This document shows positions 1 through 64,000 of a stretch of 64,000 bases of DNA, one piece after another. Below the pieces are notes generated by a model. The model ran no database searches. It was not told the DNA's origin and saw nothing but the letters and a program-made list of their open reading frames with translations. Every line of letters begins with the position of its first letter. The first letter of the stretch is position 1. Both the position numbers and the translations under genes were made by a program. The DNA comes from Candidatus Desulforudis audaxviator MP104C (GTDB lineage Bacteria; Bacillota; Desulfotomaculia; Desulfotomaculales; Desulforudaceae): contig NC_010424.1 in NCBI RefSeq assembly GCF_000018425.1, forward strand, positions 1,876,501-1,940,500. The letters are read 5' to 3'.

Positions 1-1
1 G

Positions 2-286
2 GAACAGGGTATCGGGCACCGGCTGTACGGCTACCTGGATACGGCCATCAAGCAGCTCACCGCCCGGGCGGGATCGCCAACCTACGCCTCGTCCTATGAT
101 CCCAGCTGGTTGGGCCGCCAGATCAGCATGCTCGATGAACGGATGCAGAGGACCGAAGAACGCCTGGAGAAGTTGGAAGACCGCTACTGGAAACAGTTCA
201 CCGCCCTGGAGCGGGCCATTTCCCGGATGAACGCTCAGAGCATGTGGCTCGCGCAGCAGTTCGGCGGGGGAATGTTCCAGGGGTAG
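2..286 (+). CDS. fliD: Flagellar filament cap protein FliD, C-terminal end (partial)
   Basis: The window opens inside a gene; the last 94 codons are present and end in TAG at 284-286. The tail is rich in charged, heptad-like residues (MLDERMQRTEERLEKLEDRY) followed by a short segment ending GGGMFQG, as in the coiled-coil C-terminus of FliD. FliD caps the growing filament outside the cell and guides flagellin folding. The next gene 18 bases downstream is fliS, the usual fliD-fliS order in Firmicutes, which supports the call. The N-terminal part lies outside the window, so the full length cannot be judged. Confidence 0.85.
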   Translation, partial: EQGIGHRLYGYLDTAIKQLTARAGSPTYASSYDPSWLGRQISMLDERMQRTEERLEKLEDRYWKQFTALERAISRMNAQSMWLAQQFGGGMFQG

Positions 287-304
287 ATTTAAGGAGGTAG
301 TACC

Positions 305-709
305 GTGGCCGTCACCAACCCGTTCGCACATTACCAACAAAACGCTGTTTTGAACGCAGGGCCGGGACAACTGGTACTGATGCTTTTTAACGGCATTCTG
401 AGGTTCGTCAAACAGGCCGACCTGGCGCTGGAAAACGGAGATCTGCCGCGGGCGCACAACGCCCTGGTAAGGGCCCAGGATATCGTTTCCTATCTGCGGG
501 AGACGCTGAACACTGACTTCAAAATCGGGCAGGATCTGGATGCGCTCTACGACTACATCTACAACCGGCTCGTCCAGGCCAACCTAAAAAAGGAACGGGA
601 GATGCTGGCCGAGGTGGACCGGATGGTCCGGGAACTGAAAGAAGCCTGGAGCCAGGCCTTGAAGCCGAGAAGCGCCCCGGAACAGGAGCCCGCGAAACGT
701 GAAGGATAG
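305..709 (+). CDS. fliS: Flagellin export chaperone FliS
   Basis: The 134-residue product opens with NPFAHYQQNAVLNAGPGQLV, the typical FliS start with the Y..N.v...sp..Lv..LyeG pattern (here LMLFNGILRF). FliS is a cytoplasmic four-helix chaperone that binds the flagellin C-terminus and prevents early polymerisation before export. GTG at 305 is chosen because AAGGAGG lies at 290-296 with good spacing. The length is close to the usual 125-135 residues, with a short proline/glutamate-rich tail. It lies between fliD and a fliT-like gene and overlaps the latter by 11 bases, so the three are probably cotranscribed. Confidence 0.93.
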   Translation: MAVTNPFAHYQQNAVLNAGPGQLVLMLFNGILRFVKQADLALENGDLPRAHNALVRAQDIVSYLRETLNTDFKIGQDLDALYDYIYNRLVQANLKKEREMLAEVDRMVRELKEAWSQALKPRSAPEQEPAKREG

Positions 710-1184
710 CCCGGGCGTAAAGGGCACAGGGTGCGGCCCGGCGGCCTGGAGCCCGATCGCGGACGAGCAGCTCCAACTCGCGCGGCGGATACTGGAGATC
801 GTGCGGGAACAACGCGAAGCGATCGCCGGGCTTCCGGAAGAAGAAACCCTGGACCGTTTCATGGCGTTGGCGGGAGAGCGGCAGGAGTGCATGGACCGCT
901 TCGACCGCCTCCAGGCGGTACGATCGGCCGCAACAGCAGTACAGCCGCCGGGTGACGGGTTGGATGCCGAAGTCCGGCAGGTGTCGGCTGCGATCGAGGC
1001 TCTGTTCCGGGAGGCGGCGGAGATAGACGCGGCCAACCGGCAGCGCCTGGAGGAAAGCCGTGACCTGGTGCGGGAAGAAATCCGGCGGGCGCGGCAGGGC
1101 CGGGATGCTCTCCGGAGCTACGGGCGGCAGGAACTCGGGGGCAGAGGCCTGACCGACGGAGCTTTTGTGGACCGGAAGGAGTAA
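699..1184 (+). CDS. FliT-like flagellar chaperone / hypothetical flagellar protein
   Basis: The product has 161 residues and is mostly helical and charged. A segment from about residue 25 (ADEQLQLARRILEIVREQRE) and later arginine/glutamate-rich helices resemble the small export chaperones of the FliT/FlgN type. GTG at 699 overlaps the end of fliS, which implies translational coupling. By position this is the fliT slot of the fliD-fliS-fliT cluster. FliT proteins diverge strongly, so the assignment rests mainly on gene order, helical character and size. FliT would bind FliD in the cytoplasm before its export. It ends 46 bases before a perfect palindromic terminator. Confidence 0.6.
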   Translation: MKDSPGVKGTGCGPAAWSPIADEQLQLARRILEIVREQREAIAGLPEEETLDRFMALAGERQECMDRFDRLQAVRSAATAVQPPGDGLDAEVRQVSAAIEALFREAAEIDAANRQRLEESRDLVREEIRRARQGRDALRSYGRQELGGRGLTDGAFVDRKE

Positions 1185-1230
1185 GAAAGGGTCTGAAATC
1201 AGGAGTCGGTAGAAAGGATTAGCTAAGCTG

Positions 1231-1253
1231 AAAAAGGGGTCAGACCCCTTTTT
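1231..1253. terminator. Bidirectional terminator between fliT-like and flaG
   Basis: An 11-bp perfect inverted repeat, AAAAAGGGGTC and GACCCCTTTTT, is separated by a single A. The A and T tracts flank the GC stem, so it can act on both strands, as suits its position between the convergent + (fliD-fliS-fliT) and - (flgM to flaG) operons. A near copy with GGCC in the stem occurs at 63730-63752. Confidence 0.75.
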
Positions 1254-1256
1254 CCT

Positions 1257-1607
1257 TTAGGTTTCGGTGTCGATGACCAGCCCCACCGCGTTGGAGAACT
1301 GCCGCGCCAGGGCGGGAAGTTCCTTGACGTCCACCTCCAGGATGGTCGCGCCGGTCTCCTTGTTCATCATCCGGATCCGGTGGCGCTTCCCTTCGCGGTC
1401 GCGGTTCAGGCGAAAGATGACCTGCTGGTTGAACATCTCGGCCATCCGGTTCAGCCGTTCCACGGCCCGCACCATATCCCGCAGATCGTTCGGGGGCGGG
1501 TTTTGCGCCAGTTCACGGGCCGGGTTCACCCGGTCCGCGCCCTCGATCCGGCGGGCCATCGCGTCGTACTGGGCCAGAGACTGCAGGCCGCCGGCCCCGA
1601 TTTTCAT
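1257..1607 (-). CDS. flaG: FlaG family flagellar protein
   Basis: The 116-residue protein has a poorly conserved N-terminus and a FlaG-like C-terminal domain from about residue 45. Visible features are a stretch ending NQQVIFRLNRD, then RHRIRMMNKETGATILEVD (the conserved V.v.d..TgEvIrqIP-like core) and a hydrophobic end. FlaG affects filament length in several bacteria; its biochemical role is not settled. It is the last gene of the leftward flgM-flgN-flgK-flgL-flaG run. In many Firmicutes flaG sits next to fliD-fliS, which holds here across the convergent terminator. ATG is the start. Confidence 0.8.
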   Translation of the reverse strand: MKIGAGGLQSLAQYDAMARRIEGADRVNPARELAQNPPPNDLRDMVRAVERLNRMAEMFNQQVIFRLNRDREGKRHRIRMMNKETGATILEVDVKELPALARQFSNAVGLVIDTET

Positions 1608-1668
1608 GGCGGATCACCCCCAATGAGAGTCTTAGAAAGACCGTCCCCAGTCTCCCTGGAGGTGCTTT

Positions 1669-2601
1669 TTAGCGCAGGTAGTTGAGCAGGCTGACGTGCA
1701 TCAGCCGGGCCGCGGTGGACAGGGTGGCCTGGAGCACCAGTTCGTGCCGGTTGATCCGGATCACGGCCTCAGCCACGTCCGTGTCCCCGATCTTGGACAG
1801 CACCTCGGTCAACTGCTCGTTCTGGATCTGGATCTGGGCCTGGAGCTTCTCCAACTGGTAGCCGCGGCTGCCCAGGTCACCGCGGCCCTGCAACAGGGTG
1901 TCGATGTGGCCTTCGAGGACGCCGATCAGGCCCGCCACCCCGCTCTGCTCGCCCGCCATCAGGCGGTCACGCAAGTCGAACAGGGCGTCGAACATGGTGG
2001 CGCGCAGTACGGGGTTGCCGCCCTCGTCCTTCATCGCCTCGACCTGGAACACTTGGCCCGGATCGATGGTCTCCACGAGCTTGTTCAGGGTCAGCACCCG
2101 GCCCCAACCCTCTCCGGTGACCTGTTCAAGCCATACTTCGGGCGGAGTGTAGACGACCATTTCCTGTCCATCCACAACGGTTCTTTCGAACAGCCCCTCC
2201 GGCTTGACACCCCCGCGGGACGCGTTCGCGAAACCGACCAGGGCAGTGATCATCCGGTCGACCTCAAAGGCCAGGTTCTTCAGGTCGGAAGGAGAATAGG
2301 TGCCGGTGGCGCCCTGGACGGCCATCACCCGGGCGTCCTGCATCACTTGCGTCGCCTGAGCGAGCGCCTCTTCGGCGCGGTTTAAGCGCGACCTTTGCAG
2401 GTCGATGCTCAGGACATAGTCCCGGATCTCACTGGTGGCGGTACGCAGTGACAGGACCTGGCTCAGGGCCGCCGGGTCCTCGCTCAGGCGGTTGATCCGC
2501 CGCCCGCTGGCGATCTGCTCCTGGACCCGGGCAGCGCCGAGATGCTCCCGGTGAATACTGCTCAGGAGGTTCTTGTAGAATAAGTGGGTGCTGATCCGCA
2601 T
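1669..2601 (-). CDS. flgL: Hook-filament junction protein FlgL
   Basis: This is the hook-associated protein 3 family. From the chosen ATG at 2601 the protein starts MRISTHLFYKNLLSSIHREH, then QEQIASGRRINRLSEDPAAL, the conserved D0/D1 flagellin-like N-terminus. The C-terminus (AVIRINRHELVLQATLSTAA...SLLNYLR) forms the matching D0 helix. A GGGGGTTAGCAG stretch precedes this ATG; a TTG five codons upstream lacks a ribosome site. At about 310 residues it is normal for FlgL. FlgL joins filament to hook outside the cell together with FlgK, encoded directly upstream. Confidence 0.93.
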   Translation of the reverse strand: MRISTHLFYKNLLSSIHREHLGAARVQEQIASGRRINRLSEDPAALSQVLSLRTATSEIRDYVLSIDLQRSRLNRAEEALAQATQVMQDARVMAVQGATGTYSPSDLKNLAFEVDRMITALVGFANASRGGVKPEGLFERTVVDGQEMVVYTPPEVWLEQVTGEGWGRVLTLNKLVETIDPGQVFQVEAMKDEGGNPVLRATMFDALFDLRDRLMAGEQSGVAGLIGVLEGHIDTLLQGRGDLGSRGYQLEKLQAQIQIQNEQLTEVLSKIGDTDVAEAVIRINRHELVLQATLSTAARLMHVSLLNYLR

Positions 2602-2621
2602 TCTGCTAACCCCCAAATCGA

Positions 2622-4220
2622 TTAGAGCATCCGGTTGATCAGGGTGTCCAGCAGCTCATCCAGCACCGTGATCACGCGGGCGGCCGCCTGGTACCCGTAC
2701 TGGTACTGAATCATCCGGGTCAGTTCCTCATCCAGGTTCACCCCGGATACAGACTCCCGGAGCGCTTCGATCTGGCCCAGGATAGCGCTCACGTTGTCCC
2801 GGCCCCGCTGCGCAGCGTTCAGGTCGGCGCCGATCCCGGTGACCAATTGCTGGTAGTAGCCGTCCAGGGTGGTGTCGTCCTCGCCGTCCCCGTCGGCATC
2901 GACCACGCGCTGCTCACGAATCTGGGCAACCGCCCAGGCCTGCTCCGCAGTTACCTGCGCCAGGGCCCCTTCCGCTTCGGGCCCGATGGATATGGGGCCG
3001 GTCTTGTAGTCATAATCGGCGACAATGGTTTCGGTCCCCTCGATTATCCGGCCAAACTGCAGCGTTCCGGTGATTGTATCCACCAGTACCCAGTCGCCGG
3101 ACCCCGGGGGTAGCTCATCCCCTTCGAAATACACCTCAAACGGATTGCCGTCGACCGTGATGGTGACGGTATTCGCAATCAACCAGCCGTTCGCCAGTCG
3201 GTGGGCGTCAGTGCCGCCCCCGGCGGCGGTTTCGCCGGTCACTCTTTCGATGTTGAACGCAAAGAATTCAAGAGCCAGCACTCCGTTCACCGCGTTCGCC
3301 AGGCTCAACATCAGAAGTTCAAGTTGCTTCAAGTACTCCTTGACCCTCGCGCCCACGGCGAAGGTGCCGGCCAACCCGCCCCGGGTACTGCCCTCCAGCG
3401 CCTCTATGAGATTTTGCAGACTTTCATGATCGGCGGCCAGTTCGGTAAATCCGCGGTCGGTTGCCAGGTAGCCGTCACCGTTCACCAGTTCCAAACCGTA
3501 AACGCTGACGCTGACCAGATTGAGTTCGGCGTTGGTCACGGTCACACTCACGTCCGCCAGTTTGGACAATTCATCCAACAGGTAGTCCCGCCGGTTCAAG
3601 AGGTCGTTGGGGTTGGCGCCGGCGGTGCGCTGGTAGGCGATCTCCCGGTTCAGTTCGGCAATCTGCCGGCCGATGGAGTTGATTCGGCCCACCTGCTGTG
3701 CAAAGAGGTCGTTTCCGCCGATGAGGTCGTTTCTCACGTTCGTCAGCGAGTAATAGGCCAGGGAAAGGCTGTTTGCCAACGTCTCGGCCGCGCCCCGCAC
3801 CGCCGACCGGGAGCCGGGGTTGGCCGGGTCCTGGACCAGGTAGTGCCAGGTGCTGAAGAAATTACCCAGGAGCGCCTGGATCCCGAAGTCGGTGGGTTCC
3901 GGCAGCACGGCCTCCACGCGCTGCAGGGCGGTCTCCACTCCGGACCAGTAGCCGATGGCCGACTGGGCCTCCCGCACCTGGCGGTCGAGGTAGGCATCGC
4001 TGTACCGTTTGATCTCCACCGCGCTCATCCCCGTGCCCAACTGTCCGGGCCGCGGAGAGAACACCGACGGGTAGGCGATGGCCGGCGTGGACTGGAGCAC
4101 GGCCTCCTGCCGCTTATATCCCGGCGTGTTGATGTTGGCGATGTTGTGCGCCGTGGTGTTCATCGCCTGCTGGTGCCCGTGCAGGCTGCGCCGGGCGATT
4201 TCGATGCCGAGAAAGGACAC
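2622..4220 (-). CDS. flgK: Flagellar hook-associated protein FlgK
   Basis: The 532-residue product begins with MSFLGIEIARRSLHGHQQAM and NTTAHNIANINTPGYKRQ, the N-terminal rod/hook motif shared by axial flagellar proteins. It ends with a FlgK-type segment (VNLDEELTRMIQYQYGYQAA ARVI) that contains the conserved dEE...l...Q..Y.A.a.v motif. The middle contains the coil NSIGRQIAELNREIAYQ found in FlgK. FlgK is exported and forms the hook-filament junction with FlgL. The central domain is variable, so its low similarity is not alarming. flgK lies between flgN (its chaperone) and flgL. Confidence 0.93.
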   Translation of the reverse strand: MSFLGIEIARRSLHGHQQAMNTTAHNIANINTPGYKRQEAVLQSTPAIAYPSVFSPRPGQLGTGMSAVEIKRYSDAYLDRQVREAQSAIGYWSGVETALQRVEAVLPEPTDFGIQALLGNFFSTWHYLVQDPANPGSRSAVRGAAETLANSLSLAYYSLTNVRNDLIGGNDLFAQQVGRINSIGRQIAELNREIAYQRTAGANPNDLLNRRDYLLDELSKLADVSVTVTNAELNLVSVSVYGLELVNGDGYLATDRGFTELAADHESLQNLIEALEGSTRGGLAGTFAVGARVKEYLKQLELLMLSLANAVNGVLALEFFAFNIERVTGETAAGGGTDAHRLANGWLIANTVTITVDGNPFEVYFEGDELPPGSGDWVLVDTITGTLQFGRIIEGTETIVADYDYKTGPISIGPEAEGALAQVTAEQAWAVAQIREQRVVDADGDGEDDTTLDGYYQQLVTGIGADLNAAQRGRDNVSAILGQIEALRESVSGVNLDEELTRMIQYQYGYQAAARVITVLDELLDTLINRML

Positions 4221-4260
4221 CGGGGAAAACCCCTTTCCGGTTAAGAATTCGGAACAAAAA

Positions 4261-4746
4261 TCACGCTTCTTTGTTGAGGATCAGGGACCGGGCCTCCCCG
4301 GCTTCTCCACGGACCCCGTCCGGCGCGTAGGTCGCGGTCGTACCCGCGACAAATTGTAAAATGGCCCGGTTGAAGCGGGCCGCGTTCAGCATCAGCACGT
4401 AGTTCGCGTGGTTCCGGTGCCGGATCTCTTCGATCAGGGATCCCAGACGCCGGCCCGCCTGTTCCAGTTCCCGGCCCACCGGCGCCGGCAGGACGGCCAA
4501 CAATTCGCGCAGCGGCGTGGTACCATCCAATTCGTGCTCCTCGGCCAGCGCCCTGGCGGTCGCTTCGCGCCGTTCCTCCGCCTGGCGCAGCTCGTCGGTC
4601 AGTTTCTCCAGAGCCGGCACGGACGCTTCGAGCCCTGCCAGATCCAGCCTGAGCAGGGCCTGTTGCTGTTCGTCCAATGTGTGTACAATCCCGGCCGCCA
4701 GCTCTATTTCCTGCCGGAGGCAGGCGGCCAGGTCGTTAACGGTCAT
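4261..4746 (-). CDS. flgN: FlgN export chaperone for FlgK and FlgL
   Basis: The product has about 161 residues from ATG at 4746, which overlaps the flgM stop as ATGA and so suggests translational coupling. It is almost all helix: LRQEIELAAGIVHTLDEQQQ, then a Glu/Arg-rich middle, and NYVLMLNAARFNRAILQFVA near the end, typical of FlgN C-terminal chaperone helices. FlgN binds FlgK and FlgL in the cytoplasm and delivers them to the export gate. The tail after TYAPDG is a short extension. Its position between flgM and flgK is the standard Firmicutes order. Confidence 0.88.
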   Translation of the reverse strand: MTVNDLAACLRQEIELAAGIVHTLDEQQQALLRLDLAGLEASVPALEKLTDELRQAEERREATARALAEEHELDGTTPLRELLAVLPAPVGRELEQAGRRLGSLIEEIRHRNHANYVLMLNAARFNRAILQFVAGTTATYAPDGVRGEAGEARSLILNKEA

Positions 4747-5039
4747 TCGCCCTCCCCGCCCCATTCCCGCACCAGACCTGCAGCGATCTTTTCGGCGTCG
4801 GCATCATAGGTGCCGGCCTGAATCTCCGCCTTGAGGCGCTCCACCAGTTCGGTCCGGACCGCGGGCAACTCGGCCAGCTTCTGCCGGTACGCCTGGAGTT
4901 CGCGCGCCTGGTCGGAAAGCTCGACGCTATCCCTCTCCTCGGCACCCTCCGTCCGGGGATGTTCCCCGGGTTTGCGATCCACTATCTGGCGACCGTAGAT
5001 TCGCGTCAGGTCCACCCCGCCGGTCTTGTCTATCTTCAT
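4743..5039 (-). CDS. flgM: Anti-sigma-28 factor FlgM
   Basis: The protein has 98 residues from ATG at 5039, with GGGAG about nine bases upstream; an in-frame TTG at 5048 would leave that site too close. It has the FlgM pattern: a disordered N-terminus with MKIDKTGG, then RDSVELSDQARELQAYRQKL (the D.v.lS..A.el motif), and a C-terminal helix VERLKAEIQAGTYDADAEKI that clamps the sigma factor. FlgM holds SigD/FliA inactive until hook completion. Two SigD-type -10 sites upstream suggest autoregulation of this late operon. Confidence 0.93.
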   Translation of the reverse strand: MKIDKTGGVDLTRIYGRQIVDRKPGEHPRTEGAEERDSVELSDQARELQAYRQKLAELPAVRTELVERLKAEIQAGTYDADAEKIAAGLVREWGGEGE

Positions 5040-5135
5040 GGCCACCAACTCCCTTACAAGGCCCTTCTATAGTTATATCGCCTAAAACTTTTTCCACTCC
5101 GACCACCGACCACCTACATGGCCTTTCTATGTTGT

Positions 5136-5162
5136 ATATCGCCCTAAATCATCCCAACTTTA
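5136..5162 (-). promoter_or_regulatory. SigD (sigma-28) type promoter of the flgM operon
   Basis: Read on -, TAAA (5162-5159) is followed after exactly 15 bases by GGCGATAT (5143-5136). The Firmicutes SigD consensus is TAAA-N15-GCCGATAT, so only one base differs. The -35 element overlaps the cheB stop codon. A second -10 copy, GGCGATAT, lies at 5082-5075, nearer to flgM but without a good -35, inside an imperfect duplication of the same stretch. Confidence 0.75.
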
Positions 5163-6212
5163 GAGCTGCTGCACAACTTCGGCGGAGATTTCAGAAAGCG
5201 GCAGCACCCGGCAGGCGGCGCCGTTCTCCACGGCGGCCCGGGGCATGCCGTATACCACGCAACTGGCCTCATCCTGGGCAATGGTGTACCCGTTCTTTTG
5301 CTTGATGGCCAGCATCCCGCCGGCGCCGTCACGCCCCATCCCGGTAAGCAGCACACCCGTTACCCGGCTCCCGTATATGGCGGCCGCCTGGGTCATGACC
5401 TCGTCCACCGAGGGACGGAAGGTCCCTGGGGCCGGCGGGGTGTTGTCTTCGCTCACGCTGACCCGCACGCCGTCCGGGCCGGGCCGGAATCGGAAGGCTT
5501 TGCCGGCGGGGGCGATGAGGACCCGGCCGGGCACGACCGGATCGTTGTCCCGGGCGTGCCGGACCTCCATTGCGCATACCGCATCCAGGTGTTCGGCCAG
5601 TAAAGCCGTGAACCCGGCGGGCATGTGCTGCACCACCACCACCGCCGCCGGCAGGTTCGCCGGGAATCCGGGCAAGAGAACGCGGAGAGCGTTGGGCCCT
5701 CCGGTCGAGCAGCCGATGACCACCAGGTCGGTCTTTCTCTTCGGCGCCCGGGCCGCAACCGGTGCCAGGGGCGCACGGGGCGGCTCCGGCGCCACGGCCT
5801 GGGTCAGGGCACCGCGAACCGACGCCCCGGCGGCAGCGCTGATTTTCACCGCCAGCTCCGCTATGATCGCGGTTATGTCGGCTGTGCCGATGGGTTTCGG
5901 CACGAAATCGACCGCGCCGAGGGCCAGGGCCTCGATGGTCGCCTTGCTCCCGGCCCGGGTGTGGGCGCTGAGCATGATCACGGGCACCGGATAGCTGATC
6001 ATGAGTTCACGCAGAGTGTTCAAGCCGTCGAGTTCCGGCATCTCCACGTCCATGACCACCACTTCGGGCCGGAGCACCGGGATCTTCCGCAGGGCGTCTT
6101 TCCCATTCATCGCGGTGCCCACGACCTCGAACCCGATCTCGCGAAGCCGGCGCCCGATGATGGTCCGGACCACGGCTGAGTCATCGACCAGGAAAACCCT
6201 AACCGGCGGCAT
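5160..6212 (-). CDS. cheB: Chemotaxis protein-glutamate methylesterase CheB
   Basis: An N-terminal receiver domain (VRVFLVDDSAVVRT, VVVMDVEMPELDGLNTLREL, later PKPIG) is joined by an Ala/Pro-rich linker to the CheB esterase domain. Catalytic motifs are visible: GCSTGGPN (nucleophile Ser), VVVQHMPAGF (His) and LTGMGRDGAGGM (Asp). It removes methyl groups from chemoreceptors, or deamidates them, when phosphorylated by CheA. ATG at 6212 gives about 350 residues, the normal length, and overlaps the cheA end by 14 bases; an upstream TTG at 6254 lacks a ribosome site. No cheR is in this window. Confidence 0.94.
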   Translation of the reverse strand: MPPVRVFLVDDSAVVRTIIGRRLREIGFEVVGTAMNGKDALRKIPVLRPEVVVMDVEMPELDGLNTLRELMISYPVPVIMLSAHTRAGSKATIEALALGAVDFVPKPIGTADITAIIAELAVKISAAAGASVRGALTQAVAPEPPRAPLAPVAARAPKRKTDLVVIGCSTGGPNALRVLLPGFPANLPAAVVVVQHMPAGFTALLAEHLDAVCAMEVRHARDNDPVVPGRVLIAPAGKAFRFRPGPDGVRVSVSEDNTPPAPGTFRPSVDEVMTQAAAIYGSRVTGVLLTGMGRDGAGGMLAIKQKNGYTIAQDEASCVVYGMPRAAVENGAACRVLPLSEISAEVVQQL

Positions 6213-8304
6213 ACACTCTGCCTTGGCGGCCGCGGGTGCCGATGGTTTCCGCAAGGAGCGCCCGCACGTCTACGATCAGAGCCACCTTCCCATCCCCAAG
6301 AATGGTCGCCCCCGAAATCCCGGGTATCCGCCCCAGCAGATCGCCCAGGGACTTGATCACGATTTCCTGCTCTCCGACGAGCCGGTCCACCACCACACCA
6401 ACGCGGTCCTGGCCGGTGCCGATGATTACCACGTAAAGTCTCCCTTCCGGATCGGTTTCCCGTTGCCGGAACAGGCGGCGCAGGCGGACCAGGGGCAAAA
6501 CCTCGCCGCGAACCACCACCACCTCGGCATCCCTGATCATGCGGATCTCCGCCGGGTCAATCTGCATGGTTTCGACCACATTGGCCAGCGGAAAGGCGTA
6601 CACGTAATTGCCCAGTTCGACCATCAGCGCCCGGATGATCGCCAGGGTCAGCGGCAGCTTGATGGTGACCGCCGTACCCTGTCCCGGGGTGCTGCGCATT
6701 TCCACCAGACCGTTGATCTGCTCGATCTGACTTTTCACCACGTCCATGCCCACGCCCCGGCCGGAAATGTCACTCACGTCGGCCGCCGTGGAAAAACCGG
6801 CCTGGAAGATCAGGTTCAGCGCGTCCTGGTCAGTCAGACGGGCCAAGGTTTCCTCGTCAAGAAGCTGCATTTCCCGCGCCCTGGCCCGCAGTCGGTCCGG
6901 GTCCAAACCCCGGCCGTCGTCCTCCACGATGATCACAATGTGGTTTTCCTGGTGAAAGGCGCGCAGAGTCAGGGTGCCCGCACGCGGCTTGCCGAACCCG
7001 AGCCGCTCCTCGGGCATCTCCAGCCCGTGATCCACGGCGTTTCGGATCAGGTGCACCAGCGGGTCGCTGATGATTTCGATTACGTTCCGGTCCAGTTCGG
7101 TGTCCCGCCCCTCGATGACCAGGTTCACCTCCTTGCCCAACTTCTGGGCCAGGTCCCGGACCATCCGCGGGAAGCGGTTGAACACCTGGGCGATCGGGAG
7201 CATCCGGGCCATCATGATTTCCTCTTGGAGGTCACTGGTGATCTGCCCCAGGTGGCTCGAGATTTCGTTCAAGGTGTCGATCATTTCCTCCGAGCGGTAT
7301 TTCAGCTCCATGATGTCCGCGAAGCGCTCCAGCCTGGTCCGCTCGATCACCAGTTCACCAACCAGGTTCATCAGGCTGTCCAGCTTCTGGACGTCGATCC
7401 GGACGGTCCGGATGGCTTTCTTGTGGGCGTTCAAGGAGTCGAACTGCTCCACGCGGGCGGCCGGAGCGGGTCCGGCCGCGGTGGACGTTCCACCCGGAGT
7501 ATGCGCGGGGGTAATTGTATCGCCGCCCGCCTCTTCCAAGACCGCTACCGGTGTTACCGTTACGGCGCTTACCTCGGCGATGAGCGACAAAGCCCCCTGC
7601 AGCCGGTCCGCATCTTCCTCGGAGAGTACAAGCAGCTCAAACCCCGCACCGTAATTGCCCTGTTCCAGGTCCTCCACCGGCGGTTCGGACTGAATCACCT
7701 GCACCCCGGCTTTCTCCAATGTCTGGAAAACCAGAAAGGCCCGTACCGATTTCATCTGACAGCCGGGATCGATGTCCACCCGGACGCGGTAGGCACTGTA
7801 CCCCTGATCCACGGCTTCCCGGAGCACCTCCCAATGGGCATCAGTGACCACTAGCCCGGCGGCCCCTTCCGAACCCGCAGCCGCCCCGGCCCCGGTCGCG
7901 CCGGCGTCACCGACTTCGGCCGACTCCTGCTCACAGAATTCCCGCAACTTTTCCATCACGGGGCCGGTATCGATTTCCCGGTCCGTCCCCCCGATGACCT
8001 TATCGCGCAACAATTTGAGCGTGTCCAGCGCCTCCAGCAGCACGTCCACCATGCGGGGCGTACTGTGCACACGACCCTCCCGCAACAGGGTAAGAAGGTT
8101 CTCCATCTCGTGCGTGAGCGCGGACATTTGGTCGTATCCCAGGATCCCGGACGAACCCTTAATGGTATGCGCCGCCCGGAATATCTCCTGGATGGTTTCG
8201 GGGTTGTCCCCCTCCCGCTCGAGCGCCAGGAATCCGTCGTTCAATATCTCTATCTTTTCGTCAAGCTCGTCCAGAAAGACCTGGATCTCTTCGGACGAAA
8301 ACAT
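6199..8304 (-). CDS. cheA: Chemotaxis histidine kinase CheA
   Basis: From ATG at 8304 (GAGGAGG just upstream) the protein has about 701 residues. Order of domains: P1 phosphotransfer with the phospho-His motif RAAHTIKGSSG near residue 47; a P2-like region with alternating hydrophobics; P3 dimerisation (LDSLMNLVGELVIERTRLER); the P4 ATPase with LIRNAVDHGLE (N box), IIVEDDGRGLD (G1) and ISGRGVGMDVV; and a C-terminal CheW-like P5 domain. It phosphorylates CheY and CheB in response to receptor signals. Translation probably couples with cheW upstream and cheB downstream. Confidence 0.95.
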   Translation of the reverse strand: MFSSEEIQVFLDELDEKIEILNDGFLALEREGDNPETIQEIFRAAHTIKGSSGILGYDQMSALTHEMENLLTLLREGRVHSTPRMVDVLLEALDTLKLLRDKVIGGTDREIDTGPVMEKLREFCEQESAEVGDAGATGAGAAAGSEGAAGLVVTDAHWEVLREAVDQGYSAYRVRVDIDPGCQMKSVRAFLVFQTLEKAGVQVIQSEPPVEDLEQGNYGAGFELLVLSEEDADRLQGALSLIAEVSAVTVTPVAVLEEAGGDTITPAHTPGGTSTAAGPAPAARVEQFDSLNAHKKAIRTVRIDVQKLDSLMNLVGELVIERTRLERFADIMELKYRSEEMIDTLNEISSHLGQITSDLQEEIMMARMLPIAQVFNRFPRMVRDLAQKLGKEVNLVIEGRDTELDRNVIEIISDPLVHLIRNAVDHGLEMPEERLGFGKPRAGTLTLRAFHQENHIVIIVEDDGRGLDPDRLRARAREMQLLDEETLARLTDQDALNLIFQAGFSTAADVSDISGRGVGMDVVKSQIEQINGLVEMRSTPGQGTAVTIKLPLTLAIIRALMVELGNYVYAFPLANVVETMQIDPAEIRMIRDAEVVVVRGEVLPLVRLRRLFRQRETDPEGRLYVVIIGTGQDRVGVVVDRLVGEQEIVIKSLGDLLGRIPGISGATILGDGKVALIVDVRALLAETIGTRGRQGRVYAAG

Positions 8305-8315
8305 GCCAATCCTCC

Positions 8316-8819
8316 TCAGGCGGGTTTTTCCGCCGCCAGTTCCATCCGCGCCTGCCGCAGCCGGGCCTGCTCCTTCTCGGCCAGGATCTTCTCCAGATCG
8401 AGCAGGATGATCAGACGGTCCCGCCATAGGGCAATCCCGCGCAGGTAGGCGGCGTCCACGCCGGCTACCATCGGCGGCGGCGGCTCAATGTCGGCTTGGG
8501 ATATACGCAGGACCTCGGAAACCGCGTCCACGATCATGCCGATTGTCGTGCCGCCCATTTCCACGATGACAATACGGTTGTTGGCCGTTGATTCGGCCGG
8601 CGGCATGGCAAAACGTTTCCGGAGGTCAATGACCGGGATGATGTTCCCACGCAGTTTGATCACACCCTCCACGAACGAAGGCGCTTTCGGGACCCGGGTG
8701 ATCGTTTCCATGCGAATGATCTCAAACACCCGGGCGATGTCCATGCCATAGGTCTGACCGGCCAGTTGGAAAACCACCAACTGCTCTTCCCTTTTCCTGG
8801 AAGCCTCGGCGTCAGCCAT
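8316..8819 (-). CDS. cheW: Chemotaxis coupling protein CheW
   Basis: The product has 167 residues from ATG at 8819, with GGGGAGGTG seven bases upstream. It is a single CheW domain: QLVVFQLAGQTYGMDIARVF, ITRVPKAPSFVEGVIKLRGN and IIPVIDLRKRF are the conserved strands; the C-terminal helix is long and charged. It links chemoreceptors to CheA at the cell membrane. It is the first gene of cheW-cheA-cheB. Upstream on - there is an AT-rich tract with TAAA and CACGATAT at near-SigD spacing (14 rather than 15), only a weak promoter candidate. Confidence 0.94.
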   Translation of the reverse strand: MADAEASRKREEQLVVFQLAGQTYGMDIARVFEIIRMETITRVPKAPSFVEGVIKLRGNIIPVIDLRKRFAMPPAESTANNRIVIVEMGGTTIGMIVDAVSEVLRISQADIEPPPPMVAGVDAAYLRGIALWRDRLIILLDLEKILAEKEQARLRQARMELAAEKPA

Positions 8820-9012
8820 TTGTTCACCTCCCCAGATTGAAAAGTGCCCCGGTACGGGCTTTTGCATATCGTGTGGTATTTATTTATTTTATTATATAAG
8901 GTCTAATCGGACGCTCGGGAGGCAAACTTGAGTTCGCTTCCTAAAATACAGGCCGTCGAACAATATACAAGAAAAATGTGGCTGGATTGACCTTGGGTTG
9001 TTCTGCAAAAAT

Positions 9013-9020
9013 GCCGATAT
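9013..9020 (+). promoter_or_regulatory. Possible SigD -10 element upstream of motA
   Basis: A perfect GCCGATAT sits 81 bases before the motA start, but the expected -35 position (8994-8997) reads TGGG instead of TAAA. The rest of 8820-9100 holds no gene I can support. Confidence 0.3.
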
Positions 9021-9100
9021 TGATTTTAATGAAGGGCAGTCGCCTTTCGCTCCGGCTGCACCGGCGTTGGAGATGATGTGTTACAACATTCTCGGATTTT

Positions 9101-9994
9101 GTGGCCCGGAGGAAGGAATCGAGGGGCTCTCGGAAGAACAAAGAGCTTGACCTTTTACTGGCAGAATCGGCAAAATTGGGGGCGATTCGCATCGATCCGA
9201 CCACTTTACTCGGCATCTTCGCGGCTTTATCCTTCGTAGTCGTCGGCTTCATCCTGAAAGACGGACACCTTTCCTCTCTGATCGTTCCGGCGGCTATGGC
9301 CGTCGTGTTTGGGTGCACGTTAAGTGCCTCCATCGCCACCCTCAGGAAAGTAGACATCTCAGACGTGTTCCGGAGCCTGCGCATGCTCGTCCACCACCGG
9401 GCCAAGAGTCCGACGGAGATGATCGAGGAAATCGTGTCACTGGCCGAGAAAGCGCGGCGTGAGGGCCTTCTCTACTTGGAGAACTACCTTGAGGGGGTGG
9501 ACGACCTTTTTCTACGTAAGGGCCTTCAACTGGTTATCGACGGTGCCGAACCGGAGGTGGTCAAGGGCGTGCTGGAAACGGAGTTGTACGCCCTGGAGGA
9601 GCGGCACCGGGTAGCACACGAGTTTTTCGAGACGGCGGGGTCTTTCGCCCCCACCATGGGTATCGCCGGGGCGATCATGGGCCTCATTGTCGCCCTCGGG
9701 AACATCCAGGAGCCGGATAAGCTCGGCCCGGCCATCGCCTCGGCCTTCGTGGCCACCCTGTACGGGGTGGTGTTCGCCTACTGCATCTGCTTCCCCATCG
9801 CCACCAAGCTCAAGACTCTCACCGCGAAGGAGGTAATGCTCCGCCAGCTGGTTCGGGAAGGCGTAATCGCGCTCCAGTCCGGGAACAACCCGATCATCAT
9901 CCGCGAGCGCCTGAACGCTTTTCTGAACCCGAACACCCGGGCGTCGTCCAAGAAGAACGTGGAGGAGGAGGAGACCCGTGAAGCGGCCGGGTAA
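9101..9994 (+). CDS. motA: Flagellar motor stator protein MotA
   Basis: The 297-residue protein has four likely membrane segments: LLGIFAALSFVVVGFIL, IVPAAMAVVFGCTLSASI, SFAPTMGIAGAIMGLIVALG and ASAFVATLYGVVFAYCICFP. The cytoplasmic loop between the second and third carries charged residues (KARREGLLYLENYLEG) that contact FliG. The PTMGIAGAIMGL and GVVFAYCICFPIA segments are the MotA signature. With MotB it forms the ion channel that drives the rotor. GTG at 9101 gives about 30 residues more than usual at a very basic N-terminus, so a later start is possible. Its end overlaps motB. Confidence 0.9.
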   Translation: MARRKESRGSRKNKELDLLLAESAKLGAIRIDPTTLLGIFAALSFVVVGFILKDGHLSSLIVPAAMAVVFGCTLSASIATLRKVDISDVFRSLRMLVHHRAKSPTEMIEEIVSLAEKARREGLLYLENYLEGVDDLFLRKGLQLVIDGAEPEVVKGVLETELYALEERHRVAHEFFETAGSFAPTMGIAGAIMGLIVALGNIQEPDKLGPAIASAFVATLYGVVFAYCICFPIATKLKTLTAKEVMLRQLVREGVIALQSGNNPIIIRERLNAFLNPNTRASSKKNVEEEETREAAG

Positions 9995-10751
9995 ACACGG
10001 GGGCGGCGGCGGGCACGGCGGGGGGCGCGAACGCTGGGTGCTCCCGTACGCGGACTTCGTCACCGTGCTCCTCTGTTTCTTCATTGTCTTGTACAGCCTG
10101 AGCACCATCGACGCCCACAAATTCGCGGCCCTGGCCCGCTCGCTTCACCACGCCTTGGGCGGGCAGGGCAGTGTGCTGATCGAGGCGCCGGACGCGTCAC
10201 TCGGTCCGGACGAACGGTTTCCCATGGAACTGGACAAAGGTTTCGTCAAATCAAGCGATACCGCTTTTTTAGCGCAGATGGCCCCCGTCCAGAAGCAGGT
10301 TCAGGAACTCATGGAAGAGGCCGGGCTGACTGCTCACATTGAGATGACGACCGAGGAAAGGGGCCTTGTGATCAGTATTCAGGATACAGTGCTTTTTGCT
10401 ACCGGTTCCGCAGATCTCACCCCTACCGCCCGGGAGATCATGGACAAGCTCGGCCTGATCTTGCTCCAGACCCCGAACTACATCCGGATTGAGGGCCATA
10501 CGGACAACGTGCCCATCAACACCCCGCGTTTCCCCTCTAACTGGGAACTATCGGCCGCCCGGTCCACCAGCGTGGTCCGGTACCTCATCGCCCGGCACAA
10601 CTTCCCCCCGGAGCGTCTGTCGGCTACCGGATACGGCGAGTACCGGCCCAGAGACACAAACGATACAGCCCAGGGGCGGCAAAGAAACCGCCGGGTGGAC
10701 TTTGTGGTGCTGAGCAGCATATACGAAAAAACCGAGCCTCAACGACAGTAG
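9978..10751 (+). CDS. motB: Flagellar motor stator protein MotB
   Basis: The 257-residue product has a Gly/His-rich cytoplasmic start, then WVLPYADFVTVLLCFFIVLY, where the Asp of PYADF is the conserved proton/ion-binding residue of the single membrane helix. After a plug/linker comes an OmpA-like peptidoglycan-binding domain (RIEGHTDNVPI, NWELSAARSTSVVRYL, ATGYGEYRP, RRVDFVV). GTG at 9978 has GGAGGAGGAG upstream and lies inside the end of motA. MotB anchors the stator to the wall. It is the last flagellar gene before the CRISPR region; 10752-10833 holds nothing recognisable. Confidence 0.94.
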   Translation: MKRPGKHGGGGGHGGGRERWVLPYADFVTVLLCFFIVLYSLSTIDAHKFAALARSLHHALGGQGSVLIEAPDASLGPDERFPMELDKGFVKSSDTAFLAQMAPVQKQVQELMEEAGLTAHIEMTTEERGLVISIQDTVLFATGSADLTPTAREIMDKLGLILLQTPNYIRIEGHTDNVPINTPRFPSNWELSAARSTSVVRYLIARHNFPPERLSATGYGEYRPRDTNDTAQGRQRNRRVDFVVLSSIYEKTEPQRQ

Positions 10752-10833
10752 GCCGGCAATCTCCGTGGGACAAATCCTCCCTGTTTTTGTTCTAAGGGAT
10801 GGTAACATGGTGTTCGCCTTGCCCAACACCCTA

Positions 10834-11778
10834 TCAGGCACTCAAGAGGTGGGCCTCGTCCAAAACAATCACCGTCTGCTTGCCCTCCTGCCGATAGGCA
10901 GTCGGGATGGCCTCTTCGAACTGCCTTTTCATTTCTGCGGCGTTTAAGACCAGATCCATTACTGACGCGTATTTTTCTTCTGGTTTCTCCCGCCGCGCCA
11001 AGCCGGCCGCCGCCTGAAGGTAGGGCGCCAGCTTTTGCCCGCTGCACACCCTGAGAAACTCGTAAGCACCCGCATGATCAAAGGTGTCCCACAGGCTGAA
11101 GGCTCGGCAGAGGCGGCGCAGGCGCAGGATGTATTCCTGCTCGGGGCTTGGTTGAACTTCGCGCCGCGTCAATCCGGCCAACACCTCCTCCGCCGCCCGG
11201 TAGTCGTAGCGGTTCAGGAGTTCGCGGACACGCTCCAGGTGGTATTCCAGGACAAAAGGCGAGCGGTCCACCAGCACCGGAATGTCCCCGCTGCGCACCA
11301 TGATAAGGTCGGTGCGCTCACCCTTGCTGAGCGAAAGCTCCCACTGTCGGAGCAACACCACCAGGGCCAGGGCGACCGACATGGTCTTGGTGCCGCCGGT
11401 GTAGTTGGCGACGACGCGCACCGCCGGCACCTGGAAGCGGGCACCGATGCTTTGCTGCACACCTTCCAGTTCTCGGAAGAGCGCCTTCAGGTCGTCCGGA
11501 TCCTTCACCACCACCTTCTCGTACCGGTCGGCCCCCAGTCCGAGTTGGTGCACGATCGACTTTCCTTTCGGATTGCCGAGGGGCACGGTGCCGCCGCATC
11601 CGGGGCAGCGCACGGTGCGGTTATCGCCACAAGGGTCACCCGGCCCGTCCACCACCACCGTACTGGGGTTCTTGCCCCCCGAACAGAGAAAATAGATGTG
11701 ATCCGGGTTGTACTCCCGGCAGGCATTTACCACCGGCGCGCAGGAACCACCCACCGAAACCACCAGCACCGTCGGCAC
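10834..11778 (-). pseudogene. CARF-domain protein (TIGR02710/Cas02710-like), effector end lost and replaced
   Basis: From GTG at 11778 the product has 314 residues. It opens VPTVLVVSVGGSCAPVVNAC, a Rossmann-like CARF start, and has the ligand-loop motif VANYTGGTKTMSVALAL near residue 125, as in the TIGR02710 family of type III accessory proteins. A four-cysteine loop (CGDNRTVRCPGCGG) is inserted in the CARF fold. The family normally continues into a HEPN RNase domain. Here the last 35 or so residues (from about MKRQFEEAIPTAYRQEGKQ, ending TVIVLDEAHLLSA) instead look like the Walker B region of an ExeA/TniB-type transposition ATPase. I infer truncation by a rearrangement; a cyclic oligoadenylate sensor without effector, or a ligand sink, would remain. 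Confidence 0.7.
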
Positions 11779-11822
11779 TTGTCCCCCCCCCCTCAGCCCA
11801 AGTCTGCAGTATTCAGCTTTCG

Positions 11823-12158
11823 CTACTTCCCTACCTTGGCCAGGCGGACGGCCCAGCCCCAGGCCCGGGCCTTGTCGCGGCCGGAGAGGTCGGTGCGCCA
11901 CCCTTCCCAAAGGTCGCGGATGGCACAGTAGTAACGCTGCGTCTTCTTGCTGCGGGGAGGCGGATTCGTGGCCATCGTGCTTAAGTAGCGCCGCATCGCT
12001 TCTTCGTTGCAGTTTTTGTAAAGGTAAAAAGTAAGCGCTTTTTCCGCTTCGTTCACCGCTTCGTTCAAGTCCACGCCGGCGCGCCGGAGTTGGCGGGCCA
12101 ACTCATCCGCCTCCCGCAGTACCTTTTCCCAGTCCACCCGGCATCCACCCCCATACAT
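11823..12158 (-). CDS. Small helical protein of the type III-D-like operon, unrecognised
   Basis: The product has about 111 residues from ATG at 12158 (TGATG overlap with the preceding RAMP stop) or 104 from GTG at 12137, which has the better GGGGGTGGAT ribosome site. It is largely helical and basic at the end: VDWEKVLREADELARQLRRA, EKALTFYLYKN, then RYYCAIRDLWEGWRTDLSGR. Size and composition resemble type III small subunits (Csm2/Cmr5-like), but I do not recognise the family and another small protein nearby also fits that role. It is the penultimate gene of the leftward operon, 44 bases before the CARF gene. Confidence 0.6.
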   Translation of the reverse strand: MYGGGCRVDWEKVLREADELARQLRRAGVDLNEAVNEAEKALTFYLYKNCNEEAMRRYLSTMATNPPPRSKKTQRYYCAIRDLWEGWRTDLSGRDKARAWGWAVRLAKVGK

Positions 12159-13177
12159 CAATACGGATCCGACGGCAACTGGCGGCTGTCCAGACCCTCA
12201 CGCCCCAGAATGGTGGCCACCTGCTCAAGCCCCGCAAGGTTTAAGAGGTTTTCGTCTTCGGCTTTCTGACAACACTCGGCGATCCAGGTCTCTAAAGCCT
12301 CGCCTTCCCGGCGGCTCGCCGCGCCGCCCAGGCGGCCGCGCTGCGCCGGCGTACTCCGCAATTCCGCAGCCGTCACCTGTACCTGCACGCTCCCCAGCCC
12401 CACCGGCTTGGCCGCACCAAGTTTGAGAAGAAACGGAAACCGCGGATGTTGTCCGAGCGCAGTGAAAAGTACGCCCAACAGTGCCGGACTCAAGCTTTCG
12501 AAATAAATGGTGGTGTGGAGAGTCTGGCCGGCCGCCAAGGCGATACGGGCATCGGGGCCGGTCGCCGTCTTGCCGTGAAAGTAAAACTTGCGTCCCCGGA
12601 CACGGCTGTTTTGCAGGTAGCGCGGCGGCAGGCCACGCCGGCCGGGCGCGGGCGTCCAGAGAAGTGGGGTGTACACCAGCGCCACCCGGCCGCCCGACGG
12701 GAGCGGGACGTCCGCCATGTGGACACTGCCCAGGTAGTTTTCCCGCCGCCCGGCCGTCATCCCGAACAGCCGACAGGCCGGACAAAGGGCCTGCACCTGC
12801 CTGCAGCGCTTGAGCGATCCAGGCAGCAAGCGGTCCACCGATTTATCAGCTACCGAAAAACAGGACCGGGAAACGGCTTCGGCCACACTCCGCACGGCGC
12901 CCTTGAGCGAGGAGCCGGGAATGACGTATACTCGCCGGCCGCCCCGGGTAACCGAGGCATGCAGAGCGGCCAGTTGTTCGCCGCTACGTTCCCCACGCAC
13001 GAAGCTCACAATACCCGAGGCCACCTGCACCGGTCGTAACAGCGCCAGCGCGCACTCCAAGGCTCCGGTCATCAGGTCCTCCCGGTAACTGTGGTGGCCG
13101 GACGCTTTGTCACGTGCCAGCGATTCCGGGAGCGGCGCAAAAGCATAAGGTTTTTCAGGGGGTCCGTCAAACGGCAT
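12158..13177 (-). CDS. Type III RAMP protein (Cas7 superfamily, TIGR03986-like)
   Basis: The 339-residue product starts near EKPYAFAPLPE, then SYREDLMTGALECALALLRP, which resembles the opening of TIGR03986-type RAMPs. The RAMP core follows: YVIPGSSLKGAVRSVAEAVS is the conserved yiPGsSlkGa.R motif, CPACRLFGM the CxxCrlFG motif, and LKLGAAKPVGLGSVQVQV the glycine-rich strand. Such proteins form backbone or capping positions of the crRNA-bound complex in the cytoplasm. ATG at 13177 has GGGGGGATGAG upstream. It is shorter than most TIGR03986 members, so a Csm5-like role is an alternative. Confidence 0.75.
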   Translation of the reverse strand: MPFDGPPEKPYAFAPLPESLARDKASGHHSYREDLMTGALECALALLRPVQVASGIVSFVRGERSGEQLAALHASVTRGGRRVYVIPGSSLKGAVRSVAEAVSRSCFSVADKSVDRLLPGSLKRCRQVQALCPACRLFGMTAGRRENYLGSVHMADVPLPSGGRVALVYTPLLWTPAPGRRGLPPRYLQNSRVRGRKFYFHGKTATGPDARIALAAGQTLHTTIYFESLSPALLGVLFTALGQHPRFPFLLKLGAAKPVGLGSVQVQVTAAELRSTPAQRGRLGGAASRREGEALETWIAECCQKAEDENLLNLAGLEQVATILGREGLDSRQLPSDPY

Positions 13178-13181
13178 GTGC

Positions 13182-13826
13182 TCATCCCCCCTCGGCGGTC
13201 AGCGTGCGGTCGCGGTGACCAAGAGGCCGCACCGCCACGCGTTCTGACAATAACTCCGGCTCGGCATAGCGGACCAGTTGCACCAGTCCGTCCTCGTCCT
13301 GGTAGAGGTAAACCCGGGCGGCAAGAGGCTTGGAGTAATCGTGATCTTCTACGCCATAATCAAGTGGACGCGGAAACTCCACGCGGCCCCGCCGGCTCCC
13401 GCCCGGCAGGTCCAGACGCCTCCCGCTCCATAGCCGCCGTCCCGGAGTGGCCAGGTACGTTTCCTTGTGCACCGCCCCCGCGACCAGGGTGGGTGGTAAC
13501 CGCCGGCGCGCATTATCTTCCAGAAGAAGGCACACCACCCGCCCCCGTCCCTGGCGTTCCCACCGTAGTTCGGCGGGGGGGGCAAAAACCCGTACCACGA
13601 CCCAGCGGGGATTAAAGAGCCGCCCGGCGTCGAGATCCGCCGCCGTGGCGCACACGGTCGGGAGCTGAATCTCCAGTTCGTTCCAGGCATACCACCAGGT
13701 CGCCCCCGGTGCCCAGAACCCCTCGTCCAGGCGCGCGCCCGTAGCCGCGAAGACCCCCCGGACCATTTCGACGGCGTCGCTTCCATTGTCCAGGTTCTCC
13801 CGGAAAGTCAGCACGTACCCCGTCAT
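13182..13826 (-). CDS. Csx19-like type III-D accessory protein
   Basis: The product has 214 residues from ATG at 13826, which overlaps the preceding gene stop as ATGA. It begins MTGYVLTFRENLDNGSDAVE; aromatic-rich stretches follow (EGFWAPGATWWYAWNELEIQ) with an all-beta look, then a polar second half. No enzyme motif is visible. Position among csx10 and Csm3-like genes and the WYAWNE-type segment suggest the Csx19 family found in type III-D operons, whose function I do not know. The assignment is tentative: similarity is judged by eye and gene context only. Confidence 0.5.
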   Translation of the reverse strand: MTGYVLTFRENLDNGSDAVEMVRGVFAATGARLDEGFWAPGATWWYAWNELEIQLPTVCATAADLDAGRLFNPRWVVVRVFAPPAELRWERQGRGRVVCLLLEDNARRRLPPTLVAGAVHKETYLATPGRRLWSGRRLDLPGGSRRGRVEFPRPLDYGVEDHDYSKPLAARVYLYQDEDGLVQLVRYAEPELLSERVAVRPLGHRDRTLTAEGG

Positions 13827-14722
13827 GCGAGCTCCCCCACCCAACGCGGTGCGGCCGCCTCCAGCCAGCGACGCGCTGTCTCGCCCGCGGCCTCCAGGAC
13901 AAAGAGACCCCGAGCGCGGCTGGTATGAGCGCCCGCCACCAGCAGCCGCTCCCGGTCAGCCCCCGGCACCGCGAAGGCCCGGCGCGCCGCTTCGTCGCAC
14001 AGGGCGCCGACCCCCAGGATGTGGCTTTCCGGATCGCGCAGGGTGCGCACCGCCAGGCGGGTGATCTCCACCGCCACGCGCCCGAGCCCCCGCGACTTAC
14101 CAAAACCGAGCGGCACCAGCCCGTCCGCTACGTCGAGCAAGGCCGCCCCCAGGAGGCCGAACTGCCCCAAGGTAAAATTGCGCAGGGTGAGTTCACCGGC
14201 AAACGAACCCTCGGTGACTATCTCCAGCTCGAAGGGGCCATGGGCGACCGCTCCGGTAACCCGGTCGATGGCCACCCCGTAGCGGGTGTCGGTGGCAAGG
14301 GCTCCTTCCGGGTAAAAATCGCTCACCCGCACCCGGCTCGCCAAGCCGGTGGCGCCGAAAAGGCGGCAGGCGTGGCACGCCCCGCGGTAAGCCTCGGGTC
14401 CAGAAGACTTGTCATCAAATGTGCAGGCTTTCTCCAAATCGTAGGTCTCTCGCTTCTTGCGGTGGGCCAGCGGGTCGCAGGCCGCTTGCGGCCGCACCGA
14501 ACGCAGCAGCCGCTCGGCGTGCGCCCGCAGCACCCCCCGGAAGGAGGCTCCGGGAATGAAGAGCACCTCCCGGCCGTCCGGCCGCCTGGTGCGCACGAAG
14601 TTCATGTCCGGCACGGTGGGATCCATCGCGGCCGCCCCCTCGCCCCCGGCCTTGATCAAAAGGGGCGTGCGCGGAGAAACGGTCAGCGTGAACACGGCTT
14701 CGTTGTAAAAACGACTATGCAC
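13823..14722 (-). CDS. Csm3-like RAMP protein (Cas7), third copy
   Basis: From GTG at 14722 (GGAGGTGA seven bases upstream) the protein has 299 residues. RAMP signature: VLFIPGASFRGVLRAHAERL, then CHACRLFGATGLASRVRVSD, the VAIDRVTGAVAHGPFELEIV segment typical of Csm3/Cas7, and GFGKSRGLGRVAVEI. Csm3 subunits line the crRNA backbone and cut target RNA. The start overlaps the preceding gene by eight bases. The C-terminal 70 residues, after the Gly-rich strand, are an Ala/Arg-rich helical extension. The conserved Asp in VAIDR is kept, so RNase activity cannot be excluded. Confidence 0.85.
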   Translation of the reverse strand: MHSRFYNEAVFTLTVSPRTPLLIKAGGEGAAAMDPTVPDMNFVRTRRPDGREVLFIPGASFRGVLRAHAERLLRSVRPQAACDPLAHRKKRETYDLEKACTFDDKSSGPEAYRGACHACRLFGATGLASRVRVSDFYPEGALATDTRYGVAIDRVTGAVAHGPFELEIVTEGSFAGELTLRNFTLGQFGLLGAALLDVADGLVPLGFGKSRGLGRVAVEITRLAVRTLRDPESHILGVGALCDEAARRAFAVPGADRERLLVAGAHTSRARGLFVLEAAGETARRWLEAAAPRWVGELA

Positions 14723-15563
14723 CCGCCTCACCTCCGCATTCCGCAAAAAACGCGTTCAACCACTCCTGCCTTTCCTCTGTCCCGGCCTCCCGCCAGTCAC
14801 GGCGTACCAGGTACGCCTGTAGCGCCTCCCGGTCGGTCGCGTCCACGTAGCGTACCCGCAAGTGCTCCAGGTGCACCCGGCCGAGGCCCCGCCCTTTAAA
14901 GCCGCCCACCGGGACGCCGCCTTCGGCCAACTCCTGCAACCCCAGCCACAAAAGGCTCCTTTCCGCCGGTGTCCCGAGATTCTCGGCCATAATCTCCAGC
15001 GCAAACCGCGTCCCGGCCGGGACCACCTCGAAGTCGTACTTGTTTTTCACCGCCTCCCGCTCGCGGTCAATGGCCACTCCGTCCCGCACCTCGGGATGCG
15101 TCTCCCCGAGCGGGAAAAGGTCACTGAACCGTACCCGCGAAGCGAGCCATGGGCTACCGAAAATCCGGCACACCCGGCAGGACCGCTCCCAGACCTGCTG
15201 GGCCAGCCAGTCGTCGCGGCCCTCGTCCCTCTCGCGGACTTTTCGACGCAGGTCCTGCATCTCCTTCCGGGGAATACACCAGCCCGTATCCTCCAGGGGG
15301 TCGCAGGCCCCACGCCCGTTCCTTGGCTCCCGTTCCAGCGTGCGGACGAGGCGTTCCACCTGGCTGCGCACCACGCCCCGCAGCGAGGAGCCGGGAATGT
15401 ACGGCCGCCCGCCAGTGGTCACCACCGGTAGGTCGCTCGCGCTGGGCAGCAGCGCCTCCGTACCGGCGCCCACCCGCAGGGCGGTATCACAGACCAGCTC
15501 CCCGGTAACCACCAGCCGGTGCCGGAAAGTATCCCAGAAACCGGCCGCCGCAAACGCTCTCAC
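14715..15563 (-). CDS. Csm3-like RAMP protein (Cas7), second copy
   Basis: The 282-residue protein has RHRLVVTGELVCDTALRVGA near its start, VVTTGGRPYIPGSSLRGVVR, CRVCRIFGSPWLASRVRFSD, GVAIDREREAVKNKYDFEVV, and VGGFKGRGLGRVHLEHLRV. These are the ordered motifs of the Csm3/Cmr4 branch of Cas7. GTG at 15563 overlaps the upstream stop (GTGA), so translation is coupled. The insertion between the PGSS motif and the cysteines is longer and basic. Acidic residues near CDTALRVGAG sit where Csm3 has its catalytic Asp; whether this copy cuts RNA needs alignment. The C-terminal extension ends GGEAGA. Confidence 0.88.
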   Translation of the reverse strand: MRAFAAAGFWDTFRHRLVVTGELVCDTALRVGAGTEALLPSASDLPVVTTGGRPYIPGSSLRGVVRSQVERLVRTLEREPRNGRGACDPLEDTGWCIPRKEMQDLRRKVRERDEGRDDWLAQQVWERSCRVCRIFGSPWLASRVRFSDLFPLGETHPEVRDGVAIDREREAVKNKYDFEVVPAGTRFALEIMAENLGTPAERSLLWLGLQELAEGGVPVGGFKGRGLGRVHLEHLRVRYVDATDREALQAYLVRRDWREAGTEERQEWLNAFFAECGGEAGA

Positions 15564-15985
15564 CGCTCTTTCCCCCTCTCCAGCACGAACTTGGCACCGA
15601 CAAACGCGCGCCGCAAGAAACCGAGAAACCGCACCAGCGCCTCGGTAACGGCCTGCCGGCGCACCGCCGCGTCCCCCAATTGCTGGGCGTCAATTTCCTT
15701 TTCGATCCAGCCGAGGGTTCCCTCCACCCAGCGGATCAACGGGCGACCGCCCACCTGCGTGGTCCAGAAGGCCCCGGTTTCTTTTCGGCCCGCCTGGTAG
15801 GCCAGCCAGTTTTGAAAGACCGCGGCCGACTGCGCCGCGCGCGCCACGTCGATCGCCCGGGCCAACTGGGACTTACTCACGTCCTGCTGGTTTTCGTCGC
15901 GCGGGCCCAGCGCCTGCACGATCTTCTCCGCCCGCGCCACCAGTTGCTCGTTTAAGGCGTCCACCGCCTGCTGCACCGACTTCAC
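15560..15985 (-). CDS. Type III small subunit (Cas11-like)
   Basis: The product has 141 residues from GTG at 15985, which overlaps the csx10 stop as GTGA. It is wholly helical: VKSVQQAVDALNEQLVARAE, then SQLARAIDVARAAQSAAVFQ, and RQAVTEALVRFLGFLRRAFV. A four- to five-helix protein of this size beside csx10 and Csm3-like genes fits the Cas11 small subunit of type III-D complexes, which lies along the crRNA-target duplex. The family diverges strongly, so the call rests on size, helix content and gene order. No catalytic residues are expected or seen. Confidence 0.7.
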   Translation of the reverse strand: MKSVQQAVDALNEQLVARAEKIVQALGPRDENQQDVSKSQLARAIDVARAAQSAAVFQNWLAYQAGRKETGAFWTTQVGGRPLIRWVEGTLGWIEKEIDAQQLGDAAVRRQAVTEALVRFLGFLRRAFVGAKFVLERGKER

Positions 15986-17253
15986 TGCTTCACCGCCTCC
16001 TTCCCCGCGTCGCACTTAAGATGCAAAGGATCACAGGCCACCACTTCGCCCCAACCTTCGGCCGTGCGCTCACCGAGGCCGCCGTTTTCCACTTCCTCCA
16101 GGAAGGCCAGCACTGCCCGGCGCTCCCGGGCCGGCGCCCGGTAGGCCAGGACACTTCCCGGCGCCAGGGCCGCCTGCACCGGTTTGGGCAGACCCCAGGC
16201 CATGGCCCAGCCGTCTGAGCTTTCCCATTCGAGCACCGAGACCGTTTCCAAAAACTCCAGTCCGACCGGGAGAGACGTAACATACGGGGCCAACACCGCG
16301 GCGGCCGGAAGGCCGCAAGCCACGCCGGCCGCGTCCCGGACCAGTAGCGGTGCCTTCAGGAGCAAAGCGAAGCACAGGTGGTCCGGGTCCGCCGGCTGCC
16401 CGTCGCCCTGCCGCGGTTGAAAGGCCTCCAGACGTTCTTCCAACGGCGGCAAAAAAACGGCTTGCGCCTCCGTAATTTCCAGGACGGCCCGCCCGAGACC
16501 GCGCGCCCGGGCGGTACCCACCCGGATCGCCCAGCCGTCGCCGGCGCGCGGGCAGGCGCCGTCCAGCAGTTGGTGCAGGGCGTGCAGCGCTTCCGGCGTC
16601 CCGCGCCAGGTACCCGTAAAGTAAAGCGCCCGGTCCCGCCCCGGCACCTGGGCGTCCAGGGCGTAAAGCACGCCGTCGGCCGCCGTTTCGGTGCGCCGGT
16701 CGAGCCCGACCCGCACCAGCAGTTGCCGCCGCACCTTTACCGTTTCGTACGCCGTGTCCTGGCCGGCCGAAAGCGGCATTCGGGCCGCCACCCCCCGAAA
16801 GCGGTCCAGCCGCTCCCGACACTCCGGACACCCCGGGGACAGCTCTTCAGCCAAGCCAAGGTGCCGCCGCAACGTCACGAGAAGCATGTCCAGCACCCCG
16901 TGGCCGCCGCCTTTCCCCCGGCCGTGTACGCCGCAGGCAAACCCCGGCCGGGCCTTGCAGGAACGCACCGTCAGGGGCAGCGGAAAACCGTCCCACTTTT
17001 CGCCCGGCACCGGGTAAAGAAAACCAAAGCGCGTTTCCGGACCGAAAGCCAGTCCGAACTCCGGAGGCAATTCTGCGGCCTGGCCCGCCGCACCCGGCGC
17101 CAGAGCGCCCGCGGCCCGCAGGACGGCCTCGGCGAGCGCGCCTCGCCAGACGCTGCCGGGGATGTAGTCGCGCCCGAGTAGCACGTTTTGCGTCGGGGTT
17201 CCCTTGCCCACCAGCAAAGGTCCCTCAACCCGCAACCGTACCTGCCAGCGCAA
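15982..17253 (-). CDS. csx10: RAMP protein Csx10 (Cas5 group, type III-D)
   Basis: The 423-residue protein begins MRWQVRLRVEGPLLVGKGTP and has RDYIPGSVWRGALAEAVL near residue 30, then a four-cysteine knuckle (C116ish GVHGRGKGGG, later CPECRERL), GTARARGLGRAVLEI midway, and a second RAMP-like half ending NGGLGERTAEGWGEVVACDP. The xGERTxEGxG pattern is typical of Csx10. Csx10 replaces Csm4/Cmr3 and binds the crRNA 5' handle next to Cas10, defining subtype III-D. Start is TTG at 17253 with GGGAGGTGG upstream. It overlaps the preceding RAMP by 29 bases. Confidence 0.85.
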   Translation of the reverse strand: MRWQVRLRVEGPLLVGKGTPTQNVLLGRDYIPGSVWRGALAEAVLRAAGALAPGAAGQAAELPPEFGLAFGPETRFGFLYPVPGEKWDGFPLPLTVRSCKARPGFACGVHGRGKGGGHGVLDMLLVTLRRHLGLAEELSPGCPECRERLDRFRGVAARMPLSAGQDTAYETVKVRRQLLVRVGLDRRTETAADGVLYALDAQVPGRDRALYFTGTWRGTPEALHALHQLLDGACPRAGDGWAIRVGTARARGLGRAVLEITEAQAVFLPPLEERLEAFQPRQGDGQPADPDHLCFALLLKAPLLVRDAAGVACGLPAAAVLAPYVTSLPVGLEFLETVSVLEWESSDGWAMAWGLPKPVQAALAPGSVLAYRAPARERRAVLAFLEEVENGGLGERTAEGWGEVVACDPLHLKCDAGKEAVKQ

Positions 17254-17947
17254 GGGACACCACCTCCCGGCAAAAAGACTCGACCTCGTGTTCCGTCATC
17301 TCTTCCCAGCCCCGCCCGGGGGTCCACACGGCCACACCGGATACATCGAGTTCCACCCGGCCCAGGCCGCGTCCTTTTTGCCCGCCCAGGTGGGTCACCA
17401 GGCCGAGCGTGCCCACCAGCCAGCCGACCACGGCCCGCTCGGCCCGTGCCTCCAAGGTACCCCGAAACCGGAGCGCATCATCCCCGGGCACCGCCTCCGT
17501 GAAAAAGAGCCGCTCTTCCCGCACGGTGCCAAGTTTTCGACTGATCCCGATCCCGGTCCGCACCACCATATTTCGTTCCCATTCGGCCTCCGTCGCCTCA
17601 AACACACCGACCGGGTAAAAATCGTTCACCGTCACCGCCCCGGCCCGCCAGGGGCTGCCGAAGAGCCGGCAGGCCAGGCAGTAACCGTCACTTGTCCCCG
17701 CAAGACCGGCGTGCGGACACATATGCTGTGGCCGCGGCGGGGTACAAACCGGCAGGCCGTACGCCCGCAAAAGCCGCTCCAGATGGGCCCGCACACGCCC
17801 GCGCACACTGGAGGCCGGCAGGTAGGGCCGCCCCCGCGCGTCCACCGCCACGGTGCGGTCCACCAGTGGGCGCGGCCGCCCCGGCCCGGCCACGTGCAGC
17901 ATTCCAAGCGGGCGCACCTCCACCGTCAACCGCCACACCTCGTTCAA
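17225..17947 (-). CDS. Csm3-like RAMP protein (Cas7), first copy
   Basis: The product has 240 residues from TTG at 17947, which follows GGGGGGAG by five bases; an in-frame GTG four codons on is an alternative. Motifs in order: GRPYLPASSVRGRVRAHLER, a CP..AGLAGTSDGYCLACRLFG cysteine cluster, AGAVTVNDFYPVGVFE, GIGISRKLGTVREERLFFTE, and GGQKGRGLGRVELDVSG. This is a backbone RAMP of the Csm3 type. The Asp found in the VAIDR motif of the other copies is not seen in the aligned GIGISRK stretch, so this copy may be structural. It lies directly downstream of cas10. Confidence 0.83.
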   Translation of the reverse strand: MNEVWRLTVEVRPLGMLHVAGPGRPRPLVDRTVAVDARGRPYLPASSVRGRVRAHLERLLRAYGLPVCTPPRPQHMCPHAGLAGTSDGYCLACRLFGSPWRAGAVTVNDFYPVGVFEATEAEWERNMVVRTGIGISRKLGTVREERLFFTEAVPGDDALRFRGTLEARAERAVVGWLVGTLGLVTHLGGQKGRGLGRVELDVSGVAVWTPGRGWEEMTEHEVESFCREVVSLALAGTVAG

Positions 17948-17960
17948 ACGGTCTCCCCCC

Positions 17961-20210
17961 TTATTCCAGAACCTTGACCAGTTCCGCCAGATCCACCAGC
18001 GGCGCAAAGTAGGTTTCGCGCCCGCCGGCGACCGGTTCACCGCCGAAAGGTCGCCGCGTACCGAGCACCCGGCCGGCGAAGTCAAGGTCGGCCAGTGTCG
18101 GCGGCCGCTCGCGTGTGTCCTCCAAAAGCGCGGTAAAACCCCCGTCGTCGCGGCCCTTGCGTTCGCGGGCCTTCTGGTAAAGGTAATAGAGCACGGCCAC
18201 GCGCGGCTCGCCCCGGACGAAGGCCGCCGCCATTCGGCCAAGCGCGCCAACGAAACCCGCTTCCCGTAAACGCGCGGCCCGGTCAAGCAAAAACCCCAGT
18301 TCCGCGGCCGTGACCGGACGCAGAGTCAGGCACACCGGGAAGGTCGCCCCCTCCCGGTAGTACATGGTCTGCTGGAAATCGTCGAGATCGCCGGGGATCT
18401 GGTCGGCTGTCGGCACCACCAGGAAGGCGATCGTACCCCCGTCCCGGTACCCGGCGTTCCGCGCCGCCCGCTTGGCCCACTTCAGCAACTCCCCCTCGCT
18501 AAAGGCCACGGTGCGCGCCACCGCCGCTTTGGCATCGGCAACCAGCACCCCCAGGGAAAAGCAGATCCGGGCGCCGTCGTGGCCCGGTGCCGGGGTAAAC
18601 TCCCGGTCGGTCAACGCCACGAAACGCTCGGCAAAGCGTAGCCCAACCGGCCCCCAGGCAAAGAGACCGATGTCCTCCCCACCCAGGGCGAGCACTTGGA
18701 AAGGTAACGACGGCTTCCGCTGTGCCTCTTTCGCCGCCGCATGCGGAGCGGGTACGCTCACCCGCACCGCTTCGGCCAGGGCGAGGGCGGTCGCGCTCCA
18801 GGTCACCGCCTCCACCCGGCAGGTCCACTGCCGCGCCACGGCGATGTTCTTCAGCTGCTGCACCACGGCGCCAAAGTTGTTGCCGTCCCCGTACACCACC
18901 GCCACCAGGCGGCGGCGCGGGTGGCCCACGATCAGGTCGTCCAAAGACTGTGGGAGTCCGGCGTCCGCACCGAGCCCCCAGAGAGCGCGCCCGCCGCCCC
19001 GGAGCTGCTCCTCCAGTTCCCTGGTTTTATCCCGCCGGGCGTCACGCCCCCACTCCCTTTTAATCAGGCAGACCCGGCAGATCGGCTCCGCGTCGCCCTC
19101 CGGCGGCTGGTACCACCCTTCGGCGGCCCGCTGGCCGCAAATGGCGCACCGCTCCTCAAACGGCAGGGTTTCCGGATATAGTGGGCGCGTCTGGTTGCGA
19201 GCCGCCTCCAACCGTTGGTACACCCGGCCCATCGCCCGGTAGTAATCGCCGAGCAGGTCCCGCACCGGCAACGTTTCGGCCGCCGCCGCCACCAACACGC
19301 CCCCCGTGGCCGCGACAAACTCCCGCCGCAGGCGCGCCTCCCACGCCGCACCGGTCTCGGCGTCCGGTACCAAGAATTCCAGGTGGGATCCGGCGGCCCG
19401 CAGCACCACCTCGGCGCCCAGTTCCGTGGCGACGTCCACGGCCAGCCGCTCCGTTACGTCGCTCAGTATCTCGGAACCGCCCCGGATCTCGTTCAACCCC
19501 GGCGTCTCAAAGACGTACTGCTTAACGCGCTGCACCGCCCCGACCACCACGGTGACCGCGAAGGAGGCGGGTGCTATGTCCATCGCCTCCTCCGCGGCTA
19601 CCGCCCCCGCCTCCCAGAGTCGGCGCAGATCCTCTGCATCCAGCTCCGCCGGCGGTTCCCCGTCGCCTTCCAGGAAATCCACCAGGCGGCGTACCTCCTC
19701 CGGCAGGTCAAAACCAGAGGCGGCCAACTCGGCGGCCAACGGCCCTGTGAAACAGGCGAGCCGCAGCACGTGCAAAAGCCCGGGATCCACACCTCGCTGA
19801 CGGCAGTAAATATTCGCGAGGGCCGCCCGCACCAGCACCACGTCGGCTAAGAGATACTCGGCCGGCGCCCGCCCGCCCGCCGGCAACAGGGGTGGCCGGG
19901 CCGCGCCGTCGAGCGGGGCTCTCCGGAAAACCGCCGTCTGATCCACCCGGTCACCGGGGTCGTCCAAAAACACGGCCCGCACTCCGCCATCGACCACTTC
20001 CCGGCCGAACGCCAGGGGAAAAACCAAACGGTAATAATCCCGCGCCCAGAACGCGGCGGCCGCATCGGCCAGCGCCCGCAGGTCATCGCCGACCTCTTTT
20101 TTCAGTTTTGCCTCCAAGAGCCCGGCTACCAGCCGCCGCGCGGCGTCCTGCTGTTCCTTGGTGAAACCATATCTTCTTCCGGTAAAGCCGTCACGCCATT
20201 CGAACACCAC
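17961..20210 (-). CDS. cas10: Cas10, type III-D-like, HD-less, GGED palm
   Basis: About 749 residues from GTG at 20210 (or 20207), just after GGGGAGG. The N-terminal 250 residues are helical without an HD motif. A first polymerase-like region follows (NEIRGGSEILSDVTERLAVD), then a treble-clef zinc site (CAICGQ and CRVC, about 355-381), VVYGDGNNFGAVVQQLKN near 440, and LALGGEDIGLFA near 510. Cas10 with an intact palm makes cyclic oligoadenylates when target RNA is bound. The usual GGDD is GGED here; Glu can coordinate metal in related GGEEF cyclases, so activity is plausible but unproven. Absence of HD means no direct DNA cutting by this subunit. Confidence 0.88.
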   Translation of the reverse strand: MVFEWRDGFTGRRYGFTKEQQDAARRLVAGLLEAKLKKEVGDDLRALADAAAAFWARDYYRLVFPLAFGREVVDGGVRAVFLDDPGDRVDQTAVFRRAPLDGAARPPLLPAGGRAPAEYLLADVVLVRAALANIYCRQRGVDPGLLHVLRLACFTGPLAAELAASGFDLPEEVRRLVDFLEGDGEPPAELDAEDLRRLWEAGAVAAEEAMDIAPASFAVTVVVGAVQRVKQYVFETPGLNEIRGGSEILSDVTERLAVDVATELGAEVVLRAAGSHLEFLVPDAETGAAWEARLRREFVAATGGVLVAAAAETLPVRDLLGDYYRAMGRVYQRLEAARNQTRPLYPETLPFEERCAICGQRAAEGWYQPPEGDAEPICRVCLIKREWGRDARRDKTRELEEQLRGGGRALWGLGADAGLPQSLDDLIVGHPRRRLVAVVYGDGNNFGAVVQQLKNIAVARQWTCRVEAVTWSATALALAEAVRVSVPAPHAAAKEAQRKPSLPFQVLALGGEDIGLFAWGPVGLRFAERFVALTDREFTPAPGHDGARICFSLGVLVADAKAAVARTVAFSEGELLKWAKRAARNAGYRDGGTIAFLVVPTADQIPGDLDDFQQTMYYREGATFPVCLTLRPVTAAELGFLLDRAARLREAGFVGALGRMAAAFVRGEPRVAVLYYLYQKARERKGRDDGGFTALLEDTRERPPTLADLDFAGRVLGTRRPFGGEPVAGGRETYFAPLVDLAELVKVLE

Positions 20211-20236
20211 CAAACCTCCCCGGTTACCGTTTTTGC

Positions 20237-21478
20237 TCACGAGCCGCCCACGGCCTTCAAAACCGCATCCTTCAGCTTCCCGGCATCTTCGAGGTCTTCG
20301 CGCGTAATAATCCGCGCCAGGCGGTAGGCACGCGCCCGGTACCGGAAGTCCCCTGAAATCTCGTCCAGTGGACAACTCGTCACCAGAAAAAGGCGGGCAA
20401 AAGTCCCTAGGCGGGTCCAGAGCGCCTGCAACTTGTTCAAGGTGTCTTGCCCCCGCAGGTTGCCGGACTTGCATTCGAAGACCGCGAGGTTCCCCTGTTC
20501 TATGGTCACCACGTCCAGTTGGTTTGCGGCCCCTCCGGTTGGCGCAGTGGTCGAAGCGGGTGACGCTTCTCCCGGCCCCGCCGCAAGGGCGGTATTTTTC
20601 TCGGTCAGGTGCAGGTCGAAAGCCACTTCGTCAAAGCAGTTACTTTCCCGCAGCAACTGGTAGGTCAGGCACTCCAGCCACCGCCCGGTGAGAAACTGCC
20701 GCGCCTCGGCACTGGCGAAAAACTCTTCCCCCTCCTGGCAAAAAAGCCTGGCTTCTTCCAGGACCGCCCAAAGTTCGCATTCCACTTCATCGCTTGGCCG
20801 CCAAGAAACCTTCACCGCGCCGGAAAGCCTTCGTTTCCGCCGGCTTGAAGACTTTTGATCAAAGTGCTTCCCCCACATATCCAACGTAGCCGCGCTCCCC
20901 GGCCAGTAACGGCGTATCACGGTCATAATCTTTGCGTAACGCTCCAAAATTTGGCCGTCATTGACGCGAGGGTTCAACCCGTAAGCCCGGAAATAGGTGT
21001 CAATACTGAGCCCGTCCAATTCGAAGGGGACGGCGCAGGGCTGGTCATCGTGTGCGCGCAGGAGCAACTGCCGCCGCGCCGTGTCCACGTACAACGTGGC
21101 TACTCCCGCCTGCCGCGCCGCCAGGTAGGCACCCACCGCCATGCACTTGGTACCACCCGTAAAGTTCACCACCGCCGTCCGCTTGTGATGCGCCAGTTTG
21201 TCCAAAAGGCGCTTCACCACCTTTTCGGTGCTAGCCGGGTCGTACGCGTCCACCGCCACGTCCGCGTCAACCACCTCCAGCTTGCGTTCCTCCAGCACCG
21301 CCTTCGTGTCGGACCAGGCCTTGCCCAGACGGGAATCCGGGTTATCGGCATCGCTGGAGCGTACGAGGTGGACGTTCGTGATTGTACTGTCCTTCTGAAA
21401 GCATGGGATAAGGTTCTGCATGCGCTGCTCGCTTACCAGCACCACCATCACTTTCGATTTCGCCTCGGCCTTCGCCAC
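20237..21478 (-). CDS. Card1/Can2-type CARF nuclease (DUF1887)
   Basis: The protein has 413 residues from GTG at 21478, eight bases after GGAGG. The N-terminal CARF domain has MVVLVSEQRMQNLIPCF and AVVNFTGGTKCMAVGAYLAA (residues about 102-120), the cA4-binding loop of the DUF1887 family. The C-terminal domain has NQLDVVTIEQGNLAVFECKS, a PD-(D/E)xK site with Asp about 322, Glu 335 and Lys 337. Card1/Can2 enzymes are switched on by cyclic tetra-adenylate and nick DNA or cut RNA, giving dormancy during phage attack. An Ala/Pro-rich insertion precedes the nuclease core. It is the first gene of the III-D-like operon, so the effector and its signal maker are made together. Confidence 0.85.
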   Translation of the reverse strand: MAKAEAKSKVMVVLVSEQRMQNLIPCFQKDSTITNVHLVRSSDADNPDSRLGKAWSDTKAVLEERKLEVVDADVAVDAYDPASTEKVVKRLLDKLAHHKRTAVVNFTGGTKCMAVGAYLAARQAGVATLYVDTARRQLLLRAHDDQPCAVPFELDGLSIDTYFRAYGLNPRVNDGQILERYAKIMTVIRRYWPGSAATLDMWGKHFDQKSSSRRKRRLSGAVKVSWRPSDEVECELWAVLEEARLFCQEGEEFFASAEARQFLTGRWLECLTYQLLRESNCFDEVAFDLHLTEKNTALAAGPGEASPASTTAPTGGAANQLDVVTIEQGNLAVFECKSGNLRGQDTLNKLQALWTRLGTFARLFLVTSCPLDEISGDFRYRARAYRLARIITREDLEDAGKLKDAVLKAVGGS

Positions 21479-21549
21479 CGCCACATCCTCCCTCCAATAA
21501 CGACACAATTCAGCTATTCACAAACGCCCATCCCGACAGCAAACCAATC

Positions 21550-21711
21550 CTACAGATGCAGAACTTCAAACACGGAAAGGGTCATATTACGGAGCACCCA
21601 GAACGTCAGGACCACCCCGCTCACCCCCCAGCCCAGCAACGGCGGGTAGGTGAGATGCACCATCGGCCTTCCCCACAGCACGACGACCGCCTGGGAAAAC
21701 CACACGGCCAC
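21550..21711 (-). other. Hydrophobic open frame, possible membrane protein remnant
   Basis: On - an open frame of 53 codons (GTG at 21711) ends at TAG 21552-21550. Its translation is strikingly hydrophobic: VVVLWGRPMVHLTYPPLLGW, then a run ending TFWVLRNM. The frame closes upstream at a TAG near 21755. It looks like the C-terminus of a small membrane protein rather than random sequence, but there is no clear ribosome site and I do not recognise it. The rest of 21479-21800 holds the untranslated region upstream of the CARF nuclease and the trailer side of the array. Confidence 0.25.
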
Positions 21712-21800
21712 CTGGCACTCTGCGGTTATTCGCCCGGACTAAAAACAACGCAACAAGAGGGTGATACCCCCGAAGGGGTTGCGCAGAGTCCGGCGCACTC

Positions 21801-24381
21801 GTTTCAATCCCTCGTAGGTAGGCTGGAAACCGGCCAGCGCCGCGGGCCAGAACCACTTCTGTTTCGGTTTCAATCCCTCGTAGGTAGGCTGGAAACGGTT
21901 TATGCCAGCCGCCAGCGTGTTTGCTTTCATAGGTTTCAATCCCTCGTAGGTAGGCTGGAAACTTCTTAAACCGCTCTGCATCGCTGTTACCGTCGCTCGT
22001 TTCAATCCCTCGTAGGTAGGCTGGAAACTGAGCCGCCGCACCGGGCAGGAGTTCCCCAAAGCCAGTTTCAATCCCTCGTAGGTAGGCTGGAAACTTCACT
22101 GTTGTCATTCGTGAAATCCTTGGAGTTCCGCGTTTCAATCCCTCGTAGGTAGGCTGGAAACTCCCTTGGCACCGATGGGCGGGCTAACCGGGTGGCCACG
22201 TTTCAATCCCTCGTAGGTAGGCTGGAAACCTTCGCAAAGTCAAAGAGCCAGCTCCTCCCGTACTGGTTTCAATCCCTCGTAGGTAGGCTGGAAACCAGGT
22301 GGATACGTTCAGGGCCAGGCTGGAATTTGTCGTTTCAATCCCTCGTAGGTAGGCTGGAAACCGGGTAGCCGGTCAACGTACTTGAACTTGAAGGCTCGGT
22401 TTCAATCCCTCGTAGGTAGGCTGGAAACCTAAAGAACCTCAACGGGCAGATCATCTGCAAGAGCCGTTTCAATCCCTCGTAGGTAGGCTGGAAACCCCTG
22501 CGGCAGAGCTAACCGCTCTGCCCAAAGTCCAGTTTCAATCCCTCGTAGGTAGGCTGGAAACGACAGGAGAATTCAACAAACTAAGATTCGCCGAAATTGT
22601 TTCAATCCCTCGTAGGTAGGCTGGAAACCCGGAGGGGCTTTTCCTTTTGTGGCCAGCCCCTCACCCGTTTCAATCCCTCGTAGGTAGGCTGGAAACAAGT
22701 CCACAGTGGGTTTGGCTATGGACTTTGGGCAGGGTTTCAATCCCTCGTAGGTAGGCTGGAAACCTGAACCTAGCCTCGAATTTAGGCGCCCGCTGGTTCC
22801 AGTTTCAATCCCTCGTAGGTAGGCTGGAAACGTTTAAATTACGGTAATCATCGTAAACCTGCAATAGAAGTTTCAATCCCTCGTAGGTAGGCTGGAAACC
22901 AGGGCCAGGTTGGAATTTGTCCGGCACGCCGTAATCGTTTCAATCCCTCGTAGGTAGGCTGGAAACACCACGTCCTCGGCGCAGGTGGCGGTGGAAGCGG
23001 CCCGTTTCAATCCCTCGTAGGTAGGCTGGAAACTGCGTGATCCTGCTACGCTTGACCTCCTCTTCCCGGGTTTCAATCCCTCGTAGGTAGGCTGGAAACG
23101 GTCGCGCAGCCGGGCCGATCAGAAACCGGCGGATGTTAGGTTTCAATCCCTCGTAGGTAGGCTGGAAACCGGTGTTTCCGGCTGGCAAAGGAGGAGCGCG
23201 GGACCGTTTCAATCCCTCGTAGGTAGGCTGGAAACCCTCCAGTGTCCAGCCATCGTTTAGATACTGCGACACTGTTTCAATCCCTCGTAGGTAGGCTGGA
23301 AACTGCTCAACCGCTTCTTCAAGAACGACAAAAGCAATTGTTTCAATCCCTCGTAGGTAGGCTGGAAACGTGACAGTGGATATCGTGACTACTGAGGGTG
23401 AAAGCAGTTTCAATCCCTCGTAGGTAGGCTGGAAACGGAGGGCATCACGAATAGGATTCAAACCCTCCGGGGTTTCAATCCCTCGTAGGTAGGCTGGAAA
23501 CTCCAGCTGGCTCAAGGATTGCCGGCATCGGTGTTTCGTTTCAATCCCTCGTAGGTAGGCTGGAAACCTATGCCTCCGGAGTACATCCCTTCACCGTCAG
23601 AAAGGTTTCAATCCCTCGTAGGTAGGCTGGAAACCGTGGGCTTATATGTGCCCAGCGCACTTTAAGACCCAGTTTCAATCCCTCGTAGGTAGGCTGGAAA
23701 CTTTGTGGCCAGCCCCTCATCCTGGCCACAAAAGGAAGTTTCAATCCCTCGTAGGTAGGCTGGAAACTAGCATTATCAGTATCAGTACCCGCGAGTGTGA
23801 CTGGTTTCAATCCCTCGTAGGTAGGCTGGAAACTAACATGTTAATCCTCCCTCTTAATCGTCAGTTTTAGTTTCAATCCCTCGTAGGTAGGCTGGAAACT
23901 CAATTTGAGAATATCTATACTACAGGGCCTGAATTAAGTTTCAATCCCTCGTAGGTAGGCTGGAAACCCCATTAGCAAGATAACGTTCGGGATTACTCAA
24001 CAAGGTTTCAATCCCTCGTAGGTAGGCTGGAAACTTGGCCAATATGGATAAAGCCGGGTTAGGCACTTGCGTTTCAATCCCTCGTAGGTAGGCTGGAAAC
24101 TCGCGTGCGTCACGCGCACGGTGCCTTCCACCAAAGTTTCAATCCCTCGTAGGTAGGCTGGAAACTGTTCCGGGACGCGGAGCATTTCATTTTCACCATC
24201 ACGTTTCAATCCCTCGTAGGTAGGCTGGAAACCTCGTAGCAAAACCAAGTCAAGGGGGGCTGACAGGAGTTTCAATCCCTCGTAGGTAGGCTGGAAACCA
24301 GGAGGCGAAAAAGGTAGGCTGGAAACGGAGATAGCCCGAATCTCATAACCCCCTGGAAGTTGTTTCAATCCCTCGTAGGTA
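21801..24381 (-). CRISPR. CRISPR array, segment A (trailer side)
   Basis: I count 38 intact 30-bp repeats, the first at 21801 and the last at 24269. On + each begins GTTTCAATCC and ends GGCTGGAAAC. Spacers are mostly 36-38 bp. Read on -, the repeat ends ATTGAAAC, the 5' handle typical of I-B and type III crRNAs, so transcription should run leftwards. A 15-bp repeat remnant lies at 24312-24326, and the repeat starting at 24362 is split by an insertion sequence after TAGGTA. No repeat variation was noticed in this segment, unusual for the old end of an array. Confidence 0.97.
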
Positions 24382-26038
24382 GATTCTGCTGAAAAAAGCA
24401 CTTTGCCGACTACTTCTCGGCAGTTGATCCTTGACAATTTGATCATGGTTTAACGTTCCTGCCTGGGCTTAGATCAACTTAGCGATTCGGTTCAGGTTGT
24501 ATCCCCAGACGGCCCCGCCCACCCAGCGGCGACATCCGGCCAGTCCGCGGTATAGCGTTCGCTTGAGTCCATATCGCCTTTTCAGCACGCTGATCGTTCC
24601 TTCCTGACCGGCTCGCCAGCGTTGCAGCCGCCGAAACCAGGACTGGCGCTCGTGTCCGGTACGACTGTGACTGCGTTTACCTTTATAAGGCAGGCTGATT
24701 TTACGTATACCCAGAGCTTGTAAGGCGCTTTCGTTACCGGCATTCCAGAAACCACGATCGGTAGCGGTACCTTCTGGCACCCGGCCGGTGCGGTGGATGT
24801 GCTCCGCAATTCCTGGAATGAGCAATTGATGGTCCGGGGGGTTACCCATCATCACGTCATACTCGGTCACCAAGCGTTCCGTGCTTTCGGTCAGGCGCAC
24901 TTTGTAGCCGAACTCGGTTTCTTTATGTGCTTTGCCGCGCCGAATGGGCCGGGCCTCCGGGTCGGAAAGGCTTACCACCCGCTCCGGCAGGTTTAGTTGG
25001 CCGGCGTTGACCTGACGCGCCTGGCTGACGATCTGTTCGCCCAGGTCCAAGATTTTCTCCAACCGAGCGGCCAGGCGTCGCTTTTCGTCCCGGGCGGTTC
25101 CCGCAAGGTGCCGGGCCTGCTGGTGCAGATGCTGTACTACATTCCGGGCATCCTGCAGGGTCTTTTCAGCGATGTCGGCCATTTCGCCGGTGATCCGCCG
25201 CACTTCCTGGATGGATTCTCCGGTGCGCCGTTTCAGTACTTTGGCGATCGCCAGCACCCGTTTCTTGATACTGCGCGTGCGATCCCGAATGGCCACACTG
25301 GTATTATCGGCGACGGCCTGGATCTTTTTCGCCAGACGCGTCACCACCCGTACCGAGTCCGCGATCAAGCCGGAATCGGTGGGATGGTGGATGTTGGCTT
25401 CGATTGCGGTGGTGTCCACTCGCACTTTGTTGCGGCTTTTTAAGAGCTTTTCTTCCTGCGCCTTACGGACCAGATGAGCGTTCAGTGCCGCCATGTGATC
25501 GCTCCCGTCTGCATCCAACCGCTGCCGGATTTTAGTCAGGCTGGAGGGATGGGGCACCGGCTTATTCCAGGGAATGCGACAAAACCGGCGCCAGCTGATC
25601 CGATCCTTAACCAGAGCACAGACCTGCCGGTCGCTGAGTCTGTACTGGTGCTTGAGTGCTGTCATACGCAAATAGGTTTCCGCCGGTACGGACGGTCGCC
25701 CCAAACACCGATGGTACTTGTCCTGAAATGGTTCGAAGAAGCGCTCATCGTCCAACCAGGCGTCGAGTTTGGCCAGATCTTCCGGGAGTTCAAGCACCTC
25801 CGGCGGCAATATGTAGTCCAAGAATGATACTTGTCGACTTTCTTCCTGTCGGAGGCATAGCATTACTGCTCACCTCCGCAGGAACCGAAGTTTTTATGTT
25901 GAACCATGATCAGCATAGGGATTCCCTCCTGGTGTTTGTTTTGGTTTGGTCACCTTAAACAATTCGCCACGGAGACCGGAATCCCTTGATTTATCTAGGT
26001 TTTCAAGGATCTTTATGGCTGAGTTTTTCAGCAGAATC
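24382..26038 (-). mobile_element. Insertion sequence copy 1 (1657 bp) in a CRISPR repeat
   Basis: Ends are GATTCTGCTGAAAAA and its inverse. The flanking 6 bp, TAGGTA at 24376-24381 and 26039-26044, are a target duplication of repeat positions 15-20. The element runs right to left here, opposite to copies 2 and 3. It carries one transposase gene. The 6-bp duplication and gene layout could fit the ISNCY/ISDol1 group or an IS1182-like element; I cannot place it surely. Confidence 0.95.
24469..25863 (-). CDS. DDE transposase, copy 1
   Basis: The 464-residue transposase has a DUF772-like N-terminal helical domain (AETYLRMTALKHQYRLSDRQ), first catalytic Asp in KVRVDTTAIEANIHH, a long Arg/Lys/Glu-rich helical insertion (about 170-280), second Asp in EGTATDRGFWNAGNE, and the Glu region RAGQEGTISVLKRRYGLKRT followed by WVGGAVWGYNLNRI. 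That is the IS4/IS5/IS1182 type RNase H fold. The protein looks intact and is identical to the products of copies 2 and 3, so the elements are recent and possibly active. Confidence 0.95.
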   Translation of the reverse strand: MLCLRQEESRQVSFLDYILPPEVLELPEDLAKLDAWLDDERFFEPFQDKYHRCLGRPSVPAETYLRMTALKHQYRLSDRQVCALVKDRISWRRFCRIPWNKPVPHPSSLTKIRQRLDADGSDHMAALNAHLVRKAQEEKLLKSRNKVRVDTTAIEANIHHPTDSGLIADSVRVVTRLAKKIQAVADNTSVAIRDRTRSIKKRVLAIAKVLKRRTGESIQEVRRITGEMADIAEKTLQDARNVVQHLHQQARHLAGTARDEKRRLAARLEKILDLGEQIVSQARQVNAGQLNLPERVVSLSDPEARPIRRGKAHKETEFGYKVRLTESTERLVTEYDVMMGNPPDHQLLIPGIAEHIHRTGRVPEGTATDRGFWNAGNESALQALGIRKISLPYKGKRSHSRTGHERQSWFRRLQRWRAGQEGTISVLKRRYGLKRTLYRGLAGCRRWVGGAVWGYNLNRIAKLI

Positions 26039-27898
26039 TAGGTAGGCTGGAAACTCGGGAAGAGCAGCCGTCCTCCCGATCGGTAAGGGAGTTTCAATCC
26101 CTCGTAGGTAGGCTGGAAACGCCTTTGAACTCCTAGCCGCCCGGCTCGGATCCCACGTTTCAATCCCTCGTAGGTAGGCTGGAAACTTTCCTAACCCCCA
26201 ACTTCCCCTCCGGTCTAAAAACGTTTCAATCCCTCGTAGGTAGGCTGGAAACCTCAACAGATCGTGAGCAACACGCTCTACAAAGTCACTGTTTCAATCC
26301 CTCGTAGGTAGGCTGGAAACATCGGTGCTTGATGTTACCAAAGATATATGCCTCCTGTTTCAATCCCTCGTAGGTAGGCTGGAAACTGTTACATCAGTAT
26401 CCACTGCAATGCGCACACGAATGTTTCAATCCCTCGTAGGTAGGCTGGAAACGCTTTTACAGTCCGATGGAGATGTCCGCAATCTCCCGTTTCAATCCCT
26501 CGTAGGTAGGCTGGAAACAATTTCGGCACTCCGGGCCAGTGCTTGTCTAGCACTGTTTCAATCCCTCGTAGGTAGGCTGGAAACTAACTCCTTCGGCGGT
26601 CGCCGGGGGACACCACCAATGGTTTCAATCCCTCGTAGGTAGGCTGGAAACCCTGACTGTGAATATAGAGAGCGGCAACCTATGTGGGAGTTTCAATCCC
26701 TCGTAGGTAGGCTGGAAACCAAACCTTGGGCATATCGGGGCCTCCTTTCATTCGCGTTTCAATCCCTCGTAGGTAGGCTGGAAACGAGGGCAAACCATGT
26801 CATCACTTAGCTACAAAGAATGTTTCAATCCCTCGTAGGTAGGCTGGAAACACACTCTACCCTGGATGTACTGGGCCTTCTTCCGCCGTTTCAATCCCTC
26901 GTAGGTAGGCTGGAAACGCAGCACCCAAAAGGGCAAAGGGGCAAAAGGTGAACGTTTCAATCCCTCGTAGGTAGGCTGGAAACTCAGAGCCATCGCTTCG
27001 CGCGAAGGCCTCTGCAAAAGTTTCAATCCCTCGTAGGTAGGCTGGAAACCCACATACTAAAGGTGGTTGTCAAGTGTACTACTACTGTTTCAATCCCTCG
27101 TAGGTAGGCTGGAAACTGCTTTGTCACAGCGGTTGGAAGCGATTCCGGGGAAGTTTCAATCCCTCGTAGGTAGGCTGGAAACACAATTGTGCTAAATAAA
27201 CGGCGTGGTACGCCTGTGGTTTCAATCCCTCGTAGGTAGGCTGGAAACCTCAACAATGCACTTATCCGTGCCTGCAACCTAGACCGTTTCAATCCCTCGT
27301 AGGTAGGCTGGAAACTTGCGTCTTCCGGCCCTCGATAATCGCTCTCACCATGTTTCAATCCCTCGTAGGTAGGCTGGAAACTATCTACTCCATTTACCTC
27401 ACCCCTTCCGCCGCTCCGTTTCAATCCCTCGTAGGTAGGCTGGAAACCACATTCGCGCCGTGTTTCAACCACGTCCTCGCTGGGTTTCAATCCCTCGTAG
27501 GTAGGCTGGAAACCCACCTGGACTCTCGGCGGCACCACCCGCTCCCGTCGTTTCAATCCCTCGTAGGTAGGCTGGAAACTAAATCTCCCGATCTGTACCC
27601 TTCCCCTGTAAACTCGTTTCAATCCCTCGTAGGTAGGCTGGAAACTTGCCGAAACCGTGGGTCTAAGGCTCGCAAACACCGTTTCAATCCCTCGTAGGTA
27701 GGCTGGAAACCTGCATTCGCTGCAAGCAAGCGGTGTACTATACCTAGTTTCAATCCCTCGTAGGTAGGCTGGAAACACAGCCGAGGTTGGAGCTTATTAC
27801 TGTAGTAACACCGTTTCAATCCCTCGTAGGTAGGCTGGAAACCTTCTTATTCGTCGGTAATAGGTCGTTTTAGGAACGGTTTCAATCCCTCGTAGGTA
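26039..27898 (-). CRISPR. CRISPR array, segment B
   Basis: Lies between insertion sequence copies 1 and 2. It starts with the right half of the repeat split by copy 1 and ends with the left half (27879-27898) of the repeat split by copy 2. I count 27 intact repeats between 26091 and 27842, all in the same orientation as in segments A and C, so the inverted flanking elements have not flipped this block. Spacers are mostly 36-37 bp. The spacer at 26852-26887 is the exact reverse complement of one in segment C. Confidence 0.97.
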
Positions 27899-28020
27899 GA
27901 TTCTGCTGAAAAACTCAGCCATAAAGATCCTTGAAAACCTAGATAAATCAAGGGATTCCGGTCTCCGTGGCGAATTGTTTAAGGTGACCAAACCAAAACA
28001 AACACCAGGAGGGAATCCCT

Positions 28021-28074
28021 ATGCTGATCATGGTTCAACATAAAAACTTCGGTTCCTGCGGAGGTGAGCAGTAA
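28021..28074 (+). CDS. Short leader reading frame ahead of the transposase
   Basis: A 17-codon frame (MLIMVQHKNFGSCGGEQ) starts at ATG 28021 after AGGAGGGAATCCCT and its TAA overlaps the transposase ATG as TAATG. The transposase also has its own GGAGGTGAG inside this frame. Such an arrangement could couple transposase translation to the upstream frame. The same frame is present in all three element copies (also on - at about 25863-25916 and on + at 35733-35786). Confidence 0.4.
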   Translation: MLIMVQHKNFGSCGGEQ

Positions 28075-29468
28075 TGCTATGCCTCCGACAGGAAGAAAGT
28101 CGACAAGTATCATTCTTGGACTACATATTGCCGCCGGAGGTGCTTGAACTCCCGGAAGATCTGGCCAAACTCGACGCCTGGTTGGACGATGAGCGCTTCT
28201 TCGAACCATTTCAGGACAAGTACCATCGGTGTTTGGGGCGACCGTCCGTACCGGCGGAAACCTATTTGCGTATGACAGCACTCAAGCACCAGTACAGACT
28301 CAGCGACCGGCAGGTCTGTGCTCTGGTTAAGGATCGGATCAGCTGGCGCCGGTTTTGTCGCATTCCCTGGAATAAGCCGGTGCCCCATCCCTCCAGCCTG
28401 ACTAAAATCCGGCAGCGGTTGGATGCAGACGGGAGCGATCACATGGCGGCACTGAACGCTCATCTGGTCCGTAAGGCGCAGGAAGAAAAGCTCTTAAAAA
28501 GCCGCAACAAAGTGCGAGTGGACACCACCGCAATCGAAGCCAACATCCACCATCCCACCGATTCCGGCTTGATCGCGGACTCGGTACGGGTGGTGACGCG
28601 TCTGGCGAAAAAGATCCAGGCCGTCGCCGATAATACCAGTGTGGCCATTCGGGATCGCACGCGCAGTATCAAGAAACGGGTGCTGGCGATCGCCAAAGTA
28701 CTGAAACGGCGCACCGGAGAATCCATCCAGGAAGTGCGGCGGATCACCGGCGAAATGGCCGACATCGCTGAAAAGACCCTGCAGGATGCCCGGAATGTAG
28801 TACAGCATCTGCACCAGCAGGCCCGGCACCTTGCGGGAACCGCCCGGGACGAAAAGCGACGCCTGGCCGCTCGGTTGGAGAAAATCTTGGACCTGGGCGA
28901 ACAGATCGTCAGCCAGGCGCGTCAGGTCAACGCCGGCCAACTAAACCTGCCGGAGCGGGTGGTAAGCCTTTCCGACCCGGAGGCCCGGCCCATTCGGCGC
29001 GGCAAAGCACATAAAGAAACCGAGTTCGGCTACAAAGTGCGCCTGACCGAAAGCACGGAACGCTTGGTGACCGAGTATGACGTGATGATGGGTAACCCCC
29101 CGGACCATCAATTGCTCATTCCAGGAATTGCGGAGCACATCCACCGCACCGGCCGGGTGCCAGAAGGTACCGCTACCGATCGTGGTTTCTGGAATGCCGG
29201 TAACGAAAGCGCCTTACAAGCTCTGGGTATACGTAAAATCAGCCTGCCTTATAAAGGTAAACGCAGTCACAGTCGTACCGGACACGAGCGCCAGTCCTGG
29301 TTTCGGCGGCTGCAACGCTGGCGAGCCGGTCAGGAAGGAACGATCAGCGTGCTGAAAAGGCGATATGGACTCAAGCGAACGCTATACCGCGGACTGGCCG
29401 GATGTCGCCGCTGGGTGGGCGGGGCCGTCTGGGGATACAACCTGAACCGAATCGCTAAGTTGATCTAA
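28074..29468 (+). CDS. DDE transposase, copy 2
   Basis: Same 464-residue product as copy 1, with the acidic motifs DTTAIEANIHH, TATDRGFWN and the EGTISVLKRRYG region intact. ATG at 28074 overlaps the stop of a short upstream leader frame. It sits in the + direction inside the element at 27899-29555. Nothing else is encoded in the element: about 175 bp lie before the gene and 87 bp after it, the latter containing a hairpin-like GCCGACTACTTCTCGGC palindrome on one strand. Confidence 0.95.
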   Translation: MLCLRQEESRQVSFLDYILPPEVLELPEDLAKLDAWLDDERFFEPFQDKYHRCLGRPSVPAETYLRMTALKHQYRLSDRQVCALVKDRISWRRFCRIPWNKPVPHPSSLTKIRQRLDADGSDHMAALNAHLVRKAQEEKLLKSRNKVRVDTTAIEANIHHPTDSGLIADSVRVVTRLAKKIQAVADNTSVAIRDRTRSIKKRVLAIAKVLKRRTGESIQEVRRITGEMADIAEKTLQDARNVVQHLHQQARHLAGTARDEKRRLAARLEKILDLGEQIVSQARQVNAGQLNLPERVVSLSDPEARPIRRGKAHKETEFGYKVRLTESTERLVTEYDVMMGNPPDHQLLIPGIAEHIHRTGRVPEGTATDRGFWNAGNESALQALGIRKISLPYKGKRSHSRTGHERQSWFRRLQRWRAGQEGTISVLKRRYGLKRTLYRGLAGCRRWVGGAVWGYNLNRIAKLI

Positions 29469-29555
29469 GCCCAGGCAGGAACGTTAAACCATGATCAAAT
29501 TGTCAAGGATCAACTGCCGAGAAGTAGTCGGCAAAGTGCTTTTTTCAGCAGAATC

Positions 29556-29602
29556 TATCTAGGTTTTCAAGGATCTTTATGGCTGAGTTTTTCAGCAGAA
29601 TC
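29556..29602 (-). mobile_element. 47-bp fossil end of a further insertion sequence copy
   Basis: From TATCTAGG to CAGCAGAATC this equals the last 47 bp of copy 1 in the same orientation and is followed by TAGGTA and the right half of a repeat at 29603-29618. So a copy oriented like copy 1 once occupied this same repeat, and copy 2 replaced most of it. Confidence 0.85.
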
Positions 29603-32600
29603 TAGGTAGGCTGGAAACTCAAGAGCTGTTCCGCCAGCGGCTTATCGAATTGAGTTTCAATCCCTCGTAGGTAGGCTGGAAACGGTTGTCTCCAGCGGCA
29701 TTATGGCATTTAGTGGATCGTTTCAATCCCTCGTAGGTAGGCTGGAAACCTAGCTTGGCTGCTCGCTGGCAGCAGTCTGGGCACGTTTCAATCCCTCGTA
29801 GGTAGGCTGGAAACGACCGAATATCCGCCGGTAGTCGTATCCCATTGCAAAGTTTCAATCCCTCGTAGGTAGGCTGGAAACCGGCTATGCGGCCAACCGC
29901 ACGGCGGCGGTATTTAGTTTCAATCCCTCGTAGGTAGGCTGGAAACACGATAGGCAGGGTTTTAGGCGCAGGCATTAGCATGTTTCAATCCCTCGTAGGT
30001 AGGCTGGAAACGAATTCGTTTTCAGGATATTCAGCGGGGTCTAAGATTGTTTCAATCCCTCGTAGGTAGGCTGGAAACATTACTTATCGTGGGAAATCTA
30101 AAAGCATAGCACAAGTTTCAATCCCTCGTAGGTAGGCTGGAAACAAGCTAAAGTCCCAGCAACGCTCCAAAAGTGGGCACGTTTCAATCCCTCGTAGGTA
30201 GGCTGGAAACCAAAAACCAGCGAAACCGGCAAAAACTCTGTCGAACGTTTCAATCCCTCGTAGGTAGGCTGGAAACTTGGTTCCTTGTTCTTTGAAAACA
30301 TTAATTTGAGGGTTTCAATCCCTCGTAGGTAGGCTGGAAACGGCGGAAGAAGGCCCAGTACATCCAGGGTAGAGTGTGTTTCAATCCCTCGTAGGTAGGC
30401 TGGAAACATTATCAACATCGAGGTAATCGATCATGCTTAGATGGTTTCAATCCCTCGTAGGTAGGCTGGAAACAGACACCCACGCACCACTTCCATCAGA
30501 TCGTGCTAGGTTTCAATCCCTCGTAGGTAGGCTGGAAACACCGCCATAGCCCGTGATCTGCACCCGACCCTACGTGTTTCAATCCCTCGTAGGTAGGCTG
30601 GAAACGTTGGCGGGTAAGGAGTGAGAGAGTGAACCGACCTGGTTTCAATCCCTCGTAGGTAGGCTGGAAACAGGAGGTGGAAGAATGGGTTACGTAGGCT
30701 GCCCAGCAAGTTTCAATCCCTCGTAGGTAGGCTGGAAACGATCGTTGGGGTAAGAGAGACCAAGTGGCGGTCAAGGGTTTCAATCCCTCGTAGGTAGGCT
30801 GGAAACAAACACCAGGGCGCGAAACACAAGCACATACCAAGGTTTCAATCCCTCGTAGGTAGGCTGGAAACTTTTGTGGGGTTATCCACAGAGATGTGCT
30901 TGTTGTGTTTCAATCCCTCGTAGGTAGGCTGGAAACGACAGCGGGGGGTGGTACGTGCTAGGCTTAGAATCAAGGTTTCAATCCCTCGTAGGTAGGCTGG
31001 AAACTTTTCGGTTTCTGTTTCTGGTTTCGGTTTCTGTTTCGTTTCAATCCCTCGTAGGTAGGCTGGAAACTGCGCCGCAAAGCAGCCAGAACGAAGGTGC
31101 GCCTACGTTTCAATCCCTCGTAGGTAGGCTGGAAACTGTTCTATTGTACTGAACGCGGGCGGCATCCTATCCGTTTCAATCCCTCGTAGGTAGGCTGGAA
31201 ACAGTTCTGCAATTTGTGCGTCAAGCTCAAGATACCGCTGTTTCAATCCCTCGTAGGTAGGCTGGAAACCCTTATACCGAGAGTTGTCTATCTAGCCGGG
31301 GGAATGTTTCAATCCCTCGTAGGTAGGCTGGAAACACCCCGAAAGTCGGCGTAGCTTCCTCCCAGAAGCCGCAGTTTCAATCCCTCGTAGGTAGGCTGGA
31401 AACACGAGCAGGGATGGCTTGTGAGAAGGTGGAGCAAATGCGTTTCAATCCCTCGTAGGTAGGCTGGAAACGAAATTATAAGTCTGGAAACCTTTTCTAG
31501 TTTGTACCGTTTCAATCCCTCGTAGGTAGGCTGGAAACTGGAAAGGAGGGTGAAGAAATGCCGAGGATTTGGGCGTTTCAATCCCTCGTAGGTAGGCTGG
31601 AAACCCGGACGGGCGCTGAACGTGGACCCGTCGTTCGTGTGTTTCAATCCCTCGTAGGTAGGCTGGAAACCCGGTTCCGGCTCCGACGCCTCTGGACGAC
31701 CTGTTTGGTTTCAATCCCTCGTAGGTAGGCTGGAAACACGGCACGGCTTCGGCGGCCGACATTCTGACCGATTGTTTCAATCCCTCGTAGGTAGGCTGGA
31801 AACTGCAAGTGCTGGCAGTAATGGTGGTGCTGGAGCTACGTTTCAATCCCTCGTAGGTAGGCTGGAAACGGTCCCCGTGATCCCGGGCCACGATGGTCGC
31901 TGGCCGTTTCAATCCCTCGTAGGTAGGCTGGAAACACAACCAGCAGACTGCACGTGTAATTCAGCAGGCGCGTTTCAATCCCTCGTAGGTAGGCTGGAAA
32001 CGTGCCGTTCAGTCTATCACGTCCTGCACCGCACCCAGTTTCAATCCCTCGTAGGTAGGCTGGAAACGATAAAAAATGTTAAAAGATCGCTGGGGAAGTA
32101 TCAAGTTTCAATCCCTCGTAGGTAGGCTGGAAACGATTTGGGCAACGATGACCTTCATCCCCCTTGGCGGCGTTTCAATCCCTCGTAGGTAGGCTGGAAA
32201 CAGTGATCGAGCAGGTTCGGGCGCATGCACGAATTGCGTTTCAATCCCTCGTAGGTAGGCTGGAAACGGAGAAGTGGCCGTAAGGTCAGCGAGACCGATT
32301 GACGTTTCAATCCCTCGTAGGTAGGCTGGAAACGATGGCGGGGCAACTGGGCCCACAACCTGGCCGGGATGTTTCAATCCCTCGTAGGTAGGCTGGAAAC
32401 CGCACGGGGCAGACAACCCTTGGCAAAACAAAAACGTTTCAATCCCTCGTAGGTAGGCTGGAAACTGAAAGGGGATTCAATGATCGGTGCCCGGATTCTT
32501 GAGTTTCAATCCCTCGTAGGTAGGCTGGAAACGCTAGCCCTGCTTCAGTGCCACTTTTGCCGCCTCTTGTTTCAATCCCTCGTAGGTAGGCTGGAAACCC

Positions 32601-35600
32601 TCCTTCACCTCTCGGCCGCCTGCGGCAGATCAGGGTTTCAATCCCTCGTAGGTAGGCTGGAAACGGCCTGGCCCTTCAGCCAGACCTTGATCCAGATGTT
32701 GTTTCAATCCCTCGTAGGTAGGCTGGAAACCCGGAAATCCTCTGCAAATAACTCCTCCTTGCAAACGTTTCAATCCCTCGTAGGTAGGCTGGAAACTGCA
32801 ATGCTGCATTTTTGCGGGTGGAAGTGCTTGAGTTTCAATCCCTCGTAGGTAGGCTGGAAACTTCCCACGGGATCGTCGGCCGGTTCTACGAGCAGTGTTT
32901 CAATCCCTCGTAGGTAGGCTGGAAACCCTCTTTCCTTCTTTCTTTACTTCTTCCTGCCGGGATTTAGTTTCAATCCCTCGTAGGTAGGCTGGAAACCAAT
33001 GAGCATGTTTTCCTAGCCGGACGCACCGGGTCCGTTTCAATCCCTCGTAGGTAGGCTGGAAACCTGCGCTTCCCCAGCAGTACCCCCGCTTGTCTCCAGG
33101 TTTCAATCCCTCGTAGGTAGGCTGGAAACTATCCGGGATGCTGATCCTGTTCGGCGCGTTTATTCTGTTTCAATCCCTCGTAGGTAGGCTGGAAACGGTG
33201 CTCGCGCGCGGCGGCGTGAAGGACCGAGATTAGTTTCAATCCCTCGTAGGTAGGCTGGAAACACAGGTGGCAGTGATGAGCAAATTGCTTAAAAAGGGTT
33301 TCAATCCCTCGTAGGTAGGCTGGAAACGTATTTTCGTGTGACTGGAGCTCTTATGTTACTATGGTTTCAATCCCTCGTAGGTAGGCTGGAAACCCTCTTT
33401 CCTTCTTTACTTCTTCCTGCCGGGATTTAGTTTCAATCCCTCGTAGGTAGGCTGGAAACCTGCGCTTCCCCAGCAGTACCCCCGCTTGTCTCCAGGTTTC
33501 AATCCCTCGTAGGTAGGCTGGAAACTTTTGCAAAGTGAGTTGAGCAACTTAATGTCCCGAAGTTTCAATCCCTCGTAGGTAGGCTGGAAACCTGCGCTTC
33601 CCCAGCAGTACCCCCGCTTGTCTCCAGGTTTCAATCCCTCGTAGGTAGGCTGGAAACTTTTGCAAAGTGAGTTGAGCAACTTAATGTCCCGAAGTTTCAA
33701 TCCCTCGTAGGTAGGCTGGAAACCGTAGCGCCGCGCAGGTGGCTTCTAACTCAGCAACGGTTTCAATCCCTCGTAGGTAGGCTGGAAACGAGGCCATCAT
33801 GAATGGCTTGAAGCGGGCCAAGACCTGTTTCAATCCCTCGTAGGTAGGCTGGAAACGCTCCGCGAGGACCTGGAGTGCTGCCGCCGGCTGCGTTTCAATC
33901 CCTCGTAGGTAGGCTGGAAACGAAGGTGCAGGAGAGTATTTCGGCCGGAATAATTCGTTTCAATCCCTCGTAGGTAGGCTGGAAACCCGGGTGATCCCGT
34001 TGGGTACAGAGCTGTACGTTGGTTTCAATCCCTCGTAGGTAGGCTGGAAACAGCTGCCCGATGATGAGTTGTACCGGCTGATTGCCCTGTTTCAATCCCT
34101 CGTAGGTAGGCTGGAAACGTGATAGGCCATATTTCATAGCAGCCTTTAGCTCTGTTTCAATCCCTCGTAGGTAGGCTGGAAACGGTGAAAGGAGCGACAA
34201 GCAAGCAGGCAGACAGAAGGTTTCAATCCCTCGTAGGTAGGCTGGAAACACGGTTAGGGGAACGGTTAGGGGAACGGTTTGCCTAAGTTTCAATCCCTCG
34301 TAGGTAGGCTGGAAACCACCCCAACCCCTCCGGGAGTAAAACCTACGGAGGGGTTTCAATCCCTCGTAGGTAGGCTGGAAACGTCAATACAACAGAATAA
34401 AATTCGCCGAGATTCGGCAGTTTCAATCCCTCGTAGGTAGGCTGGAAACTTTTCGGGCAGAGTTAACCACTCTGCCCAAAGCCCCGGATGTTTCAATCCC
34501 TCGTAGGTAGGCTGGAAACCACCCCAACCCCTCCGGGAGTAAAACCTACGGAGGGGTTTCAATCCCTCGTAGGTAGGCTGGAAACGTCAATACAACAGAA
34601 TAAAATTCGCCGAGATTCGGCAGTTTCAATCCCTCGTAGGTAGGCTGGAAACGACTATCCTATCCCGAAGAATGGAAATACAAAGAATGTTTCAATCCCT
34701 CGTAGGTAGGCTGGAAACGAGATCGCTGGGGCAGCATTAGAGGTGTGAAGACTGTTTCAATCCCTCGTAGGTAGGCTGGAAACTTTTTGTATCCACTTGT
34801 GATCCTAGTTCGTGTAGAGCCGTTTCAATCCCTCGTAGGTAGGCTGGAAACTCTTGTCACCCCCTTGCTTTTAGTGCTGGTTTAGTGTTTCAATCCCTCG
34901 TAGGTAGGCTGGAAACGGCTAAAGAAAGCCTTAGCGCTGCTGATCTTTTTCGTTTCAATCCCTCGTAGGTAGGCTGGAAACCGACAAGAAAAACACTGTC
35001 GAGCTAGTCCTCCCCGAGTTTCAATCCCTCGTAGGTAGGCTGGAAACCCAACGAACCAACGAACATGAACTAGAGTGTTAGTTGTTTCAATCCCTCGTAG
35101 GTAGGCTGGAAACACGCTTGTAATATCCTTGTATCAAGCCGAAAAAAATGTTTCAATCCCTCGTAGGTAGGCTGGAAACCGCTGTAGTTTCTACATGTAG
35201 AAACTCACCCGCGCCGTTTCAATCCCTCGTAGGTAGGCTGGAAACTCCACTCGTCACCCAGAGCGGCATCCAGAATCGGCGTTTCAATCCCTCGTAGGTA
35301 GGCTGGAAACTAATGATCCGCTGGACGGTGAAGTTTTGATTGCGGGGTTTCAATCCCTCGTAGGTAGGCTGGAAACCTCACTAAACGACAAGTGTAGTAT
35401 AATCAAAGTAGCGTTTCAATCCCTCGTAGGTAGGCTGGAAACTACTATGGACCGTGCGAAGCATGCGGCGAGGAAGCGTTTCAATCCCTCGTAGGTAGGC
35501 TGGAAACCATGCCGACCCGGATCAGGACCTGGCCGGTTAAGAGTTTCAATCCCTCGTAGGTAGGCTGGAAACCCATTTTGACCGCAATTTCTTTCAATCC

Positions 35601-35610
35601 TTCCTAGGTA
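29603..35610 (-). CRISPR. CRISPR array, segment C (leader side)
   Basis: I count 90 intact repeats from 29654 to 35572, preceded by a half repeat (29603-29618) and followed by an 18-bp spacer (35573-35590) and a degenerate repeat beginning at 35591 that is split by copy 3. Spacers mostly 35-40 bp. It contains internal duplications: one spacer occurs at 33064, 33460 and 33592; another at 33526 and 33658; two more at 34317/34520 and 34383/34586. These show expansion by recombination between repeats. The newest spacers should lie at the right end if the leader is next to cas2. Confidence 0.97.
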
Positions 35611-37267
35611 GATTCTGCTGAAAAACTCAGCCATAAAGATCCTTGAAAACCTAGATAAATCAAGGGATTCCGGTCTCCGTGGCGAATTGTTTAAGGTGAC
35701 CAAACCAAAACAAACACCAGGAGGGAATCCCTATGCTGATCATGGTTCAACATAAAAACTTCGGTTCCTGCGGAGGTGAGCAGTAATGCTATGCCTCCGA
35801 CAGGAAGAAAGTCGACAAGTATCATTCTTGGACTACATATTGCCGCCGGAGGTGCTTGAACTCCCGGAAGATCTGGCCAAACTCGACGCCTGGTTGGACG
35901 ATGAGCGCTTCTTCGAACCATTTCAGGACAAGTACCATCGGTGTTTGGGGCGACCGTCCGTACCGGCGGAAACCTATTTGCGTATGACAGCACTCAAGCA
36001 CCAGTACAGACTCAGCGACCGGCAGGTCTGTGCTCTGGTTAAGGATCGGATCAGCTGGCGCCGGTTTTGTCGCATTCCCTGGAATAAGCCGGTGCCCCAT
36101 CCCTCCAGCCTGACTAAAATCCGGCAGCGGTTGGATGCAGACGGGAGCGATCACATGGCGGCACTGAACGCTCATCTGGTCCGTAAGGCGCAGGAAGAAA
36201 AGCTCTTAAAAAGCCGCAACAAAGTGCGAGTGGACACCACCGCAATCGAAGCCAACATCCACCATCCCACCGATTCCGGCTTGATCGCGGACTCGGTACG
36301 GGTGGTGACGCGTCTGGCGAAAAAGATCCAGGCCGTCGCCGATAATACCAGTGTGGCCATTCGGGATCGCACGCGCAGTATCAAGAAACGGGTGCTGGCG
36401 ATCGCCAAAGTACTGAAACGGCGCACCGGAGAATCCATCCAGGAAGTGCGGCGGATCACCGGCGAAATGGCCGACATCGCTGAAAAGACCCTGCAGGATG
36501 CCCGGAATGTAGTACAGCATCTGCACCAGCAGGCTCGGCACCTTGCGGGAACCGCCCGGGACGAAAAGCGACGCCTGGCCGCTCGGTTGGAGAAAATCTT
36601 GGACCTGGGCGAACAGATCGTCAGCCAGGCGCGTCAGGTCAACGCCGGCCAACTAAACCTGCCGGAGCGGGTGGTAAGCCTTTCCGACCCGGAGGCCCGG
36701 CCCATTCGGCGCGGCAAAGCACATAAAGAAACCGAGTTCGGCTACAAAGTGCGCCTGACCGAAAGCACGGAACGCTTGGTGACCGAGTATGACGTGATGA
36801 TGGGTAACCCCCCGGACCATCAATTGCTCATTCCAGGAATTGCGGAGCACATCCACCGCACCGGCCGGGTGCCAGAAGGTACCGCTACCGATCGTGGTTT
36901 CTGGAATGCCGGTAACGAAAGCGCCTTACAAGCTCTGGGTATACGTAAAATCAGCCTGCCTTATAAAGGTAAACGCAGTCACAGTCGTACCGGACACGAG
37001 CGCCAGTCCTGGTTTCGGCGGCTGCAACGCTGGCGAGCCGGTCAGGAAGGAACGATCAGCGTGCTGAAAAGGCGATATGGACTCAAGCGAACGCTATACC
37101 GCGGACTGGCCGGATGTCGCCGCTGGGTGGGCGGGGCCGTCTGGGGATACAACCTGAACCGAATCGCTAAGTTGATCTAAGCCCAGGCAGGAACGTTAAA
37201 CCATGATCAAATTGTCAAGGATCAACTGCCGAGAAGTAGTCGGCAAAGTGCTTTTTTCAGCAGAATC
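35611..37267 (+). mobile_element. Insertion sequence copy 3 (1657 bp) at the leader-array junction
   Basis: Flanked by TAGGTA at 35605-35610 and 37268-37273. It splits the leader-proximal repeat, which then continues GACTGGAAAG. I see one base change from copy 2 (T at 36535, silent), so all three copies are nearly identical. Confidence 0.95.
35786..37180 (+). CDS. DDE transposase, copy 3
   Basis: The 464-residue product is the same as those of copies 1 and 2; the only base difference I notice, at 36535, does not change the protein. All acidic motifs of the DDE site are kept. Its element lies between the array and its probable leader. Any transcript from the leader must now cross 1657 bp of foreign sequence, running opposite to the transposase gene, before reaching the first normal repeat. 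Confidence 0.95.
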   Translation: MLCLRQEESRQVSFLDYILPPEVLELPEDLAKLDAWLDDERFFEPFQDKYHRCLGRPSVPAETYLRMTALKHQYRLSDRQVCALVKDRISWRRFCRIPWNKPVPHPSSLTKIRQRLDADGSDHMAALNAHLVRKAQEEKLLKSRNKVRVDTTAIEANIHHPTDSGLIADSVRVVTRLAKKIQAVADNTSVAIRDRTRSIKKRVLAIAKVLKRRTGESIQEVRRITGEMADIAEKTLQDARNVVQHLHQQARHLAGTARDEKRRLAARLEKILDLGEQIVSQARQVNAGQLNLPERVVSLSDPEARPIRRGKAHKETEFGYKVRLTESTERLVTEYDVMMGNPPDHQLLIPGIAEHIHRTGRVPEGTATDRGFWNAGNESALQALGIRKISLPYKGKRSHSRTGHERQSWFRRLQRWRAGQEGTISVLKRRYGLKRTLYRGLAGCRRWVGGAVWGYNLNRIAKLI

Positions 37268-37536
37268 TAGGTAGACTGGAAAGATTTGCAGAGTTCCTCG
37301 CCCGGAGTAAGGGTCACAAAATCTTTTCGTTCAAGGGTTTCTGGTATCCAGCTGAGTGTCGTCGATCCCCAGGGTTTTTTCCACTATTGGACATCGACGA
37401 CAAATTTCCTGTCGCTTCAACCGAAAAATCTTTCCTGGCAATGTTGCTTCGCACAGCCTCCCCGCATCGCAAAAGGCGTGCCTGCAATTCTCGACATTGC
37501 CGGGGCATAGTACCGGCAGGCCGCCACCCTGCGCGC
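37268..37536 (-). promoter_or_regulatory. Probable CRISPR leader
   Basis: This 270-bp stretch lies between the terminal degenerate repeat and the cas2 stop and has no convincing gene. It holds a perfect 10-bp inverted repeat, TGTCGTCGAT (37357-37366) and ATCGACGACA (37393-37402), enclosing an AT-rich tract with CCCAGGGTTTTTT. I recall similar GTCGTCGA palindromes beside CRISPR leaders in thermophilic Firmicutes. Position next to cas2 and the ATTGAAAC polarity of the repeat on - support the assignment. Confidence 0.65.
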
Positions 37537-37800
37537 TCAGTAAATCCACTCTTCACCACCTTTTTGGACGCCCATTAGTTCGCGGCGAGTGTACTTGCGG
37601 GCTCCCAATACGTAAAACAGCACCGAGTCTTCGCGGGTGTCGATAACCCGGGCCAGGTCGCTTTTCAGGGCGCGATAAGAGGCTTCGGTCAGTTCGCCCT
37701 CGAGTACCGAGTTTTGCACCCAGGTGAGATAGCGGCGCGCCCTTTTCAGCACCTTGCCCACCCGAGCCACGTTTACGTCGTAAACCAGGATGACGTACAT
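37537..37800 (-). CDS. cas2: Cas2, spacer acquisition subunit
   Basis: The product has 87 residues from ATG at 37800. It opens MYVILVYDVNVARVGKVLKR, with the ferredoxin-like first strand and the conserved Asp of YDV, and continues RRYLTWVQNSVLEGELT, the usual Q.SvFeG-like motif. Cas2 dimerises between two Cas1 dimers in the integration complex; the Asp is conserved though not needed for integration. It follows cas1 by two bases and is the last gene of the leftward I-B operon, with the leader directly downstream. Confidence 0.96.
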   Translation of the reverse strand: MYVILVYDVNVARVGKVLKRARRYLTWVQNSVLEGELTEASYRALKSDLARVIDTREDSVLFYVLGARKYTRRELMGVQKGGEEWIY

Positions 37801-37802
37801 AA

Positions 37803-38804
37803 TTACCACCGACTGACGAACGGTTTGTAGGGCTGCTCGCCCATCAGGTGTTTTTGAATCTTGTAGAGTTCCAAACGGAGCAGGGTCTGGTAGCTCACGT
37901 TGCGGCGCAGCCGCCGGTGATGAAAGGTGCTTTGCAGTTTTTCTTCCAGGGTTTCGACATACAGGCGCCGGCCCCGCTCTCTAAGGAGATAGGCCCCGCC
38001 CTGCTGCTCGAAATCCTTCAGGTCAAGCATCTTTTTGCCCAACAGGTGGAACAACACGCGGTCGGCCAGCACCGGTTTGAATATCTCCGCCAGGTCGAGG
38101 TTCAAAGTGAAGCGGCGAAAATTAGTGGAATGCAGGTAGCCGATGCGCGGGTCCAGGTGTGTTTTGTAGATTTCGGTCAGGATCTTGGCGTAGATCAGGG
38201 AGTTGCCGAAGCTGATCAGCGCGTTTAACGGATCCGTCGGCGGACGCTTGCTGCGGCCGGGCATGGTAAAAGGCGATTTGTCCAGGATAACGTTGAAGCT
38301 TTCGTAATAGTATTCCCGGGCGTTGCCCTCCACGGCCATCAGTTCTTCCACACGGCCGCAGGCCGGCAGGCTTCCTTCGAGCAGTCGCGAAATGGACTCG
38401 ATGGAGCCCGCCAACTCCTTCCCCCGGTTCTGGTAGTAACGCAGGATCTGGAGGATGTTGGCGAGTGCCCCTTCCACAAACCGGCGCGCCAGTTCCAGGC
38501 GGCGTGCCCCATCGAGGTAGTGTTCAGCCTGTCGCAGGATGACGTACCCCGAGTTGTAGTGCTCCCGCGGGTAAAAACTGCCCACGTAGTTGCCGTAGTA
38601 GCCGAAAAAGTGCAGGACGATCTCCTGTTCTTCCATAAACTCGAACAGTTTCTTGTTCAGGTCGAGTTCGCCAAACACGAAAATGTCCCGCAGGCTGGCC
38701 ACCGGGAAGTATTTAGTGGCGTTTTCGCTTTCCAAGCAAACGGTATTGTCCTTACGCCGCAGCCGCCCGCTCGCGAAGAGATAAAGTGTTTTTTGCACGC
38801 CCAA
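37803..38804 (-). CDS. cas1: Cas1 integrase, type I-B
   Basis: The 333-residue protein begins TLYLFASGRLRRKDNTVCLE with the N-terminal beta domain, then SLRDIFVFGELDLNKKLFEF. The C-terminal helical domain has LMAVEGNAREYYYESFNVIL (metal-binding Glu), PPTDPLNALISFGNSLIYAK, and DPRIGYLHSTNFRRFTLNLD with the catalytic His, then LAEIFKPVLADRV with the further acidic residues. Length and motifs match functional I-B Cas1. It integrates spacers at the leader-repeat junction; the split first repeat in this array would be its usual target. Confidence 0.97.
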   Translation of the reverse strand: MGVQKTLYLFASGRLRRKDNTVCLESENATKYFPVASLRDIFVFGELDLNKKLFEFMEEQEIVLHFFGYYGNYVGSFYPREHYNSGYVILRQAEHYLDGARRLELARRFVEGALANILQILRYYQNRGKELAGSIESISRLLEGSLPACGRVEELMAVEGNAREYYYESFNVILDKSPFTMPGRSKRPPTDPLNALISFGNSLIYAKILTEIYKTHLDPRIGYLHSTNFRRFTLNLDLAEIFKPVLADRVLFHLLGKKMLDLKDFEQQGGAYLLRERGRRLYVETLEEKLQSTFHHRRLRRNVSYQTLLRLELYKIQKHLMGEQPYKPFVSRW

Positions 38805-38822
38805 ATCCCTCCGGGGAACTAC

Positions 38823-39359
38823 TCACGCCCAACAGAACTCGGCATAGGCGCACCGGGCACAAAAACGGATGCGGGTCGGAAGCGGGGCGCTGGGCGCCAA
38901 AATCAACGCCCGCACCCTGGCCTTCAGATTCTCCACCTGGCGGGCCAACTCCGGATCAAGCACCATCCGTTCCCGCCGCCGCTCCTCGGGGAAAAGGAGT
39001 TCGCCCTCGGCTTCAACTCCCATCTGCTCCAGTTCATAAAGATAAAAAGCTAACTGCATCCTGGCGGCTTCCCGGGCCCGGGAGGATTTTTTCACCTCCG
39101 CCACCACCAGGGTTTCTTCCTCCCGGCGGATAAGGTCCAGGCACAAGTGTTCCAGGCGCACCTCCTTGCGCTCGCGGCCATAGCTCTGGTTCTGAATAAG
39201 CCGGCCCAGGTGGAGATAGGTATTGTCCTCATCGGGGCAGATCTGCCGGGACATAAGCCAGGCCTTCCTGGGGCAAATAATATAGGCGTTAACCATGCTA
39301 CCTACAACCGGTTGCAAATGGAAAGGCGCTGCTTCCTGGAATTTGGCATCTATTCCCAT
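38823..39359 (-). CDS. cas4: Cas4 exonuclease
   Basis: From ATG at 39359 the protein has 178 residues. NAYIICPRKAWLMSRQI holds the first iron-sulphur Cys; FCARCAYAEFCWA at the end supplies the other three, as in the 4Fe-4S RecB-type nucleases. The nuclease core has LDLIRREEETLVVAEVKKSS, with the Glu-x-Lys pair of the PD-(D/E)xK site, and RMQLAFYLYELEQMG (QxxxY motif). Cas4 trims prespacers and selects those with the right PAM. An upstream in-frame start at 39380 is possible. It sits between cas3 and cas1, as usual in I-B. Confidence 0.94.
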   Translation of the reverse strand: MGIDAKFQEAAPFHLQPVVGSMVNAYIICPRKAWLMSRQICPDEDNTYLHLGRLIQNQSYGRERKEVRLEHLCLDLIRREEETLVVAEVKKSSRAREAARMQLAFYLYELEQMGVEAEGELLFPEERRRERMVLDPELARQVENLKARVRALILAPSAPLPTRIRFCARCAYAEFCWA

Positions 39360-39413
39360 ATAGCACACCACCGCCACCAAATACTAAAGATTATTTCCCT
39401 GGCAATAAATGAC

Positions 39414-41603
39414 CTAGTATATCTCCATGCCAGGGGGGGCCTCCCCTTCACCAGGCGGCATCAAACCCATTTCCTCGCTATAGGGCAGGTCTGTGAGAAA
39501 AACTCCCAGGTCACTTAACGGGGAAAACCAGTGGGAAAAAGCTGGTAGCCAGTATACGGGCACAGGGACCAAAAGCTCCACTAGACGCCAGTGTTCGCCC
39601 CTCTCCCTCAGAGCAAACGCCTCATCCTTAAGGGCTTGCGGGAGAACCTCTACCGAAAGCTGGCCCTTCCGGGTGGTAAACTTTTTTTGCATTTCCTCAT
39701 CGGAGAGATCTATGGTGTAGCAGCCTGATATCCTTTGCACCTCGCGCAGCGTCTGCTGCCCTTCCCGCAGGTCTTCCTGATAAGAGGGGCTTGATGCCTG
39801 CACTTCGTAAAGACGGTTGGTAGCCTGCACCCATTCTCCGTCAGTGGGGTGTTGAGGCATATCGTTTAAAATATCCCTGCTCCAGGTCAAAATTTCCTGG
39901 CCATATATTTTTTCCGAACCCTTGTCCCATTCGAGAAAGATGAAGGCAGGAGCCGGGGGCGCAGTCGTTCCTTCCGGAGTAATTCCCCTGCGGTTAACCC
40001 TCCCCAAACGCTGCACCAGGGCATCTATGGGAGCCACCTCGGTGAAAAGGACATCATAGGAGATGTCCAAGCTAACCTCCACAATCTGGGTGGCCACGAG
40101 GATTGTCCCTGGTATTGTCTTTCCCAGCTGCTCCTCCTTTTTCCAGCGATCCCGGAAAGCAAAGCGAGAATGAAGGAGGTGTACCTGGTAATCACCGTCT
40201 TCCTGGAGGGCCTGATAAATCTCCTGGGCCTGTTTGACGGTATTGGCTATGACGAGGACGGTTTTCCCTTGTCTGACAAAAGACAGGGCTTCTTCCAGCG
40301 CGCTAGCTACGGGTTCGACAAAAAGGCGAAGCTCGTGGCGCTTCCGCTGCCAAAGAGGCTCTTCGGCCTCCAAAAGGGGGCCTTGGCCCAACAGTTCCGG
40401 CAAAAATTCAGGTAAGGTGGCGCTGGCCAGGGCCAGACGGGCCGGCGGTTCCTGGGCCAGAGCTTCCTGAAGGAGCCCCAGGGTGTAGGGATCATAGCTG
40501 TGGATCTCGTCCAAAACTACGGTTGCTCTTCTGGCGAGGGACCGGCGTATCTCCCAGTGCCTTCCCTGAAGATGGGCCATGAGATACTGGTCCAGGGTGC
40601 CCACTACCACCGGCCTGGCGAAGACAGAGGCCCAAAGTCGCACATCCAAAGGATCTTCCTCTAGTTCTTTCCTTAAGATGTACCCGGCCCTACCGTGTGC
40701 CAAACCCACATTTTCTTCGCCGTAAATCTTTTTAAGCCGCTTCCACATGGCATTAGCCGTGGCCTGGGTAGGCAAAAGATAAAGAAGCCGCTCCGTATCC
40801 CCAGCCCAAAGGAGCAGGGCTTCGGTTTTGCCTGTTCCCGTGGGGGCCCGCAGCCAGAGCCTTTCCCTTTTCATCTCGCCCGCCTTCTTTTGGAAAGGCC
40901 TTAACTGTATGCTCTTTTCCTTGATGCTGGTAAGAACAAGTTTTCTCCCCTGGTGCAAAAAAAGATCCCCCGCCTGAGCTTTGCCAGAAGAAGCAACCCA
41001 GTCGGCAAGCTGAAGAACTGCCTTTATATCAGCAAAATCTATGGGAGGCAATTCTTTGAATAAACCCCTAAGACTTATCAACTCCTCCCCAAAGCGAAAC
41101 CTGCTGTTATCAAGTAGGGTTGCGGGAGTTCCGTCGCTGGTAGCGAGCTTCAGCAACTTTTCAACAGCAGGTAAGTTGCCTTCCCAGCCCAGTCCCTGCA
41201 AAAAGGCCACTACATCTTCCAAAAAGGCCGCGAGGTTTTTTTCATCAACGTAGTCAGGTGCCCTATAGCCTCTATAAACTTCGGGGCCAAGGGGTGAATG
41301 ATGGCTCAGCACGGCAGCTGCTGCCAGAGGAGAGGCCTGCAAAGTATAAAGCTCGGCGGCTAAAGCAAAGGGAAGGGAGGCAAGGGCGTGGGGATAGCCC
41401 TTGCCCCTTTTCCCGCGCATATAATCCTGAAAGCTTCTGGTGGCCTTGCCCACATCATGGAAAGCGCAGGCCAGCAGAGCCCGCTTCTCCAGCGCTGGCG
41501 GAAGACCCAAGTGCCGGGCCAGTATTTTCCCCTGTTCGGTCACCTCTTTTAAGTGGGCTAAAAGAGGGACGTCCGGCTTTCCCAGGAGGACCAATTCATC
41601 CAC
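39414..41603 (-). CDS. cas3: Cas3 HD nuclease-helicase
   Basis: The 729-residue protein joins an N-terminal HD nuclease (LLACAFHDVGKATRSFQDYM, AVLSHHSPLG) to a superfamily 2 helicase: Walker A in RAPTGTGKTEALLLWA near residue 255, ATVVLDEIHSYDP (DExH-like box), LASATLPEF, VATQIVEVSLDI and VQRLGRVNRRG (motif VI). It is recruited by Cascade, unwinds and degrades target DNA. GTG at 41603 follows GGGAGGAGC by suitable spacing and lies inside the end of cas5. All catalytic motifs look intact, so type I interference should be functional. Confidence 0.96.
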   Translation of the reverse strand: MDELVLLGKPDVPLLAHLKEVTEQGKILARHLGLPPALEKRALLACAFHDVGKATRSFQDYMRGKRGKGYPHALASLPFALAAELYTLQASPLAAAAVLSHHSPLGPEVYRGYRAPDYVDEKNLAAFLEDVVAFLQGLGWEGNLPAVEKLLKLATSDGTPATLLDNSRFRFGEELISLRGLFKELPPIDFADIKAVLQLADWVASSGKAQAGDLFLHQGRKLVLTSIKEKSIQLRPFQKKAGEMKRERLWLRAPTGTGKTEALLLWAGDTERLLYLLPTQATANAMWKRLKKIYGEENVGLAHGRAGYILRKELEEDPLDVRLWASVFARPVVVGTLDQYLMAHLQGRHWEIRRSLARRATVVLDEIHSYDPYTLGLLQEALAQEPPARLALASATLPEFLPELLGQGPLLEAEEPLWQRKRHELRLFVEPVASALEEALSFVRQGKTVLVIANTVKQAQEIYQALQEDGDYQVHLLHSRFAFRDRWKKEEQLGKTIPGTILVATQIVEVSLDISYDVLFTEVAPIDALVQRLGRVNRRGITPEGTTAPPAPAFIFLEWDKGSEKIYGQEILTWSRDILNDMPQHPTDGEWVQATNRLYEVQASSPSYQEDLREGQQTLREVQRISGCYTIDLSDEEMQKKFTTRKGQLSVEVLPQALKDEAFALRERGEHWRLVELLVPVPVYWLPAFSHWFSPLSDLGVFLTDLPYSEEMGLMPPGEGEAPPGMEIY

Positions 41604-42307
41604 GTAAAGCTCCTCCCTTCCAGAGGTTCTATGGTCAGGGCGTCCTGGTATCCCTCCAGTTCCACCTCCAAATCATAGGGGAGGAAAGTAAAGGGCCTGG
41701 GGTTCAGGGGGTAGCGAATCCCCCTTTTATCAACTTCAAAGGCCAAGGGCATGGTTTCAACCGCTGGCGGTTCAAAGGCAATTCCCGGCCGGGGAACCCA
41801 TTTAAACCGGAGCCCCTGGAGGTCGCCAGGAATAACGGTTCCTGAAAAAAGGGGGGCTCCAGGGCAGGTCTCCCCCCTGCCCAGCTCTTCGACCACAATC
41901 AGCTCATCTTCCCGTCCTAAAGACAAGGGGTAAGTGGGGTCCAGGAAGGCCTGCTGTAATTCTGCCAGAAGTTCCTCAGGCCCCCCATAGAGGATCATAA
42001 AGCGGGCATTGAACAGGATCTCCCGGAAATACGGAGAGCGTTCCGCCAGCTTATTATTCTTGATCTTCATCACCGTCCACATGTCCCGGGCAAGCCCTGG
42101 CTTTTGAAGGGCCAGGGTCGCAACCAGGAGATCCCGCAGGGGGGAGGCCTCCTGCCAAAGTTCCTCTTCCGCCAGACCCCGGGCAGCCCCTGCCAATCCA
42201 AAAAGGGTGGTGGGGGGCGGCAAAGGCAAGGTGCGCTGGTAGTTGTGGTCCAAAGGCCGGCGAAAAGAAGCCAAAGGCGCCGTCACCTTTACCCAAAGGA
42301 CATTCAT
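41558..42307 (-). CDS. cas5: Cas5, type I-B
   Basis: The 249-residue RAMP opens MNVLWVKVTAPLASFRRPLD and continues RTLPLPPPTTLFGLAGAARG, the conserved Cas5 start in which a PPPTTL..L.GAA motif follows the first strand. In the middle, ELIVVEELGRGETCPGAPLF and a C-terminal GRSFTWMNW. Cas5 caps the crRNA 5' handle in Cascade. The stop lies 46 bases inside cas3, and the start overlaps the cas7 stop by four bases (ATGA type), so translation is coupled along the operon. Confidence 0.92.
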   Translation of the reverse strand: MNVLWVKVTAPLASFRRPLDHNYQRTLPLPPPTTLFGLAGAARGLAEEELWQEASPLRDLLVATLALQKPGLARDMWTVMKIKNNKLAERSPYFREILFNARFMILYGGPEELLAELQQAFLDPTYPLSLGREDELIVVEELGRGETCPGAPLFSGTVIPGDLQGLRFKWVPRPGIAFEPPAVETMPLAFEVDKRGIRYPLNPRPFTFLPYDLEVELEGYQDALTIEPLEGRSFTWMNWSSWESRTSLF

Positions 42308-43284
42308 AGCTTTTTAATATCCTCCTTGGCTTGGGCTATGGCCTCGTGGACACTGAGAACAGGGCCGTAGTTCTGAAGCTCCGCCCGGATCTCTTCCTCA
42401 TTGCCCAAAAATCCAGCCTCTAAACCGAAAATAACTGCCTGCCGGAAATCCTTGAATTTGTCCAGGGCTGTCCGTAAAGGATCTGGAACAAGCCCATACC
42501 TGCCCTCTAAATAGCGGGCTTGTAGAGCTTCCAGGAATACCGGATGCTTCACTCTTAGGCGGGCATAAACGAAAAACCGGGGCGAAAGATCGCTCAGCAT
42601 CCGGGCCGTGCGCCCCCCTCCCCAGAGGAGGCCCAAGGCGTCGAGCAGGGCCTGAAGGCGACGCTGGCGCTCTTCCCCTGGTAGGACGTAAAACAGGCGA
42701 CCATTTCTTTCTATTTTTTCCAGCGCCTCTGGTATTTCCTTGTTATTCTTACCTACCTCCTGGTCGCTGAAAATACCTGCCCGGTCTAATTCCACCAGCA
42801 TATTGCCCTTAAACATATTAGCGTAAAGCTCGGTCTCGAACATGTTGCCCCCTGCTGCCATATCCTGGCCAAAACGTTCGAAGGAACGGGTACCCAGATC
42901 CCGGTCGCCCTGGAAGGAGAATAATCCCACGGCTGCCGATACCCGAACCGGGGAAGTCCGGCGGCGGTTGCCTGAAGGGTCAAGATAACCGAAAAGGTCT
43001 TCGTCCACAAATTCCCACGGCCGTACAGGCGGCGTGACCTCCTGGCCGCTAACCAGAGCCGAGGCCTCGGACAAGGTGAAGCCCAGATCTTCCAGGCGGT
43101 CTCGTAACATGCGTCGCTTGGCTTGCCCGGAAAAATAGGGAACAGAACTACCATCGGGCAAGGTGACTTTTTTCGCCACCATGACATTGCCTTCTGTATG
43201 GGAAGCGTTGATGTTTCCTGCCGATACTTTCATGAGATACCCCAAAGCAATGGCTTTACTCTGTTGCAGGTTGTTCATAGACAT
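42304..43284 (-). CDS. cas7: Cas7 (Cst2/DevR family), type I-B backbone
   Basis: The 326-residue protein has the Cas7/DevR pattern: a first strand IALGYLMKVSAGNINASHTE, KVTLPDGSSVPYFSGQAKRR with a GQ...R helix, RRRTSPVRVSAAVGLFSFQG, and FETELYANMFKGNMLVELDR. The C-terminal third is helical. Several Cas7 copies coat the crRNA in Cascade. It has the Cst2-type length, matching the Cst1-like Cas8 encoded upstream. ATG at 43284 is followed by a second Met two codons on; the gene overlaps the end of cas8. Confidence 0.93.
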   Translation of the reverse strand: MSMNNLQQSKAIALGYLMKVSAGNINASHTEGNVMVAKKVTLPDGSSVPYFSGQAKRRMLRDRLEDLGFTLSEASALVSGQEVTPPVRPWEFVDEDLFGYLDPSGNRRRTSPVRVSAAVGLFSFQGDRDLGTRSFERFGQDMAAGGNMFETELYANMFKGNMLVELDRAGIFSDQEVGKNNKEIPEALEKIERNGRLFYVLPGEERQRRLQALLDALGLLWGGGRTARMLSDLSPRFFVYARLRVKHPVFLEALQARYLEGRYGLVPDPLRTALDKFKDFRQAVIFGLEAGFLGNEEEIRAELQNYGPVLSVHEAIAQAKEDIKKL

Positions 43285-44800
43285 TTCCTCCTTCTTCAGT
43301 TCTGGAACCCCTGGCGGCCCTCAGATAGCTGTTCATGGCGTAGATAGAAAGCAGGGTTTTTACCCGCAACCAGGGGCTGCCCGCTATGCGCTCCCCTTGG
43401 CCGATTTCTACAAGCCTTTCGGGGACTGTAATCTCCAGGCGAAACTGGATATCATTCAAGACCCGTAAGAATTCCTCCAGGTTCTTGGCATTGCGCAGGG
43501 CATAGAGGAGCCCCATCTCGTTAGACTTTTGGGCCTCGGTCCCCAAAGTATAGCCAAAGCCCTTTAAAACTTTCAGCAGGTTTTCGTCCACATGCAATAC
43601 CTCCTTGGCATAATAGCTTAACACGGCTTCCGTGCCCTGGAATAGCGGTGGCAGATTTTTCTCCTTAGCCCGCGCCTCGAAGAGGAAAGCCTCTACGGAA
43701 GGCAGGGGATCGTCGAATTCCAGCACAGCCCAGGAAATCTTTTCCCGCCATAAAGTGTTGTACTGGTTGCCCTCCCTGACCTGAAACTGGCGAAAAACGT
43801 TGATTAAGGTTTGTTGAGGGTTCTCCGCCGGCACCACCTCCAGCCAGTCCTGGTAAAGGCGGTATAGGGCGTGTAGGCGGGAAAACTCGCGGAAAAGCTG
43901 CATGTTGAAGGCTTGTCCCGGATTACCGGTGATAGCGTACAGCGTAAGCGGCGCAGGAGGCAGCGTTTCGTCCGCCCCCAAGAGGGAGGCTAGAAGCATT
44001 CTCCCTTCTTCTGGTATCTGATCCGAACTCTGGACATGGGCAAAGAGTTTCAACAGCAGGGCCATGGTTGTCTCGTGCAGATAGGGGCCGTAAAAGGGTA
44101 GAACTATGTTGCCGCCCCTGCTTCCTGAAAGGGCTAAAGGCTGGATCACCTCCTTTTGCAGCCGGGATATTTCGGCCAAATCGCTGTGAAAAAGGAAGAA
44201 GTGCAGAGCCGTCCTTCCCTGGGCTACCCAAAGCCAGGTCAGATAGCCTGCTGTTCCCGCCACGGCACACCGGGGACAGAGATTGATCCCCCTCTTACCC
44301 CGGGAATAAAAGCTGCCGAATTTGTCAGGAGCGACAATAAAGGGGAACATCCACATCTTGGCGTCGGTAGCCGAAGCCTGGGCCCCGCAGATGTTACATT
44401 GTTTTTTTGTTTTGCTGAACAGGAACTCCAGCCTGGGATGAGGAGGAGAAAGGGGATACTCTTTGCCATTGACCTTCTTTTTTGGCGGAGCATCCACAAC
44501 CTTGATAAAAAAACCAGTTGGGTAAACCCAGGTTACTTTGTCGTAATTCTTTAATTCTCCGGTAACTTCATCAAAATACTGGCCCACGTTGCCCGTTTTT
44601 TGCAGAAGACGTTCCTGCACCAAAGCCAGGATGTTGTCAACCGGGTAGGTTCCCTGCCCTAACTCGTTGACCAGATACACCAAACCGTTGTCTATCCAAA
44701 AGTTGCCAGTAGAATGCCGGAGGTCCAGCTGCACTTGAATAATATTGACTTGCTTTTGGGGGTTTTTGAACTGCCCTGAGGGAGCCCTCTTTTGAGCCAT
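43256..44800 (-). CDS. cas8: Cas8 (Cst1/Cas8a1-like) large subunit, type I-B (Tneap)
   Basis: The 514-residue protein has a Cst1-type start (VQLDLRHSTGNFWIDNGLVY, LVNELGQGTY) and a zinc site formed by KKQCNICGAQASATDA and GINLCPRCAVAGTAGYLTWL, characteristic of Cas8a1/Cst1. The C-terminal part is helical with EMGLLYALRNAKNLEEFL. Cas8 recognises the PAM and recruits Cas3. ATG at 44800 has GGAAGGAGGTGAC upstream, among the strongest ribosome sites in the window. It is the first gene after the intergenic palindrome at 44881 and may have its own promoter. Confidence 0.9.
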   Translation of the reverse strand: MAQKRAPSGQFKNPQKQVNIIQVQLDLRHSTGNFWIDNGLVYLVNELGQGTYPVDNILALVQERLLQKTGNVGQYFDEVTGELKNYDKVTWVYPTGFFIKVVDAPPKKKVNGKEYPLSPPHPRLEFLFSKTKKQCNICGAQASATDAKMWMFPFIVAPDKFGSFYSRGKRGINLCPRCAVAGTAGYLTWLWVAQGRTALHFFLFHSDLAEISRLQKEVIQPLALSGSRGGNIVLPFYGPYLHETTMALLLKLFAHVQSSDQIPEEGRMLLASLLGADETLPPAPLTLYAITGNPGQAFNMQLFREFSRLHALYRLYQDWLEVVPAENPQQTLINVFRQFQVREGNQYNTLWREKISWAVLEFDDPLPSVEAFLFEARAKEKNLPPLFQGTEAVLSYYAKEVLHVDENLLKVLKGFGYTLGTEAQKSNEMGLLYALRNAKNLEEFLRVLNDIQFRLEITVPERLVEIGQGERIAGSPWLRVKTLLSIYAMNSYLRAARGSRTEEGGNVYEQPATE

Positions 44801-44880
44801 CTAGTCACCTCCTTCCTCTAGCATTGCGCTTTCTCCTAACTTTTTAGAGTATAACGGTGCTCCTGTCGAAGCATGAAGCT

Positions 44881-44915
44881 AACGTTTTGAATAGTAACTG
44901 TTTACTATAAAACGT
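44881..44915. promoter_or_regulatory. Intergenic inverted repeat between cas6 and cas8
   Basis: AACGTTTTGAATAGTAA and TTACTATAAAACGTT form a 15-bp inverted repeat with a two-base bulge. It lies in the 160-bp gap upstream of cas8 and lacks a downstream T tract on -, so an operator fits better than a terminator. A TATACT -10-like hexamer lies nearer cas8 at about 44849-44854 but has only a weak -35. Confidence 0.4.
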
Positions 44916-44960
44916 TTTTCCCCTGAACCGGGCAGGAGACCTTCCGCCAGGTTGCAGCAA

Positions 44961-45755
44961 TTACATAATATTACTATTCCGCCTATAGCGACTACTAACT
45001 TGAGAAGCCTTTTCTACCAGGTTGCAGCACCCATAACCCTGGGAATTTTTCGACCCCAGACCTGCGTCCAGGGCCAGCTGCAAAAGCTCCAGATCGCCTG
45101 AAAGTTCGTACTCCCCCATCCAACCTTTGATGACAGTATCTTTATAGTAAGTAACCTTCAGGTCCCGGTCTTCCACCCGCACCGGCCGGATGGCGAAGCC
45201 CTCCGCCCGCGCCGGCTGCCCGTAGACCAAAAAGTGCTTTTTTGCAAGGTTGCTTGCCACCAGCTCGGTGAAGCGCGGCTCAAAGGGCGAATAATAATAC
45301 GTGTAGTTCCGCCCGTCAACGCCGGAAAGGGTACTGTAAACAACCAGCGGGGAAAGCATCCGCACCTGAAGGGTCTCCCGTGTTACCCACGGGGCTGCCG
45401 TCGCCATCTTCTTCACCTCCAGGTGGGCATCGCCCAGACGGACCCGGCCCTGGCGGAGAAAACCGGTTCCCAGCTCCTGGAGGATGAAAGGGATGGGGGA
45501 ACAGATCACCAGTCGCAACGGCGGCGTAAGCACCAGCCGTCCAGCCGCCTGGTCGTAGGTCACCGCCTGTCCCATCAGGCGAGAAAAAGTGAAAAGCTTA
45601 AAGCGGCGCTTCTCCAGGGCAAAGCCATGCTCGTGCAGGTAGCTCCTGAGTACCGGATTATCCATCCGGCGGTAGATCAACCCCTGGAGCAAGTGCCCGT
45701 ACTGGACGGGTATGGCCACCGGCCCGGGAGCGCTAAAGAAGATAGTGAGCTGCAT
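44961..45755 (-). CDS. cas6: Cas6 crRNA endoribonuclease
   Basis: From ATG at 45755 (GGAGGGG upstream) the protein has 264 residues. It starts MQLTIFFSAPGPVAIPVQYG and has HLLQGLIYRRMDNPVLRSYL with a candidate catalytic His near residue 21. The RAMP glycine-rich loop LDAGLGSKNSQGYGCCNLV lies near the C-terminus. Cas6 cuts the repeat to leave an 8-nt 5' handle, here expected to be ATTGAAAC. It is the only cas6 in the window and lies between the cmr and I-B genes, so it probably supplies all three effector complexes. Confidence 0.94.
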   Translation of the reverse strand: MQLTIFFSAPGPVAIPVQYGHLLQGLIYRRMDNPVLRSYLHEHGFALEKRRFKLFTFSRLMGQAVTYDQAAGRLVLTPPLRLVICSPIPFILQELGTGFLRQGRVRLGDAHLEVKKMATAAPWVTRETLQVRMLSPLVVYSTLSGVDGRNYTYYYSPFEPRFTELVASNLAKKHFLVYGQPARAEGFAIRPVRVEDRDLKVTYYKDTVIKGWMGEYELSGDLELLQLALDAGLGSKNSQGYGCCNLVEKASQVSSRYRRNSNIM

Positions 45756-45802
45756 GGGTAATTTCCCCTCCCGCTTCACATATAAATATACCCCGACGCC
45801 GA

Positions 45803-46774
45803 TTAACGAAGGCTCTCCAGCAACTCTCTGTACCAGTCTTTGTCCAGTGACTGCTTCTCACGTCCGGCTTCCTTCACCTTGGCCACAATGGCCTCTGCTA
45901 TACGGCGTTTATGCTCCGGGCTAACATCAAGCTTCCACCACTGTTCATAAAAGGCCTGAATGCGTCCTGCAACTTCCGAAGTCCTCAACGCCCGGATCTG
46001 GTTAATTAACTGATCAACCTTTCTGTCCTCTACGCCGGTAATGGGAGGAACTGACTCCAACCTCAATCGTCCGTAGCCGCTGGAGGTTTTCGCTCCTACG
46101 CCCAAGTTAAGGAGGGCGTACTGTAAAATCTCGAACGCCGCCTTTACCCAGGCATCTGGCCCTGCTAACGCCACCAGATATTTGCCCGTGGCCGACAGGA
46201 ACGGGACCGGGTTCGGACTGTCCCAATCCGCCGGAGGCTTGTCCCCTTTTTGGTAGTACCCTTCATGATGGACAGTAATCACATCGGGGTATAAAAGCCT
46301 GGAACCAGGCAGGGGCAGCGCATCGAAAAAAATGACGTAGCCTGCGGTATCGGTATCGCCAAAAACTGTCTTATATGCCCCGGCGTTCGCCTGCCAATCA
46401 TCCCCTAAATACTGACGGGCAAAGCTGGCGGCCAGTCCTTTGAGGGCACTACCGGGAATGTAGGGCACGCCATAGGTATGGTGCAATGCAACCGATGTTT
46501 CCAGGACGCTCTCTTCGCCCAAGCCCACGGCTATGCGCCCTAAAACCTCGGCCACCCTGCATGCGGCTCCATAATCTTGTAATACCCGCCGCCAACGCTC
46601 AAACCAGCGTGAGTACTCCTCCGGCACCGGTATATCAGATACCTCTCGCACTAGATCATGGCGGCTATCCTTATCCTCTCTAGCCTGATTGCGGATGAAT
46701 TTGTCCAGCCAAAGCCCGGCGTTCGTCGTCGGCGTTTTTCGCGCGCTGACAAGGCAAGTCCGCCTCGTGCTCAT
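45803..46774 (-). CDS. cmr6: Cmr6, type III-B RAMP
   Basis: The 323-residue product has HHTYGVPYIPGSALKGLAAS, the RAMP PGSsLKG motif of Cmr6, followed by FDALPLPGSRLLYPDVITVH and LNLGVGAKTSSGYGRLRLES, the Gly-rich loop. Cmr6 caps the 3' side of the crRNA backbone. An upstream helical domain (RWFERWRRVLQDYGAACRVA) and a C-terminal charged helix flank the core. The start overlaps cmr5 by four bases. It is the last cmr gene; cas6 follows after 47 bases. Confidence 0.93.
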   Translation of the reverse strand: MSTRRTCLVSARKTPTTNAGLWLDKFIRNQAREDKDSRHDLVREVSDIPVPEEYSRWFERWRRVLQDYGAACRVAEVLGRIAVGLGEESVLETSVALHHTYGVPYIPGSALKGLAASFARQYLGDDWQANAGAYKTVFGDTDTAGYVIFFDALPLPGSRLLYPDVITVHHEGYYQKGDKPPADWDSPNPVPFLSATGKYLVALAGPDAWVKAAFEILQYALLNLGVGAKTSSGYGRLRLESVPPITGVEDRKVDQLINQIRALRTSEVAGRIQAFYEQWWKLDVSPEHKRRIAEAIVAKVKEAGREKQSLDKDWYRELLESLR

Positions 46775-47148
46775 TCGCCCACCCCCTCCCTGTCCGCGCC
46801 TGCCTCCACACCCAACACTGACTGGGCGAATCGCTTGTACCAGGCCAGTGCTGCTAGCACGTTGCGTGTGAGAAGCATATATTCAGGAAGTTCTGCTGTG
46901 CGGCTGCGAGCAAGCAGTTCTTCTTCGTTGACAACAGCAGCAATATCCCTGAGCAATTTCCTCCCGGCGGCACCGTCCCGGGCCTCAACGAACGCCAGCG
47001 CCTGCGCCAATCCCGCCGTGCGGACAAACACCGGCAACCTGTGAGCCAGGGAGCCGTAATTGTTACTCCCATCCTTTCCCAGCTCATCTCGTACCTGCAT
47101 CACCTGCTCAAAAATCTTGGCGGCATACTCCTGGTTGCGTGTCTGCAC
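46771..47148 (-). CDS. cmr5: Cmr5, type III-B small subunit
   Basis: The product has 125 residues from GTG at 47148, nine bases after AGGGGG and just past the cmr4 stop; a longer frame to 47181 would overlap cmr4. It is helical: QTRNQEYAAKIFEQVMQVRD, then NYGSLAHRLPVFVRTAGLAQ, the Cmr5 y.s.a..lP..I...Gl.qal motif, and YMLLTRNVLAALAWYKRFAQ. Cmr5 forms part of the belly filament of the Cmr complex. Confidence 0.92.
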   Translation of the reverse strand: MQTRNQEYAAKIFEQVMQVRDELGKDGSNNYGSLAHRLPVFVRTAGLAQALAFVEARDGAAGRKLLRDIAAVVNEEELLARSRTAELPEYMLLTRNVLAALAWYKRFAQSVLGVEAGADREGVGE

Positions 47149-47150
47149 GG

Positions 47151-48017
47151 CTAATTTCCCCCTATCATCCGAAGGCGACACAGGCCGCGACCGACCGTCG
47201 CCTTGCCACCTAACTGCAGCGGCTTTTCCATTAACCCGCTAAAGGTTTCAAACACCTCATCTGGTTTCGCCTTAACCGGGTTCGCGAGTATCAGCCCCGC
47301 AAGAACCGTCTCTGCCGGCAGGGCCTCTTCGTACCAGAGCCCGCCTGTTTCCACCGTTTTTGCGTCTTCGCGCAGCCTGACGCGGGCGAAGACTTCCGTC
47401 GCAGTATCAAGCAGGAAGCTCATCACGTCGTCATGCACAACGCAAAAACGCGCGTTTAGCATCTCCTGCCCGCTGGTGTCATCCGGGAAAACCTGTCTGT
47501 CAATCCACTCTGCCCACTCGCGCGCATCGCTATTGGTTTCGGCGGTCAGGTCCAGATCCTCCAGGATGACCTGGTTGTTCAGTACAATCGCAGAGCCGTC
47601 ATTGGATACAAGGCAGGAAGTTTCCAGGGTGGGTACAGGGACACCCGAAGGTATGCTAGAAACCCCTACGTTTTCTGCATCCCGAAGGAAGCGGCGCAAA
47701 ATGTAGGGTGATGTAACCCACGCAAACGTTCCCTTAAGGCTACGCACGGGCAACAAGAGCAGCCGCTGGTCCGAGATCTGGACTGAGCCGGCATGCTCGT
47801 GGGCGCTATCGGCATCGGGACCGAAAACCTTTTTCCGCATTTCATTATCCCTACAGGCATCGCGCAGTACCCCCTTAAGGGAAGAGCCAGGAAGGTAAGG
47901 CAGGCCCGTAGCCTTTTCGCGGGCCACTGGGAGATCGATCACCCCCACACCCTGCTCCGTCCCTGCGTGCAGAGAAGAAAGCGCGTACACGAAGAGCAAG
48001 CGTGCCTCCACCGTCAT
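47151..48017 (-). CDS. cmr4: Cmr4, type III-B target-RNA endonuclease backbone
   Basis: The 288-residue RAMP begins ARLLFVYALSSLHAGTEQGV, GVIDLPVAREKATGLPYLPG and SSLKGVLRDACR. The Asp in VIDLPVARE corresponds to the conserved acidic residue of the Cmr4 loop that cuts target RNA at 6-nt intervals. Other motifs are SVQISDQRLLLLPVRSLKG and LQLGGKATVGRGLCRLRM at the C-terminus. It is intact and of normal length, so RNA cleavage by the Cmr complex is likely. Confidence 0.94.
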   Translation of the reverse strand: MTVEARLLFVYALSSLHAGTEQGVGVIDLPVAREKATGLPYLPGSSLKGVLRDACRDNEMRKKVFGPDADSAHEHAGSVQISDQRLLLLPVRSLKGTFAWVTSPYILRRFLRDAENVGVSSIPSGVPVPTLETSCLVSNDGSAIVLNNQVILEDLDLTAETNSDAREWAEWIDRQVFPDDTSGQEMLNARFCVVHDDVMSFLLDTATEVFARVRLREDAKTVETGGLWYEEALPAETVLAGLILANPVKAKPDEVFETFSGLMEKPLQLGGKATVGRGLCRLRMIGGN

Positions 48018-48027
48018 AACCTCCTCA

Positions 48028-49386
48028 TTAGAGTTTCTTTAAAAAAGCCTGTAAGACATCTGGGATCCCATTGAGCGGCGATAACTCTTGAGCCTCTTGA
48101 GCCTCGATTGCCGCCTCCACCGGCCAGCTTATATCGACTTCTTCCTTTTTTCTAAGAATCAGGCTGTCTGGGAGCACCGTGACACCCGTTCCTTCTAAAA
48201 CCACTGCCAGGCCAACAGCACCATCCGCGCAGGCTAACGGCCGCAAGATAAGGGGGCTGGCCAGGCGCTCGTAATCTCGACCCTGCAGTATAGTATCGTA
48301 TGGGTCACCGATCTTCTCGTCCTTGAAATGAAATACAATCGGCAACCCGAAGGCCGCCCGCGGGAACTTCCTCACTGTCGAAAGGGACCTGGCGTGCCTG
48401 TCGCATCGACGGTCTGTAAGTCTTCTGATTTCATCCGGCTCGGGCCATTGGCTGCGCCCCGGCTGCCTTGGAGAGGCCCCTGGGTAGCGGCTCTGGCGAA
48501 AGTCTCGGAGGCATTTGACCAGATACTCCCAGGCGGCGATAGGGTCCGAACGCCTACCTGTAACTTTCATACGCGGATTCAAGGAAAGATGCGGCACGCT
48601 GGCAGGCCAGGTCCCGCTGACCACGTGCTTTTGCAGGCCTTTGCGAATTTTGGCTTCAACCTCATTGGCCCTGGATGGAGTAACGGGCTTGCCGTCAACA
48701 CTAACCAGCTTCGACGCCCCAAAACCACGCCGCGTGCGGGCACCAATGCCGCCAAAAGTCTCCCAGGCCCAGAGCGCGGCTTCTACCTCCTCTCGCCGTT
48801 TTTCGGGATACGTGATCTTCAACGTAAAGCAGACCTTGGTGCGCACCGTTTTAGTTTGCATGCCGATACCGCCGGCCCGCATTTCCTTTTCCGACGGTTG
48901 CAAAGGAAATGCCGCGTAAGCGGGGGCTACAATTTCATTCGCTTTAACTTTCGGTTTTGGTTGGTCTTTACGCCCGTCTACCAAACCCGCGACAACCTCA
49001 AACGGGTGCTTGCTCTCCCCACTTTGTTCGATCGAGATCATAATCTCCACTTGGGACGGCATTGGTTTTCTCTCTGTGCTGGCTGCCCCCCAGAGTTCAT
49101 CCTCCGCCTCTTTCATCGCCGCCAGATCGCCGTTGAAGCGCCCGCCCCGGCAGGCGCGCCACCAGAAACGCAGCTGCCCCCGAATTTCCGGGCCCCGGAT
49201 GACCGTTACCGGATCGGTCTCTCCCGGCTCCACACCGCCACCAAACAGGGGGGTAATCAATTCGTAGCTGCGGATTTGGGTCACCAGCGGCACCATCTGA
49301 CTGCCTATCACCCGTCGGCTAAGCTGAGGCTGGACAGGGGGCGGCACAGGTTCCCTACCGTTCCCATCTCCTGGTAGTCTTCTCAT
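48028..49386 (-). CDS. cmr1: Cmr1, type III-B RAMP
   Basis: The protein has 452 residues from ATG at 49386. A ribosome site GGAGG lies about 13 bases upstream, at the cmr3 stop. Motifs: SYELITPLFGGGVEPGETDP, VIRGPEIRGQLRFWWRACRG, GAASTERKPMPSQVEI, and WETFGGIGARTRRGFGASKL, all classic Cmr1. Cmr1 sits at the 3' end of the crRNA with Cmr6. The C-terminal half is a second RAMP-like fold with RKFPRAAFGLPIVFHFKDEK. Confidence 0.93.
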   Translation of the reverse strand: MRRLPGDGNGREPVPPPVQPQLSRRVIGSQMVPLVTQIRSYELITPLFGGGVEPGETDPVTVIRGPEIRGQLRFWWRACRGGRFNGDLAAMKEAEDELWGAASTERKPMPSQVEIMISIEQSGESKHPFEVVAGLVDGRKDQPKPKVKANEIVAPAYAAFPLQPSEKEMRAGGIGMQTKTVRTKVCFTLKITYPEKRREEVEAALWAWETFGGIGARTRRGFGASKLVSVDGKPVTPSRANEVEAKIRKGLQKHVVSGTWPASVPHLSLNPRMKVTGRRSDPIAAWEYLVKCLRDFRQSRYPGASPRQPGRSQWPEPDEIRRLTDRRCDRHARSLSTVRKFPRAAFGLPIVFHFKDEKIGDPYDTILQGRDYERLASPLILRPLACADGAVGLAVVLEGTGVTVLPDSLILRKKEEVDISWPVEAAIEAQEAQELSPLNGIPDVLQAFLKKL

Positions 49387-49394
49387 AGCTGCTC

Positions 49395-50570
49395 TCACAC
49401 CTCCATCCGGTGAAATGTGCCGTCCCACACCCCAAGAACGGCAAGACCGAACCCGTCGCGGCGATCCTGCTCCTCGTCGCTGACACAGTGCATCCAAATG
49501 GTGTCTATCCACCTTTTAACCGCCGCGCTGTCACCATCAAGTTTCAGGAAGTACACCGTGCCTGCAGGCGCCAGGCGACGGGTGGGCTTACGCTCGCCCT
49601 TCGCGAAATCCCAGCCAGAAACAGTCTGACACCTCTTGAGCGCCACCGCCTGCAAGGACGGTATCACACCTTCCCGGCCTTCAAGGAGCCACGCCGGTTT
49701 CCAGCCCGCCTTGAAGTGTGCCGGCGTCAGCAGGATGAGGCGGCAGTGGCCCAGGGCAGCGATTCTCTCCTCCAGAGCTCCGGAAAGGGATGGAAGCGTT
49801 TCGTTGCTTCGCCGCCAAAAGACCAGGCGCCGTTCGCCGCCCAGAGGACCAATCCCTGGTTTCAGGCTGGGAGCGTCCGTAGCCACCGCCAGCCCCAGCC
49901 GCCGCGCCTTGGAAAGCGCCTGTTTTTCAGGCATATGAATAAACTCCAGACCCCGGGTTTGAAAAAGGGCGCCCCGCTCTTCATCTGCTGTTTGCGTATT
50001 CGGCCGTATACTTACATGCATCCGCGCCTCCCGCACCAGACCGTCATGTCCCAGGTCGGATAGAGAAACCTCATCACGTTCTTGGGGATTTAAAAGCCAC
50101 TGTTGGAAGGAGTCCCAGTCCCAATATTGCGGTGCTTTGGTGGATGGCTTACGCGGATCCCGGTGGGGCATGCCTACCAGTGCCATAGCCTCTGGAAGGT
50201 TTGTGCCTGCTCCCGGCGGTAACTGTAAGGGGACAAGCTGCTTGATTTCTGCTTTGGCAGTATCAGCTGATTTAAGTTCGAGTAAAAGCGCGTCAGCAGG
50301 CGCCGGAACCAGCCAGCGGGTAACGTCCCCCGTGCCAGCATCCAACTCCACCAGCAGCGGCCCCCGGACATTAATCTGCTTCACCCGGGGAACCTCCCCG
50401 GGCTGGAAGCAACCTGACGCATCGAGCCCGTTGCGTGTGCGGACAGCCCCTGTAGTTGTCGAAGGAAAGGGAAAGGCTAGTGATTCCGCTCGCGCGCCGG
50501 GCACAGGCCCGAAGGGGCGGCCGTCGCGGGCAATAAGGGGATCGCGGGGTTCAATGATCCAGACGGTCAT
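49395..50570 (-). CDS. cmr3: Cmr3, type III-B 5'-handle binding RAMP
   Basis: The 391-residue protein opens MTVWIIEPRDPLIARDGRPF, the conserved Cmr3 start, then SLAFPFPSTTTGAVRTRNGL. Later DLGHDGLVREARMHVSIRPN and RGLEFIHMPEK match the family. The C-terminus holds GFGLAVLGVWDGTFHR. Cmr3 binds the crRNA 5' handle and pairs with Cmr2. The start overlaps the cmr2 end by 20 bases, which suggests translational coupling. Confidence 0.94.
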   Translation of the reverse strand: MTVWIIEPRDPLIARDGRPFGPVPGARAESLAFPFPSTTTGAVRTRNGLDASGCFQPGEVPRVKQINVRGPLLVELDAGTGDVTRWLVPAPADALLLELKSADTAKAEIKQLVPLQLPPGAGTNLPEAMALVGMPHRDPRKPSTKAPQYWDWDSFQQWLLNPQERDEVSLSDLGHDGLVREARMHVSIRPNTQTADEERGALFQTRGLEFIHMPEKQALSKARRLGLAVATDAPSLKPGIGPLGGERRLVFWRRSNETLPSLSGALEERIAALGHCRLILLTPAHFKAGWKPAWLLEGREGVIPSLQAVALKRCQTVSGWDFAKGERKPTRRLAPAGTVYFLKLDGDSAAVKRWIDTIWMHCVSDEEQDRRDGFGLAVLGVWDGTFHRMEV

Positions 50571-52374
50571 TTTTTATCACCTCGCCGGTTGAGGGTACAG
50601 GCAGGGGTATATTAGTCAGATCCATGGCGGCAGCAAATTCTCGGGCAATGATGAGTTCGTCAGCCAGTTGCTTAAGTTTTTCGAAAGAAAACCTATCCTT
50701 GTCAAGGAAAACCTCTAGCTCACTGAGAATATCTTCCGCTATTGGCTCAGTACCACGCCGGGCCTTCTTGCGGCGCAAAATACGCTTAGCCTCTGCGTAC
50801 GCTGCTTTTTGAAGCGTACTCTTTAAATTTTCATCTGACGCCTCGAGCTGCCTGGCCAGGTCGCGTAGTTCGTAAGCGGCTCCATCAGGTACGGCTTCGG
50901 CTCGATGCAGGTCAATGAACCGTTCCAGCCGCCGGTCCAGGACGCCCCACGTATCTTTAACGGTCCGCTCCACCCCACCTCGTTTGCTGAGCGTTACCGC
51001 CAAGGCGTTTTTGCCACCTACGGATTTAGCGGCTTTTTCCGCTCGCCGCGCCAACTCAAGGGCATCAGAGAGGGGATCAAGATGGTGGACAACAGCAATG
51101 CCGACCGAAAGGGTAAGGGATATTTCCTTTCCGCCATCTTCTGCTTTAAAACCAGCAAACCGCTGGCGGAACGTCTCAGCCAGGCTACGGGCGCACGCCA
51201 GCACCGTGTGCAGGGGCACAAGAGCCAGCACATCATCGCCACCGGAATATAAAAGCGAACCCTGGTGGTGCTGTACTATATCTCGGACCTCTAGGGCAAA
51301 GCGGCTCTGAGAACGGGAAAGTTCTTGGTGCTTTTCGGGAGTTTCCTGGGTATCAATAACTTTACCCACGTGATCACCGTCGGCGAGGAGAAGCGTGTAA
51401 TAAGGAAGCGGCTTTTTGCTGTCAAAGGCTTGTTTTAGGAAAGTGCGCAGCGCCTCTTTGGCTTGCAACAGTTTCCCTTCTTCTTCTTCTTTGAAAAATT
51501 CGCGCAGGCGCTCTTCAAATAACAACTGGCCGTCATGGGGACCAAATACGGGATGATGCAGCCACACCGTTTGCAGGGCATCCGCCGTGATGCCAAGTTC
51601 CTTCAATTTTCCGATGTATGCATCCACAAGAGGCTGGTGCTGGTTGGTGAGCCTTTCCAGCAAAGGGAGAGCAGCCACGTGGGAAGTACTGAAAAAATAC
51701 TCCTCTGATCCGCGCCTCCCGTGACGTTTTAATAAACATACCCCGCACAGATACTCGCCACGCTGCACGCGGTAATTTTCATAAAGCTGGCTTTCATTCA
51801 TCCGACTGTATACACTCCCGGTAATGACCGACTCCCGGCACCCGTCGAGAGAACATTTGGGAGCGGGGCTTCCCCACGTAATGGGCGCGAAGTTGCGCGT
51901 CACCTTCCGGGCGTTCAGGAGGGCTTCGGCGAAGTCACGCGCCTGTTTGTAGTTACCGTTAAAGGGGTAGGAAGCCCAGAAGAACTCAGGAAAGTCTTCC
52001 ACCTGCCGCTTAGCAATTTCACGATCAAACCCGCCCTTAATCTTTTTGTAGGCATCATCACAAATTTCGCAAAGGCGCCTGAGTATGGCTTCCCGGACGG
52101 ACTCGCGCAATTCCGCCGGATCGCACCTTACCCGGGCTACGACTTTGTTGGGCGCGTTGAAGTCGAAAGACTTCAACTGCTCTAACTTATCAGGGGCTGG
52201 AAACACAAGGCAGGAAATATCGTTCCCATTCTGCTGCACGATTTCCAGCGCGGCGGCCTTTGCCAGTTCACTCAACAACCACGAGCCAAACCAAAGATCG
52301 CGACTGCGCCGCGCGGTAGCGATGAAATCCTGAACCGGTCCAATGTGAAAAACGACAAGGTGCATCTCAGCCAT
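50551..52374 (-). CDS. cmr2: Cmr2 (Cas10), type III-B, no HD domain
   Basis: The 607-residue protein starts VVFHIGPVQDFIATARRSRD LWFGSWLLSEL, the Cmr2 palm-1 opening, so the N-terminal HD nuclease found in many Cas10 proteins is missing. A zinc site uses Cys 174, 179, 210 and 213. LLADGDHVGKVIDT near 330 and LLYSGGDDVLALVPLHT with GGDD at 378-381 form the cyclase site, which is intact. The C-terminal helical domain follows. It should make cyclic oligoadenylates on target binding but cannot cut DNA with an HD site. Confidence 0.95.
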   Translation of the reverse strand: MAEMHLVVFHIGPVQDFIATARRSRDLWFGSWLLSELAKAAALEIVQQNGNDISCLVFPAPDKLEQLKSFDFNAPNKVVARVRCDPAELRESVREAILRRLCEICDDAYKKIKGGFDREIAKRQVEDFPEFFWASYPFNGNYKQARDFAEALLNARKVTRNFAPITWGSPAPKCSLDGCRESVITGSVYSRMNESQLYENYRVQRGEYLCGVCLLKRHGRRGSEEYFFSTSHVAALPLLERLTNQHQPLVDAYIGKLKELGITADALQTVWLHHPVFGPHDGQLLFEERLREFFKEEEEGKLLQAKEALRTFLKQAFDSKKPLPYYTLLLADGDHVGKVIDTQETPEKHQELSRSQSRFALEVRDIVQHHQGSLLYSGGDDVLALVPLHTVLACARSLAETFRQRFAGFKAEDGGKEISLTLSVGIAVVHHLDPLSDALELARRAEKAAKSVGGKNALAVTLSKRGGVERTVKDTWGVLDRRLERFIDLHRAEAVPDGAAYELRDLARQLEASDENLKSTLQKAAYAEAKRILRRKKARRGTEPIAEDILSELEVFLDKDRFSFEKLKQLADELIIAREFAAAMDLTNIPLPVPSTGEVIKNDRLDH

Positions 52375-52429
52375 AAGCCCCCATCCTTCCTCCTAAAACT
52401 AAGCCAGGCAAAGAATTTGTATCTTTCTA

Positions 52430-53344
52430 TCACAGGACGCTACTGCGGATCTCCCTTCCCATGTCGCGCAAGGCTTGCAAGTCAACAACTTGCGCAACCT
52501 CGTACTGGGTACGGTCGTTGGGAGCTTGATAAACCCACAAGATCTTGGGGAAGCCTCCCCGCAGGCCGTGAATAGCGGCTAAAATAGTCGCGGCTCCAGG
52601 GGCAAGGCCTGGCAGAATAAGAACTATATTTTTCTCGGACCATTCCTCCAGAGCCAGACCCACCTCTTCAATCCACTTCTTCGCCTGAGGCTTTAGGTCT
52701 TCTTGAGCAAGAAAATGGACCGGCAGTTCAATTAACTCTTCTATGTGGACATGAAATCTCTCCCTGAGTTGTTCCTGCTGAAAACTGGTAAGCGGATGGC
52801 TACTGAAATTAATCGCGATGACTTCTGGAAATGCTGGGGCTTGCGCCATTTCGATGATTTCTTGAGGAGACGCCTTGAATGTAGCGGTACCACGGCGTAT
52901 GAATACATCCTGCCGCTCAATCCCAGTACTCCCACGAATGAATTTATGTGGTCTCCCGGCGGAGCGGGCGATCGTTACTACGCCGATGTTGCGGCCAGTT
53001 TGGGGATGCAAAACTTGGGTAAACGCGATTTCTGGAGCCGGATCGCAATAATTGCTCAGTGCCACTATCATTTGTCTCTCCAGTTCGTCCGGATCCGATG
53101 GTGAAAAGCCCACTACGTAATTCTCTGGCAAGAACCGATCTCGGGGACATTTTGTGTTGTCCAAAACACCGATAATAACGTAACCGGTACCGCCCGGGGT
53201 GTTGGCAATGGCCGTAACGTCCTTGACAAACTCCGCCTGCTTCTCCCTTGTGGAAAGGTCCAAGGTTTGTTTGAGCTCTACCTTTGGCGCTTCGCGGCCA
53301 AGATCAACATATCTTTTAATGCGCCGCCAAATAGCCTCATTCAC
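52430..53344 (-). CDS. AlbA_2 (Schlafen-type) domain fused to a Csx15-like domain
   Basis: The product has 304 residues; GTG at 53344 overlaps the stop of a short upstream frame. Residues about 1-170 look like an AlbA_2/Schlafen nucleic-acid-binding domain: GREAPKVELKQTLDLSTREK, FVKDVTAIANTPGGTGYVII (the conserved AfANtpGG..iGV pattern) and RQDVFIRRGTATFKASPQEI. Residues about 172-304 align by eye with Csx15 encoded just upstream: INFSSHPLTSFQQEQLRERF, GLALEEWSEKNIVLILPGLA, ILAAIHGLRGGFPKILWV and YEVAQVVDLQALRD. I know of no description of this pairing. Csx15 belongs to type III accessory genes and has been tied to handling of cyclic oligoadenylates, so a ligand-controlled nucleic-acid binder is a reasonable guess, not a result. 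Confidence 0.75.
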   Translation of the reverse strand: MNEAIWRRIKRYVDLGREAPKVELKQTLDLSTREKQAEFVKDVTAIANTPGGTGYVIIGVLDNTKCPRDRFLPENYVVGFSPSDPDELERQMIVALSNYCDPAPEIAFTQVLHPQTGRNIGVVTIARSAGRPHKFIRGSTGIERQDVFIRRGTATFKASPQEIIEMAQAPAFPEVIAINFSSHPLTSFQQEQLRERFHVHIEELIELPVHFLAQEDLKPQAKKWIEEVGLALEEWSEKNIVLILPGLAPGAATILAAIHGLRGGFPKILWVYQAPNDRTQYEVAQVVDLQALRDMGREIRSSVL

Positions 53345-53424
53345 GATTCCTGCCCCTTTCTCAGAAAGCTATCACACACAGCACCTTGCCGCAGTTTTTC
53401 GTGAGCGATTCGTTTCGCAGGCAT
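53341..53424 (-). CDS. Possible 27-residue coupled microprotein
   Basis: A frame from ATG at 53424, with GGAAGTGGG seven bases upstream, encodes 27 residues starting MPAKRIAHEKLRQGAV. Its TGA overlaps the next GTG start as GTGA, like the other coupled genes here. The frame stays open further upstream (a segment ending DYSETAEVGCF), so a longer form is possible. The rest of the 178-bp gap 53345-53522 shows nothing I recognise. Confidence 0.3.
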   Translation of the reverse strand: MPAKRIAHEKLRQGAVCDSFLRKGQES

Positions 53425-53522
53425 AAAGCAACCCACTTCCGCTGTTTCACTGTAATCCTCGTAATCCTTCGTATCTTCAAGTTCACCATTGTTTCGGTAT
53501 CATTAGTTCCCCTCTCCTCTGC

Positions 53523-53903
53523 CTACCTTTTCCCCCGTGCTCCTTCCCGCACCGCCTGGAGGTTCACTATCTCGGCCACCTCGAAGCGGGGCGGTACGCT
53601 GTTGGCCACCGGCCGGAGGCGCACCACCGGCAGGAAGTAGCCACAACGCCCGTGCAGCTCGGCCAGGAGGGTCGCCGCGCTGAAGTTCAGAGACGGCGGG
53701 TTAATAAGAATGGGCAACGTCTGCCACTCCTCCGTTGTGAGTCCGGCCCGGTCCACCATGCCCACGACCTGGGGAACGATGGGCTGCTGGGGGTCGATCT
53801 GGGCGTCGATCTCGACCACCCGGTCCACCTTTCTCCCGGCAAGCTCTTCCAGTTGTTGCAACTGCTCCGCAGTAAGGGGATGGGAAAAGTTAAGGAGAAT
53901 CAA
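53523..53903 (-). CDS. csx15: CRISPR-associated protein Csx15
   Basis: The 126-residue protein starts MILLNFSHPLTAEQLQQLEE and has VDRVVEIDAQIDPQQPIVPQ, AGLTTEEWQTLPILINPPSL, ATLLAELHGRCGYFLPVVRL and FEVAEIVNLQAVREGARGKR, which is the Csx15 pattern. It is a small Rossmann-like protein found beside type III systems. I recall work linking Csx15 to binding of cyclic oligoadenylate, acting as a sponge or ring-nuclease-like partner, but I am not certain of the mechanism. The ATG lies six bases after the 60-residue gene. Confidence 0.85.
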   Translation of the reverse strand: MILLNFSHPLTAEQLQQLEELAGRKVDRVVEIDAQIDPQQPIVPQVVGMVDRAGLTTEEWQTLPILINPPSLNFSAATLLAELHGRCGYFLPVVRLRPVANSVPPRFEVAEIVNLQAVREGARGKR

Positions 53904-53909
53904 GGTTTT

Positions 53910-54092
53910 TTATCCTCCCAGTTCTTTTTTCACCGTTTGTACCAGCTTTTCCGTGTCTTCTTTCGACAACTCTCCGTTTTGCGCTGAGAGAAGTTCGATT
54001 ACCGTGATCCCATGCGCCCTTGCCAGCTCCATGTTGTTGAACTCATATTCCTGGTCTAAGATGAGAAACTTTTCGGTGTAGGTTATTTGCAC
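53910..54092 (-). CDS. 60-residue protein of the CARF-Csx15 module, unrecognised
   Basis: From GTG at 54092, five bases after GAGGG and overlapping nothing but the end of the CARF gene stop region. The product starts VQITYTEKFLILDQEYEFNN and ends QTVKKELGG: a short beta-rich start with charged helices after it (ITVIELLSAQNGELSKEDTE). I do not recognise the family. Tight spacing on both sides (one gene ends at 54094, the next starts at 53903) makes it a real operon member. An antidote, adaptor or DNA-binding partner role is speculation. Confidence 0.65.
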   Translation of the reverse strand: MQITYTEKFLILDQEYEFNNMELARAHGITVIELLSAQNGELSKEDTEKLVQTVKKELGG

Positions 54093-54093
54093 C

Positions 54094-54987
54094 TTATCCC
54101 TCTTCCTCCGTGAAAACAAAGTAAGGCGCGAACTCGGCGATGAGCCGGGAGCGGTCGACGTTGCCCTCAGGGTACTCAAGCCACTCCCTCAGCTTCTCGT
54201 AGGCGGCGCCGAGTTGGTTGGCCACGGTCTGCTCCCCCTTGAAGAGGGCTCTGGCGATGGCCGCGTTATCCAAGCCTTTGCAGGCCAGGCGGACTACCTC
54301 CCGCTCGGCCGGGGTCAGCCAGCGGCGGATGAACTCCCCCTTCCGCCGTTCCCGGGCTTCGCGGCTCAGTTTCTCGTACCATTCCACGACCGCCGCCGGA
54401 TCATCCAGCTCGGCCACCGTACGCATCAGCGTAGCCGCTTCGCTCCAGCGCAGTACCGGGACCGGCACGAGCCACACTTTCTCTCCCGGCGGCAGATGCA
54501 GGCGGCGCTCAGCGCCGGGCCGCCAGCCCTCGGTGACCAGATGCCAGGCACGGTCCTCGGGGCCGAAAAGGAGCTGAGCGACAACCACCGCCATGATCCC
54601 CATGACTTTGCGGCCGCCCGACACACACAGGTGCACAACCCGCCCTTGCTCCCGCGCCCGGCGGACCTCGGTGTAAAGAGCGCGCAGGAGGCCGCGCAGC
54701 TCATCCTCGCCCCGGAAATCGGCGACCGGGCCGCCGGGCACGGTCACCGGAACCGCCCGCAGCGTCACGCTGGGGTAGATTACACCGGAGAACTCCTCTT
54801 CCAGCACCGCCAGGGCCTCCCGGACACCGGCGTCCTCGGTGTGGACGGCTACTACCTCATCCACCGGCGCGCCTTCAGCCAGGAGACAGTCAAGAGTAAT
54901 GGTCACCACCTGGGGTTCCACTCCCAGGGTACAGATCAAAGTAGCATGACGACCCGGAGCTCCCGACATCACAGGGGTCACTTTCAT
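54094..54987 (-). CDS. CARF-domain regulator with LuxR-type helix-turn-helix
   Basis: The 297-residue protein has an N-terminal CARF domain of the NE0113/TIGR02584 kind: RHATLICTLGVEPQVVTITL near residue 13, VDEVVAVHTEDAGVREALAV, and VVHLCVSGGRKVMGIMAVVV with the SGGRK ligand loop. A middle stretch has LPPGEKVWLVPVPVL. The C-terminus, about 222-285, is LTPAEREVVRLACKGLDNAA IARALFKGEQTVANQLGAAY, a GerE/LuxR-like DNA-binding fold. I infer a transcription factor that senses cyclic oligoadenylates from the type III cyclases. It is the first gene of the module leading into cmr2, so it may regulate its own operon. Confidence 0.82.
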   Translation of the reverse strand: MKVTPVMSGAPGRHATLICTLGVEPQVVTITLDCLLAEGAPVDEVVAVHTEDAGVREALAVLEEEFSGVIYPSVTLRAVPVTVPGGPVADFRGEDELRGLLRALYTEVRRAREQGRVVHLCVSGGRKVMGIMAVVVAQLLFGPEDRAWHLVTEGWRPGAERRLHLPPGEKVWLVPVPVLRWSEAATLMRTVAELDDPAAVVEWYEKLSREARERRKGEFIRRWLTPAEREVVRLACKGLDNAAIARALFKGEQTVANQLGAAYEKLREWLEYPEGNVDRSRLIAEFAPYFVFTEEEG

Positions 54988-55237
54988 CCTGCCTCACTTC
55001 CGGCGGGGCGACCAGTTTATTCATTAACGTTTAGCGTAGTAATGTGTTACCTCTCTTGCCAAATGCTTGTTATTAGTTGAAGGGGATTTCGATGTCGCCG
55101 GGCGATTTCCTGCAGGATATTGTCGTTTTCCGCTGATTTACGCTGATATCGGAGAAATGCGAGATAATTCGGGGCTATTCGACAAATCGACCGCCGGCGG
55201 GCTGCTGGTTGGGATGCAAACTATGTCCGGTCGCGGC
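54988..55237. other. Intergenic stretch upstream of the CARF-LuxR gene
   Basis: No gene with support on either strand. On - there is a TTGGCA hexamer near 55051-55056 with only a poor -10 match at usual spacing, so the promoter of the leftward operon is expected here but not clear. Confidence 0.4.
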
Positions 55238-55468
55238 TCAGGCAATGGCCCCGGCGGGGCAGACCAGCCGGCATTCCATACACAGAATGCACTCGGTGTC
55301 CCGGACTTTCTTTCCCTGGCTGATGAAAGACATCACGTCAACATCCATCGGGCAGACACGATTACATTGACCGCACTTTACACAGGCCGCCTCCGGTTTT
55401 CCGGACGGTGCAATAGTGATCAGCGCCACCGCGGCCGGCGGTTTCATTACCAGGCACCGGGCAGACAA
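55238..55468 (-). pseudogene. 4Fe-4S protein remnant (NapH/YccM-like C-terminus)
   Basis: Only the C-terminal iron-sulphur part survives: ACVKCGQCNRVCPMDVDVMS and DTECILCMECRLVCPAGAIA, two C-x2-C-x2-C-x3-C-P clusters as at the end of membrane-bound ferredoxin-like proteins. The membrane helices expected before it are missing; upstream, the frame runs into an unrelated fragment at 55447. Without them the piece starts at a TTG with no ribosome site, so it is probably dead. Loss by rearrangement in this gene-poor strip is the simplest reading. Confidence 0.65.
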
Positions 55469-55741
55469 GCTTGCAGAAAGGCGGCCCAGCTCAGCCGCAG
55501 GAACTCCACGGTGCCGCAGTTGTGATCCACCAGGAAAAACGAATAAAGGCGCAGGCGGTAAAAGATGTATATTCCTGGGATGATCAGGAGCAAAAAGCCG
55601 ACCGAGCTAACGACGAACCACACCACCGACGCCAGAAAGTACCGCCAGCCGAGCCGGATTTTCGGCCACCGTCGGCGGATCCCAGGAGCCCAGCTAATCC
55701 GTAAAGAGACCCCCTTGCCTGGCTTAGGCCACTCCTCTTTT
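55447..55741 (-). pseudogene. Membrane protein remnant (DUF975/YciC-like) without start
   Basis: A frame ending at TAA 55449-55447 encodes WRYFLASVVWFVVSSVGFLL, LIIPGIYIFYRLRLYSFFLV and DHNCGTVEFLRLSWAAFLQA. The iPGIy....r..f..f.lvd......eflr.Sw pattern is that of DUF975-type membrane proteins. The frame is open back to a TAA near 55742 but has no plausible start, and the upstream half reads as basic junk. In another frame, 55677-55748 resembles the start of a small conserved protein (MAKKRSGLSQARGSLYGLAG). Both look like fragments joined by deletion. Confidence 0.5.
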
Positions 55742-55747
55742 TAGCCA

Positions 55748-55915
55748 TCAGTTCATCCTCAGCCGCCAAATGCCCGGGCTACCCTGGAGTTTCTTCAGGT
55801 CTACGGCTTGCGGGTAGGTCAAAAGTCTGTCCAGGGCAGTCTTAATGCGCCTTTGGGTTTTCTTGTCCTGGTCGGCCAGGTCTTTCTGGGCCGGCTCGGT
55901 CACCTCAAGCCTCAT
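55748..55915 (-). pseudogene. RelE/ParE-type toxin, truncated
   Basis: The frame of 55 residues starts MRLEVTEPAQKDLADQDKKT and ends LKKLQGSPGIWRLRMN. The first half and the LkkL.gs.g.WRLR motif are those of RelE-like toxins, but the chain stops where the family normally continues with G.yRViy and the C-terminal strand carrying active residues. ATG overlaps the antitoxin stop as ATGA. I infer truncation by the rearrangement that also joined the adjoining fragments, so RNA cleavage is unlikely. Confidence 0.75.
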
Positions 55916-56241
55916 AGTCCCATTTCCCTTTTGACCTGCTCCCAGGGCTTGGTCTTACCCTGAGCTATTGCCTTCTCCGCTTCGGCTACGGCTTTCTTGT
56001 CCTCTTCGGTTAACGGCTCATCGTCTTCTGGAGCCTTCTCCAGGGTGTGAAGCACGGGGTCTAGGAAGGCCTCCAGATCCCGCTCCCTTATCCGCCAGAG
56101 CCTTCCCGCTCTGACCCCCTTGAGTTTCCCCTGCCGCAGCCACTCCCAGATGCTTTTGGGGCTTACGGCCAAGCGCTCAGCAGCTTCTTCCGGGGGAATT
56201 CCATCCGGGTCAAGGCCAGCCTTCGGTTTTTCATCGGTCAT
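55912..56241 (-). CDS. Helix-turn-helix antitoxin partner
   Basis: The product has 109 residues from ATG at 56241. GIPPEEAAERLAVSPKSIWE WLRQGKLKGVRAGRLWRIRE is an excisionase/MerR-type helix-turn-helix (HTH_17), and the C-terminal tail AEAEKAIAQGKTKPWEQVKR resembles the toxin-binding tail of RelB/Phd-like antitoxins. It overlaps the truncated toxin downstream. It could still repress its own promoter. The start lies inside the end of the ArsA-like remnant, so it has probably been placed under another transcript. Confidence 0.7.
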   Translation of the reverse strand: MTDEKPKAGLDPDGIPPEEAAERLAVSPKSIWEWLRQGKLKGVRAGRLWRIRERDLEAFLDPVLHTLEKAPEDDEPLTEEDKKAVAEAEKAIAQGKTKPWEQVKREMGL

Positions 56242-56760
56242 CGGCCTCACCTCTGAACCAAATTTTCAGCACGCCGCCCTCCAGCACGGCGTTTTTGACC
56301 TCTTTTCCCGCCAGCGTGCGCGGCAGCAACATGTTGCGCTTGCAGTCCCCGGCCTGAACGTACAGTTCGTCGCCCTTCTGCGTCAGGGACACGTCCTTTT
56401 TGTCCACGAACGGCAGCCGGAGGGAAACCAGGTACCCGTCTTGGTCCTTTTCGATCGTCTGCGTCAGACCCCGGTAAAACAGCCGTGCGGGATCTTCCGC
56501 GCCGAAGCAGGCGCGGGCTAGCTCCCGCAAGGCGTCCGGTCCCACCATCCCCCGGTCGAACAGGGGCACGCGGAAAACCGGCAGGGGCGCGAAGCTCTCC
56601 TCGATCACCGTGACGTACCGCTCCTGCAACTCCTTCCAGACGCGGAAGTGCTCGTCCTTGAGCTCGGCGGGCTGCAACCGGTTGATCACCACCGCGTCGG
56701 TGGGAAAGCCGAACAGGTTTAGGGCCGTGCTTTTCCACTCGAAACGCGGTCCTTGTCCCG
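56231..56760 (-). pseudogene. ArsA/GET3-like ATPase remnant, C-terminal part only
   Basis: The frame reads FEWKSTALNLFGFPTDAVVI, NRLQPAELKDEHFRVWKELQ, SFAPLPVFRVPLFDRGMVGP, and a final HSP20-like beta domain (GYLVSLRLPFVDKKDVSLTQ) typical of ArsA-type ATPases. The nucleotide-binding half with the P-loop, about 250 residues, is missing; the frame runs open back towards the mazF end. It is therefore a remnant. An ATG-like start near 56692 would give 153 residues without catalytic motifs. Confidence 0.7.
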
Positions 56761-56796
56761 CAGCCGTTGGCGTGACGGCTGCCGTCAGGTGGGGGC

Positions 56797-57153
56797 TTAA
56801 TCCTGGGTCTCTCCGAGAGTCAACCCAAGGCTCACCGCCAGCGCCCGATTTATCTCGCGCATTTTCTCTGAAGTGAGATTCCCCAGCTTGCGCACCAAGC
56901 GCAACTTGTCCACGGTCAACACCTGGGCGGCATTGGCCGTGCTGTCTTTCTCCAGTCCCCCTTCTCCAGCGCTTAACTTCACCAGGAAGGGGTAATCCTT
57001 GAGAGTAGTGGTCACTGCGATCACAATTGTGGTTGGGCCATACTTGTTGCCCACATCGTTTTGAACGACGACGGCGGGCCGACAGCCCGCCTGCTCACTT
57101 CCCCGCGCCGGGTTAAAGTTCACCAGGAAAACATCGCCACGTTTAATCTCCAC
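56797..57153 (-). CDS. MazF/PemK family toxin
   Basis: From GTG at 57153 (GAGGTG upstream) the protein has 118 residues. It starts VEIKRGDVFLVNFNPARGSE QAGCRPAVVVQND, the MazF fold opening with the GSEQ.G.RPavVvqnd motif, and has TTIVIAVTTTLKDYPFLVKL then NAAQVLTVDKLRLVRKLGNL, where the Q....d..Rl motif is kept. MazF toxins cut mRNA at short sequences. The gene overlaps the antitoxin frame upstream by 11 bases. It looks complete, unlike its neighbours. Confidence 0.9.
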   Translation of the reverse strand: MEIKRGDVFLVNFNPARGSEQAGCRPAVVVQNDVGNKYGPTTIVIAVTTTLKDYPFLVKLSAGEGGLEKDSTANAAQVLTVDKLRLVRKLGNLTSEKMREINRALAVSLGLTLGETQD

Positions 57154-57379
57154 CGCGAAACACCTCTGCTTGCGACGGAAGGAAAAGCTCGGCGTGGGCT
57201 TTGTGAAGCTCCGCCATTTCAAGATAGCCTTGCCTGAGCCGGACCTCCAGCTCCTCCTGCTCCGCACGCCGCAGCAGCTCGGCTACAGCGCCGCTTCTGG
57301 TGGTGGCCCATTTCCGGGCCAAGGAATCCAAAACGGAGAGAAGCTGTTCCGGCAAACTTACGGCGATTTTCGCGTTCAC
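57143..57379 (-). CDS. Ribbon-helix-helix antitoxin of the MazF pair
   Basis: The 78-residue product from GTG at 57379, preceded by GGAGGTGGAG, starts VNAKIAVSLPEQLLSVLDSL ARKWATTRSGAVAELLRRAE, a MetJ/CopG-like ribbon-helix-helix. The Glu-rich tail ends PSQAEVFRGGD and overlaps the toxin start, the usual antitoxin-toxin order. It should dimerise, bind its operator and wrap MazF. No palindrome was pinned down upstream. Confidence 0.85.
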   Translation of the reverse strand: MNAKIAVSLPEQLLSVLDSLARKWATTRSGAVAELLRRAEQEELEVRLRQGYLEMAELHKAHAELFLPSQAEVFRGGD

Positions 57380-57435
57380 GGACTCCACCTCCTGCCACAA
57401 GCATATCATACCAAGAGGCATACTGGCAATCATAC

Positions 57436-57564
57436 TTAGGGGAGAAATTCGTTTGTATTCGGCACGCCCTGGTAATTCATCTGGAGGCACACCTTGTTGG
57501 GCGCATTGAGGGGGTCGGAGTTCCCCAGCAAGCCGTATGAGATTCCAGTGCTGTCGGTGGAAAG
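57436..57564 (-). other. Possible C-terminal fragment of an unknown protein
   Basis: On - the frame ending at TAA 57438-57436 reads LSTDSTGISYGLLGNSDPLN APNKVCLQMNYQ, which looks like real protein sequence, but there is no start and it runs into the transposase fragment upstream. I do not recognise the parent. Confidence 0.25.
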
Positions 57565-57936
57565 AAATCTACTGTGAGTTTTATCGAGAGCGTACGCGAA
57601 AACGGCAAGGTGCGCCAAAAGACCGTGGCCAACCTGGGTCGTCTGGAAGAATTCCAGGAGCAAAAACTGGACCGACTCATCGAGGGCTTGGCCAAGTTCT
57701 CCAAGAAGCGCTGGATCCAGGCCGAGGCCGCCGATCTCCTGGTCCGGTCGGCCCGGGAGTGGGGCACGGAACTGGTCTTCGGCCACTTGTGGGACAAACT
57801 GGGCCTGGCCGGCCTGCTGGAACACCTGCTGGGCCGGACCGAAATCGACAGCCCGCTGGACAAAGCGGTCTACGTAATGGTCTTAAACCGCATAGGTTTG
57901 CGGGTTTTTGCCGAACCCCGGCGCAAGGGGGATTTG
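57556..57936 (+). pseudogene. IS1634-type transposase fragment
   Basis: The piece encodes SFIESVRENGKVRQKTVANL GRLEEFQEQKLDRLIEGLAK, then WGTELVFGHLWDKLGLAGLL, which are the N-terminal features of IS1634/IS4-like transposases (the ESyRe.GKvrqrtia.LGrlde motif). Both the first 20 or so residues and the whole catalytic DDE domain are missing; after RIGLRVFAEPRRKGD the frame becomes unrelated. It marks a past insertion and deletion in this strip. Confidence 0.75.
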
Positions 57937-58055
57937 CAACCATTTTGCATAGTGGTCAGGGCTGGGAATTTGAAAAGGGTGGAGTGGTACAGGAATGATT
58001 GCGCCGCAAACGGGGAAAATATTCGAGACGGTTTTTGGGAAAGCAGGTGATAAAT

Positions 58056-58649
58056 GTGAAAAGCGGTTTTACAGATCCGGAAGCCGTACTGGACCCCGCC
58101 GCGCAATACGGCGGGCCGGCTGTACAGATAGACGGGCTGACGAACTGCGACTCGTTTCCCGCACAACAACCAACCCCTGCGCAATCACCCGCGGCAGATG
58201 AAAACGTCAGCATCGGGTGCATTGCTTGCACAAGAGCACACTTTTCCACGATTGCCGGGACGCTTAAGGAGGCAATCCGGTTCGCCCGCGAGGACGACAT
58301 CACCCACCCGGAGGTCCAGAGCAGGCTCGAGGCCGCGGAAGAAGAAGTCACAATCGTAGAAAGGCACGATTGGACCCCGGAGAAGACTCTCAACTCACCG
58401 CCCGGGGAAAAGCACGTGATACACCGGTTCTTTCCCGACCTTCGCAGGCTGCGGCAGCAAATCATGCAGATTACCACGGTCGACGACCTCGAACATGCGG
58501 CAGCCAATGCGGCGCTGCTATCCACCAACTTTAGACTGGCGGTGCTCGAGCTGCGCGGGGTCAACACCGACGGTTTTAAGGACGCCGCATCTAGACCCGG
58601 TGCCGGCTGGGCTATCGGGACAATTGCGCAATGGCACGATTCTTGCTAA
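58056..58649 (+). CDS. Conserved hypothetical protein with a CxxC motif
   Basis: From GTG at 58056 (AGGTGA five bases before) the product has 197 residues. An unstructured Pro/Ala/Gln-rich start precedes SIGCIACTRAHFSTIAGTLK EAIRFARE, a helix with a C-x2-C pair, and helical stretches (HPEVQSRLEAAEEEVTIVER, FFPDLRRLRQQIMQITTVDD). I remember similar small Firmicutes proteins without a known function; a metal or nucleic-acid role is possible. It lies just downstream of the transposase fragment and upstream of the tRNA. Confidence 0.65.
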   Translation: MKSGFTDPEAVLDPAAQYGGPAVQIDGLTNCDSFPAQQPTPAQSPAADENVSIGCIACTRAHFSTIAGTLKEAIRFAREDDITHPEVQSRLEAAEEEVTIVERHDWTPEKTLNSPPGEKHVIHRFFPDLRRLRQQIMQITTVDDLEHAAANAALLSTNFRLAVLELRGVNTDGFKDAASRPGAGWAIGTIAQWHDSC

Positions 58650-58681
58650 AATGATAAGGGTGGTCTCTTGACAGTTTACGG

Positions 58682-58756
58682 GCTGGTGTAGCTCAGCGGC
58701 AGAGCAGCTGATTCGTAATCAGCAGGCCGTCGGTTCGAATCCGACCACCAGCTCCA
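58682..58756 (+). tRNA. tRNA-Thr (anticodon CGT)
   Basis: The acceptor arms GCTGGTG and CACCAGC pair perfectly; the D arm holds AGCTCAGC GGCAGAGC, the anticodon stem GCTGA/TCAGC encloses TTCGTAA (anticodon CGT), and the T arm has GGTTCGAATCC. The discriminator is T and CCA is encoded. Confidence 0.95.
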
Positions 58757-58769
58757 ATGAAGCAAAGGC

Positions 58770-58800
58770 CTCCGGGAATCTAACCCGGAGTTTTGTTTTT
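58770..58800 (+). terminator. Rho-independent terminator after tRNA-Thr
   Basis: CTCCGGG and CCCGGAG form a 7-bp stem with a 7-base loop, followed by TTTTGTTTTT. The following 58801-58983 has no gene I can support and includes a GC-rich palindrome (GGCCGGGCCC..GGGCCGGGCC) at about 58951-58978. Confidence 0.85.
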
Positions 58801-58983
58801 GAGCCTGGACTTCTCCGGGGAGACTGCCTAATAGATCAAAACTTAGGAAACATTCCGTTGTATCTGACGAGCTTTGAAAACATGGCGGGCAACAGGGATG
58901 GCTTGAGCAAGTTCCGGTCTACTGGCGCTTCTCCGGTAAGTGACAGTACTTAAGGCCGGGCCCGGAGTGGGCCGGGCCGCGGC

Positions 58984-59136
58984 CTAGAACCGCACACTCG
59001 GGCGCCACTTGTCAAGCACGCCCAGGAAGATGTGTGCCAGTCCAAAACCCAGGATCATCGCCCCCAAGCGTCCGCCGATGAGGCGTCCAAGGGTCGAGAC
59101 ACCGACGCCGAGTCCCATTACCGCTTTACTGGTCAT
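58984..59136 (-). CDS. 50-residue small membrane-like protein
   Basis: ATG at 59136 follows GAAGGGTG. The product starts MTSKAVMGLGVGVSTLGRLI, then GGRLGAMILGFGLAHIFLGV as a likely hydrophobic segment, and ends WRPSVRF. Many Firmicutes carry unannotated Gly-rich membrane microproteins of this kind. A good ribosome site and clear compositional signal suggest it is real. The GC-rich palindrome just downstream could be its terminator. Confidence 0.6.
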   Translation of the reverse strand: MTSKAVMGLGVGVSTLGRLIGGRLGAMILGFGLAHIFLGVLDKWRPSVRF

Positions 59137-59293
59137 GTCACCCTTCAACGTCGCCCACTCCCTTCAGGTTTGTGTTAGCGTGCCCGGCAAACGGTCCCGT
59201 GATGCCGGGAACCTCAATGGATAAATCAGTTAAAGGAAAAGCCTGGATTCAGCGAGAAACTAAGACCAGGAACGATATACGAGGTGGCTCGGG

Positions 59294-60235
59294 ATGGTCA
59301 AGCCTGTTGGACCCGTGGGGGACGGCGGCGGGCTGCACCTGTTCCGGAACCTGGCTCCCGGTCAGGTGGTCCGCCTGCAACTGGTGGAGCCGGGACTGAA
59401 CGGGGGGATCGTCGGCCTGGACGGCCGGCTTTTCCGGGCGGCCGGTGCTCTCCCGGCGCGCCCCGGGGAACACTTCTGGGCGATAGTCGAAAAGGTGCAG
59501 TCCGACCAGATCACGGTCCGGCACCTGGCCCCGCTGGAGGCTGGAAAGCCCGGGCTGCCCGCGGGGGAACTGGTGCGTGCGCTCGGTCTTCCGCCTGGGG
59601 CGGACACGGAGGTGTTGCTCAGAGAGTTGTTGCGCTGGCGGTTGCCGGTCGACCGGGAACTGATACTGCGGGTTCTGGCGATGGGTCGCGATCTGCCCCA
59701 GTATGGCGGCAAGGATTTGTGGCCGGTTCTGGCCTGGCTGCAGGTGCTGGAACTGCCTTCGCGCCCGGGAGCCCTGGCCAAAATCGTGGCGTACGTCCTA
59801 GGTTGGGATCCGGACCCGGAGGGCCAGGAACTGCTCAACCAGGGCCGTTCAAGGTCCGGGCGTGATGTGGTGCAGGCGCTGGCGTTAAACGGCGGGGAGC
59901 GGCTGCAGGGCCAGGTGTACCTGGTCTTCCCCGGTGGCGGGTCGGAACTGGAGGCCGGCGTAAAAGTTGCGCTGCACCTGCGGTCCGGTGTGTTCGGGGA
60001 GTTCTGGGTGAGCCTCGAAATGGATCGCACGGGACTGGGCGGGCGGTTGATCATACCTGAGGCCCGGTGGGCGGCCCGGTTTCAGGAGGCGGTTCCGTTG
60101 CTGGAAGATCGGTTGGCCGATCTGGGGTACCAGGTACGGCCGTTCACGGTGGAGACCCGCCGGGTGGGTTCCGTGGCGGAGTTGTTCGCGGGCGCCGTGG
60201 GCCCTGTGTACGTACCCCTGGACATCCGGGTGTGA
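59294..60235 (+). CDS. FliK-like flagellar hook-length control protein
   Basis: The 313-residue protein begins with ATG after GAGGTGG. Its N-terminal part is rich in Leu/Gly/Pro (HLFRNLAPGQVVRLQLVEPG) and the C-terminal 120 residues resemble the Flg_hook domain: QGQVYLVFPGGGSELEAGVK, SLEMDRTGLGGRLIIPEARW and LEDRLADLGYQVRPFTVETR (the typical L.......l...Ly.v....v.). It is next to an FlhB-tail gene; such pairs occur away from the main flagellar operon in Clostridia. FliK senses hook length and flips FlhB specificity. Confidence 0.65.
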   Translation: MVKPVGPVGDGGGLHLFRNLAPGQVVRLQLVEPGLNGGIVGLDGRLFRAAGALPARPGEHFWAIVEKVQSDQITVRHLAPLEAGKPGLPAGELVRALGLPPGADTEVLLRELLRWRLPVDRELILRVLAMGRDLPQYGGKDLWPVLAWLQVLELPSRPGALAKIVAYVLGWDPDPEGQELLNQGRSRSGRDVVQALALNGGERLQGQVYLVFPGGGSELEAGVKVALHLRSGVFGEFWVSLEMDRTGLGGRLIIPEARWAARFQEAVPLLEDRLADLGYQVRPFTVETRRVGSVAELFAGAVGPVYVPLDIRV

Positions 60236-60257
60236 TTTGGAGTGAGGATGTGGGATA

Positions 60258-60611
60258 GTGAAGCGGGAACGGAAGTCCGGCGAAACACGGAGGCCGGACA
60301 AACCCCGGGTAGCGGCTGCACTGACCTACGAGGACGGACCTGACGCCGTTCCCCGGGTGGTTGCCGTGGGCAAGGGCCTGTTTGCGGCCCGGATTGAGGA
60401 GGTGGCGCGGGCGTCCGGTGTGCCGGTGTACCGGGATCCGCAGTTGGCCTGGACGTTGGCCGGGCTGGGCCTTGACCGCGAAATCCCGCCGGAGTTATAC
60501 CAAGTTGTGGCGCAAGTGATCGCCTGGGTATATTATCTGGAGGACCGACAACCGCCGGTTGGAGCCGGGGGCGGAAGGCAGGGAGATAGATGGGAGAACA
60601 ACCGACGATGA
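60258..60611 (+). CDS. FlhB C-terminal domain-like protein (export switch homologue)
   Basis: The 117-residue protein has AAALTYEDGPDAVPRVVAVG KGLFAARIEEVARASGVPVY, RDPQLAWTLAGLGLDREIPP and ELYQVVAQVIAWVYYLE. These match the cytoplasmic domain of FlhB after its autocleavage point (vAlkYd......P.v.akG.d..a..I..iA...gvPi...p.lAraLy). The membrane part and the NPTH cleavage site are missing, as in stand-alone FlhB-tail proteins of Clostridia. It follows the FliK-like gene by 22 bases and overlaps rnhA. Start is GTG. Confidence 0.88.
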   Translation: MKRERKSGETRRPDKPRVAAALTYEDGPDAVPRVVAVGKGLFAARIEEVARASGVPVYRDPQLAWTLAGLGLDREIPPELYQVVAQVIAWVYYLEDRQPPVGAGGGRQGDRWENNRR

Positions 60612-61051
60612 GTGAAGTGGTGATTTACACCGACGGGGCTTGTTCCGGGAACCCAGGGCCCGGAGGCTGGGCCGCCGTAATCCTGGACGGGGTCGCCCGG
60701 CGGGAACTTACCGGGTCAGACCCGAAAACGACCAACCAGCGGATGGAACTCCTGGCGGCGATCAGGTCTTTGCAGGCCCTGGGGGAAGAGCCGCGGCGGG
60801 TCACCCTGTACAGTGACTCGGCTTACCTGGTGAACTGTTTCCGGGACCGGTGGTATGAACGCTGGGAGCAAAATGGCTGGGTGAACGCCAAGAAGCAACC
60901 CGTTCAGAACCGGGACCTCTGGGAAGAACTGCTGCGCCTTGCCCGGCGGCACCGGGTCACGTTCCGGAAGATCAAGGGGCACGGCAGCAACGAGTTGAAC
61001 AACCGTGCCGACGCTCTGGCCCGGGGGGCTCTTCCCCCTGGCGCTCGCTGA
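60590..61051 (+). CDS. rnhA: Ribonuclease HI
   Basis: The 153-residue enzyme has VVIYTDGACSGNPGPGGWAA (first catalytic Asp), QRMELLAAIRSLQAL (Glu), VTLYSDSAYLVNCFRDRW (Asp), KIKGHGSNELNNRADALARG (His and last Asp). It degrades the RNA strand of RNA-DNA hybrids. ATG at 60590 follows AGGGAG and overlaps the preceding gene; ATG at 60608 is an alternative start. All catalytic residues are present. Confidence 0.96.
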   Translation: MGEQPTMSEVVIYTDGACSGNPGPGGWAAVILDGVARRELTGSDPKTTNQRMELLAAIRSLQALGEEPRRVTLYSDSAYLVNCFRDRWYERWEQNGWVNAKKQPVQNRDLWEELLRLARRHRVTFRKIKGHGSNELNNRADALARGALPPGAR

Positions 61052-61116
61052 CGCGGCGCCCGACCCGCTAACGCGGGTACCCCGAGCGGGTACACGCGGG
61101 TACCCCGGGCGCCGCG
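61052..61116. repeat. GC-rich inverted repeat downstream of rnhA
   Basis: Arms CGCGGCGCCCG (61052-61062) and CGGGCGCCGCG (61106-61116) match perfectly. Between them ACGCGGGTACCCCG occurs twice. There is no T tract; it may be a stem that protects the transcript end or a small repeat element. Confidence 0.6.
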
Positions 61117-61135
61117 CTGCCCGCGTCCGCGCTGC

Positions 61136-61381
61136 CTAATTGCCCGTATAGCTGGTACCGTGTATCAAACGGTAGATCCCGTCTTCGAGTTCCCGGGCGA
61201 ACTGGGCGCTGATGTCCGGTGAACCGGGGACCAGGTCGAACATCACCTCGACCTCGAAGTTGTCAAACACAAAGAGTTCCAGGCGCGACAAGGCGATCAC
61301 GCCGTTTCGGTGCCGGGCCTGCTCGCGTTCCAGTGCTTCTTCCACCAGGCGGTTGACTTCCAGAAGGGGTATCTTGATCAT
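61136..61381 (-). CDS. Small conserved hypothetical protein
   Basis: The product has 81 residues from ATG at 61381 (AAAGGAAG upstream). It starts MIKIPLLEVNRLVEEALERE and continues FVFDNFEVEVMFDLVPGSPD ISAQFARELEDG, an alpha-beta pattern without enzyme motifs. I do not recognise it. It lies between converging units and is followed on - by the GC-rich inverted repeat. Confidence 0.6.
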   Translation of the reverse strand: MIKIPLLEVNRLVEEALEREQARHRNGVIALSRLELFVFDNFEVEVMFDLVPGSPDISAQFARELEDGIYRLIHGTSYTGN

Positions 61382-61436
61382 CACCGGGCTTCCTTTCACA
61401 AAACTAAGAATGGCGAAACCGGGTCAAACCGGGTAG

Positions 61437-61467
61437 GAAAAAGCCCACCCTGACAGCGGGCGGGCTT
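61437..61467 (-). terminator. Terminator of fbp
   Basis: On -, AAGCCCGCCC and GGGTGGGCTT form a stem with one mismatch and a 7-base loop, followed by TTTTTCC. It lies 27 bases after the fbp stop. Confidence 0.75.
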
Positions 61468-61493
61468 TGCCGTTCTCGGGTCGCCTGCCCTGG

Positions 61494-62606
61494 TCAGCTC
61501 TTGGTCTTGCTCAACCTGAGGTCGATGAACCGGTCCTTCAGCTTGGACATCACCAGGGGCATTGTCGTGTACTCCATTTCGTCCAAGGGCAGGCGGTGCG
61601 GTTCGAAGGGCCCGAGGCTCCGCATGTAGTCGGCGATTTCGTTGCACAGGGCCCGCGCCCGGTCGAAGGCAGGATCGTCGAACATATCCTGTGGGCCGAT
61701 CAACTTGCCCTGCGCCAACTGGAAGCCCAGCGCCACCACGCGGGGCGGGCCGTCAAACCGGGTTGGGCAGGAATTGGTGACCGAAACGGGCATCAGCGGC
61801 CCGCTGTGGGAACCGCGCATCCACCCGGAGACCAGGTGCGGGCGGGCGAACGCCTCCAGCACCTCGCCGACCGCCGGGAAGCCGCTCTGGCAGCGGATGA
61901 TGCACACCGGGTCGTCCTTGCCCACGTAGCGCCCGGCCATCAGGTTCAGCCGCTGGGTGCTGGACGAAGCCGCGATCTGACCGTTGGCCTTGTGGAAAAC
62001 CCGCTTGATCGCGTAGCGCCCGGGCGCGCCGATGAAAACCAGCATGTCGTAAATGTCCTCAGGCGCGGAGAAGATGATTTTCTTATGTGCGATGAGGTCG
62101 CGCACCTCGAAGTTGAAGCCGCCGTGCATGTTCGGGTCTATCACCAGGCCAATGGTGTTGAACGGGTCGGCGAAGATCCGGTAGAGCGGCAGGTTCCAGG
62201 CGCCGGGCTCGGTCTTGTCGGCCATGAGCACGATGACCGGCTCGCTCTTGCGCTCCACGACCTCAATCTCCGCCACACCGGGTCCAAGCCCCTTGATGTT
62301 GCCCGAGAAAGCGTCCCCCAGGAGATCTTGGCCGGCGCCGTACAGCTTGAGCTTCTTGGCGACCTCGGTGCAAGCCACGAAGGTGTCCCATGCTAACTGG
62401 TGAATCTCGCCGTTGTTGCGTCCCAACTCGTGTGTGAGAATCAAGTTGATATCGTCACCAACGTGAGTCACGTGGAAGTCTATCAACAGCGGGCTGCCCG
62501 AGAGAATGCCCTTGGCCTTTTCCAGCAACTCCGGGTGGACTCCGGAATGCCCCACAAACCCACCAATGTCCGCTTTGATAACGGAGAGTGTGACTGTCTT
62601 GTCCAT
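61494..62606 (-). CDS. fbp: Fructose-1,6-bisphosphate aldolase/phosphatase (type V)
   Basis: The 370-residue product from ATG at 62606 has the FBPA/P layout: VTLSVIKADIGGFVGHSGVH with early metal-binding Asp and His, DFHVTHVGDDINLILTHELG, YGAGQDLLGDAFSGNIKGLG, ADKTEPGAWNLPLYRIFADP, GRYAIKRVFHKANG (Schiff-base Lys region) and RGSHSGPLMPV. This bifunctional enzyme joins triose phosphates and removes the phosphate, driving gluconeogenesis in one step. It is typical of archaea and deep-branching, often thermophilic, bacteria. A strong terminator follows. Confidence 0.95.
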   Translation of the reverse strand: MDKTVTLSVIKADIGGFVGHSGVHPELLEKAKGILSGSPLLIDFHVTHVGDDINLILTHELGRNNGEIHQLAWDTFVACTEVAKKLKLYGAGQDLLGDAFSGNIKGLGPGVAEIEVVERKSEPVIVLMADKTEPGAWNLPLYRIFADPFNTIGLVIDPNMHGGFNFEVRDLIAHKKIIFSAPEDIYDMLVFIGAPGRYAIKRVFHKANGQIAASSSTQRLNLMAGRYVGKDDPVCIIRCQSGFPAVGEVLEAFARPHLVSGWMRGSHSGPLMPVSVTNSCPTRFDGPPRVVALGFQLAQGKLIGPQDMFDDPAFDRARALCNEIADYMRSLGPFEPHRLPLDEMEYTTMPLVMSKLKDRFIDLRLSKTKS

Positions 62607-62728
62607 GTTCTCCTCCCCCTGCATCTTGTGCTGAAGTCTGCCATACTATTTCTACGTTACGTTGGAATATCCTTTAGAATACCACATGAAAGTCCCTCGT
62701 CTTTTCGCCATTTGCCGCCACGGACCGG

Positions 62729-63244
62729 CTATTTGACCGTAGGCGCCGAATAGGGGCGGAGGGAGCGGAAAACGACCTCGCGGGCGAAATCCAGGTTCCG
62801 CCAGCCGCGAACGAGGGTCTGCTTGTGCTCCAGGTCCTTGTAGATGGTGAAGAAGTACTCGATCTCCCGGAGGCGGTGGGCGTCAACGTCCGCCAGGGTG
62901 CGGAACCGGTCCATGCGCGGGTCCCGTGCCGCCGCCGCCAGGATCTTGACGTCCCGGCCCTTCTCGTCGGCCATTTCCAGGGCACCCAGCACGCGGGCCT
63001 CGACCAGGCAACCGGGGAAGGTGGCCGTGGAGATCATCACCATCACGTCCAGCTCGTCGCCGTCCTCGGCCAGAGTATTTGGGATGAACCCGTAATCGGT
63101 GGGGTAGTGCACCGGCGAGTACAGCACTCGGTCCAGGCGCATAATCCCCCGCCGCCGGTCATATTCGTACTTGTTGGAACTGCCCCGGGGAATCTCGATG
63201 GTCACTTCGACCTCCAGGGGCGTTTTGGCGTGGGGTATGAACAT
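62729..63244 (-). CDS. ppa: Inorganic pyrophosphatase, family I
   Basis: The 171-residue enzyme has VEVTIEIPRGSSNKYEYDRR (Glu, Lys), DRVLYSPVHYPTDYGFIPNT, and EDGDELDVMVMISTATFPGC, the D-x-D-x-x-D metal site. It hydrolyses pyrophosphate to phosphate in the cytoplasm and pulls biosynthetic reactions forward. Length and motifs are normal; ATG at 63244. No operon partner is visible: fbp lies 122 bases downstream with its own ribosome site, and the gap has no clear terminator. Confidence 0.96.
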   Translation of the reverse strand: MFIPHAKTPLEVEVTIEIPRGSSNKYEYDRRRGIMRLDRVLYSPVHYPTDYGFIPNTLAEDGDELDVMVMISTATFPGCLVEARVLGALEMADEKGRDVKILAAAARDPRMDRFRTLADVDAHRLREIEYFFTIYKDLEHKQTLVRGWRNLDFAREVVFRSLRPYSAPTVK

Positions 63245-63360
63245 TTTTGAGTCACCTCCACCCTTAGCTTGCCCCGGCCGCGCCGCCCGTACCAGTCGCC
63301 CGCGAAACCGGGTTGCGGGGTACCGCCGCGGTGTTTACAATTGATGCGGGAGGTGGGAGC

Positions 63361-63723
63361 GTGTTCAAGCGGTACGCACTGTACCTGCTGCGCTGGCAGC
63401 TGTCCACGCCGGTTCTGGCCGTGGTGCTGCTCTGGCTGAGCAACTTTCACGTGACCTTCGCCACTGTCGTCGCCAATTTGATCGGCGGCCTGATATTCTT
63501 CTGGGTCGACAAGTTCATCTTCACCTCGCCTGTCCTGGCGCCCCAGTGGGAGATCCGGGAGAAAGTGGCCTGTGCGGACTGCGGCCGGGTGGCCCGGGGC
63601 TTTCGCCTGGTGCGCACGAAGAACTACGACAAGACCCGGGACAAACACCCGGAGTTTCGCTGCACCGACTGTTCCGACCGCAAACTGGACGAACTGCGGC
63701 AGCGGGGCGTCAAACTCGACTAA
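63361..63723 (+). CDS. Two-helix membrane protein with zinc-ribbon tail
   Basis: From GTG at 63361, after GGAGGTGGGAGC, the product has 120 residues. Two membrane spans (STPVLAVVLLWLSNF and FATVVANLIGGLIFFWVDKF) are followed by a cytoplasmic tail with CADCGRVARGF and CTDCSDRK, two CxxC pairs that suggest zinc binding. The basic middle (KNYDKTRDKHPEFR) joins them. I do not recognise the family. It lies alone, with a perfect palindromic terminator six bases downstream. Confidence 0.7.
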   Translation: MFKRYALYLLRWQLSTPVLAVVLLWLSNFHVTFATVVANLIGGLIFFWVDKFIFTSPVLAPQWEIREKVACADCGRVARGFRLVRTKNYDKTRDKHPEFRCTDCSDRKLDELRQRGVKLD

Positions 63724-63729
63724 CCCCCC

Positions 63730-63752
63730 AAAAAGGGGCCAGGCCCCTTTTT
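63730..63752. terminator. Palindromic terminator
   Basis: AAAAAGGGGCC and GGCCCCTTTTT flank a single A, an 11-bp perfect stem very like that at 1231-1253. A degraded relative (AAAAAATGGGGCCTGACC) starts at about 63770. Confidence 0.75.
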
Positions 63753-63757
63753 ACCTT

Positions 63758-64000
63758 CTTTGACTTTCTGAAAAAAATGGGGCCTGACCGACCTGACTCC
63801 TTTTTGCCTTCCAAGATAAGGTTTCACAGTGAGAGTCCTTTTCAATCGGATGACACCTTAGCCTAAGGGAAGCATATGCTTTCACTGAGGGGAAGGAAGT
63901 AAAGGAGTTAATGAAGCGGTCTAACCTTTTTGGGGACATACCGAAAATGCGGGAAAGGTGTCTGACGTCTTTTTCGGGTGGCTCATGGGGGGGATGGTGG
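63758..64000. other. Window end without a supported gene
   Basis: Short frames on both strands lack ribosome sites and recognisable motifs. A degraded copy of the GGGG-CC palindrome is at the left end. Nothing else is clear. Confidence 0.4.

Follow-up and report, generated by a model that had tools for sequence, protein, structure and literature searches.

A probable two-armed cyclic-oligoadenylate response module, with a CARF-LuxR regulator and an AlbA_2-Csx15 fusion, in a type III-B CRISPR locus

The window analysed here, a 64,000-nucleotide stretch comprising bases 1876501-1940500 of the single 2,349,476-base contig of a 2.35-Mb genome, carries a type III-B CRISPR locus on its minus strand. 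The order of genes is a CARF protein with a LuxR-type helix-turn-helix (CARF-LuxR), a small open reading frame (ORF), csx15, an AlbA_2-csx15 fusion, cmr2 (50551-52374), the remaining III-B effector genes cmr3, cmr1, cmr4, cmr5 and cmr6, recognised by profiles (45803-50570), and cas6 (44961-45779). A type I-B operon, cas8b-cas7-cas5-cas3-cas4-cas1 (37803-44800), lies 3' of cas6 on the same strand and is followed by a long CRISPR array. The four genes that precede cmr2 lie where the sequence-only reading had put them. The tight packing claimed for them holds for the first three genes only, whose gaps are 1 and 6 nt, but not for csx15 and the fusion gene (178 nt) or the fusion gene and cmr2 (55 nt). 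Cmr2/Cas10 retains GGDD, its palm profile scores 125.8 bits, and a profile search of the protein found no HD domain; these features match the earlier description and support cyclic-oligoadenylate (cOA) signalling as its likely output. Cmr2 is therefore likely, as predicted from sequence, to be a cOA synthase.

The 297-aa CARF-LuxR protein (54094-54987) matched PF09623 (Cas_NE0113) with 179.7 bits and GerE with 27.1 bits against a cut-off of 23.5. The PADLOC CARF3 profile PDLC01851 spans the entire protein (418.6 bits), and the TIGR03642 score of 83.4 bits is slightly below that profile's cut-off of 90.35; by profile, the protein belongs to the CARF3/Csx14/NE0113 family. In the predicted model (pLDDT 80), the N-terminal half finds its nearest folds in the Crn1 ring nucleases Sso2081 and Sis0455 (Z 15-16, the best match at 15.8), and the C-terminal half superimposes on LuxR-type HTH domains (Z about 11 over 74 residues, rmsd 1.6 Å), those of EL222 and VpsT at 1.5-1.6 Å. 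Profiles and predicted fold thus agree on a CARF regulator ending in a LuxR-type HTH, as originally proposed, and structure comparison locates the CARF fold itself. The recognition helix contains EQTVANQL, of which QTVANQL is invariant across 20 homologues. Archaeal Csa3 (PMC8844856, PMC8699464) likewise joins a CARF sensor to a DNA-binding domain and ties type I genes to signalling by type III systems. A search for the CARF plus winged-HTH arrangement of Csa3 found an HTH of LuxR/NarL type instead, and the window regulator further differs in its CARF3/NE0113-family CARF, its bacterial III-B operon and its predicted operator. We infer that CARF-LuxR is a bacterial LuxR-type counterpart of Csa3, the analogy being functional only.

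The 60-codon ORF that follows (53910-54092) had been listed as an unknown. Its match to PDLC01887, synteny and the junction with its neighbour identify it instead as the C-terminal stump of a CARF4-PD-(D/E)xK nuclease gene. It covers only positions 230-284 of the 285-position profile and keeps the last 57 residues of the nuclease, the catalytic core being gone; neither a CARF domain nor a nuclease core was found in the 60-aa product. Genomes G076 and G229 have a complete 307-328-aa CARF-PD-(D/E)xK gene between CARF-LuxR and csx15, the position of the remnant, and in G084 an intact gene lies between csx15 and cas10. Synteny with such intact genes rules out an unknown gene, and the ORF is, as judged from its sequence and setting, debris of a decayed nuclease gene.

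Standalone Csx15 (126 aa, 53523-53903) scores 176.2 bits against NF040560, well above the cut-off of 35 and in line with its initial naming. Published work shows that Csx15 binds cA4, forms filaments whose dimers are stacked head-to-tail around the nucleotide, and cleaves it slowly; the conserved residues at the cA4 site are S/H, H and three R, and those tested serve binding or slow cleavage (PMC13148439). When both window copies were examined for the published residues (S/H of motif I, H82/H90 and R116/R120/R123; PMC13148439), every one was present, as S7/H8, H84 and R119/R123/R126 in the standalone protein and as S181/H183, H259 and R293/R297/R300 in the fusion. Both copies thus share the fold and the S/H, H, R-x3-R-x2-R residues of the ring nuclease/sponge proteins PfCsx15 and CliCsx15 (9tet, 9teu; PMC13148439), from which the window differs in that motif I of its standalone copy reads NFSH, one residue shorter than NFSxH, and in that its second copy carries an effector domain as a fusion partner. 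We take cA4 as the ligand, given the published specificity of Csx15 for this nucleotide. Analogy suggests that standalone Csx15 is a cA4 sponge or slow ring nuclease, and the reported activities back the ligand handling attributed to it by the sequence-only reading.

The 304-aa fusion (52430-53344) matched SLFN_AlbA_2 at residues 18-157 (47.3 bits) and the Csx15 profile NF040560 at residues 176-300 (135.6 bits; cut-off 35), and its predicted model (pLDDT 91.5) agrees with this two-domain assignment, which had been made by eye. The N-terminal half resembles Schlafen/AlbA_2 structures, including the SAMD9 tRNase domain (Z 7-11). The C-terminal half resembles SAVED/CARF sensors, SAVED-CHAT and CalpL filaments among them (Z 5-8.5), in agreement with the Csx15-like fold expected in residues 172-304. 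Residues 4-301 align with residues 3-295 of 9ylu, "CbCash", at E 3.2e-57 and about 40% identity; the two were compared by sequence, and the fold library (to April 2026) gave no 9ylu match. This end-to-end correspondence (PDB 9ylu/9ylv/9ylx) rules out a new architecture, and the fusion is, by alignment, a further member of the structurally solved Cash family. A third AlbA_2-Csx15 fusion was found in genome G358 (33% identity). AlbA_2 matches in G158, G283 and others of that group turned out to be ordinary AlbA_2 proteins with another C-terminal half and without Csx15. At the sensitivity used, searches of plasmids, phages and viral contigs detected no relatives of the fusion, and the literature searched contained no paper on Cash.

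Both CbCash and the window fusion are encoded in type III loci with a standalone Csx15 alongside, and the pairing thus recurs. The CbCash locus, on Chloroflexi contig JACRBQ010000080.1, is a III-A-like operon in which Cash overlaps the standalone csx15, whereas the window locus is III-B. The Csx15 site of CbCash reads Q, Q, L, S, so that, of the residues kept in the window fusion, it has lost the two histidines and all but one arginine; Cash proteins may therefore not all sense cA4 in this way. The window also holds a III-D-like locus with CARF proteins of its own, one of them a CARF-PD-(D/E)xK protein, so signals and effectors may be shared. Those CARF proteins rule out Cash as the sole cOA effector of the genome.

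We surveyed 398 genomes of the phylum, 20 of which have a full-length CARF-LuxR, nearly all with Csx15 and cas10 nearby. The core of CARF-LuxR and csx15 beside cas10 recurs, and the adjoining effector is CARF-PD-(D/E)xK, Csx1 or CARF-RelE; for G035, G136, G166, G253, G258 and G282, a non-exhaustive scan recognised no effector among the genes covered. A first-pass single-sequence scan of genome contigs returned no matches, and a PF09659 search was silent, as was its control. A conserved core with varying effectors made transcription a candidate output, and operators were therefore sought.

The dyad TAGTA-N6-TACTA was found exact upstream of the regulator operon in 6 of 14 representative genomes; with all dyads counted, 200 shuffled sets reached a maximum of 3, and only once. 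The pattern TRGTA-N6-TACYA, derived partly from the same promoters it is used to describe, has 26 copies in 347 kb of CARF-LuxR CRISPR loci versus 1 in 339 kb of similar loci that lack the gene, and scanning spacers of 0 to 12 showed enrichment at 6 only. Each of the 20 genomes has a dyad at the head of its CARF-LuxR operon, exact in 16 and with one mismatch in 4, even where the operon begins with csx15, cas6 or cas4. In the site alignment, the GTA and TAC cores are invariant and most sites have an additional GTA-like half-site about 8 bp downstream. The predicted operator at the window regulator's own promoter, TAGTAATGTGTTACCT (55037-55052), lies 49 bp upstream of the CARF-LuxR start and has one mismatch to the pattern; its score alone would not single it out, and its candidacy is supported by position and conservation. 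The predicted operator TAGTAACTGTTTACTA (44892-44907), 91 bp upstream of cas8b, is an exact match and one of two exact dyads in the whole 2.35-Mb genome. Another one-mismatch site, at 51263, falls within cmr2 and was taken as chance. Sigma-70 scans found nothing promoter-like near either window operator, and in a home-made -35/-10 scan the dyad positions were inconsistent.

Exact dyads also precede type I-B cas8b in G229, G253, G076, G193, G258, G282, G166 and G002, and one-mismatch dyads do so in G035 and G136; the cas8b gene examined in each of the CARF-LuxR genomes G116, G174 and G301 had no upstream dyad. When cas8b orthologues were compared, 7 of 8 genomes with CARF-LuxR and 0 of 19 genomes lacking it had a dyad in the 200 bp upstream of cas8b (Fisher P 9e-6), an association to which shared descent contributes, since cas8b of the CARF-LuxR genomes is on average nearer to the query than that of the controls. 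In the fairest comparison, cas8b of G136 and G166 (50 and 48% identity) is preceded by sites with one and no mismatches, respectively, versus no site for G168 and G306 (49 and 47% identity), and these near-equal pairs support a link between the predicted operator and the regulator. The predicted operators upstream of the CARF-LuxR operon and of cas8b thus lend support to the transcriptional arm that had been postulated, and the I-B operon is a predicted target of the regulator.

CARF-LuxR might instead act as a ring nuclease of the Crn1/Csx14 type, with an HTH that merely dimerises or autoregulates and with the cas8b sites belonging to another regulator. Crn1 enzymes are indeed its closest solved folds, the related TIGR02584 family is named a ring nuclease by NCBI, and Csx14 has been grouped with Crn1, whose co-occurrence with Csx15 is reported (Hoikkala et al., PMC12409355). 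The Crn1 catalytic Ser was, however, not found in motif I of CARF-LuxR: all 20 homologues have Glu (E24) at that position. The protein also has an HTH domain that Crn1 lacks; this HTH is strongly conserved and the dyads follow the presence of the gene, which makes a pure ring nuclease improbable. A dual role as ring nuclease and regulator may nevertheless apply. We infer that CARF-LuxR is a cOA-responsive switch linking the III-B alarm to I-B interference. The neighbouring 60-aa ORF could be read as a functional small protein, for example an oligomerisation domain that has been kept or a protein that partners Csx15 or Cash, in that its frame begins in phase 1 nt past the CARF-LuxR stop and its 57 residues are well conserved. 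That is very unlikely, given that the standalone form occurs in no other examined genome, the same residues being elsewhere the tail of a full nuclease, and that the homologous CARF-PD-(D/E)xK gene of G193 is already split by a stop codon. On the preferred reading as a remnant, the nuclease has decayed in the window, where Cash sits between csx15 and cmr2.

The activity of the fusion allows two readings as well. Its residues E18, E23 and K25 form an E-x4-E-x-K signature aligned with E209, E214 and K216 of SLFN11, all of which are essential, and the SLFN11 RNase requires dimerisation (PMC9482658). E-x4-[ED]-x-K is widespread among AlbA_2 proteins in general, ordinary ones included, so it permits nuclease activity without proving it. 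AlbA_2 domains also occur in proteins with no known nuclease role and certain Csx15 proteins are pure sponges (PMC13148439); the fusion could accordingly be a DNA- or RNA-binding protein, or a sponge that tunes cA4 levels. We regard this as unlikely, though less so than the two alternatives above, because all the essential SLFN11 residues are kept, the AlbA_2 half shares its fold with SLFN11, SLFN13, SLFN14 and the SAMD9 tRNase, Schlafen RNases of bacteria have been cited as effectors against phages (PMC12839542), and the fusion fills a slot by csx15 and cas10 that other genomes use for nuclease effectors. Unlike the Schlafen RNases, it has a single AlbA_2 lobe and would be gated by a cOA sensor domain. 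Its Schlafen nuclease residues and its kinship with CbCash make it probably a nuclease effector, and the E-E-K residues together with the full set of Csx15 cA4 residues make a cA4-gated RNase its most likely, sequence-predicted role. SLFN11 acts as a dimer, so stacking driven by cA4 could plausibly switch the fusion on. Transcription and ligand handling, the routes of response favoured by the sequence-only reading, are both supported, as are its domain assignments and cOA output; its steering away from a nuclease is not.

Taken together, the locus probably encodes a module through which a III-B CRISPR system responds to cOA with two arms. On meeting target RNA, the Cmr complex would have Cmr2 make cyclic oligoadenylate, probably cA4. 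In the transcription arm, a CARF-LuxR dimer would take up the nucleotide through its CARF domains and alter its hold on TRGTA-N6-TACYA operators and thereby tune both its own operon and the I-B cas8b-cas7-cas5-cas3-cas4-cas1 operon. In the effector arm, cA4 would make the fusion stack head to tail through its Csx15 domains. The AlbA_2 domains would thereby pair up as an active RNase of the Schlafen type, which would cut tRNA or other RNA and arrest growth. Standalone Csx15, and probably the Csx15 domain of the fusion too, would soak up or slowly cleave cA4 and so reset the system, with the 60-codon ORF as a presumed dead leftover of an earlier CARF-PD-(D/E)xK nuclease.

The new part of the finding is the regulator together with the predicted operator shared by the III-B and I-B operons. 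More tentatively, and with appreciable doubt, CARF-LuxR may be a bacterial cOA master switch that uses one 16-bp operator to couple the III-B alarm to I-B interference and spacer acquisition, and AlbA_2-Csx15 a self-limiting Schlafen effector in mixed filaments with standalone Csx15. To our knowledge, most work on transcriptional control by cOA has dealt with archaeal Csa3. DNA binding by the Csa3 protein tested was unresponsive to cA4 (PMC8844856). The window Cash, which retains the cA4 residues missing from the solved one, would be a good test of whether Csx15 filaments activate an effector. CARF-LuxR would offer a bacterial LuxR-type counterpart to Csa3 for which a specific 16-bp operator is predicted and the target operons are named, making it directly testable whether a type III alarm reprograms type I immunity and adaptation.

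The window carries a second CRISPR locus, III-D-like, on the minus strand (10834-21508), comprising a CARF-PD-(D/E)xK protein (20237-21508, minus), a Cas10 with GGED (17961-20474, minus) and Csx10-, Csm3- and Csx19-like proteins, all minus. The locus also encodes a Csx1-like CARF protein at 10834-11910 (minus), which partially matched the CARF-HEPN profile, covering only positions 2-275 of 401, and ends in an ATPase-like tail; it looks as if truncated. A long CRISPR array at 29589-35600 (about 90 copies of the repeat GTTTCAATCCCTCGTAGGTAGGCTGGAAAC, with some spacer blocks duplicated) is flanked by transposase genes at 28074-29468 and 35786-37180, whose 464-aa products are identical.

When window positions 44870-44930 are aligned with 19 related sites (alignment A5), most sites show a third, GTA-like half-site in columns 47-51. 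It follows the dyad TRGTA-N6-TACYA, the predicted CARF-LuxR operator, on the downstream side at a distance of about 8 bp. This sequence arrangement hints that two dimers might bind cooperatively at the predicted operator. The CARF-LuxR gene is stop-ridden or fragmentary in genomes G160 (G160:C103), G104 (G104:C1:1283069) and G291 (G291:C15:33369); csx15 is partial in G001 (locus L063) and split by a stop in G356 (L056).

A 526-528-aa protein is encoded between csx15 and CARF-LuxR in loci L037 (6507-8084) and L043 (5529-7112). CARF_PIN was the only match, a weak one, for the L037 protein (E 4e-5), and the L043 protein had none; this protein is possibly an undescribed effector. Two adjacent Csx15 proteins occur in genome G056 (L061, 7765-8956), the first with an N-terminal stretch resembling a transmembrane helix and thus possibly membrane-anchored. 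The Chloroflexi locus of CbCash, the solved AlbA_2-Csx15 protein, encodes a 693-aa AlbA_2-like protein between cas10 and a csm2-like gene (L091, 2510-4591). Judged by eye, it includes a P-loop ATPase-like part, and it may represent a second Schlafen-type component.
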